A stretch of 35,957 nucleotides of DNA. It comes from a virus. Shown here in pieces: positions 1 through 35,957 of the stretch. Position numbers and translations under genes: made by a program. Below the pieces are notes generated by a model. The model saw only the letters and a program-made list of their open reading frames with translations. It did no database searches and was not told the origin of the DNA. The stretch spans positions 1 to 35,957 of IMG/VR virus record IMGVR_UViG_3300009103_000087, one strand, 5' to 3'. The number at the start of each line of letters is the position of its first letter. Within the stretch, counting starts at the first letter, position 1.

Positions 1-3000
1 TGAATTTAACTAATAGGCCTGTAGTTCCAGTGGAGGGGGCAGATAACTTGATTTATTCTGGAAGTACTATTACTTCAAGTACTGATGGCTCAGGCTTTCT
101 TGTGGGAACCGCAGTTAATAATACAGAAACAAAATTATATAAAGGGTCGACAAGTTCCGACACGGGTCCTTTCGATGGTAGCTCATCCATGTCTGCGAAC
201 AATTTTATAGTTTGTGGTAATCAAACTGAGGCCGGGGTTGTAGCACAATTCTCAGGAAGGATCTCTATCTATTCCTTGGGTATTGGGTTAACATCAGGGC
301 AGGTATCAGCTTTTAATAGCGCTGTTTCAGCTTTAGAACTTTCATTAGAAAGAGGGGATTTTGAGGCTAGTAATTCAGACGCTTGGAAATGGGCTAATAT
401 AAATGTTCCTGCTAACGGCGGCCTCGTTAGCCAGAAACAAGTTACAGCGGTAAACAAGTTCATGGATTCAATAAGTAACATCCATAATCTAAGAGACTCT
501 ATTAAAAGAATGAATCTTTTCGTTGGGGAAAATCTTAACGCCGCCTTGGTTCCTGTCGTATCTGATTTAGGGGCCTCCGTTGAGACAAATAATAATTTTA
601 TTTCTAGTGATTACATTTCTACGGGGCCTGACGCAGGACTAACAGGCGGGTCAGGTAAAACTTTAGATTTAAAAATAAAAGCTAGAGATTTAGGGGATAA
701 TTTTGTCATGGCTCTTAGGAGTAATTCGGGATCAACTTTTGATAGCTCTTCAAATGCTCCGATAATGGGAGTGGAGGAAGGATTCAGCTCGATGACGATG
801 GGCTCTAACTTGGGTAAATTGTCATTCTTTACTTCGATTAGCAGCGCTCAAACTATAGACACATCCCATTACATTAAAACTCCCGCCATTTTTAAAGATT
901 TACCTCGAAATTATAATGGCTGCGACATAGTTGGTAATAGTATTCTTGAGCCTTCCCTAAATACGGACGTTGGCGAATCTTCTTGCGAAACTTTAGAAAA
1001 CGCTGTTTCTAGTTACGATATACCAAACCACAGTTTTATTGATAGCTCTTTAAGCCGAAAAATTCTTAACGATCGACTGTACTGCGATTATAGAAATTCG
1101 GACATCTTAAGCCGAGGTCAACAATTTTATGGTGACGCCGGAGTTAACTTTTCTATTGATCATGAGAAGGGGAGAAACTCTGAGGGCGTAGTGGCTCTGG
1201 GTGAAAATGGTGATTTTTGCAAAGGATTTTATTCTGTTCTCTGCTCGAAAGTTGAGGATTCGAATATTAGCAAACTTAAAATGTATAAAAATGGCCAAGA
1301 GATGGTAGAGTCTCAGATGGTTAATCAAAATATTGGCCCTGCAGCAGAAATAGCTTTATTCGGTAAGCGAAATGGAAGCGTTTTTCACTCCTTCCCTAGT
1401 TCAATAAATATCGATTTTTATTGTTTGGGTTCTAACGCTGAGACTCCTGACGCATCTAAAAATCCAGACGTTTTAGGTGATGGCTTTTTACCTAACGAAG
1501 TTCATAACTTCTTAATTCAACTAGATGTAGATTTAAACAGAAAAGACTTCCAAAAACCTGATGCTACAAACGGAATACTTGGTAATTTACAAACCTTAAC
1601 TAGCGAGCTCGATCCCGAGGTCTCAAAATGGGCTAATGAAAAAGTCCCGAAAGTTGGGGGGAAATTAAATCCTGAGATAGTATTAGCTGTTAATGCTTGG
1701 ATGACTAAAATTAAAGAACGAGCCGGATTAAGGCAAAAGCTTAAAAGAGTAAATCTTTTTTCAAGCGTCAACTTGGCGGGCGCTCTCGTACCCATCATTA
1801 CAGACGAAGGGTACCCTGTCGACTTAAATCAAGGAACCGTTCAGTTTTCAGAGGATGATTTTATTCTCGGGAGACTGGATGCGGGGACTTCTTGGAGCAG
1901 TCTAGACTCCGTGCCCGAAAAATATTTAGATACAGGACTTAATCCGTCTAAGGCTGGTATAAGTTGGAGTAATTTTCATATGGGCTTTGCTAGCTCGTCA
2001 GAGAAGCTTCACGGAAACAAATTGTTCGGGGCACAAGGTTATCCTACCCCCATATCCGTAAATTGTGGAGACGTTATCGGAGACTCTACCTCGAACGACG
2101 AAGCCAGAATAAGCACTTACATTGAATGTACCGGAGGTGTTGATCACCGCGGTGCTGACCCTCGGGATCCTTTGACCCCGGGTCAATCTTGTCGACAATA
2201 CCTTAATCCAAATTTGGCGCAAGGAAGATTTTCAAATTATATTCAACTCCCGTCCCATCATGAGGCAACTCATTCAACGCTTTACATGGTGACGAAAAAC
2301 TCCCACGCACATCCCCACCATCTGAGGACTTTTCAAAATGGGATATTAAGAGGCATCAAATACAATGGATGGTATGAGAGCCTTGACCAGAAATTTAGAG
2401 AAGATAAAAATTTCCTTTTGTTTGCCGAACACGCAGATCAATTAAATTCATTTGAGCTGGTAGACGACATGATTAAGTATGGCGGTATGATTGTGCCTAG
2501 CAGGCATTCTTTAACTCCTATAAAATTTTCAGATGGTAGATATTATATATTTGCATTAACGGATCAAAAATTTACTTTACAGAATTTAGTTTACCCATCC
2601 TCGAATACAAACAACTGTTTTAAGGAATACGTATCGGATGTATATGGTTATGGATGGGAGCCATTAAATTATTCTGAGGTTAAAACCGAATTTTGGAATT
2701 CTGATAGACCAGAAGGAGTCTATAACTTCGATAGGTTAATCAAAGATTTAAAACACGGACATCGTTATGACAAATCTATTGGCTGGTTAGATCCTGATAA
2801 TATGGAGGGTTTTGGAACCAATCATGCAACACAATCAAGCAGGCTATTACTCTACAACGATAAGCAATCGGCTGCTACAAAAGTTTTGAACACACACAAC
2901 GCTTATGATTCTGACTTAGCTAGCAAAACTATAGTAAGAAATGTAAATTCATCAGATAAGGATGTAGCTTGTGGGACTTGCGGGTTTGATTTAGTAAGTG

Positions 3001-3209
3001 CTCCTGTCTTAATGAAAATAGAAGTCCCTAATTCTTTAAATTATTCGGATACTGTACATAATCAAACATGGGGCTCAGATATAACTTATTATAGTGCCGG
3101 AGTTACGATAGAGGATTCTGACGTATCACATCTCAACAGCGCATACCTCTCCTTTGTTGAAGCTCTGGATCTTAAAAATTATCATGGAACCCATCTAGGC
3201 GCATACTAA
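1..3209 (+). CDS. Tail fibre/adhesin with repeated lectin-like modules (5'-partial)
   Basis: The reading frame is open to the left edge (first full codon at base 3), so the N-terminus lies outside the window. The GTG at 30 is not needed as a start. What remains starts with the C-terminal half of a jelly-roll-like module ending near 330 (FSGRISIYSLGIGLTSGQV, the usual end of a LamG/ConA-like lectin). A helical linker (about 360-680) follows, with the pattern WANxxVPxxGG, KRxNLF and NLxxALVP. Then come a second jelly-roll-like block, a second copy of the linker (about 1600-1940, with YLDTGLNPS) and a degenerate C-terminal block with HAHPHH and CGTC. The two linkers are offset by exactly 413 codons. 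I have seen this linker-plus-lectin arrangement in phage virion proteins, which is recollection. The likely role is binding host surface glycans from a tail fibre or virion appendage. The gene ends 20 bases before the next start. The family call is moderate and the exact function is inferred. Confidence 0.6.
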   Translation, partial: NLTNRPVVPVEGADNLIYSGSTITSSTDGSGFLVGTAVNNTETKLYKGSTSSDTGPFDGSSSMSANNFIVCGNQTEAGVVAQFSGRISIYSLGIGLTSGQVSAFNSAVSALELSLERGDFEASNSDAWKWANINVPANGGLVSQKQVTAVNKFMDSISNIHNLRDSIKRMNLFVGENLNAALVPVVSDLGASVETNNNFISSDYISTGPDAGLTGGSGKTLDLKIKARDLGDNFVMALRSNSGSTFDSSSNAPIMGVEEGFSSMTMGSNLGKLSFFTSISSAQTIDTSHYIKTPAIFKDLPRNYNGCDIVGNSILEPSLNTDVGESSCETLENAVSSYDIPNHSFIDSSLSRKILNDRLYCDYRNSDILSRGQQFYGDAGVNFSIDHEKGRNSEGVVALGENGDFCKGFYSVLCSKVEDSNISKLKMYKNGQEMVESQMVNQNIGPAAEIALFGKRNGSVFHSFPSSINIDFYCLGSNAETPDASKNPDVLGDGFLPNEVHNFLIQLDVDLNRKDFQKPDATNGILGNLQTLTSELDPEVSKWANEKVPKVGGKLNPEIVLAVNAWMTKIKERAGLRQKLKRVNLFSSVNLAGALVPIITDEGYPVDLNQGTVQFSEDDFILGRLDAGTSWSSLDSVPEKYLDTGLNPSKAGISWSNFHMGFASSSEKLHGNKLFGAQGYPTPISVNCGDVIGDSTSNDEARISTYIECTGGVDHRGADPRDPLTPGQSCRQYLNPNLAQGRFSNYIQLPSHHEATHSTLYMVTKNSHAHPHHLRTFQNGILRGIKYNGWYESLDQKFREDKNFLLFAEHADQLNSFELVDDMIKYGGMIVPSRHSLTPIKFSDGRYYIFALTDQKFTLQNLVYPSSNTNNCFKEYVSDVYGYGWEPLNYSEVKTEFWNSDRPEGVYNFDRLIKDLKHGHRYDKSIGWLDPDNMEGFGTNHATQSSRLLLYNDKQSAATKVLNTHNAYDSDLASKTIVRNVNSSDKDVACGTCGFDLVSAPVLMKIEVPNSLNYSDTVHNQTWGSDITYYSAGVTIEDSDVSHLNSAYLSFVEALDLKNYHGTHLGAY
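390..1940 (+). repeat. Duplicated linker-lectin unit inside the adhesin gene (413-codon period)
   Basis: Two copies of a linker share WANxxVPxxGG, VxAVNxxM, KRxNLF, NLxxALVPxxxDxG and a downstream DAG motif. The first begins at base 390 and the second at base 1629, a distance of 1239 bases. The region between them is one lectin-like block plus linker. No third copy is visible at the next expected offset (about 2868). DNA identity between copies is low, so the duplication is old and is seen at protein level. Confidence 0.7.
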
Positions 3210-3229
3210 AACTAAAGAAAGGAAAAAAT

Positions 3230-3478
3230 ATGAAAATGATTATTCTTAACAACGAAGAACTTTCAGAGTTAGAAAAAATTAACTCAATGAACCTCCACTT
3301 GAATAGAGCTATACAAGCTGTAGAGCTAAGTGAGGGGGAGCATGGTGTAAATTCTGACATTCTTGAAGATCGCGTAACTTGGGAAAAGTGGATTGGTTTT
3401 TTACAGGATAAACCAGTAAAAGAAATTGACTTGGCTGATTTACAAAAAGATATCGACTCTTCTGAAGAAGAAAATTAA
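3230..3478 (+). CDS. Small acidic hypothetical protein
   Basis: An 82-residue product with a good ribosome site (AAAGAAAGG six bases before ATG), 20 bases after the adhesin gene. It is highly charged and probably mostly helical, with an acidic C-terminus (SSEEEN). It has no signal peptide and no membrane segment. I do not recognise the family. Its location between an adhesin and a glycosyltransferase suggests a virion-associated or assembly role, but nothing in the sequence proves that. Confidence 0.7.
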   Translation: MKMIILNNEELSELEKINSMNLHLNRAIQAVELSEGEHGVNSDILEDRVTWEKWIGFLQDKPVKEIDLADLQKDIDSSEEEN

Positions 3479-3511
3479 TATCAAAAGTCTTTCTTTTATA
3501 TATAATAATTA

Positions 3512-4591
3512 ATGAAGACTTTATGCGCGGCTTTAATCGTCAAGAACGAAAGTAATGTAATATCAAGGTGTTTGAGTAGCTTAAAACCTTATATAGATTA
3601 CTGGCTTGTCTGCGACACCGGCTCTACAGACTCAACCAAAGAGATGGTTCAGTCGGAGCTATCAGAAATCCCGGGAGAACTTCATGAAGTTCCTTGGGTT
3701 AATTTCGGTCACAACAGGAGCGAGCTTTTACGCTTAGCTAAGGGGAAAGCTGATTATTTATTATTGATAGACGCAGATGAAACCTTATCTGTCCACGATC
3801 CTGATTTTAAAAATAAGTTAAATTTAGATTCTTATTTAATAAAATTTGAAGGAGATTTAGAATGGAGGCAAAAGAAGTTAGTTGGTAATCATATTAATTG
3901 GGAATACAAAGGCGTTACTCATGAATATATAACTTCTAATGAGGATAAAAATTTTCAACCGGCAGACTTTATCAGTTTAAATCATTTTTGCGACGGGGCA
4001 AGAAGGCCAGAAAAGTTCGAAGACGATATAAGTCTATTGAGAAAAGGCATAAAAGAAGAGCCTAAAAATTGTAGATATTGGTTTTATTTGGCTCAGACCC
4101 TTTTCGATCTAGGGAGATATAAAAAAGCTTTAAAAGCTTATGATTCGACAATTCAGCTATCGGAATGGGATGAAGAAATATATTATTCTTTATTTAAAAA
4201 AGCCTTATGTTTAAAACATCTTAAGGGCTTTTTTCCTTATGACCAATTCTTTAAAGCTCATCAATTTCGCCCTTCTAGGTTCGAAGCTATCCATGAGATA
4301 ATCAGACATTTTAGGGAGAAGGGTTATTACGACATGGCTTACTCTTTGTGCAAAAAGGAGATAAATAAGCCTGAAAGTCAAGATTTACTATTCATAGATA
4401 AGAGTTTAAACAACTACAAATTAAAAGACGAACTTGCCGTATGCTCATATTGGGTTGGAGAATTCGAAGAAAGCGGCAGATTAAATGAGGAATTGCTGAA
4501 AAACCCAAAAGTGCCAGAATTCGAAAAGAATCGAATAAAAACGAACCAGCAGTTTGCTGAAAATAAAATCAAAGAAAAGTGTAATTACTAG
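3512..4591 (+). CDS. GT2-type glycosyltransferase with C-terminal TPR-like repeats
   Basis: The N-terminal 180 residues form a GT-A glycosyltransferase family 2 domain. The opening LCAALIVKNES is the nucleotide-sugar binding strand. RCLSSLKPYIDYW and CDTGSTDST follow, and the metal-binding DxD is D87-A-D89-E90 within LLLIDADE. Residues about 180-350 are helical repeats of TPR type (YWFYLAQTLFDLGRYKKAL, then ELAVCSYWVGEFEES). This two-part design is well known in bacteria and phages, where the enzyme transfers a sugar to a protein or cell-surface acceptor. Acceptor and sugar cannot be read from the sequence. No Shine-Dalgarno is visible before the ATG; the leader is TATATATAATAATTA. The gene lies within the virion module and is followed after 3 bases by the connector gene, so it is probably co-transcribed. 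Modification of a virion protein or of host surface glycans are both possible. Confidence 0.88.
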   Translation: MKTLCAALIVKNESNVISRCLSSLKPYIDYWLVCDTGSTDSTKEMVQSELSEIPGELHEVPWVNFGHNRSELLRLAKGKADYLLLIDADETLSVHDPDFKNKLNLDSYLIKFEGDLEWRQKKLVGNHINWEYKGVTHEYITSNEDKNFQPADFISLNHFCDGARRPEKFEDDISLLRKGIKEEPKNCRYWFYLAQTLFDLGRYKKALKAYDSTIQLSEWDEEIYYSLFKKALCLKHLKGFFPYDQFFKAHQFRPSRFEAIHEIIRHFREKGYYDMAYSLCKKEINKPESQDLLFIDKSLNNYKLKDELAVCSYWVGEFEESGRLNEELLKNPKVPEFEKNRIKTNQQFAENKIKEKCNY

Positions 4592-4594
4592 CGT

Positions 4595-5110
4595 ATGAAA
4601 GTAGTAGACATAGCTGACGAACTGTTTAATGAGTTAGGAGGGCCCTCAACCCTATCTCTTCCAGCTATCGCTTACTGGTTAAGGACCAATATCGGGACTC
4701 TTAGTAATTATTTGAATGAAGAATTTAGTTTAAATTCTACGTCTTTAGATATAGAAAAAACAGTAGATGAGGAAAAAGTCCAAATCGATGAAGATGAAAA
4801 AGATATTTTAAAAAAGATGTATCATATTCATTATTATGATATTTTATTAAGAAATACTTTGGCTGCAGCTGGCACCGATAGCGTTGTCGAAATCCAGTCT
4901 GACGATACAAGAGTCAGAAGAATCAACAAAAACGAATTAACTAAAACTTATATCAGTTTGAAAAGGACCGAGCAACAAGAGCTTACCAAGTTAACAAACG
5001 GGTATAAACTTAAAAAATCTCAGCCTTTACAGATCGCTGGTGATGATACAATAAAGGGACAGTTTCCTCATAGGACTTACGAAAAAAATAAAAACAGGAC
5101 TCAGGATTAA
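4595..5110 (+). CDS. Putative head-tail connector (adaptor) protein
   Basis: A 171-residue, mainly helical protein. It opens with a helix containing IADELFNELGGP and an IPAIAYWLRTN-like segment, has an acidic middle, and then a DILKKMYHIHYYD helix and the segment VVEIQSDDTRVRRINKNELT. A compact helical protein at the start of the neck cluster, upstream of stopper-, completion- and tube-like genes, fits the adaptor (gp6/gp15-like) that binds the portal. That call rests on fold impression and gene order, not on a diagnostic motif. The gene starts 3 bases after the glycosyltransferase stop and ends 3 bases before the next gene, indicating translational coupling. Confidence 0.5.
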   Translation: MKVVDIADELFNELGGPSTLSLPAIAYWLRTNIGTLSNYLNEEFSLNSTSLDIEKTVDEEKVQIDEDEKDILKKMYHIHYYDILLRNTLAAAGTDSVVEIQSDDTRVRRINKNELTKTYISLKRTEQQELTKLTNGYKLKKSQPLQIAGDDTIKGQFPHRTYEKNKNRTQD

Positions 5111-5113
5111 GCC

Positions 5114-5557
5114 ATGGCTAATTTATTAAGCACTACAGACAAGGCTTACTTTACGGGCGTTCTGGGAGATCTTTTCGATACTTTTCAAAGACCCATTAAA
5201 GTCCATAAAGAGCCTTTGAAAAAAATCGTAAACCCTGCTGTAGATGTATACGCAGGGTATGCGGACACGTCTACTCCGGACAATATAGAATTTGTCCCTC
5301 AATCTAAAATTTTTGAAGCTATGATATCTTACGTAGATAAAAGTCAGTCTTCTTTAGATACAGATATAAACATTCAAATACCTAGAAACGCTTCTGTAAG
5401 AATTAAAGTTAAACAGGACTGTAGAGATTACATCAAAACAGGAAGAACTGAAAGGATAGAAATAGACGGAAAAAGCTTTAATGTTATTGGGCAAGAAAGC
5501 GTAAAATATAATTTTGGATATTACTTATTTGTATATTACTTGGAACTTACAAAATAA
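5114..5557 (+). CDS. Putative head-closure (stopper) protein
   Basis: A 147-residue protein with a beta-rich C-terminal half. The segment TERIEIDGKSFNVIGQES, followed by an alternating hydrophobic strand (YYLFVYYLEL), resembles the small beta-barrel of siphovirus head-closure proteins (SPP1 gp16 / lambda FII-type position). It sits second in the neck cluster, as expected for a stopper. Its TAA overlaps the ATG of the next gene by one base (TAATG), so the two are translationally coupled. Function is assigned mainly by order and general fold. Confidence 0.45.
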   Translation: MANLLSTTDKAYFTGVLGDLFDTFQRPIKVHKEPLKKIVNPAVDVYAGYADTSTPDNIEFVPQSKIFEAMISYVDKSQSSLDTDINIQIPRNASVRIKVKQDCRDYIKTGRTERIEIDGKSFNVIGQESVKYNFGYYLFVYYLELTK

Positions 5558-6168
5558 TGGGAAAAATAAATAGACAGGTTTTTAAAAAAGAGATATCGAA
5601 AGCCTTTTCGAAAAGTAAGGTTAAGCATTTGGCCTTTGAGGAAGCTCAAAAAAAAATTGATAGAATTAGAAGAGAGGCTTTGATAGAGTTTAAGCAGCAC
5701 CCTGTATCAAAAGAATTAAGATCTGGGAAAAGCGCTAACAACATTTCCAACACTTTGGGAGGCAGAGGAAACCTTTTTACGTTTATAGGGTTCCAAGAAG
5801 GAGAAGACCCCACTTTTATTGTGGAGAGAGCCATACAAGATATAAGAATAAATAGAACTCCTAGGATCAGAGAGATAGGTAGAAGCGGAAGGTATGAAAT
5901 AGCTTTTACAGCAACTTTTCCAAATGTAAAAAGTCTAGAATCTGTTACACCCATGCCTTTCGAAGGCGGCAGAAGCTGGCTAACTGCGATAGAAAGAGGT
6001 ATCTCTGGCTTAAGTTATTATATTTATAGTAGAGTTAATGATATAAAAGCTAGTAGGTCTGGCAAGGGCATACAGTCCGATAGCCCTTATATACCGGGAT
6101 TAAAATATAGACCAGTAGGATATATATCTTCGATACTCGGCAAAATAAGAAACAGAATTAAGTCATGA
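5557..6168 (+). CDS. Putative tail-completion/neck protein (HK97 gp10-like position)
   Basis: A 203-residue basic protein. An N-terminal helix runs to about residue 45. HPVSKELRSG and NISNTLGGRGNLFTFIGF follow, then beta-strands and a SRSGKGIQ segment. The third position in the neck cluster and the mixed alpha/beta composition suit the HK97-gp10/SPP1-gp17-type tail-completion protein at the head-tail joint. It overlaps both neighbours: TAATG upstream and ATGA downstream. A direct family match cannot be shown from motifs, so another virion role remains possible. Confidence 0.45.
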   Translation: MGKINRQVFKKEISKAFSKSKVKHLAFEEAQKKIDRIRREALIEFKQHPVSKELRSGKSANNISNTLGGRGNLFTFIGFQEGEDPTFIVERAIQDIRINRTPRIREIGRSGRYEIAFTATFPNVKSLESVTPMPFEGGRSWLTAIERGISGLSYYIYSRVNDIKASRSGKGIQSDSPYIPGLKYRPVGYISSILGKIRNRIKS

Positions 6169-7031
6169 AAGCTCAATACGAAAATAAGGTAATTTCTAGC
6201 ACTTTGTTGTGGATGGATCATACCGTAGCCTCTATTGGCTCAGGATATACAAATCATAGTTCTTTATTCTATGACGTAGGGAGCCAATGGTATGGATATT
6301 ACGCTTACGGTTTACCTTACAAACAGGTATTGTCCGATCATTCTGTTAAGCCTAATGCTCCTACCGACCCGAAGGTAATGACTGGGATATATGTCGATGG
6401 CACGTTCACTACACCCGGACAAGGAGACTTGGTTGACATAGATTACTCTAACGGGCATGTATATTTCTCTTCAGATCAGGCGGGGAAGACTTTAAGCGGA
6501 GATTATGCGGTAAAGGACTTTAATGTCTATTTAACGAACAAGACCGATCAAGACTTACTTTTCGAGACCAAGGTGGAAACTAGACCTAAGACCAGCACAA
6601 ATCCGGCCGCTTTAGAAACTGATGTTATTACATACCCAGCGATTTTCATTAAGAATTTAGGTGGAAAAAACGAGCCTTGGGCTTTTGGCGGAGTGGACGA
6701 GACTATCACTAATGTTAGGGCTATAGTGCTTGCGGACAGTCAATTTAATCTAGACGCATCGTGTTCTATTTTAAAAGATAGGGTCCGAACAAATATAAAG
6801 TTAATTGAAGAAAATAATTACCCATTTAATGCTCTAGGTGGGTACAAATCAAGTGTATATAATTATACGGGATTAGCGGCCGGTTCCACTAGTCACGTAT
6901 GGGTAAACGATGTTTACGTTTCTCAGTTTAATGTAGACTACATAAGCGAGATAAAAAACGCTAATCCTGACGTTTATAGCGCTATTGTAGATGTAGATCT
7001 GAGAAGCGAAAACAGAATGCCCAGAGCGTAA
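6165..7031 (+). CDS. Virion structural protein, candidate tail terminator
   Basis: A 288-residue protein that starts within the stop of the preceding gene (ATGA overlap) and directly precedes the tail tube gene, which is the usual place of the tail terminator. It is longer than typical terminators. A beta-rich segment at about residues 75-125 has the pattern GIYVDG, DIDYSNGHVYF, GDYAVKDFNVYLT, which I recognise from unnamed phage structural proteins. A possible reading is a terminator with an added beta domain. No catalytic motif is visible. Confidence in a virion role is good; confidence in the specific role is low. Confidence 0.45.
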   Translation: MKAQYENKVISSTLLWMDHTVASIGSGYTNHSSLFYDVGSQWYGYYAYGLPYKQVLSDHSVKPNAPTDPKVMTGIYVDGTFTTPGQGDLVDIDYSNGHVYFSSDQAGKTLSGDYAVKDFNVYLTNKTDQDLLFETKVETRPKTSTNPAALETDVITYPAIFIKNLGGKNEPWAFGGVDETITNVRAIVLADSQFNLDASCSILKDRVRTNIKLIEENNYPFNALGGYKSSVYNYTGLAAGSTSHVWVNDVYVSQFNVDYISEIKNANPDVYSAIVDVDLRSENRMPRA

Positions 7032-7064
7032 AATGTTAATTATTTTAATAAATAATTAAAAAAA

Positions 7065-7090
7065 GTGTAAAAATAAATATCAACTAAGGA
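7065..7090 (+). promoter_or_regulatory. GTGTAA leader element before the tail tube gene
   Basis: The 69-base gap before the tube gene is almost pure A/T and contains GTGTAAAAATAAATAT (from 7065), then AAGGA about 13 bases before the ATG. The same GTGTAA-(A/T-rich)-AAGG order recurs before other unit starts in this window. It may be a phage late-promoter element or an RNA-processing site. No sigma-70 -35/-10 pair is convincing. Confidence 0.35.
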
Positions 7091-7100
7091 TTTAAAAATT

Positions 7101-8219
7101 ATGGGAAAAAATAGAATCATTTATCAGAGTCAGGCCGTGTATGCCGGGCCCGCCGCCCCTAGTGGAACCTATCTCAATGAGACAGGTGTTGCGGCAGGCG
7201 TATCATACGCTCAACCTTCGAACCTCCAACGTGTACAGAACGTCAACTATAGCTTTGACATTTCTCGTACAGATGTTAACCAATTTGGTGAGCTAGCAAA
7301 TATCGACCGGGTTATTCTCGAATCTCCTTCTGTGTCGCTGGACTTCTCTTACTACTTTGCAGATTTTGCAAACGAGAAGACGCTTGGCTTTACCATCATG
7401 AACAACTCTACTCTTAAGTCTTCCATCTCTGGAATGCTTAACCGAGTGACCGATGAGAGAAATTATTATGTTAGGGTAGTCAACGAAGGTCAAGACGTTA
7501 ACGATCTTACTGGGGCGACTACAACTGGCACGGGCGTTAATGACGTGGTTGCTATCGGTAATGCCTTTTTGGCATCTTACTCTAGTGACGCTTCTGTGGG
7601 AGACTTCCCAACTGCAAGTATCACTGTGGAAGCTTTGAATATCGCTTTCGATAAGGGTACCACAGGAAATATTATTCCTGCCATTAACCCCACTACAGGC
7701 GGAAAGAAGACGCAAACATATGCACTTCCAGATGCAAGCTCGAATGTCCAAAACGATTACTCGGTCGTAAGACCCGGAGATATCACCATGGACCTCGCTA
7801 CGGGGCTTTTAGGTGCAGACGATGGCGACGTTAAGATCCAAAGCTACAGCTTAAGCTTTGACTTGGCTCGTGAGCCACTGCAGCAGCTTGGAAGTAAGTT
7901 CGCGTTTGCTCGTGAAATGACCTTCCCTGTTACGGTTTCTCTATCTGTTGACGCTCTATTGGGCGATCTGCGTACTGGCAACTTGGCTGACCTCGTTTCT
8001 GGTGACGGCACCTCGGTGCACGATCTGGTAATCCACCTTAAGAGTGGAGGAGACGACCACTGTCAATATCTCTTGAAGCAGGCTAAGCTTGACGGACACA
8101 GCTATAGCACCTCGATTGGTGACAACAAGACTGTTACGTTGAACTTCAGCTCTCAGATTGGTTCTTCACAGCAAACTGGTGTTGGACTGTTTATGAGTGG
8201 TGTTGGACACGACGCATAA
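7101..8219 (+). CDS. Major tail tube protein
   Basis: A 372-residue beta-rich protein. Its position between the neck cluster and the chaperone/tape measure genes is that of the major tail protein. Segments such as VNYSFDISRTDVNQFG and QSYSLSFDLAREPLQQLG fit the two-sheet tube fold, with a central Gly/Thr-rich insertion (about residues 130-245). It is followed at once by a strong terminator, giving a highly expressed, separately terminated message. Codon use differs from the neighbours: CGT/CGA arginine, CTC/CTT leucine and AAG/AAC are common, whereas the neighbours mostly use AGA/AGG, TTA and AAA/AAT. That is what a very abundant virion protein would show. The subunit would stack as rings around the tape measure. 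The alternative is another abundant beta-rich virion protein. Confidence 0.72.
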   Translation: MGKNRIIYQSQAVYAGPAAPSGTYLNETGVAAGVSYAQPSNLQRVQNVNYSFDISRTDVNQFGELANIDRVILESPSVSLDFSYYFADFANEKTLGFTIMNNSTLKSSISGMLNRVTDERNYYVRVVNEGQDVNDLTGATTTGTGVNDVVAIGNAFLASYSSDASVGDFPTASITVEALNIAFDKGTTGNIIPAINPTTGGKKTQTYALPDASSNVQNDYSVVRPGDITMDLATGLLGADDGDVKIQSYSLSFDLAREPLQQLGSKFAFAREMTFPVTVSLSVDALLGDLRTGNLADLVSGDGTSVHDLVIHLKSGGDDHCQYLLKQAKLDGHSYSTSIGDNKTVTLNFSSQIGSSQQTGVGLFMSGVGHDA

Positions 8220-8242
8220 TAAATCTTAAAAGATTAAAACAT

Positions 8243-8273
8243 GGGCCCCTCTTTTAGAGGGGTCCTTTTTTTT
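8243..8273 (+). terminator. Strong intrinsic terminator after the tail tube gene
   Basis: GGGCCCCTCT (8243-8252) pairs with AGAGGGGTCC (8256-8265) in a 10-bp stem containing one G-T pair and a TTT loop, followed directly by eight T (8266-8273). It lies 24 bases after the tube gene stop. It should cap the tube message and reduce transcription into the downstream genes. Confidence 0.95.
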
Positions 8274-8281
8274 GTATTGGA

Positions 8282-8306
8282 GTGTAAAAACTAGTAAGGA
8301 AAAAGG
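8282..8306 (+). promoter_or_regulatory. GTGTAA leader element and ribosome site for the small gene at 8311
   Basis: GTGTAAAAAC begins 9 bases after the T-run of the terminator. TAAGGAAAAAGGG follows, just before the ATG at 8311. The GTGTAA element falls exactly where a new transcript would have to start after termination. Confidence 0.3.
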
Positions 8307-8310
8307 GAAA

Positions 8311-8544
8311 ATGTCTGGCTTTAATCAGGACGGAAAAGCTAAGGAATTCATATTCTTTCATAATCGTCGTAAGATAATTAATCTCTACAAACAGTATTTA
8401 TTTTTACTGGAAGATTTAAAAGAAGACTACGATATACCAGATGAAATTTATGAAAGAAATAGGAAGAGAGTGCTTGATTTCGGCAACGACACTATTCGTG
8501 AGTTAGAAGAAAATCTGGAAAAATTTGAGATTTATTTGAAATAA
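8311..8544 (+). CDS. Small hypothetical protein in the tail-assembly region
   Basis: A 77-residue product. The frame is open from a TTG at 8272, but that codon lies inside the terminator T-run. The ATG at 8311, preceded by AAGGAAAAAGGG, is the credible start. The protein is charged and helical: NRRKIINLYKQYLFLLEDL, an acidic middle, and a RELEENLEKFEIYL C-terminal helix. It has no recognised domain. Its position between tube and chaperone genes suggests a minor tail-assembly function, which is inference. Confidence 0.65.
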   Translation: MSGFNQDGKAKEFIFFHNRRKIINLYKQYLFLLEDLKEDYDIPDEIYERNRKRVLDFGNDTIRELEENLEKFEIYLK

Positions 8545-8573
8545 ATTATAATATTTAGGCAAAAGGAAAAGTT

Positions 8574-9485
8574 ATGAGGATATTAAACGAGTTCTTTCTC
8601 GAGAAAGAGGAAAACGTTGAGGAAGTAGAGACATCTACCAACGAAAAAGGCGAAGAGATAAAAACTACTAAGTCTGTAAAAAAGCCTGTAAAAAAAACCT
8701 TCGTAGTTAAAAAACCAAATCGTTCTCTATACGATGAGGCAGAATTATTTTATGGCGTCAAGCTTTCTGAAGGTATCAAAGCGGGTCTTTTAACCCGAGC
8801 TCTCTTAGCTAAAAGGTTTAATAACGATGGCGGGATTCTTAGCGAAAACGAAAAAGATAAATTTGCTACTCTTTACATGGGTCTTTTTGAAAAACAAGCC
8901 AAGCTTCAAAAATTGGAAATGAAAGTAGCTAAGGATTTAACAGATAAAGAAAAGAAAGAAAAAGAAAAAATCATTGAAGAGTTAGGCGCGTCTAGGGAAG
9001 AAATACAAGAGTTTGAGATGGCTCAAGCGAGCTTATTTGATCAAACGGCAGAAAATAGAGCCCGTAATAAAACTATTCTTTGGTGGGTATTACAATTGTC
9101 TTATGAAAAAGATGGGGATAATTACATAGAGGTCTTTTCCGGAGACAGTTACGAAGATAAAGTAGCTGAATATGATCGCTATGAAGATCAGGAAGACGAC
9201 TTCCTAGATGAAATGCTAAAGAAGCTTTCTTATGTTGTTAGTTTTTGGTTTGTAACCAAGGCTGATACAAAAGAAGAGTTAGACGTTTTATTAAATACTG
9301 CTGACGAAGAAGAGATCACAGGGGAGCCTTCTCAAGAAAAACCTGAAGAAAAACCTGAAGAAAAACCTAAAGAAAAACCTAAAGAAGAGCTTGAAGAAAA
9401 GACTAAAGAAAAACCCGTAAAAAAAACAAATCGGACAAAAAAAGTTGATAACGATAAGTCCAAAGTTGAAAAAGAAGAAAAATAA
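8574..9485 (+). CDS. Putative tail assembly chaperone (G-like position)
   Basis: A 303-residue, strongly charged helical protein with a good ribosome site (AAAAGGAAAA). The central part has LYDEAELFYGVKLSEGIKAG, LLTRALLAKRF, a long charged helix (about residues 100-140) and a conserved-looking NKTILWWVLQLSYEKDGD. The C-terminal 65 residues are a Lys/Glu/Pro low-complexity tail with KPEEKPEEKPKEK repeats. Its place between tube and tape measure genes is that of the lambda G / G-T chaperones, which bind the tape measure during assembly. No frameshift to the next gene was found. Its transcript ends at the terminator at 9500. Function is assigned by position. Confidence 0.5.
   Translation: MRILNEFFLEKEENVEEVETSTNEKGEEIKTTKSVKKPVKKTFVVKKPNRSLYDEAELFYGVKLSEGIKAGLLTRALLAKRFNNDGGILSENEKDKFATLYMGLFEKQAKLQKLEMKVAKDLTDKEKKEKEKIIEELGASREEIQEFEMAQASLFDQTAENRARNKTILWWVLQLSYEKDGDNYIEVFSGDSYEDKVAEYDRYEDQEDDFLDEMLKKLSYVVSFWFVTKADTKEELDVLLNTADEEEITGEPSQEKPEEKPEEKPKEKPKEELEEKTKEKPVKKTNRTKKVDNDKSKVEKEEK
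9336..9387 (+). repeat. 12-nt tandem coding repeat (KPEE/KPKE)
   Basis: Four to five consecutive 12-base units of the form GAAAAACCT(G/A)AA encode the Lys-Pro-Glu-Glu/Lys tail of the protein above. Units differ by single bases, consistent with slippage expansion of an unstructured tail. Confidence 0.85.
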
Positions 9486-9499
9486 AAATTGATCTTCTT

Positions 9500-9531
9500 A
9501 GCCCCACCCGAAAGGTGGGGCTTATTTTTTT
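9500..9531 (+). terminator. Intrinsic terminator between the two chaperone-position genes
   Basis: AGCCCCACC (9500-9508) pairs with GGTGGGGCT (9514-9522) in a 9-bp stem with loop CGAAA, followed by TATTTTTTTAT. It lies 15 bases after the stop at 9485 and ends about 5 bases before the ATG of the next gene. Confidence 0.93.
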
Positions 9532-9535
9532 ATAA

Positions 9536-10579
9536 ATGAAGAAGCCTGTAAAGAAATTAACCAAGAATAAGCTAAAAGGTTTATATTTAAACGTATTAAA
9601 AGGATATACTGTTTGTGAGAAAACGGAGAATCTTAATGAGTTTTATATTAAACATTTAGATATTCATTCTTCTACGGACATTGATGAAGCTCACGATTCT
9701 CATTTCGACAGAGCTAAAAAAAAGGGCTTACCCACGGAGGAAGACCAGCTCAAGTATTTAGACAAAGAAGAGCTATGGACAAACAAAGAAGAAATGGAGC
9801 TGCAAAATCAAGAGGAAATGATCAAGAGGCTTCGACTTTCTAAAAGCAAAGTCATTCTTCAAGCTCAAATTAATTATTTCAATGAGGAGATAGAAAAAGA
9901 AACGATTATTCTTCACGAAAAGATAGATAAAAAAAACGATCTCATGGGGTTCACTGCTGAAGCTTATGCTAACAAAAAGATTAATGAGTTTTATATTTAT
10001 AATACCTTATATAAGGACCCTGATCTAAAGCAATTGTATTTCGAAAAAGAAGAGTTTGACTATATAAATTTTGAAAATTTCTCGAAGTTAATAGCTGCTT
10101 ACAATGAAAATACAAAACATTATAATGCTTTAAACCTGAAGAGAGTAGCTTTAAGCACGTTTTTTTTAAATTATTTTTACCTATGCGACGACAACCCTCA
10201 AATATTTTTTGGTAAACCTGTAATTGATTTAACTTATCATCAGGTAGAATTATTCGGATACGCTAGGCATTTCAAACATATGATGTCTGAAGCTAAGTCT
10301 AAACCGCCAGATGAATTTTATGACGACCCAGACAAGCTTATAGAATACGTAGAAGCGGGTAAAAATGCTGAATCTATAATCGAGAAAGCTCAATCACAAG
10401 GTAAGGACAATGCTGCAACCTCTATTGTTGGGGCGACCAAGGAAGATCTGAAAAGAATGGGTTTATCTGCCGGAAATCATGATGTGGGAGATGTAAATCT
10501 AAGCAAAGTGGCGTCTCAAAAAGACGGATCTTTAGACATGGATGACTTGATAAAAATCCACGAAAAGGGAAGTCTGTAA
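9536..10579 (+). CDS. Putative second tail assembly chaperone / tape-measure-associated protein
   Basis: A 347-residue, mostly helical, charged protein lying just before the tape measure gene, where the T part of the lambda G-T chaperone pair is usually found. Visible features are a basic N-terminus (KKPVKKLTKNKLKG), a coiled-coil-like stretch about residues 85-135, a hydrophobic aromatic-rich segment near residue 205 (STFFLNYFYLCDD), and a C-terminal SLDMDDLIKIHEKGSL. An in-frame TAA (9533-9535) directly precedes the ATG, so it is not a frameshift extension of the upstream gene. No Shine-Dalgarno is visible and the ATG lies against the upstream terminator T-run, so how it is transcribed and translated is unclear. 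An internal ATG at 9818 has AAGAGGA before it but would delete 94 residues. Function is positional only. Confidence 0.5.
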   Translation: MKKPVKKLTKNKLKGLYLNVLKGYTVCEKTENLNEFYIKHLDIHSSTDIDEAHDSHFDRAKKKGLPTEEDQLKYLDKEELWTNKEEMELQNQEEMIKRLRLSKSKVILQAQINYFNEEIEKETIILHEKIDKKNDLMGFTAEAYANKKINEFYIYNTLYKDPDLKQLYFEKEEFDYINFENFSKLIAAYNENTKHYNALNLKRVALSTFFLNYFYLCDDNPQIFFGKPVIDLTYHQVELFGYARHFKHMMSEAKSKPPDEFYDDPDKLIEYVEAGKNAESIIEKAQSQGKDNAATSIVGATKEDLKRMGLSAGNHDVGDVNLSKVASQKDGSLDMDDLIKIHEKGSL

Positions 10580-10627
10580 GTGTAATTACAGATAATATCC
10601 CTCGGGTATGTTTATCAAGGAATAAGG
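10574..10627 (+). promoter_or_regulatory. GTGTAA leader element and ribosome site of the tape measure gene
   Basis: CTGTAA-GTGTAA-TTACAG (10574-10591) is a 6-bp inverted repeat whose loop is the recurrent GTGTAA element. AAGGAATAAGGA follows just before the ATG at 10629. GTGTAATTAC also occurs at 4579-4588, before the connector gene. It may be a promoter, operator or processing hairpin. Confidence 0.35.
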
Positions 10628-10628
10628 A

Positions 10629-13600
10629 ATGGCAGAATCCGCATCAGTAAGAGTAAGGGCAGAGTTAGACTCGCGCCCCGCAGAGAAAACCTTGGCCCGC
10701 TTTGTAAAAAAAGCGGAAAGTGTTGATGTAAGGCTGTCTTTAAAAGACAAGAACTTTACTCAGCCTCTCGGAAGAATTACCGGAGCCGCTGACGAGTTCA
10801 ATAAATCTCTCGCTGCTTCGAACGCTCGCGTCGTAGCTTTCGCGGCCTCAGCTGGGTTAATGTATTCCGTCCAAAGAGCTTTAGTCTCTGTTACTAAATC
10901 AGCCATTGAGGTGGAGGCAGCCTTGGCTGATATCAATGTTATCCTTGGAGCTTCCTCTACAAATCTTGCTAAATTTGGAGATCAATTATTTAAAATAGCA
11001 GGGCAAACTGGTCAAGCTTTTCAAACAGTTACCGTGGCCGCTACTGAATTGGCTCGTCAGGGTTTATCGATGGAGGAAACCCTCAGGCGAACTAAAGATG
11101 CCATGATCCTGACTAGATTGGCCGGTATGGATGCGGCTTCAGCCGTAGACGCCTTAACGGCCTCAATCAACTCATTCAACAAAGCGGCTATCACGTCTAC
11201 CGAAATAGTAAACAAAATGGCTACAGTCGATGCGGCCTTTGCGGTAAGTACAAACGATTTAGCGGACGCCTTAAAACGCGTAGGTAGTAGCGCTATTGAC
11301 GCGGGAGTTAGTTTCGACCAGTTGATGGCTATGACTACATCAGTGCAACAGATTACTGCTCGTGGTGGCGCAGTTATCGGTAACTCATTAAAGTCTATCT
11401 TCACCCGCATTCAAAGAACCGAGGTTTTGGATCAACTGCAAATGTTGGGCGTGGCAGTAAGAGACATGAAAGGAAATACTTTACCAGCTATCCAAATCAT
11501 GACCCAATTGGCTAAAACTATAGATAGTTTAAGCTCTGCTCAAAAAGCTAACATTACAGAATTAATGGGTGGCGTCTTCCAAATCAACGTAGTTAAAGCT
11601 GCTCTCGGTGATTTAGGTAAGGAATATTCTATTTATCAAAACGCTTTAAAAGTTTCTACAGACGCAACCGACGCAGCGACTAAAAGAAATGAAAAGTTAA
11701 ATGAAACTCTATCTGCTTTAGTAAATAAAACTTTCCAGAACGTTAAGAAAGCAGGCGCGGAGATCGGCAAATTAACTATCGCTCCAGCCTTGGAGGGGGT
11801 GCTAGATAAAGTAAATAGTGCGCTGGAAAAATTCGACCCGAAAGATTCAGAAAGCACTGGTAATAAAATTGCTCGAGGAATTCTGGAAGGCATAGGTAAC
11901 TTCATTAAGGGACCCGGGTTAATTATTGGTTTAGCTGTCATAGGAAAACTTCTTCAACAATTCGGTAAATTTGCTAGCGACTCATTCAAAGAGTTCTTTA
12001 ATATCAACGAAGCAGCGAAAAAAAGACTCGCTATGGAGAAGTTTATTAATCAAGAACTATCTCACAACGAAGATTTAACACAAGCTATATTATCGGGAGA
12101 ACTGAAAGTTGCTGATGCAGAAAAAATTATATTAAAAGGTTTAGAAGCTCGAGTTCTCCAGCAGGAGAAATTAAATAGGTTGATCAAGGAGGCTTCTTAC
12201 GGGCTGAGCCGTAGAGGGGCTCATGCGGCATTGGTTGATCCGACAGAAGGAACTTACGCAGTTAAGCCTCCTAAAAGGTCTGGTGGCCATGTCCCGAATT
12301 TTTCTCAGATAGATATTCAGGCTTTAGTTAAAGAAGAGTTAACGTCTGCAAGCTATGCAAAATCAGGCACGAAAGCTGTAATTGATACCTTACCCGGTTT
12401 AGGACTCCATGTAAGAAATACCGAAGAGAGCATATCTTACGCTCCGGGTATGAGGTCTCCTTTTATCAATCCCCCAATTGATAGTCCCGAAGGAAGAACT
12501 CATAGAGAAAAATCAATACGGCAGACTGGTATAGACCCTTATCAATTATCATCGAGTTCAGGGCTTCCGGGTTTTGCCAAGGCTAACAAAAAAAAGCCTA
12601 CCCCAAAAATAAAAGACTTAAGATCTAGTAATAAATCAAAAGGCGTACTTCTCCCAGAGTTTGGCAGGAACGACACGAACTTAACGTTTCAATCAAGTCT
12701 AGCTCAAGTCTTTCCTGACACTAAGAGCCTAGAGAGGCAGAAATGGGCAGAAAAGGGCTTTACCGGTTTTAAGATGACTGGTGTAAAAGCTGCTAGATTA
12801 AGAGAAAAATCTTCAGCCTCTTTCGACACCTTGTTAGATTCCAATTTCGACCCCGCGATACAAGGCTTGGGTTCATCTATAGTAGGAACCAATAAGGGTA
12901 AACTTCCTAAAAAGACCACAGGAAAATTTTCTGATTACTTTGATAAAAAAGCTTGGCCTCAAACTAAAGGTCGAATCTTCGAAGCGGCTTTAAATTATGT
13001 TGCAGTTAACATGTCTGCAAAAGCTCAAATGAACAACAGGCTTGCAGAGATTAAAAATCTTACTGGAGGAGAAACTTGGGATTTCCCAGATATAAAAAAT
13101 CAATTGGCGTCTTTATATAAGATTCAGCCGGCGGGGAACTGGGACGCTAAGTCGAACATTGACCAAGGGACTCAAGCCTCTATTATCAAGAAAACTTTGA
13201 ATACTAAATATCAAGGTAAAACTATTCCAAATAAATCTGCCGGATCTATTCCTAACTTCAGCCTAGGCCAAAAAGTTATGGGCATAAATACTATTCAGGC
13301 AAAAAACGCGATAGAAAGATTTAGATCTGGAGAAATTTCGCAAGCGCAAGGATTAGTTACTCAGATTAATTCTTCCAGAAGTTTATCTTCAGCAGAAAAG
13401 AGCACATTGAAAGAGGAGATCAATGCTATTAGACGTCAAAAGAAAAACGCAAAGAATCCTAAAGGCCTAACTATCGATGGGACTAATTTAGGGAGCATGC
13501 TAGTTCCAAGAGTCGGCTCTTCTCAGGGAACCGGTTTAGCTAAGCCTAAAATAGATAAAGACAATACCTTGCTCCGTCAATATCTTTCGAAAAATTACCA

Positions 13601-16600
13601 AGCGAAAACTGGATTAAATTTTGACAAGCTCCCTGAAGAAGCGAAAAAGAAAGTCATAAGCTCAACGAAAGCTTCATTTCCTGTTTTGGCTCCTTCTCGA
13701 GGCAACAACGTCAACATTGTCGATGATGTAGCCACCGCGATAGAAAAAGAAACTAGAAGCTTCGTAGCAAGCATGAAAGGCGGGAGTGAAGCCAAAAAAG
13801 CAAACGTACTAAACAACTTAAGCACTCATCAGAGTAGTATCAGCTCCGCTGCTGGAGCAGTATTTGAGTCAGGAATTAAATCAGCTTTTGATTTAGAAAT
13901 TGGGAAAACAAATGATAGGTTCGATGTCTCGACCTCTGCAGGTCTTAAGGAGGCTTTTCCAATTGAAACCCCTTATGGAGAATTTAAAATAGATGATAAT
14001 AGCCCATTGAGACAAGACATGGCCGCAAAGATTTTGAGGCAAAAAATACAAATGGGTATAGCTTCCGGGGGGCATGTGCCAAACTTCGCATCTCCCCAAT
14101 CTTTGACAACGCCGCCTCCGCCGTACACACGTGAAGAGACCGAGAGATTAATCAAGCTCTGGACCAGCGGCAAAGCAAATCGTTTTGATCCAAACGATTT
14201 GTGGGAATCCATGCCTAGGAACAGAAGAGGCCCCGAGGTAGACCCAATTACGGGGTTACCTGTAAGCCTCAAAAGTCCTACTCACTCAGCCCGTTTGCAA
14301 AGGGGCTATCAGGGGAATCCCGCCTTTGGGTTTGGACTCAGCCCTTGGTCCGGGGGGGCTGTCGAACCAAGAGTAAATCCGAGAACGGGCTTGCCTTATG
14401 CTGGGGGTTTTATTCCTAGTTTTAGCAAAAAAGATACAAACAGAATGAGAGAGTCTAAACAGGCGGGAGTGCCTTATTCTCAGACTTACCTCAGCTTCGT
14501 TGATACGTCGAAATACGCTGGCCCTGTGATAGGGAACAGAAAGGATGAACCAACCTACCAAGCCCTGATAAAAGCCGTTAGAAGCCATCCTGACCCCAAG
14601 AATGCAGGTATGGCAGCGGGTGGATACATCCCGAGTTTTGCTGATGCTGCAGATGCCCCCGCCCCTCTACCGATAAAGAAGATGAATCTAGATGATCTTG
14701 GTTCTGAACCTCTGAAAAGGGTTAAAACGCTAGAGTCTAAATTGAAAGGCTTTGTAGCGAGGTTAGAAAAAATGAACGAAACTACGGGCGGCTTAAGCCC
14801 AGAAGTAAATGAAGCTGTAGAAGAAGCAAAAGGAGCCCTTTCATTTGTTCAGAAGACTGGGAAAAAGTTAGGAGAGCTTGGTGGTAAAATTCAAGAGCTA
14901 GAAGATGAACTGAAGCCGTTGGAAACTGATCTTGACGAAGCTAACCTGTCAATTCAGGGAAGCAATACTCATCTTGAGGGCTTACGCGGCGAGCTTGAAC
15001 AATTTAAAGCCGAGTTGGGTCAAACGGAAGACGGAGTAACTCTCGCGAGAGAAGATTTGAAAGCATCTAATAATGCTATATCAAGCTTACCCAATCTGGA
15101 GGATGGGTATAAAAATTTAAAAACAAAGGAAGAGGAAAAGCTCCAAGAACTAAGAGCCGCAGAACAAGCTGCTGGAAAACAAGAAAGAAAAAATCTGGTT
15201 AATAAGAGAGCTGTGATCCAAGGGGACTTTGACGAAGAGGGAATGCGCCACGGTCAACCTGATAGAGTGGGGTACACAAAAAGCGTTTTAGGAGAATTAG
15301 GAGCAAACGCTGGCCAAGCAGGAGGTAGGAGTTCGATAAAGACCTTAACGGAGGGGGTTGGAGCTAGCAAGACGGGTCAACTAGATTTAAAGGCTCAAGA
15401 TGCTCTTGCGATAACTTTACAAAAGCAAAGAAACGCCGCAATCATGGGGCAACATGACGAAGCACAGAAGATAGAAGATGAATTCAGGCTTACTCATAAA
15501 ATCTCAGAAAAACATACGCATACCCAAGATGCTTTAGATAAAGTTTTTCAGAAAAATTTAGACGCCGGCACAACCATAGGTAACAAGGCCGAGGAAGAAG
15601 CAGCCCTGTGGGATAAAACAACACAAGCCAAGAAGGCTGAGTATGAGACTGCCAAAGACAAGACAAAATTAGCTGAAGGTGAATATAAAGAAGCGAAGAG
15701 GCTGAAGGGCTTGCGCGGTAAAAGAGAAAAAGCTTTAGATAAAGCAACAAGAGCGGAAGAGAAAGCGGCTGATCAGGTAACATTGACTAATCGTAAGATA
15801 TCAGAAGGAAATCAAGAGCGGGATAAGCAAAAACGTAAACAAAAAGATATAAATAATAAAATTGATAAAGTCAACAAGGAGTTGGATGATGAGGTAAAAG
15901 CACAGGCGGCAAAAACAAAAGAAGTTGAGGAAGGCGTAGATAAGGCAAAAAAAGTTAACGATTCCACGGGCAAAGTTGAGAAAGGACTACAAAAAGAAGC
16001 TGAGGGTCGTAAAAATCAAAGCTTCGGAGCAGGATCATACAATCCGTGGTCTCAGCAAGGGAAAAGATATAAATCTCTAAAGGTTGCTGCTGGTGGAGAT
16101 ACGGATGCACTTGCCGCTCTTGGACTGACTCAAGGGCAAGCTCAGGGTGAATTAGCTGGAGCTAAAGAACAAAGACAACAAGCCATACAAGGTAAAGCTA
16201 TGTTGGCTTCAATGGCGTTGCCGATGGTAACGAGCATGGCTGCTCAACATTTTGAAGAAGGTACTGAAGAAGGCGCGCGCGGCAAGGCGGGGGCGGAGGC
16301 AATCGGACAGGCAGGCTCTATGGCTGCTATGGGTGCGATGTTTGGACCTTGGGGTGCAGCTGCAGGTGCCGTTGTCGGAGCAACAATGGGGATTATAGAC
16401 GTTTTAGGCAAGTGGGAAGATAAAACTTATGAATTTAATACCGCTGCGGAAACAGCAGAGGAGAAATTGACTAAATTCAATAACGCTTCACAAACTTATT
16501 TAAAGTCTCTTACTGAATTCAACGAAGTAATGACTTCTACATCTGGTGAAATTGACGGAAATAAAGCTGACAAATTTAGAAAAAATCTTAGCGAAGCTTT

Positions 16601-19600
16601 ACTAAGTATTCCAAGTGAATACAGATTCCAACTTAGCAAGGCTCAAGGTAATGTAGAAAGGATTCAAGAGATCTTTGCAGAAATTCAAGCAGACTTGCAA
16701 AGAGACGCGAATACCAGAAGAGCTCAAGCGGACTTAGCCACAGAGATAGAAGAAAGAATACCTAGAGGCAAAGGGAAGATGTTTAAAGGAAAGGAGAGTG
16801 ATAGCGATCAGAAAAAAGTTTTCGAAATGATCAAGAGTACTTTAGACATGAGTAGGTTTTACGGAGAGGAAGGGGAAAAGCTCGGAGCTAAATTAAGAAA
16901 CGCTTCTAAAAAAATAGCTAGCGATTTTAGTGGCTTTAAGGCCGTTTTAAAAGAGGCTGGCGCAGACGCAAAAACCTTAGAATTGCTAGACGATATGCTT
17001 GAAGGTGGCGCGTCGAATATAACGCTGTTAGGTGATGAATTTGAAAACTTTGGTTCAGACGCCGCTCTCGCTTCTAGAGCAGGAGATAATTTAACCTCTT
17101 CAATACTCGCTTATAGAAGAAGAATGGAGGCGGTCAAAGAAGAACAGGATAGATGGAACTCTATAATGGACGAATCTAAAGAACGAGTTAAAAGACTCGC
17201 GTCTGTATTGCTCGACAGATTAAAATTCATAGACAACATGAGGAATCAGCGGGCCGCCCATGCTAGAGGCATGGCCATGACCGAAATAAAAGGCAGACAA
17301 CAGGTAGCTCAACCGTTTATAGATAATATACAAAAGGTAGACTTAGGAGCTTCGGTTCAACGAGCCGATATGCAAAATAAACAGGTGAACTCTTTAGAAA
17401 AACTTAATAGCTCTATTAAGATAGGTTTAATCGGCACTATAAATGATAAATTTGAAAAACTAACGACTTCTACTGAAAGGATAACTGAAAACGCAAGTGA
17501 AGACCAGAACCTTACAAATAACGAGCTACAAAAACAAAATAAAACTTTAACAGGATACAGAGACGCTTTAATTAAAGCTGTAACGTCAGCTTCAGGTGGC
17601 GGGGACACGTTTCACGAAATAGCCGCCTCAATGAAAGAAATCATAAAGAAAGCAGAAGTAACGGGTTCTGCGCGCGCCGCATTGGAAAGCGATTTATTAG
17701 CCGTCGTAGAAAAAGGAAATCATGACTTGGCGTTAATGAGTGATGCTCACAAGAATGAACTAGAAACACAAAGACTAAGCGCTCAGTACCAAAAAGAGAC
17801 TGCTATAAACACAAAGCAAATGGCCCAATTAGGAACTATTGGAGGAATGATGGCCGGGCCAGACTTTTCAAAGATTAATAAAGTGTTTGAAGATGCAGCT
17901 TTAAGCTCTTTTAGAGCAAACTCTGATCAAGAAGGAAGCAGGAGTTCTCTAAATATTTTAGATTTATTAAGAAATTTTGCTGGAACATCAGGAGCAGCTT
18001 TACCGGCTTCAATGAGAGCAAACGCTGTGGAGGGGGTAAAAAGTAACCTTTCCACTAAAGTAGCTAGAATCCGATCAGGTATGGAAAGTACCGGGCAAAT
18101 GACTCCGGAGCTACAAGAAGAACTTGACCAGTTAAATAATAACCTAGACGAAATAGCAGAAACTAAAGTCGCCGCCCAGCTAAAAGATGTTCCGACTCAC
18201 TTGCAAACCATTGCGGACAAAATTAGCAGTCTAACAGATAAAACCGTAAATGAAGCCTCTATGGAGCAAGCTGTTGCGGCGGCACTAACATCGGTCATGG
18301 GCGGTTCTTCTAAGCATATAGTTGATCCTTTAGTAAGAATAGAATCTATACTTAACTTCCAGAGGGGAATTAACGAAATTAAACAAGTACAGAACAACGT
18401 AGCTGATGCGTTAAAGGCTCAACAACAACTAGCTGGAAATATAGAAACGAGTATGAGTGAAGTGGGAAGTATGGCGATAGACTTGGCTAAGAATGTACCC
18501 GACTCTATTTTAGACGCCACTGTAGGAATGAATATTAAACAAATTCGAGGTCTTATAGATAACGAAGGACAAGGTTTTACGCAAGATGCGGAGGGGCTTG
18601 CTAAACAGAAAGGTGCCCTTCAGAAGTTAATGAACGTGGTGATCAAGTTAGACGGCACAATAACGAGGGGTAAGGTTTTCGATACTGACTGGGGGCTAAA
18701 TTCGCCCGATCTTGTCGCTGAAAGGGAGGACGCTAAAATTATAGGTGGAAATACAAGTGCGATAAGTAGAACGGGGCAAGGGTCGATGCTTCATAAACAG
18801 ATAGTAGATTTAAAGGCGAATCAAGAGAAGTTTGAAAGTGACACGCGTTCAGGTAAGTATGACGAAGCCTTTAATGAGGGGATGAACCTTACAAAAATAT
18901 CAGCTCTGAAACGGCACATGTACGGCGCGGGCCCCATATCGGATGTCATCAGGATTACGAAGGAGCATTTAAGGATGAACAAAGAGTTCGGGTTTAAAGG
19001 GCCGGGAGAGGGACCCCGAGTCGATCATCAGCTTATCGAGAAATTTATTAATAAACTTGTAACATCCTCGGCTTCACTAAAGGGCGATGAGAAACTCGAT
19101 TTCGGTGCCGTATGGGGTTTACTAAGGGAAGCAGATCAGGAATGGGTAAATCAAAAAGGTCCAAGATACGGGATGGCTTTTAATCAGAGTGACGGAGGGA
19201 ACCTCACTAATCAAAAGAAGGTTGTAAATGCTGCGCTGCTGGCTTTAGCTACGTATGCTGAGAATCAGAAGTCTGGAGCTAGCATAGATCACTCTGGGTC
19301 GTGGTCAGATCAATCTGGGCGAAGGAAGACGGTAAGGGAAGAAGTAAGAAATCAAATGAACGCGACCATGCAAGGACTTCAGCAGAGAGCCGATGATCCG
19401 CTACAAACGGGTAGAAAACATCAAGTGCTACCCACTTTCGATCAATTAACGGGAGAGGGGGGGTTGCTAGATAAGCAACTAGTTAAGAACCAAGAAGTGG
19501 AAAGTGCTCAAGCGGAAATGCGCAGATTAATGGCCCAGTTGACAAAACGCTCAACGGCTGAGCAAGTCAATATGATGAGGGACCGTTATGCTGGAGAGAT

Positions 19601-22600
19601 GAGACAGAGAGAAGGTAAAATGGGCGCTATAGTTACTGGACTAGGCATAGGACCGGGCGCAAAGGATGAGGTGATGGACAAATTAAAGAAGGCGAGCTCG
19701 GTTGAAGAGGTGACAAAAATCATAAAAGACGCGGATGGAGAAGTCTCAGATAAACAAAAAGTCACTCTAGAGCAACTTGAAGGCGAAATACAAGAACATA
19801 AAGCTCAGAAAAAAGTCTTAGAAGAAATTACGGCCATTTATAATCGGAAAAAGGCTACCGCTGCCGCCGCCGCGGCTGAAGAAGAAGAAAAACTGAAAGT
19901 AGAAAGAAAAGCTCTAGAAAAGGAAGCAAGCGGTAAGATCGGCCAAGCTCTAGAGCTAAAAACTCCCGAAGCGAAAAGAGCATTCAATAAAGAGATTAGA
20001 AATATGGATTGGAAAAAGCTTTCTGAGCTAAATACATATTTCGATGAACAGGAAGCAGGCGTTTTACACGCACTGTATCCGGGCTCGAAGGACCTAGAGG
20101 AAGCTTTATCTCCTACAGGAGGCTTACTCGGAGAAGGGAGTGCGGCTAAGAGGAAAACAGTCAAAGAGATGATGGCGGAGAGAACAAGGCAAGCCGCAGG
20201 AAGAACTGCGAATTTATTTGGAGATAATATATTTAGTTACGATGCAGAACTTCAAAAGGCTGGCTTTAAGGAAAGATATACAAATCCAATGCTTCCCGGA
20301 CAGAATAATGCTTTTAAAAATGCAAAAATAGATGACCCGTTTCAAATCCGCGCTGGAGCAGAAGTCACTTTCATGGATGACAAGGGTATTATAGAAAGCA
20401 TTAGAGACAGATACGCTACAATTGGAGTTGGCGCTCAAGAGGCTAAAGCCCTTACGCAAGACGTGGCCAAGAAAGTTATTAAGGGGAGATTGGAAGCCTT
20501 CAAACTATTTAAAAATTCAGACTTAAGTTATAGTCAATATATAGTTAAGTTAGCGGGAGCTGAACTGGAAATGTTTAGAACAGATGCTGCATCCGGGAAA
20601 ATAAGCCAAGCAGACTTAGCCGGTAAGTTAAAGGCTCAAGTAGATAAAGAGTTAGGAGAAGGGTTAAATGTCGATCATTTATTCGCTCAGTACTTGCACG
20701 CCAACATGTCCATGAATAAGAAAGACTATGATAATTTAGCTCGCACAGTTGCAGAGTCAATGGCTTCAGGATTGATGGGACATAAAGGCGGTGGAATTCA
20801 TTCTGCTCAATTAGTTCAAGATAAGAGTAAAAAAATCGTAGACCGTGTGAAGGGCCTTGAATTAGGTAAAAGTCAAACAACGGCTTATACTAATGCTCTA
20901 GGAACATTCGAAACATTCCAAATGAATTTTAACCTAGGCTTAGGGGGCAGAGCACAGATGCTTGCTGCTTTAAATACGAAACTTCAATCTGCTCTTCAGA
21001 ACACTAGGGGAACAGATGGCGAGATAGAAAAAGCTTACGATGAATACATAGAAGCTTTAACTACTGGCTTAAGGCCTCAAGATAAAATTATGGAACGTAA
21101 GGGCATAATGGATTCTACGGGTAAGAAGGTGGGGAGAGATCAGATAAAAACTTTAGATTCGAAAGTTGAAAGTATAGTAAACAAATACGAAGGTCAGGCC
21201 GCGGCTGGCCTGATAACAGAGGAAGGCCGGACAACTCTACAAAATGCTGAAAGCATACTTGAGGCTACAAAGCTAGCTAACGAAAAAGACTTAGTCTCTA
21301 CGGCCGCTATGACCACCGCAAGAAAGAATTTTTTAGACGCCTTACTTAAGCATGGATCAGATCAGACGGCGGTTGCTGATGCTTATAGGAATTACGCCGC
21401 GTCTGTGGCCGCTAAATTTAAACCGCAAGATTTAACCGGTATTAGCGCACAAGTTACGGGGCAATTTGGTCAAGAAATGATGGGACCAGACGCAGGCACT
21501 TTTGGCGCAACCTCGCAAGCTATAACCGAGAAGTATAATAAGGCGTTCGGGAAGGGACAAATATCGAAAGCAGCAGTACCAAGATTAGCAAAAGCCGAAG
21601 GGGCGCTCAAAGCTGCTGAAAGTAAAGCTAAAGCAGGAGTCTTAACTGCGGAACAATTAACGGGCGCTTATTTGAAATTTCTAAATACTCTCAATTCTGA
21701 AACTAATAAGCTTACTGAGGTTCAAGCGGCTTATGAGAAATATACAGCGAGCTTAGGTGAGAAAAAGGGCGGGAAGGATTTGATCACAAGCAGAACCAAA
21801 GTCCTTGAGGCTACGAGAAAAGGCGCCACAAGAGGCGGTCAAGCTGGATTAGTTGAGGAAGTCGAGTCAATAACCAAAGCCAATCAGAGACTTTTCAATA
21901 GAGGAAAATTAACCGGTGAAAGCTTAGAAGCTTTAAATAAAGCAGAAAGTCAGTATCATAATGCTCAAACCAATTGGGCAAACGGTTTATCGAGCACTGC
22001 GGCGTTGATGGCTGCAGCATCTAAGAATCTTCAAGCGGCTGTCGCTTCCGGCAACACTGGTAAAATAAAAAAAGCATTAAATGAATACATATCGAAATTA
22101 GATACAGAGCTTAAGCCTCAAGACTATCTTGAAAAAGCTGGTAAATTCATTCAAAAAAATCAAAACAAAGTAGGAAAAGGTAATAGAGAAGACTTCGCTA
22201 AGGATTTGAAAAAAACATCAGACAAGTACGAAAAGTTAGTTGATGAAGGGTTATTGACCGAGCAGGATGGTCAAATTATTTCTCAAGCTTTAGCAGACTT
22301 TGGCGCAGCTCAACAAAACTTCAAAGACGGTTTGATTTCTCAATCGCAACTTTTGAAAAGTGCTGAAAATCAATTATCAAAAATCTCTGGCACAAGCGGA
22401 AGCGCTGAAATCAAAAAAGCCATGAAAGACTATATGAAGGCGTCAACTGAGCCTATCGACGCCTTGTCCACCTTACAAGAGACCGGCAAAGATCTGGGGT
22501 CCTTGGGCGGGGGGATACTGGGTAAAGATCTGGGCAAATTCAAAAAGCAACTTCAAGGCATAAACCAGTCTTACAACGACTCGGTCAATGATGGTACCCT

Positions 22601-24839
22601 TACTAGACAAAACGCTAAGACTTTAAAGAAGGCAGCTAAAGACTTCGCTCTCTCTGAATATGAATTTGGTAAAGAGATGAGAGGTTCAGCGGATCACATT
22701 AGCGCAGCTAAATCTCTGCTTGAGAAGCATTTAAAAGTAGGCAGCAAAAAAACAGAGCAGTCTTTGAAAAAGTATTTAAAAGCTATTGATGGAGCCACGA
22801 CCCCTTTAGATGTAAAGCAGTTTAATATAGGTCAAATCACAAAATTTGCAGAACAATTAACTAAGGCGGAAAGAAGAAAATTCCGCAGAAGCTTAAATGG
22901 AAAAGATTTCAAAGAGATAAGAGCTTCTAGGGAGCGTGGAGAAATATCAAGAAAGGAAGAGAAAGATATATCAAGTAAGCTGGGTGAAATCAAAAAGTTA
23001 GAAGCCGAGGGCGCCCCTCTTGAAGAAATAAGAAAAGCTTGGGACGATTACTACAAATTGAGAGGAAGGGCATATGATTCAGAGACTGAATTTATAAAAG
23101 GTCTGGCAAATTTTTATAGATTGAGCGGTCAAGGCGACATTAAAGAGGTAATGGACACCACTAGAAGGGGTATTGTGAATCAATCTAGAGGAGACTTCTC
23201 TGACCTTGATGAGGCCCAAGGGTTCAATCAGAACTTAATCGACTATCAAAACGAATTAAGGACTATAGCTGCAGAAAGAGGAGCAACCGAAAACGATCTT
23301 AAAGATGCCCTTAAGGCTGAAGCCGAATATCAAAAAATGATTATTGACTTTAACAAAGGCAAGATCCAGTCTAAAGATAGGATAGCTGGTGCTGACGCAG
23401 CACTAAAGGCTAAGAGAGCAGCAGGGAAGGACACGGCGGACGATTTCCTTGACGCTATGCAGGCAAGATTTTCATACGGCAAAAGAGAGGCGATTCAAGC
23501 TATACAAGACACTGTGTTAAATATGATCGATACTTTTGAAAGCGAATTAAATGACGCTTTATTTAACGCTATTTCGGGAGCTAAAGACGCCAAAGAAGCC
23601 TTTAAAGACATGGCTGACGCCATGCTTGATGAAATAACTAGAATGAGTATAGAAGCGACCACTAGGGCTGTTATAGGAAGCTTAGGGATACCGGGTATGG
23701 CAAGGGGTGGATTGGTAACGGGTGGATCAGGAGTTAAAGATGATGTTCCTAGGCTGTTACAGGGGGGAGAATTCGTAATAAAGAAAGATTCTGTGGATAA
23801 GTTTGGACCGGGATTATTTAAAGCTCTAAATGAACAAAATGTTGCCCAGTTTAGTGAGGGGGGGGTTGCTAGCTCTTTAGAGACCCCTTTGCAACGAAGT
23901 ATGAGGAGTAAGGGTATTGGAATAGGGATGGAGAAGGTGGAGCATGTCCCTGATCCTCAAGGAGGACTAAGTAGTATTTCTGACACTAAAGGCGGAGGCT
24001 CTGGATTTACCTTGAGAAACGCTTTTGTTTTCGATGACGATAAAAGGCCTACGGGTGGGGTTCTTGAAGTAGATTCAAGGTTAAGTAGAAGAGCTTTAAT
24101 GGATCCAGATAACCCGAGGAATAAAGTAAGGATGGATAAAGAAAAAGCTTTGGTAGATTATACGGAACAAAGAATGCAAGACTGGGAAGATTATCAAGAG
24201 GCTATGCAAGATTATTATGATAAAAGAAAAAATCGGTGGAGAATGGCTGGGTGGAATATAGCTATGCAATTAGGCTTAAATTATATGAAAGGCGATAGGG
24301 GTGGTGCTAAAAATAAGGGAGAGGGTCGCTTGCATGGAGCATGGGACTGGGTTAATGATAAAATAAATAAAAAGGACAATGAACCTTTCCCGGGTGGACA
24401 ACAGCCGCAAAGAAGAGCTCAAGGAGGCTTTATTCCGTTTGCAAACGGAGGTCTTAGCTCTGATAAAATACCAGCTATGTTAACCGCTGGTGAATATATA
24501 ATGAGTAGAGAGTCCGTAGAGAAATATGGTATCGACACAATGCGTAAGTTAAACCAAGGACAAGTAGGGGGGTATGCTAAAGGAGGTTTAGTAAATGAAG
24601 GAGGTCCGTCTAGTAGTGGAGCGAGTGGTTTATCTGGCTCTGTAGCAGGAACTAATAACGTTAACATTACAGTAAATGTTGATAGCACGGGCAAGGCTGA
24701 TAGTCAGTTATCTTCTCAGGGGAGTGCGGCTTCCGAATCCGAGCAATCTAAGAATATGGCTAGGCAAATAGAAACAGCAGTTGTGGGGGTGTTGTTACAA
24801 CAGCAGAAACAAGGCGGTATGCTTAGAAAAACTAGGTAA
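10629..24839 (+). CDS. Tail tape measure protein, giant (4736 residues)
   Basis: This protein sets tail length and is ejected with the DNA. Residues about 50-370 are the TP901-type tape measure core (AALADINVILGASSTNL, LARQGLSMEETL, TSVQQITARGGAVIGNSLKSI split across the helix). Hydrophobic segments lie near 413-447, 1857-1872 and 1891-1928 (AMFGPWGAAAGAVVGA). Residues 550-1340 are a non-coiled insert with five GGxxP(N/S)F(S/A) motifs and two nuclease-like segments. Long coiled coils fill about 1350-1800 and most of 1950-3300. Residues 3406-4295 are eight tandem repeats of about 115 residues. Near the C-terminus are two copies of the classic tape measure motif GGxxxxxKDDVPRLLxGGEFVI (about 4360 and 4607). 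A strong AAGGAATAAGGA site precedes the ATG. At about 0.15 nm per residue the full length would give a tail near 700 nm. The family call is secure; the role of the insert is unknown. Confidence 0.95.
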   Translation: MAESASVRVRAELDSRPAEKTLARFVKKAESVDVRLSLKDKNFTQPLGRITGAADEFNKSLAASNARVVAFAASAGLMYSVQRALVSVTKSAIEVEAALADINVILGASSTNLAKFGDQLFKIAGQTGQAFQTVTVAATELARQGLSMEETLRRTKDAMILTRLAGMDAASAVDALTASINSFNKAAITSTEIVNKMATVDAAFAVSTNDLADALKRVGSSAIDAGVSFDQLMAMTTSVQQITARGGAVIGNSLKSIFTRIQRTEVLDQLQMLGVAVRDMKGNTLPAIQIMTQLAKTIDSLSSAQKANITELMGGVFQINVVKAALGDLGKEYSIYQNALKVSTDATDAATKRNEKLNETLSALVNKTFQNVKKAGAEIGKLTIAPALEGVLDKVNSALEKFDPKDSESTGNKIARGILEGIGNFIKGPGLIIGLAVIGKLLQQFGKFASDSFKEFFNINEAAKKRLAMEKFINQELSHNEDLTQAILSGELKVADAEKIILKGLEARVLQQEKLNRLIKEASYGLSRRGAHAALVDPTEGTYAVKPPKRSGGHVPNFSQIDIQALVKEELTSASYAKSGTKAVIDTLPGLGLHVRNTEESISYAPGMRSPFINPPIDSPEGRTHREKSIRQTGIDPYQLSSSSGLPGFAKANKKKPTPKIKDLRSSNKSKGVLLPEFGRNDTNLTFQSSLAQVFPDTKSLERQKWAEKGFTGFKMTGVKAARLREKSSASFDTLLDSNFDPAIQGLGSSIVGTNKGKLPKKTTGKFSDYFDKKAWPQTKGRIFEAALNYVAVNMSAKAQMNNRLAEIKNLTGGETWDFPDIKNQLASLYKIQPAGNWDAKSNIDQGTQASIIKKTLNTKYQGKTIPNKSAGSIPNFSLGQKVMGINTIQAKNAIERFRSGEISQAQGLVTQINSSRSLSSAEKSTLKEEINAIRRQKKNAKNPKGLTIDGTNLGSMLVPRVGSSQGTGLAKPKIDKDNTLLRQYLSKNYQAKTGLNFDKLPEEAKKKVISSTKASFPVLAPSRGNNVNIVDDVATAIEKETRSFVASMKGGSEAKKANVLNNLSTHQSSISSAAGAVFESGIKSAFDLEIGKTNDRFDVSTSAGLKEAFPIETPYGEFKIDDNSPLRQDMAAKILRQKIQMGIASGGHVPNFASPQSLTTPPPPYTREETERLIKLWTSGKANRFDPNDLWESMPRNRRGPEVDPITGLPVSLKSPTHSARLQRGYQGNPAFGFGLSPWSGGAVEPRVNPRTGLPYAGGFIPSFSKKDTNRMRESKQAGVPYSQTYLSFVDTSKYAGPVIGNRKDEPTYQALIKAVRSHPDPKNAGMAAGGYIPSFADAADAPAPLPIKKMNLDDLGSEPLKRVKTLESKLKGFVARLEKMNETTGGLSPEVNEAVEEAKGALSFVQKTGKKLGELGGKIQELEDELKPLETDLDEANLSIQGSNTHLEGLRGELEQFKAELGQTEDGVTLAREDLKASNNAISSLPNLEDGYKNLKTKEEEKLQELRAAEQAAGKQERKNLVNKRAVIQGDFDEEGMRHGQPDRVGYTKSVLGELGANAGQAGGRSSIKTLTEGVGASKTGQLDLKAQDALAITLQKQRNAAIMGQHDEAQKIEDEFRLTHKISEKHTHTQDALDKVFQKNLDAGTTIGNKAEEEAALWDKTTQAKKAEYETAKDKTKLAEGEYKEAKRLKGLRGKREKALDKATRAEEKAADQVTLTNRKISEGNQERDKQKRKQKDINNKIDKVNKELDDEVKAQAAKTKEVEEGVDKAKKVNDSTGKVEKGLQKEAEGRKNQSFGAGSYNPWSQQGKRYKSLKVAAGGDTDALAALGLTQGQAQGELAGAKEQRQQAIQGKAMLASMALPMVTSMAAQHFEEGTEEGARGKAGAEAIGQAGSMAAMGAMFGPWGAAAGAVVGATMGIIDVLGKWEDKTYEFNTAAETAEEKLTKFNNASQTYLKSLTEFNEVMTSTSGEIDGNKADKFRKNLSEALLSIPSEYRFQLSKAQGNVERIQEIFAEIQADLQRDANTRRAQADLATEIEERIPRGKGKMFKGKESDSDQKKVFEMIKSTLDMSRFYGEEGEKLGAKLRNASKKIASDFSGFKAVLKEAGADAKTLELLDDMLEGGASNITLLGDEFENFGSDAALASRAGDNLTSSILAYRRRMEAVKEEQDRWNSIMDESKERVKRLASVLLDRLKFIDNMRNQRAAHARGMAMTEIKGRQQVAQPFIDNIQKVDLGASVQRADMQNKQVNSLEKLNSSIKIGLIGTINDKFEKLTTSTERITENASEDQNLTNNELQKQNKTLTGYRDALIKAVTSASGGGDTFHEIAASMKEIIKKAEVTGSARAALESDLLAVVEKGNHDLALMSDAHKNELETQRLSAQYQKETAINTKQMAQLGTIGGMMAGPDFSKINKVFEDAALSSFRANSDQEGSRSSLNILDLLRNFAGTSGAALPASMRANAVEGVKSNLSTKVARIRSGMESTGQMTPELQEELDQLNNNLDEIAETKVAAQLKDVPTHLQTIADKISSLTDKTVNEASMEQAVAAALTSVMGGSSKHIVDPLVRIESILNFQRGINEIKQVQNNVADALKAQQQLAGNIETSMSEVGSMAIDLAKNVPDSILDATVGMNIKQIRGLIDNEGQGFTQDAEGLAKQKGALQKLMNVVIKLDGTITRGKVFDTDWGLNSPDLVAEREDAKIIGGNTSAISRTGQGSMLHKQIVDLKANQEKFESDTRSGKYDEAFNEGMNLTKISALKRHMYGAGPISDVIRITKEHLRMNKEFGFKGPGEGPRVDHQLIEKFINKLVTSSASLKGDEKLDFGAVWGLLREADQEWVNQKGPRYGMAFNQSDGGNLTNQKKVVNAALLALATYAENQKSGASIDHSGSWSDQSGRRKTVREEVRNQMNATMQGLQQRADDPLQTGRKHQVLPTFDQLTGEGGLLDKQLVKNQEVESAQAEMRRLMAQLTKRSTAEQVNMMRDRYAGEMRQREGKMGAIVTGLGIGPGAKDEVMDKLKKASSVEEVTKIIKDADGEVSDKQKVTLEQLEGEIQEHKAQKKVLEEITAIYNRKKATAAAAAAEEEEKLKVERKALEKEASGKIGQALELKTPEAKRAFNKEIRNMDWKKLSELNTYFDEQEAGVLHALYPGSKDLEEALSPTGGLLGEGSAAKRKTVKEMMAERTRQAAGRTANLFGDNIFSYDAELQKAGFKERYTNPMLPGQNNAFKNAKIDDPFQIRAGAEVTFMDDKGIIESIRDRYATIGVGAQEAKALTQDVAKKVIKGRLEAFKLFKNSDLSYSQYIVKLAGAELEMFRTDAASGKISQADLAGKLKAQVDKELGEGLNVDHLFAQYLHANMSMNKKDYDNLARTVAESMASGLMGHKGGGIHSAQLVQDKSKKIVDRVKGLELGKSQTTAYTNALGTFETFQMNFNLGLGGRAQMLAALNTKLQSALQNTRGTDGEIEKAYDEYIEALTTGLRPQDKIMERKGIMDSTGKKVGRDQIKTLDSKVESIVNKYEGQAAAGLITEEGRTTLQNAESILEATKLANEKDLVSTAAMTTARKNFLDALLKHGSDQTAVADAYRNYAASVAAKFKPQDLTGISAQVTGQFGQEMMGPDAGTFGATSQAITEKYNKAFGKGQISKAAVPRLAKAEGALKAAESKAKAGVLTAEQLTGAYLKFLNTLNSETNKLTEVQAAYEKYTASLGEKKGGKDLITSRTKVLEATRKGATRGGQAGLVEEVESITKANQRLFNRGKLTGESLEALNKAESQYHNAQTNWANGLSSTAALMAAASKNLQAAVASGNTGKIKKALNEYISKLDTELKPQDYLEKAGKFIQKNQNKVGKGNREDFAKDLKKTSDKYEKLVDEGLLTEQDGQIISQALADFGAAQQNFKDGLISQSQLLKSAENQLSKISGTSGSAEIKKAMKDYMKASTEPIDALSTLQETGKDLGSLGGGILGKDLGKFKKQLQGINQSYNDSVNDGTLTRQNAKTLKKAAKDFALSEYEFGKEMRGSADHISAAKSLLEKHLKVGSKKTEQSLKKYLKAIDGATTPLDVKQFNIGQITKFAEQLTKAERRKFRRSLNGKDFKEIRASRERGEISRKEEKDISSKLGEIKKLEAEGAPLEEIRKAWDDYYKLRGRAYDSETEFIKGLANFYRLSGQGDIKEVMDTTRRGIVNQSRGDFSDLDEAQGFNQNLIDYQNELRTIAAERGATENDLKDALKAEAEYQKMIIDFNKGKIQSKDRIAGADAALKAKRAAGKDTADDFLDAMQARFSYGKREAIQAIQDTVLNMIDTFESELNDALFNAISGAKDAKEAFKDMADAMLDEITRMSIEATTRAVIGSLGIPGMARGGLVTGGSGVKDDVPRLLQGGEFVIKKDSVDKFGPGLFKALNEQNVAQFSEGGVASSLETPLQRSMRSKGIGIGMEKVEHVPDPQGGLSSISDTKGGGSGFTLRNAFVFDDDKRPTGGVLEVDSRLSRRALMDPDNPRNKVRMDKEKALVDYTEQRMQDWEDYQEAMQDYYDKRKNRWRMAGWNIAMQLGLNYMKGDRGGAKNKGEGRLHGAWDWVNDKINKKDNEPFPGGQQPQRRAQGGFIPFANGGLSSDKIPAMLTAGEYIMSRESVEKYGIDTMRKLNQGQVGGYAKGGLVNEGGPSSSGASGLSGSVAGTNNVNITVNVDSTGKADSQLSSQGSAASESEQSKNMARQIETAVVGVLLQQQKQGGMLRKTR
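12951..13265 (+). other. Nuclease-fold-like segment A within the tape measure
   Basis: Tape-measure residues about 775-878 contain G781-x-x-F-E785, then W-D818-F-P, then W-D839-A-K841, followed by a helix and a GSIPNFS cap. The order E...D...(D/E)xK is that of PD-(D/E)XK nuclease-fold domains. The pattern is short and could arise by chance. What strengthens it is a second, parallel segment about 290 residues downstream. Activity is not shown. Confidence 0.3.
13836..14092 (+). other. Nuclease-fold-like segment B within the tape measure
   Basis: Tape-measure residues about 1070-1154 contain G1076-A-V-F-E1080, then F-D1099-V, then E1118-F-K1120, followed by a helix (RQDMAAKILRQKI) and a GGHVPNFA cap. 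It mirrors segment A in order and in the capping motif, suggesting duplication of one module. The ExK form is the canonical one. Confidence 0.3.
20844..23510 (+). repeat. Eight tandem ~115-residue repeats in the tape measure
   Basis: Aligned anchor residues fall at tape-measure positions 3406, 3519, 3635, 3751, 3866, 3981, 4096 and 4210, steps of 113, 116, 116, 115, 115, 115 and 114. Each unit reads (K)Yxx(6)GxLTxxxxxxLxxAExxxxxAxxxxxxGxLS, then a helix with A..L...L, then a K..L..Y helix, and several units end with PQD. Divergence between units is high at DNA level, so the repeat is visible only in protein. Confidence 0.85.
23706..24557 (+). repeat. Two copies of the C-terminal tape measure GEF/GEY motif
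   Basis: Copy 1 (23706-23835) encodes GGLVTGGSG, DDVPRLLQGGEFVIKKDSV, KFG and LFKALN. Copy 2 (24447-24557) encodes GGLSSDKIPAMLTAGEYIMS, RESVEKYG and MRKLNQ. This GG...VPxxLxxGEFVI...V.KYG...LN signature is widespread at tape measure C-termini and supports the call. Between the copies lies a charged helix of about 200 residues. Confidence 0.85.
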
Positions 24840-25677
24840 GTTTATTCTTTAATTCTTGAAGCTCTTTATCTATAGTCATCAAAGCTTGATTAAGTATAGC
24901 TTCATTTTTATTTATATCATCTCTAAGTAAGGGTAAATTTAGATTAGGAGTAAAGTCTGTTAAAATTCTATATTGTGCATTAATTTTATTATCTTTAAGG
25001 TAATTTGTTTCAAGTATTAATTCCCACTTAGTCGTTGAGACTTTTCCATTCTGAGTGTTAGGGGGTAGTGGGTGATTTAAAACTATAACAGTGCCTTTTT
25101 CAGAATATAATAAATTAGCTATGGACCTATCTTCGATTGTCCTTTTGTCAAGCATGTTGAAATTCACCTCTACTTCGGCTTTTCCAAAGACTTGTTTAGT
25201 TTCCGGAGCTTCTATATATATTCCATGGGTATCCACTTCTATATTAAGGATTCCTCCATTCTTATCAACTTCTGTGACTTTAAGTTGAGTGGGGATGTCT
25301 ACGTCATTGACTAAATCTTTTTTAGAGAGTCCTCCTTGAAGGGTAAGGATTTCCCCCTTTTTGAAGTCGGCGCCCTTTTTCTTGATAGATATTTCTGAGA
25401 CTTCGTACTCTTTGAATGTAAGCCTGATAGAGTCGTTCAAGCCGAGCTTAAGCCCTGTATTCTCGTGAATAAAGATTTTATCATTTTCGACCCTCTCGAA
25501 GTCTTTGATATAAAAGAAGTTTTCTTTATTTACTATTTTGTAAAAATTATCATCCTCGTCAAAAACAATAAAGCTTCCCTCTATTAAAGCCCCCCAATCC
25601 GCTTGGGAAGAAGCAATAACTTTATTAGTGTCTTTTAAAATAGAAGCCGTATATCCGAAATGTTTCCTTGTTGCCAT
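24832..25677 (-). CDS. Beta-rich accessory virion protein, last gene of the tip cassette
   Basis: A 281-residue protein. The N-terminus (ATRKHFGYTASIL) and alternating strands suggest a beta domain. Residues about 105-155 carry a KKGEILTLQGG / LKVTEVDKNGGILNIEV / GIYIEAPE pattern, a variant of the G-Y beta-repeat also seen in the next gene. The last 40 residues are a heptad-like helix (NEAILNQALMTIDKELQEL) that could trimerise. Ribosome site: ACAAGG before TTATG. The stop overlaps the 3' end of the tape measure gene by 8 bases on the other strand. Position after the J-like gene suggests a tip, side-fibre or baseplate-like part. Function unknown. Confidence 0.6.
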   Translation of the reverse strand: MATRKHFGYTASILKDTNKVIASSQADWGALIEGSFIVFDEDDNFYKIVNKENFFYIKDFERVENDKIFIHENTGLKLGLNDSIRLTFKEYEVSEISIKKKGADFKKGEILTLQGGLSKKDLVNDVDIPTQLKVTEVDKNGGILNIEVDTHGIYIEAPETKQVFGKAEVEVNFNMLDKRTIEDRSIANLLYSEKGTVIVLNHPLPPNTQNGKVSTTKWELILETNYLKDNKINAQYRILTDFTPNLNLPLLRDDINKNEAILNQALMTIDKELQELKNKLT

Positions 25678-25700
25678 AACCTTGTATATTTAATTTACAC
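25676..25700 (-). promoter_or_regulatory. GTGTAA leader element before the last tip-cassette gene
   Basis: On the minus strand GTGTAAATTAAATATACAAGG runs into the ATG at 25677 and overlaps the stop of the upstream gene. The GTGTAAA...ACAAGGTTA arrangement also precedes the first gene of this cassette, at 34308-34280. Confidence 0.35.
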
Positions 25701-26442
25701 TATTTGGTGGTAGATTTATGTTATTTTCGGGCAAAGCTGCGATAAGAATTGCCTGTTCCCCGCCTTCTTCATCTGGCGCCGAAACCGTAATTTTGGGTCG
25801 AAATACGTAAGAACTCCCCACTTGGGTAACTTTTACACTTTTTATAGATCCATCTTCTACCTCTGCTTCTGCTTCCATATTGAACCCTTTCTTTAAGGGG
25901 TGTCCGTTTGGCCCCTCTATTTCTATTGTCGGTGGGGAACTGTATCCTTTTCCGGGGTTGTCTATATAAACTTCAAATACGTTATCATAAACATTAAAAT
26001 TATTTATATCTTTAGTTTTTTTGAACTCGAAGTTCCTGACAAGATCTGGAATATCTCTTAAGTATTGTTTAATTTTTGCTATTCTTTTCTTACATAAAGA
26101 ACAATCTTCCTGCTCTAACAACTTAATTATCTCTATATCTAGTTTTTGTAAAAGTTTTAATCGAGAGCTTTTTAGTTTTTGTATTTTTTGCTCTATGAGG
26201 TGGGATTCTATTTTCACTTTACCTGTTTCTGGGTTATAGTAATCACCGAACGTCGCCAAGTCATCTTCCGTGTCGTTAAACCATAGGGTCTTGTGAACTG
26301 ACTCTTGAGAAAATTCTTTAAAGGATAGGCATTGTCTTACCGCTTCCTCTCTCTGAGTGCTAAAAGGAAAAGAGTAAGTAAGCTTCTCTCCAGATTTTAA
26401 TACAAAAATTAATATATTATGATTGTCTCTATTTTCGTTCAT
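25690..26442 (-). CDS. Virion or fibre-assembly protein with G-Y beta repeats
   Basis: A 250-residue protein in two parts. Residues about 85-135 have KLKSSRLKLLQKLDIEIIKL, a CSLC pair and KQYLRDIPDL. This layout, a helix starting R..LL..D and ending in a Q.LRDIPD-type motif, is common in small phage tail-fibre assembly or tail proteins (DUF4376-like), a resemblance only. Residues about 160-235 carry two beta units, IDNPGKGYSSPPTIEIEG and VTQVGSSYVFRPKITV, a repeat frequent in phage structural proteins. It starts 2 bases after the J-like stop and is cotranscribed with it. The likely role is as chaperone or partner of the J distal domain; this is inference. Confidence 0.5.
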   Translation of the reverse strand: MNENRDNHNILIFVLKSGEKLTYSFPFSTQREEAVRQCLSFKEFSQESVHKTLWFNDTEDDLATFGDYYNPETGKVKIESHLIEQKIQKLKSSRLKLLQKLDIEIIKLLEQEDCSLCKKRIAKIKQYLRDIPDLVRNFEFKKTKDINNFNVYDNVFEVYIDNPGKGYSSPPTIEIEGPNGHPLKKGFNMEAEAEVEDGSIKSVKVTQVGSSYVFRPKITVSAPDEEGGEQAILIAALPENNINLPPNSVN

Positions 26443-26444
26443 AA

Positions 26445-29400
26445 TTAATACCCAGTCTTATACCAGCCTGACACATCCCCTGTCCAGCCTATTCCGTCAT
26501 AGCTTTGAGAAGATACAAACGCATAGTCAATTCCTAAAGCATCATCGTAACGGCTCCATCCTCCTACCGACCCCCACTGAGCAGTTTTTAGGGCAGTAGT
26601 ATAATCGTTAGTGGTCACTACCCCAAAGAACGCCTCTTCTAAATAAGAGTCATCAATTAGTCGACCTAGGTGCACGTCAAAATATCTTCTATTTTTAATT
26701 AACCCGCCGTAACCTTGACCAAAGCCCGCAGGGTGATGGTTCCATACCCCGGGTATGTTTTCTACAATGTCTCCGGGATCAAGCCAAGTCTGTACTGTCC
26801 CTGTCGAAAAGATATCTGTCCCTTCTCTAGCAAACAGCATAGAGGTTTTAGAGGTCACTGAGCCTGCTGGCCAAGCAGTATACTTACCATTCCAAGCGTT
26901 CAAACCTAGAACTGTATACGATGCCAATCGGCCCGGTAAGTTGGGGGCGGGTAAATTATGTTCATCAAAATAGACTCTGAATCTTCTAAATCCATGTAGC
27001 GGTTTGGTGGCATCTATAGTGGGGTCGTCAGGAAGATAAACTTGTGCTCCTGTTTCATTATAGGAAGGGATGTTGTCGTCATCAATACCACCTGCGTAAC
27101 CTAGCACTCCTGAAACATACGCTGACCCAACATACGGCTCTCCTGAATAAATATCTCTATGCCAAAATTGGGGTACACCGACTCGTAAACCTGTAGCTGT
27201 ATGCGTGGCGCTTACCTGAACTGATTGTCCTCCCCAGTCTCCGTATTTAGCTGAACCAGCATCGTACTGTCCTTGGGTAAACCTGCATGAATAACTGTCA
27301 GAATAGTTAGGGTAATATCTAATCGGATTTTGATATTCGGTTTCATCTTGCCTGCACCCATAATCAAAAAAGCCATTATATCCGTAAAAATTTTCCACGT
27401 CTTTTTTCGATAAGATCCTTACGTTTTGAACCCCGTTCCCTTCCCAGATTCCGTTTACGTTTATCCTTATCCAAGCATGATAAGGGCTCATGCCTTTAGA
27501 GCTCGTAAATTTAGTGGGGTAAATTGGGCAGCCAGTAAAGCCTTGGTAAGGCGTCCTTGCCCCGCCACTAAACCAAGGGGCACTTCTCACGTATTTTGAT
27601 CCTAGAACTGGGGTTTCTCCATCTCTTAAGCCGTAAGCTAGGAAGTCTTCTTCGCTCAGTATATAATTAGAAGTCGACGGATTTCCGACTTGGACTGGGC
27701 TTCCCGTAGTATATAAGCCGGTGTTTGCGTGGGTCGCGCCTAAGGTATCATTGAATTGACTAATGTAAGGTCTAGCAAAACCAACCCAAAGGCCCTCGTT
27801 CCAACCTCCACCCCCTGCCGCTTTCCCAGAAACCGCATAATCAAAAGAGTCGAAAAGGCTCATCGCTACGTAATAAGCTTTATCGAAATTAAAATGATTA
27901 GGAGCGTCATAGGTGTTCGTAGCGCTACTGAAGCCTGCGCCCCAATCGGGTGAAACGATTATCGTATTATTCCTCCTTATAGTCCCGTCGCATGCACAAT
28001 CAGAATATATAGTGGGCTCTGTAAATGGTATTGAAATTATCTTATTTTCTGCCCTTGCGTCTGCGTCATTCGTAATGCCTAGCCTGCTGTATCTGGATAC
28101 TCCTAGTAAGGTGTCAGACCTATCGTTTGCTGGTATTCCGGTTAGTCCGCCTAAGGGGGAACTAGGGGCAGACGTGAAGTCTTCGTAAGCGCTAAACGGT
28201 GTCGCACTAAGATAAACGTAACCCCCTGCTATATCATCTAAGTCGTAACCCATTTGCCTAAAGTTTATATATATTTTCCCGTCGGAAGTAATCATTTGTT
28301 CTGTGCATAAGTCTTCATCTCCTTGGCATAAACCCGGCCTAGCTCCTTGGTTTATAGAATCTCTAGGAGTCATCCAAAAACCAGAGGGTCTTACGTTATT
28401 AACTTCCGCTATATCATAACCTGACTGAGGCGGATTAAATGCGTCTGTTGAGAACCCTCCATTTATTCTGTCTCTAGCAACCACAGCAATATCGTAATGG
28501 CGAAACGGTCCGTTAGGTAACGCATAGTTTTGTTCAAAAGGAAACTGGAACAAGTTCCGACTACCAGTGTAAGGGCCCCCTATAATATTACCTGTCAAAG
28601 CGTTACTACCCGGTAGGGGTTCCCTTATTGTCACAACGTACTCTAGCTCGATAGGCGGAGTTTGACCTAAAAAGCTAGCGTCCCAAGTAAAGGCTTGATC
28701 TTTACTCTTAGGTTTTATCACAGCTCCTTTGCTTATCGTATTGTTGTTAAAGTCGTCTGTCGTCAACCTTAACGAATGAACCGACACATCTCTTATCGGA
28801 TTGTGCCCTGCTACGCTTATAGCTGGGGATTGAGCATTCCCGTCAGAAGGAGCTCCCGCTCCGTTAAAAGCGTAAGCTAGAAAATAATGGCTAACGTTAG
28901 CCGCAGGTATATGAAAATTAGTAATTTTTGTATTTGAGGTTGCCGCATTGAGTGTCGCTATTTTGGTTTGAGGTCTAGGTATAGGAGGCACTGTATTTAC
29001 TATGAAGTCTCCGGTCTCTGGATCGGTAGATGTAGTATCCCAAGCCGCTCCCGTTTTTAAATAAATATTATAGTGAGAAGTTGAGCCTAGCTGAATAACT
29101 CCCCCCGCTCCAGTAGGCACATCAACCGCATAATCTATTTTTTTACTGTTTACGGTTAGGTCCCCCAAGGCTCCGGTGATTTTTAAAGGGGCCGGAGGGG
29201 CTGATGCAGAACCTACGACATTAGGGTCTCTTGGAGTAAACACAATTCCAGACTCAATAGCCGCAAATTTACCAGTGTAGTGTTTGCTGGCTGTAATTTC
29301 GTGCTGTAATCCGTCGGTTTCTTTAACATCTAGCACGTTATAGTACTCTGGCTCATATCGTCTATCATCAATACTCCATGAAACCCCCGTAGCTCTATCG

Positions 29401-31556
29401 TACCCAGCGGGTATCGTTCCAGTAGGGAAACCTATCACTGAACCAGATATGGGCCCGTTAACTCCTGTCCCTATAATTGTAGAAGAAAAAGTCCAATCGC
29501 TCAGAGCAGTGCTGAAAGGAGTTTTAGTTAACTGGCTTCTCCTCATTTGATCAGCATCAGAAGCTTTAAAGGTCCCATCATTTATTAAGCTATCGTCATA
29601 CCAATAAGTCGGAGTTGTTAAAGATAGATCATAAGTGTGATTACTCTCTATGTTCGCATACCTGTCAAGAATTACTCCTGTAGCACTTACATCTATGATT
29701 CTACCACCTTGTAAATTTATCCCCCTGTTCTTGTCTGAAATTTGAATTACGTCTCCGGGTCGCACTAATAGAGAATCTAGGCCTGCAGAGAAGTTAACGG
29801 TTTCTTGTTCGTAGTTATTCGTATGTAATATCCACCTGCCCAAGCGAATAGCTTGAGTCTTACTCGTGCAACCAAAAGCCGTAACCTCTGTCTCTCTGAT
29901 TCCGTATTTTCTTATCGCGTCTATGTCCTCAACATATTCTAAAGCGGGTTTAAAGAAATTTGTTTTATCTATATACCGAACTACCGCGACAGAAAATCTG
30001 GTTTTTTTTGCGCTAGAAGCGTAACTAAAATTCCCATCGGACACGTTCGAGTTCGTGAATTGAATTATAGGCTCTTTTTCTTTATCTTGGATAGGCTGTA
30101 CTCCACCCATTCCGTAATATACGATACCTCTAAATATACTTGCGAAATCTTGTAAAACTTTAAAAGCTTCTTCTCTAGAATTTATCAATACATTACAGGA
30201 GAATCTAGGCTCAACACCATCTTCTCCGTTATCAACCATTACGTCACAATATTGTGCTATTTTGTAAAGAGTCCACTTATCTATATTTATAGATTCTATA
30301 TATTTCCCTAAACCATATCTTTTATTTGTTACTAAGTCATAAAAAACCCAAGCGGGGTTGTCTGTCCAGTATTTTCCTAGCTCTCTAGCGGCCCCAACGT
30401 AGGTGTCATTTAGTTTACCAAATGGTCCAGTTATTTCTGTAGAAAAGGTCCCATTCCAATCATCTGGATTATAGTAACTTCTGGTAATCGGGTCGTAATT
30501 GCTTGGAATTTTAACCTTTAACAATCTCATATCAAAAGCTCTGTTGGGTATTTGGCTAAAAAATTCAGCATTAAATCTTGATGCTAATATTGCAGAGTTG
30601 GGATAAGATAAATTAGTTTGGAAAACTTCCGTTATGGAGTCTATGTAGCTTTCGTTTTGTACGAAAACATTTATAGAATCTAGGGTGAGTCTAGTTGCTT
30701 TAAACTCCCAACCTACTAGAAGATCTTTATTGACTTCTGCGTCTTCATAATTGGGAGTGGTTGATATTGTTAAAAGATAAGGGCTCGAAATTAAACCTTC
30801 AACGTCTGTTTTACCGTGAGCATTTTGCAGCCAAGCTCCTGCTGTTCCGTCTTTGTAGATCGCTCTATATTCAACATGGAACTCTATCCGAGTTCCAACT
30901 TGTTTATTTTGCTCGTCTTCAGTAAACTCTGAGCCTACTTTAGTATAAGAAAGCGCAGGAATTTTAATATTTATCTCAAGAGAGCTTATGTTTTTATTGT
31001 AAAGTCTAAAGTTTTTCGAATAACTTTTTCCGTCCACCTCTGGTCCGTAAAGTCTCTCGTTGATGACTTTAGTTTTAGTTGTCTTAGTTGCTTCTTCGGA
31101 ATTTAAAAAGGTATCACTTTTTTTAATTCCTTGGGGCTCTCCGTCTGAGATAGCCCATCTAAAGTCTTGAAAATTCCAATAGTTCTTATTGTCTTGTCCA
31201 GCGGAGACTACGGAGACTTCGTTCAAATATATAGATCTTAGGTGATTCTCTGGGAAGCCTCCGAAATCTATGAATTGTCCAGAAGCATAACCAGTTTCCC
31301 CTATATTACCAGAAAGTTCATATTCTCCGGAGACTAAACCCTCCACTTGTCCTTCGCAAAGTAAGTCTAAAGTGTTAACAATGGTCCTAGAGGTAGTAAG
31401 TACTGAGCCAGAAACGATACCAAAGCCACTGCCCGTGGTTTGGTCTGTGAATGGAATTCCCGATAAGGAAGCAAAAGCATACCCCGCTCCCCCTAAGTCG
31501 CCCAAGGCCGCTACCTCGCCGCCTGTAACTGTTTGATAATTACTTAAAACTGCCAT
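26445..31556 (-). CDS. J: Tip attachment / host specificity protein, lambda J-like
   Basis: A 1703-residue central tip protein that closes the tube and contacts the receptor. The N-terminal 650 residues match the J core: SRTIVNTLDLLCEGQVEGLV near residue 60, FGGFPENHLRSIYLNEVSV, and NPAWVFYDLVTNKRYGLGKY near residue 400. These are the usual landmarks, followed by a hub-like beta domain (VRPGDVIQISD). Residues about 780-1070 look like fibronectin-type-III modules (PPAPLKITG, NIYLKTG, HYDIAVVARD). The last ~600 residues are beta-rich, Gly/Tyr/Trp-rich and specific to this phage, as expected for a receptor-binding end. Lambda J is 1132 residues, so the distal part is much extended. The gene begins 3 bases after the I-like gene. 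It is followed by two small genes with no gap large enough for a promoter. Confidence 0.9.
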   Translation of the reverse strand: MAVLSNYQTVTGGEVAALGDLGGAGYAFASLSGIPFTDQTTGSGFGIVSGSVLTTSRTIVNTLDLLCEGQVEGLVSGEYELSGNIGETGYASGQFIDFGGFPENHLRSIYLNEVSVVSAGQDNKNYWNFQDFRWAISDGEPQGIKKSDTFLNSEEATKTTKTKVINERLYGPEVDGKSYSKNFRLYNKNISSLEINIKIPALSYTKVGSEFTEDEQNKQVGTRIEFHVEYRAIYKDGTAGAWLQNAHGKTDVEGLISSPYLLTISTTPNYEDAEVNKDLLVGWEFKATRLTLDSINVFVQNESYIDSITEVFQTNLSYPNSAILASRFNAEFFSQIPNRAFDMRLLKVKIPSNYDPITRSYYNPDDWNGTFSTEITGPFGKLNDTYVGAARELGKYWTDNPAWVFYDLVTNKRYGLGKYIESINIDKWTLYKIAQYCDVMVDNGEDGVEPRFSCNVLINSREEAFKVLQDFASIFRGIVYYGMGGVQPIQDKEKEPIIQFTNSNVSDGNFSYASSAKKTRFSVAVVRYIDKTNFFKPALEYVEDIDAIRKYGIRETEVTAFGCTSKTQAIRLGRWILHTNNYEQETVNFSAGLDSLLVRPGDVIQISDKNRGINLQGGRIIDVSATGVILDRYANIESNHTYDLSLTTPTYWYDDSLINDGTFKASDADQMRRSQLTKTPFSTALSDWTFSSTIIGTGVNGPISGSVIGFPTGTIPAGYDRATGVSWSIDDRRYEPEYYNVLDVKETDGLQHEITASKHYTGKFAAIESGIVFTPRDPNVVGSASAPPAPLKITGALGDLTVNSKKIDYAVDVPTGAGGVIQLGSTSHYNIYLKTGAAWDTTSTDPETGDFIVNTVPPIPRPQTKIATLNAATSNTKITNFHIPAANVSHYFLAYAFNGAGAPSDGNAQSPAISVAGHNPIRDVSVHSLRLTTDDFNNNTISKGAVIKPKSKDQAFTWDASFLGQTPPIELEYVVTIREPLPGSNALTGNIIGGPYTGSRNLFQFPFEQNYALPNGPFRHYDIAVVARDRINGGFSTDAFNPPQSGYDIAEVNNVRPSGFWMTPRDSINQGARPGLCQGDEDLCTEQMITSDGKIYINFRQMGYDLDDIAGGYVYLSATPFSAYEDFTSAPSSPLGGLTGIPANDRSDTLLGVSRYSRLGITNDADARAENKIISIPFTEPTIYSDCACDGTIRRNNTIIVSPDWGAGFSSATNTYDAPNHFNFDKAYYVAMSLFDSFDYAVSGKAAGGGGWNEGLWVGFARPYISQFNDTLGATHANTGLYTTGSPVQVGNPSTSNYILSEEDFLAYGLRDGETPVLGSKYVRSAPWFSGGARTPYQGFTGCPIYPTKFTSSKGMSPYHAWIRINVNGIWEGNGVQNVRILSKKDVENFYGYNGFFDYGCRQDETEYQNPIRYYPNYSDSYSCRFTQGQYDAGSAKYGDWGGQSVQVSATHTATGLRVGVPQFWHRDIYSGEPYVGSAYVSGVLGYAGGIDDDNIPSYNETGAQVYLPDDPTIDATKPLHGFRRFRVYFDEHNLPAPNLPGRLASYTVLGLNAWNGKYTAWPAGSVTSKTSMLFAREGTDIFSTGTVQTWLDPGDIVENIPGVWNHHPAGFGQGYGGLIKNRRYFDVHLGRLIDDSYLEEAFFGVVTTNDYTTALKTAQWGSVGGWSRYDDALGIDYAFVSSQSYDGIGWTGDVSGWYKTGY

Positions 31557-31559
31557 ATT

Positions 31560-32231
31560 CTATATCACCCTACCCGCTTCATCAATACGTTTTCTTTCTA
31601 CTTCATAGTGAGACATTATAACTTGACTACCAACAGTTAGTCGACCATACCCTATTGGAACTGGTCCGCCCTCATTGATAATATTAACTGGCCCGTTAAA
31701 TAAATAGGAATTAGCTAAAGCTTGTGGGTCTGAGCTAGGGTTAGTTATTTGCCTATCCTCTGGGGGATCAGGAGGCTCTGACAGGGCGTTTGCCAACCCC
31801 GCAAAGAACAAGTTCGCTCCGATTATTTTCATCGTATTGTTTCCTCCGCTCAGCCCAATTAAGGCTGCGCCCCCTAGCATCCCACCCAATCCTCCGCCAA
31901 AGTCTAAAGCACCAGCAACGCTATCGAACAAACCCATGGCTCCTTCTACGACAGGTGCAACATCGATAGTCTTTAGGTTTTTGTACTTTATATTTAATGG
32001 GCTAGTCTCCTCGTTCCCGTTGTCCGTAAGGGTATTGTTGTTAACCCTTATCGAGAACTTGACCCCTTTTCTCGCTAGAGAATTTATGATAACTCTAAAT
32101 TTAGAATTAGTCATGGTGTTTATAGCGTGAAGAGCTTCTTGAACGCTAGACACCGAGAGCTCCCAAGTTTTTCTACCGAGTTTCTTGCCTACAACACCAT
32201 GAATGTTGATTTTTACTAAATTTTTATTCAT
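31560..32231 (-). CDS. I: Tail assembly protein, lambda I-like
   Basis: A 223-residue protein, the same length as lambda I. The N-terminus is a ubiquitin-like beta-grasp (VKINIHGVVGKKLGRKTWEL, then VQEALHAIN). A Gly-rich hydrophobic stretch lies at about residues 108-150 (GGGLGGMLGGAALIGLSGG). The C-terminus is NGPVNIINEGGPVPIGYGRL, the family's typical end. It acts in tail-tip initiation with L, K and J. Its ATG overlaps the stop of the JAMM gene by 8 bases, and it ends 3 bases before the J-like gene. Confidence 0.88.
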   Translation of the reverse strand: MNKNLVKINIHGVVGKKLGRKTWELSVSSVQEALHAINTMTNSKFRVIINSLARKGVKFSIRVNNNTLTDNGNEETSPLNIKYKNLKTIDVAPVVEGAMGLFDSVAGALDFGGGLGGMLGGAALIGLSGGNNTMKIIGANLFFAGLANALSEPPDPPEDRQITNPSSDPQALANSYLFNGPVNIINEGGPVPIGYGRLTVGSQVIMSHYEVERKRIDEAGRVI

Positions 32232-32571
32232 CGTTTTCTGGCTCTAAGATTTCAAATTTCTCTGTAACGGTATTATATAAAATACTAACGATTTCTAAAT
32301 CATCGCAAACCCCCTTATCTATGTCAGAGAAGGATTGGCCTTCGATAGTGTGCGAATGATATACCGCTAAGATGTCTCCTTCCACTAAGGCGTCTAAATA
32401 TTCGTCTACAGATATTTTAAAAAAGTTTTTTTTGTCTTTCGCTATATTTTTACACTCGATCGTCCTTAGGGCTCCCTCTTCCGACTCTATTAAAAAGCCG
32501 CAGCATTCCTCCGGAAGGTTTTCGTCTGCGTGTCTTTTAATTCTGCTTTTTATTTTACTACTTAATTGCAT
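32224..32571 (-). CDS. JAMM/MPN metallopeptidase, lambda K N-terminal domain only
   Basis: A 115-residue protein. The JAMM zinc site is complete: E21/E22 in PEECCGF, H72-S-H74, seven residues, then S82-D-I-D85 (HxH-x7-SxxD). Lambda K has this domain followed by an NlpC/P60 cell-wall hydrolase domain. Here the protein stops after the JAMM domain and no NlpC/P60 Cys-His pair is found in the cassette. The role in tip maturation is inferred from lambda; substrate unknown. The gene starts one base after the L-like stop (TAAAATG) and overlaps the I-like gene, so the four tip genes are translationally coupled. Confidence 0.87.
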   Translation of the reverse strand: MQLSSKIKSRIKRHADENLPEECCGFLIESEEGALRTIECKNIAKDKKNFFKISVDEYLDALVEGDILAVYHSHTIEGQSFSDIDKGVCDDLEIVSILYNTVTEKFEILEPENDE

Positions 32572-32572
32572 T

Positions 32573-33721
32573 TTAGTTGATGCTCGTTCTTGTATTAGTG
32601 CCCGGAAACCCTCCGAAAGGTAAGAATTCGTTGGTGGGGTTACTGTCTGTGCAACCCGCTCCAGAGCAAGTGTGAGCTTTTCCGTTTAACCCCCATCTTA
32701 ACTTACAGCCTTCTAAGGTCTTAGAGCATTGGTCAGGTTCCCAATAAATTCCATGAGGGGGGCATACTCCTGAAAAGTAACCGGTCTTCGCTACAAAATA
32801 ATATTTAACATCATTCCTTTCTAGGAAAACTACATCCCCTGTTGTGTATCTAGCTCCCGTTATATAATCTCCAGAAAATTGATTTTGTCCTGTAATTCGA
32901 CCAAGCCCTTCTCCCGAGTAGAGAGGGAGGCCGTTAGATCCGGTTACTGTTCCTGATATCATTTCATTATTAGCGTTTGCTACAGGCGCAGCAAAGTCAG
33001 GTAAATGACCTGTCGCTCCGAAAATTTCTTTTTGATCGTCCCCACTTGTTGGGCCTTGGAATAACTCTTTAAATTCATAGCAACAGCCCTCCCCTCTGTA
33101 TTGAAATGGGCACTTAGTTGCATATATGACTCTAGCTGGTAGTCGTAGGTTGTCTAAATCTATCACCGAAGAAAGCTCAAATTGTACGTTATATTTATCT
33201 TCATTAGCCTTCCTCTCTATAAAATAAACGTCTCGAGGGAACTCGGCATCAGAGTCCGCTTCAGTGCCTACTCCCTCTATTGTATCTCCGCCTTGGTCTA
33301 AATCTAAGAATTTCGCAAAAGTCCTTACTCTAGTTACCTTAGCTCCCACTAAATTTTCATAACTTATAAAAACGCTTTTCAAAAGAGAGAACGCGGAGTT
33401 CTCTTCCATCCCTTTTACGGCAGTTATGGTTAACGTGGGAGTAGGTAGCGTTCCTGTAGAATTCATTTCAAAACCGTTTGTAGTTATAGGGAACGAATAG
33501 TAATCATTTCCTTGAAATTTTATTGTCATCCCTTTTAGGTTGTTCATGTTATGAAACCTAAATGGAAAAGTTGGAGGGTTCACGCCAGAAACCCTTAAGC
33601 TCAATAGCTCGCCTATCTCGGTTGCGTCAATTTCATAAAGAGTTATTAAGGCTGAGGGGTCCAGCTTCACAACTTCTGTTGCAATACTTTTTAACGAAGT
33701 CTCTGCCCCTGTTTTATTCAT
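32573..33721 (-). CDS. L: Minor tail protein, lambda L-like, with inserted domain
   Basis: A 382-residue protein (lambda L is 232). The iron-sulphur-binding cysteine set is conserved in spacing: C204 and C213 (9 apart, in KCPFQYRGEGC), then C332 and C339 (7 apart, in QCSKTLEGC), followed by KLRWG and LPFGGFPG. In lambda L the two pairs are 23 residues apart; here they are 119 apart, so about 96 residues are inserted. The insert ends in YTTGDVVFLERNDVKYYFV...PPHGIYWEPD, which has the Y..GD.V...Y...W layout of carbohydrate-binding modules of the CBM5/12 type. The N-terminal ~200 residues follow the family fold. L forms the distal tip ring, bound by M and the J-like hub. Confidence 0.88.
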   Translation of the reverse strand: MNKTGAETSLKSIATEVVKLDPSALITLYEIDATEIGELLSLRVSGVNPPTFPFRFHNMNNLKGMTIKFQGNDYYSFPITTNGFEMNSTGTLPTPTLTITAVKGMEENSAFSLLKSVFISYENLVGAKVTRVRTFAKFLDLDQGGDTIEGVGTEADSDAEFPRDVYFIERKANEDKYNVQFELSSVIDLDNLRLPARVIYATKCPFQYRGEGCCYEFKELFQGPTSGDDQKEIFGATGHLPDFAAPVANANNEMISGTVTGSNGLPLYSGEGLGRITGQNQFSGDYITGARYTTGDVVFLERNDVKYYFVAKTGYFSGVCPPHGIYWEPDQCSKTLEGCKLRWGLNGKAHTCSGAGCTDSNPTNEFLPFGGFPGTNTRTSIN

Positions 33722-33727
33722 AATGTT

Positions 33728-34273
33728 TTAAGGTACCTCGTTAAAGTTCGCGGAGACACTCATTACTCCTTGAGCTACGATTGAGCTAGAGAATTCTCTA
33801 CATATGAATTTTTTTCTAGTATTGTAAGGAGAAGGAGGGGTGAAGAAAAAGAAATCTTTACCGAATCTAGACTCTAAAAAATGGATGATTGCTGTTGCCT
33901 CTTTCATTTTTCTCCCGTCAAAGCTTAAGCTTATATTTACTAACGTATTATTTATTCCGTCTTTCATTCTTTGCTCATACCCGTCCCCAAAAGATATGGC
34001 TTTTACTTTCGGAGCATGTTGTACTGAAAAATTATAAGACGGTGTCCAGATAAAATGAGGAGATGTAACGTTCCCTGCGCTAGCGTGTTCTGAGGTCGGG
34101 GCTGTTATCATACCGCCCCAATAAGCCGCAGCGCCCCCCGTTGTCGCTGGGGTTTGTTGACAATTGCTACAATCTTGAAGAGCGTACCAATAAAGTCCAC
34201 CACTCTTTACTATATCATCTTTTTTATAGCTGGAGCTAGCCGAGTAGTCATCTATGTCGTAAATGGAAGCCAT
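33728..34273 (-). CDS. M: Minor tail protein, lambda M-like, with N-terminal glycan-binding-like module
   Basis: A 181-residue protein. Residues about 72-181 match the phage minor tail M family: PKVKAISFGDGYEQRMKDGI, then FLESRFGKDFFFFTPP and a C-terminal CREF...VSANFNEVP. Lambda M has only this part (about 109 residues). The extra 65 N-terminal residues (YSASSSYKKDDIVKSGGLYW ... PATTGG ... YWGG) have the layout of a CBM5/12 chitin-binding-type module. It is the first gene of the minus-strand cassette, with AAAGGA just before the ATG and a control region upstream. It joins the tube to the tip ring. Confidence 0.87.
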   Translation of the reverse strand: MASIYDIDDYSASSSYKKDDIVKSGGLYWYALQDCSNCQQTPATTGGAAAYWGGMITAPTSEHASAGNVTSPHFIWTPSYNFSVQHAPKVKAISFGDGYEQRMKDGINNTLVNISLSFDGRKMKEATAIIHFLESRFGKDFFFFTPPSPYNTRKKFICREFSSSIVAQGVMSVSANFNEVP

Positions 34274-34390
34274 TTTCCTTTAACCTTGTACCTGTCTATT
34301 ATTTACACTCAGCGGTTATAAACCGTGTAATAATTATAGGGATTATACTCTTTTTTTTAAAAAAATAAAAAAAAGACAAGAGGAAAAAGG
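34274..34390. promoter_or_regulatory. Divergent control region between tip cassette and second tube-like gene
   Basis: The 117 bases hold paired outward elements: GTGTAAA on the minus strand (34308-34302) and GTGTAA on the plus strand (34325-34330). Between them is the 13-base palindrome CGGTTATAAACCG (34313-34325). On the plus side TAATTATAGGGATTATACTC, an A/T tract and AAGAGGAAAAAGG lead to the ATG at 34391. On the minus side GACAGGTACAAGGTTAAAGGA leads to the ATG at 34273. It is the only non-coding stretch over 100 bases in the window and must launch both directions. The palindrome could be an operator. Confidence 0.6.
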
Positions 34391-35416
34391 ATGCCGTTTT
34401 ATACCGCAAATAATACTAATTTAAGAATAAACGGAACTGGATACTACGTTTCAAACGCTTCTATCGATAGCAATGCATCGTTGAGTCCTGTATATAAAAT
34501 TGGATCGATAGCTTCAGAAGAGTATGTTTCCGAGGGGCCGGTCCAAGGGGGGCTAAATATGAGCTATTATTTAACTGGCGCAGACCCTATAAAGCAATTA
34601 ATCAACGAAGACTCTCCCGTATCAGGTAATTTCTGCGGTCTGTATTTTAACTCTGGATACCTAAACTCTTACTCTTTAAATTTTGAGCCAAATCAACCTC
34701 TTCGAGTGTCTGCAGATTTTCTTTTTTTTGGTAAAATGTCAGGAAGTTTTTCTCCCGAGGGGGCATCTTTGCCAGACGTAGCGATATTAAATTCTTCAGA
34801 TTTCGAATTTAACGAAACCGGGGTAGTCAACGACAATCAAATACTCAGTTTAAGCTATCAATATAATAACACCCTGCAATCATATTATTCTATACAAGAG
34901 GTTGGAGAAGGTCTCGCTCCTATAAATGTAAAAAGCACCGCGAAAAGCGTTTCCTTAGAAGTTGGAACTAATGATTATGATATCAATGTTCCTTCCACGG
35001 GTTTGTTGTGTCAGGGGAGGATTGTGTTAAAAGATAGCTCCAATGTAGAAAAAGAAAGTTATAACATCAGCGGTGTAATGCGTAGTGAGGGTATGTCTGT
35101 CGATCCCTCTACGACCTTAGGAAAAAGCTTAAGCGTTATGCAAGCTAATTTAGCTATCCCACCAAGTATAGACGGAGTGTCCCCAATAAGTGGACCAACG
35201 GGGACGAGCGTGACTCTAAGTGGTTCTAATTTCCAAGACGTGGAGGCCGTCTTCTTCCAAGGACAAGAGCTATCTCACTCCTCCCCCGTGGGGACAACCG
35301 GTATAGCAGTTACCATCCCAAAAAATATGCCGGGAGGATCAGTTTTAGCTGCGCCTTTTGAAATAAAGACAAGAGGAGGTTCTTCAATATCGACAGGAGT
35401 ATTTACCGTTTCTTAG
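34391..35416 (+). CDS. Second tail-tube-like protein with C-terminal IPT/TIG Ig-like domain
   Basis: A 341-residue beta-rich protein. Residues about 1-245 share motif order with the major tail protein at 7101: a short N-terminal strand, a YxIGxxxxE turn, GLNMSYYLTG, then LNSYSLNFEPNQPLRVSADF, comparable to QSYSLSFDLAREPL there. Residues about 255-341 are an IPT/TIG-type Ig-like fold (PSIDGVSPISGPTGTSVTLS and a GSNF turn). Phage tube proteins such as lambda V also end in an Ig-like domain. It could be a second tube subunit, a tip-proximal ring or a decoration protein. The start is clear (AAGAGGAAAAAGG before ATG). Its end overlaps the convergent gene by 14 bases. Confidence 0.55.
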   Translation: MPFYTANNTNLRINGTGYYVSNASIDSNASLSPVYKIGSIASEEYVSEGPVQGGLNMSYYLTGADPIKQLINEDSPVSGNFCGLYFNSGYLNSYSLNFEPNQPLRVSADFLFFGKMSGSFSPEGASLPDVAILNSSDFEFNETGVVNDNQILSLSYQYNNTLQSYYSIQEVGEGLAPINVKSTAKSVSLEVGTNDYDINVPSTGLLCQGRIVLKDSSNVEKESYNISGVMRSEGMSVDPSTTLGKSLSVMQANLAIPPSIDGVSPISGPTGTSVTLSGSNFQDVEAVFFQGQELSHSSPVGTTGIAVTIPKNMPGGSVLAAPFEIKTRGGSSISTGVFTVS

Positions 35417-35957
35417 GTTTGGCAGCCTGAAGCCTCTCAATAAGCTCGAATACTTTTATTTTCGGTAGATCATTCAAGGAATTCACCTTCGATATATCAT
35501 AGTTTTCTGAGTCTAATTTAGACTTTAAAGTATCGAAAGAAACATTTTTCTTTTTCATTAACTCTTGAAGAAGGGTCTTCGGATCTGATTGGTTTAACGC
35601 TTGATCTCCTTGCTGAAGGGAGGCATTAATATTATTGCTACCAGAAAGCTCTTCTTTACCGACAATAGCGATTCTTAAAAAATTACGAACGCAACGAACA
35701 AACGCTCGATTTTCTGCACATGCGGCCAAAAAGGCTTGTCCGAAACCCGTGGTATTGTTAGGCGAAGCATCCCCAATAGCTGAAAACATAACCTCTTGTC
35801 CTTCCGTTTCGTAATTAGGTCTCCAAGTTATATTACATGTAGCTACTACATAATCAGAACTAGGAGAAACGACATCGTAAGTTACGTTCGTGTATCCTCT
35901 GATTTGAGCTAGTTCCTTAATGCCTCCTAAAAGAATGATTAACTGCCAGTCTTTTAG
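35403..35957 (-). CDS. Partial gene, possible ssDNA-annealing (ERF/RAD52-like) protein
   Basis: The frame is open from the stop at 35403 to the right edge (at least 184 codons), so the N-terminus is outside the window. The methionine at 35789 is internal: upstream codons encode QIRGYTNVTYDVVSP and YVVATCNITWRP in good continuity. The core TFSAIGD-like segment (MFSAIGDASPNNT) and AENRAFVRCVRNFL resemble the AETRAxGRAL helix of phage annealing proteins. That resemblance is weak. The C-terminal third is a linker plus a small helical domain (LLQELMKKKNV, LIERLQAAKPKKR) with a basic end. If correct, this marks the transition from tail genes to replication/recombination genes. Confidence 0.55.
   Translation of the reverse strand, partial: LKDWQLIILLGGIKELAQIRGYTNVTYDVVSPSSDYVVATCNITWRPNYETEGQEVMFSAIGDASPNNTTGFGQAFLAACAENRAFVRCVRNFLRIAIVGKEELSGSNNINASLQQGDQALNQSDPKTLLQELMKKKNVSFDTLKSKLDSENYDISKVNSLNDLPKIKVFELIERLQAAKPKKR

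Follow-up and report, generated by a model that had tools for sequence, protein, structure and literature searches.

Gene context and layout of the tape measure protein

The window, meaning the whole 35,957-nt stretch of viral DNA that was analysed (IMG/VR record IMGVR_UViG_3300009103_000087), contains a very long open reading frame (ORF) encoding a tape measure protein (TMP), together with other tail genes. The main features are as follows:

10629..24839, + strand: TMP, 4736 aa (ORF; Pfam PhageMin_Tail, 3.4e-27; PHROG tail length tape measure, 3.2e-47)
11004..11564, + strand: conserved TMP N-terminal domain, PhageMin_Tail, residues 126–312 (Pfam)
12282..12302, + strand: boundary motif GGHVPNF, residues 552–558 (pattern; boundary role seen in relatives)
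12555..12575, + strand: degenerate boundary SSGLPGF, residues 643–649, ahead of module A (matches SSGFIPNF of the related locus L004 by eye)
13239..13259, + strand: boundary motif AGSIPNF, residues 871–877 (pattern)
14067..14087, + strand: boundary motif GGHVPNF, residues 1147–1153 (pattern)
14403..14423, + strand: boundary motif GGFIPSF, residues 1259–1265, closing a short segment of unassigned kind (pattern)
14619..14639, + strand: boundary motif GGYIPSF, residues 1331–1337, the last by pattern (pattern)
26445..31556, − strand: central tail fibre J-like gene (PHROG central tail fiber J, 4.1e-144)

The PhageMin_Tail-type N-terminus, the great length and the adjoining tail genes identify the protein as a tape measure. 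The genes beside the J-like gene matched a tail assembly protein (4.2e-28) and minor tail proteins (1.2e-57 and 7.1e-25) in PHROG, and with the J-like gene they point to a lambda-type tail. TMPs normally set tail length and aid DNA entry into the cell, and are usually regarded as rulers and DNA conduits.

Related proteins were collected with two pattern scans for the boundary peptide, whose consensus is GFIPNFA; among the matches listed, these gave 203 ORFs (200 distinct, some of them close relatives), and the frequencies below hold for that sample. A profile of the TMP N-terminal region found this domain in all 101 motif-bearing ORFs, among the matches listed, whose N-terminus lay in the locus, showing that the arrays occur in real TMPs. 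When two large TMPs were used as queries, the N-terminal region of the TMP was the only part matched in phage records (best 20 of 165 and best 20 of 132).

Modules A and B and their family

Two nuclease-like modules, A and B, lie between the boundary peptides, and a single open frame runs through both inside the TMP ORF, with no interrupting stop or frame change:

12624..13259, + strand: nuclease-like module A, residues 666–877 (profile from other phages, 53 bits, 6.5e-17; motif-masked profile, 7.2e-9)
12969..12983, + strand: GRIFE of A, residues 781–785, with E785 (motif listing)
13080..13082, + strand: D818 of A (motif listing)
13143..13151, + strand: D839-A-K841, the (D/E)xK motif of A (motif listing)
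13473..14087, + strand: nuclease-like module B, residues 949–1153 (profile from other phages, 68 bits, 1.7e-21; motif-masked profile, 1.1e-13)
13854..13868, + strand: GAVFE of B, residues 1076–1080, with E1080, within a predicted helix (motif listing; AlphaFold2)
13923..13925, + strand: D1099 of B (motif listing; family conservation)
13980..13988, + strand: E1118-F-K1120, the (D/E)xK motif of B, at a predicted strand (motif listing; AlphaFold2)

A sequence-only reading of this DNA had described A and B as duplicated nuclease-fold modules, each with GxxFE, an acidic D, (D/E)xK and a closing GGxxPNF cap. The pattern is real, both modules being found by a profile of 60 modules from other phages (4 of 64 units had been dropped by eye beforehand). 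Elsewhere in the TMP this profile scored at most 1.7 bits, giving no third site, and neither 20 shuffles nor the reversed protein gave a single-domain score above 2.4 bits. The profile includes the boundary peptide, and the motif residues are present in it by choice of members. A second profile was built without A and B; it omitted the boundary peptide, and its G, F, E, D, D/E and K columns were masked. It matched A with 31 bits and B with 47 bits, which bears out the assertion that the motif did not arise by chance. In this masked test, 67 matches lay outside the training set, with D aligned in 65, D/E in 64 and K in 64; among the 59 that were less than 50% identical to every training member, the counts were 57, 56 and 56.

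Conservation across the family was strict. Of 137 aligned members, 132 had E and 5 had D at the GxxFE glutamate position, and 116 had K and 21 had Q at a second lysine position; the acidic D was invariant (137/137), and both the D/E and the K of (D/E)xK were present in 138/138. Median pairwise identity within the family was 17.5%, so the residues that had been put forward for a conservation check are retained despite extreme divergence. The residues E, D and (D/E)xK occur in this order and conserved throughout the family, A and B included. Of the other alignments used, A2 left out 11 of the 117 modules, shorter ones of 42 to 151 residues, and A3 consisted of 85 hand-picked rows. A and B are members of a single, large module family from uncultured phages whose sequences diverge strongly.

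Within the modules, D818/D839/K841 and D1099/E1118/K1120 had been named correctly, and the D-to-(D/E) spacing, given as 19–21, measured 21 in A and 19 in B. The E-to-D spacing was unequal (33 in A, 19 in B), and a further K follows 14 residues past the (D/E)xK lysine (K855 in A, K1134 in B). The TMP contains three copies of GxxFE, of which the last, at 2135, falls outside the motif array. The modules start 115–127 residues ahead of GxxFE, which places roughly half of A before the start previously assigned to it. The GGxxPNF ending held for B (GGHVPNF) and failed for A, which reads AGSIPNF and lacks the GG; its interpretation as a cap belonging to the nuclease fold was abandoned, as the same peptide also ends cassettes of other kinds. 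A and B are homologous, but calling them "duplicated" misleads: they are 14% identical and fall in different clades, and a recent local tandem duplication was rejected.

At least one module was present in 138 of the 203 ORFs among the matches listed; many of the other 65 were fragments. The module accounted for 123 of the 441 distinct complete segments among these matches and is the commonest larger cassette kind there. The modules of L011, L030 and L059 belonged to the 60-module training set, were excluded from the masked test, and were not recovered by a profile trained without them (plain HMM, 0.005 to 0.22); they may therefore form a separate set, which HHalign linked to the module profile (83%, 8.7e-6). 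By eye, the residue layout of this set is more standard.

Enzymes of the PD-(D/E)XK type place E within a helix, follow it with D and then with (D/E)xK at a strand, and have K/Q on the next helix. The family resembles them in its E helix, D, (D/E)xK at a predicted strand and helix with K/Q, and differs in the lack of a fold or profile match, in the lack of a predicted strand between the helix and D, and in its extra N-terminal strands. AlphaFold2 models of B (residues 943–1154; pLDDT 80.5, pTM 0.78) and of a compact relative (pLDDT 76.7) were alpha/beta, both at moderate confidence. Both put GxxFE on a helix and (D/E)xK at a strand that leads into a helix, and neither had a strand separating the GxxFE helix from D. 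Foldseek searches against PDB returned no significant match for B (best E 0.65) or the relative (1.1), nor did VIA fold searches (best Z 2.8 and 4.2, respectively), where absence of a fold from the lists is not evidence against that fold; viral structure models, searched with B only, gave a best E of 0.61. The proposed check by structure prediction thus yielded, for these two proteins, alpha/beta models but no significant PDB match. Of the PD-(D/E)XK assignment, the residue order and conservation stood, while the predicted structures of B and the relative do not confirm the fold.

Profile searches with 106 members gave no convincing family in Pfam or PHROG (stray matches in 1–2 members, best 0.0022 and 0.001) and no family match in PADLOC. 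HHalign comparison of the module with Mrr and Hjc gave 0.3% and 0.2%, at low power (2.1% for the known pair Mrr–Hjc, 1.0% for the unrelated pair Mrr–TMP); the Mrr set comprised 30 loci, of which 1 had no ORF and 3 were dropped, and VRR_NUC relatives, present in 3 of 81 genomes, were too few for use. Hemopexin-type lectins gave a weak PDB profile match, at 5e-4 over the whole sequence and 0.04 over a 50-residue stretch, which was tentatively ascribed to a short GxxFE-like repeat.

The two models without a fold match, their missing strand between helix and D and the lack of a convincing family match would also suit a different catalytic or metal-binding function, with E, D and (D/E)xK serving another reaction on an undescribed fold. 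We regard this as an appreciable but lesser possibility, because the order of the residues, their placement on secondary structure and the following K/Q fit the PD-(D/E)XK superfamily, and because the L011, L030 and L059 set, with its more standard layout by eye, joins the module profile by HHalign, though not by plain HMM.

Exchange of whole cassettes at the boundary peptides

Comparison of near-identical TMPs at the DNA level revealed that the ends of matching stretches inside the arrays lay within 8 residues of a boundary motif in 162 of 171 cases, against 15% expected. In all four near-identical pairs inspected, DNA identity of 92–96% stopped at a motif and resumed at the next one at 89–96%, and the modules in between had 14–28% of residues in common. 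Such stops and restarts at the boundary peptides demonstrate that whole cassettes have been exchanged in relatives of this phage. Interchange of such dissimilar modules would be unexpected of a part matched to the genome end, and we therefore consider it very unlikely that A and B process the phage's own genome ends or help packaging, even though their nuclease-like residues sit in a virion protein and packaging in T4 requires the DNase activity of gp4, a virion-associated protein with a nuclease fold (PMC7824862).

Module identity was higher among very close TMPs (median 42% in the 8 pairs of TMPs at 90–98%); it rises with TMP closeness, so exchange is not the sole process. Close TMP pairs with one member lacking a module were also listed, in a list affected by removal of identical segments and by fragments, and no conclusion rests on that list.

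Codon identity between motif copies of one ORF, compared with expectation, was 0.36 against 0.33 for G, 0.53 against 0.42 for P and 0.66 against 0.68 for N. The boundary peptide is thus kept mainly at the protein level and probably serves a separate function, which we can only guess to be that of a processing, docking or unfolding site.

Frequent and exact exchange would also be expected of selfish, homing-like nuclease cassettes that spread themselves by cleaving TMP genes with a different cassette or with none, at no benefit to infection. Homing endonucleases are known to reside in TMP genes; in ICP1, intron-borne HNH nucleases interrupt the TMP gene (PMC10448857). ICP1 thus likewise has nucleases within the TMP locus, but those are intron-borne, spliced out and not part of the protein, whereas the present modules lie in frame within one uninterrupted ORF. 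As segments of other kinds close with the same motif, and as the motif is conserved mainly as a peptide with codon identity only slightly above expectation, we judge homing to be an improbable explanation.

Pfam, run on 140 of the 148 other long segments, assigned cassettes in related TMPs to SNase (1.9e-9), GNAT (7.1e-8) and HATPase (3.7e-5), and AAA-like cassettes also occur; related TMPs therefore carry several domain kinds. By-eye impressions of HAD, kinase, ART and ParB-like cassettes were without Pfam support and were set aside. These enzyme matches, and the retention of D, D/E and K despite a median identity of 17.5%, which a decoy would not need, make it quite unlikely that the variable segments merely aid escape from host factors recognising the TMP, with no enzymatic role. 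What speaks for such decoys is that diverse siphovirus TMPs are probably recognised by SNIPE, a nuclease of the host, and that mutations in the TMP let phage Bas14 escape strengthened SNIPE variants, as reported in PMC13190303.

Distribution and proposed function

With A or B alone as query, the sole match was the same sequence in a 142-kb contig. Searches of 50,697 phage records by tblastn gave no match to A and B together (E 0.01), nor to a single module, the first unit or the DEP unit (each at E 1), and one module searched in genome_contigs gave no relative. The motif pattern found 27 stretches in genome_contigs, 14 of them with a motif-bearing ORF; 12 of these were unrelated by eye, and the relatives of the same kind were L235 and L247, both MAG contigs, with a module detected by profile in L247 only.

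On balance, we think it probable that the TMP is a carrier of swappable cargo enzymes and that A and B are metal-dependent nucleases delivered with the DNA. The conserved N-terminal domain is followed by an array of cassettes, each closed by a GFIPNFA-type peptide, and recombination with joints at these peptides replaces entire cassettes. In the alpha/beta modules A and B, the near-invariant set of E, D, (D/E)xK and K/Q would most likely form a metal site cutting nucleic acid in the manner of PD-(D/E)XK nucleases. For A and B, we infer nuclease activity, delivery and target alike: riding in the virion within the TMP, they would reach the cell alongside the DNA and may act early on nucleic acid of the host, a plasmid or a rival phage, a conflict that would drive fast cassette exchange. 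If TMPs do bring exchangeable enzymes into the cell, one short motif could reveal in metagenomes a large, so far hidden repertoire of early-infection effectors, and what enters the cell with siphophage DNA would become testable cassette by cassette. The cassettes are likewise candidates for new nuclease folds.

More tentatively, the TMP of a widespread siphophage lineage, with no cultured member in the collection searched, may be an injected modular weapon rack, in which nucleases of undescribed fold and other enzymes stand as serial cassettes between peptide copies and are traded whole like bacterial toxin tips.

No description of swappable TMP cassettes was found in the literature searched. 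Mycobacteriophage and other TMPs contain inserted peptidoglycan-hydrolase motifs; they likewise have an enzymatic domain inside the TMP, but the enzyme kinds differ, and the swappable array is a feature of the present TMPs. Polyvalent proteins of phages and conjugative elements, as described in PMC5512222 (Iyer et al. 2017), whose main text does not contain the term "tape measure", similarly unite multiple effector domains in a single large protein that is proposed to enter together with the DNA; here, in contrast, the carrier is the TMP, and the cassettes are bounded by one peptide and swapped whole. Polymorphic toxins (PMC3482391) likewise pair a constant carrier with exchangeable domains that are acquired through recombination, but their exchangeable domains are C-terminal, whereas the cassettes here are internal and serial.

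Modules in the tape measure protein

The searched stretches of the 35,957-base window were 100% identical to a 142-kb viral contig. The tape measure protein (TMP) gene and two further features of the window are as follows.

10629-24839: TMP ORF of 4736 residues, with a PhageMin_Tail domain at residues 126-312
3512-4591: glycosyltransferase family 2 domain with TPR-like repeats, about 6 kb 5' of the TMP gene
14088-14639: two short segments of unassigned kind following segment B, with ends GGFIPSF and GGYIPSF

Downstream of the TMP gene, the opposite strand encodes a J-like tail fibre protein, a tail assembly protein and two minor tail proteins, so the tail of this phage is probably of the lambda type. 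A motif check on the TMP located both patterns described in the sequence-only reading, with the named residues correct, in segments A (residues 666-877) and B (residues 949-1153). Both segments belong to an alpha/beta family, here called the module, that carries GxxFE, D and (D/E)xK; the segments, or cassettes, end in a short boundary motif with the consensus GFIPNFA.

The TMPs of four other contigs showed 54-57% identity to the window TMP in the N-terminal part. Three of these contigs encode nearly the same protein (54 and 103 differences in 2226 residues), so the four provide two independent comparisons. In both, the TMP carried one module at the corresponding place, with GSIFE, PFDF, RADAK and SGFIPNF in one and GQIFE, NFDL, YADLK and NGFIPNF in the other.

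DNA patterns for the peptides GFIPNFA and GYIPNFA each yielded at least 120 viral-contig stretches, together giving at least 203 motif-bearing ORFs in 203 loci and at least 441 distinct complete inter-motif segments. Cassettes of the module type sit in TMPs: among the matches listed, a TMP N-terminal profile matched 139 of the 203 motif-bearing ORFs, including every one of the 101 whose N-terminus lay in the locus with 400 residues or more ahead of the first motif. L247, a 77-kb contig binned in a Flavobacteriales MAG, also encoded a TMP with this array, in which a module was recognised (1.3e-24); the binning is a weak hint of the host.

Two modules within one TMP are uncommon, with 7 of the 203 ORFs having two and 131 having one among the matches listed, some ORFs being fragments. 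The proposal that A and B arose by duplication was not borne out for a recent event: they matched at 14% of aligned positions, where the family median is 17.5%. When 126 modules were placed in a tree with FastTree, the two grouped separately, A joining a module of L115 (support 0.83) inside a 33-member clade (0.75), whereas B joined modules of L033 and L129 (0.83).

Cassette exchange and other cargo

Cassettes are exchanged at the boundary motif. Among the matches listed, comparison of the 84 loci having both the TMP N-terminal part and a module revealed a constant median module identity of 17-19% as N-terminal identity rose from 30% to 80%, the median being 23% in the 40 pairs whose N-terminal identity was 80-90% and reaching 42% in the 8 pairs at 90-98%. 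Four pairs of loci (L163/L053, L218/L142, L061/L092 and L089/L213) had modules only 14-28% identical despite N-terminal identities of 96-100%; their DNA matched at 92-96% up to one motif, broke off, and restarted at the next (89-96%). Inside the arrays, 162 of 171 DNA match ends fell 8 residues or less from the centre of a motif, versus 15% for random places (91 pairs, among the matches listed), as did 93 of 99 when each ORF and boundary was counted once (among the matches listed); BLAST extension into the conserved motif may be part of this sharpness. Motif copies within an ORF used the same codons only slightly above expectation (differences of -0.02 to +0.11 at seven positions), so selection is mainly on the motif peptide. 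In the open-access literature searched, with subscription papers mostly outside it and bioRxiv not covered as such, no description of cassettes of this kind in TMPs was found and the string FIPNFA was absent.

Among the matches listed, the 441 complete segments comprised 123 modules, 148 others of at least 100 residues and 170 shorter ones, the short classes being assigned by crude pattern; by the same classing, NPxGLxVxNxxDEP occurred in many of the 170. This short unit recurs in many arrays of the related ORFs. A Pfam scan at 1e-3 of 140 long other segments (among the matches listed) assigned four to GNAT, two to HATPase, one to SNase and single members to AAA types, and left nearly all the rest without a family. 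By eye, four cassettes (L223:1967-2392, L034:3867-4442, L047:7924-8550 and L206:2604-3287) resemble HAD phosphatase (YDWDGT), protein kinase and ADP-ribosyltransferase, looks for which a Pfam match was absent.

Conservation of the motif residues

In a first set of 114 ORFs, GxxFE lay 50-260 residues ahead of a motif in 82 of 113 cases, this zone making up 27% of residues (among the matches listed). A profile from 60 outside modules recovered both A and B and, once the boundary peptide was cut from it, matched 134 segments at 1e-3 (among the matches listed). In an alignment of 138 members, including A, B and the two relatives, the counts among the matches listed were G 137/137, E 132/137 with D at that site in 5/137, D 137/137, D or E 138/138, and K 138/138.

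Because the training modules carried these residues by choice, the profile test was repeated with the six motif columns masked and a three-member outlier set excluded. Of 127 matches, 67 lay outside training, and 59 of these were less than 50% identical to every training member (among the matches listed).

Motif residues in masked-profile matches (among the matches listed)
67 outside training: G 63, E or D 64, D 65, D or E 64, K 64
59 divergent: G 55, E or D 56, D 57, D or E 56, K 56

All four matches counted as (D/E)xK exceptions had such a motif nearby, missed by the alignment (DAK, DAK, ESK and DFK). By both the alignment and the masked test, the motif residues of A and B are kept across homologous modules.

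Another kind of cassette, in four segments, had DAH or DAY in place of DxK. A related-looking cassette, present in segments of L025, L100, L108 and L111, reads GRxFE, (V/I)DF and then FADA(H/Y)xGxGH, with H or Y replacing the module K, perhaps an altered active site.

Predicted fold and probable function

The AlphaFold2 model of B (106 alignment rows; pLDDT 80.5, pTM 0.78) showed strands 13-20, 24-29 and 51-59 followed by helices, the GxxFE helix at 126-144, the D immediately ahead of a two-residue bridge and then a short helix, and a strand at 174-177 bearing the E of ExK, with helix 183-203 after it. A compact relative from L163 (85 rows; pLDDT 76.7, pTM 0.70) was modelled with a similar element order. 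The PD-(D/E)XK fold proposed from sequence remains a candidate: a PDB structure search gave a significant match for neither model, and comparison of the B model with viral structure models gave a best E of 0.61. The module probably works like a PD-(D/E)XK nuclease, and we do not file it as a member of that superfamily.

Delivery of TMP-borne domains into the cell is plausible. Whole-cassette replacement combined with strict retention of the putative catalytic residues would be expected of an arms-race enzyme, and the candidate targets are host DNA, plasmid DNA, rival DNA and RNA.

The three-member outlier set (L011:295-828, L030:12282-12836 and L059:4702-5232), for which HHalign alone gave a link to the module profile, carries GxxFE, D and GE(A/V)K plus a C-terminal strand-like stretch (LVVP, LFVP or LYVP), and by eye this set looks nearer the standard PD-(D/E)XK layout.
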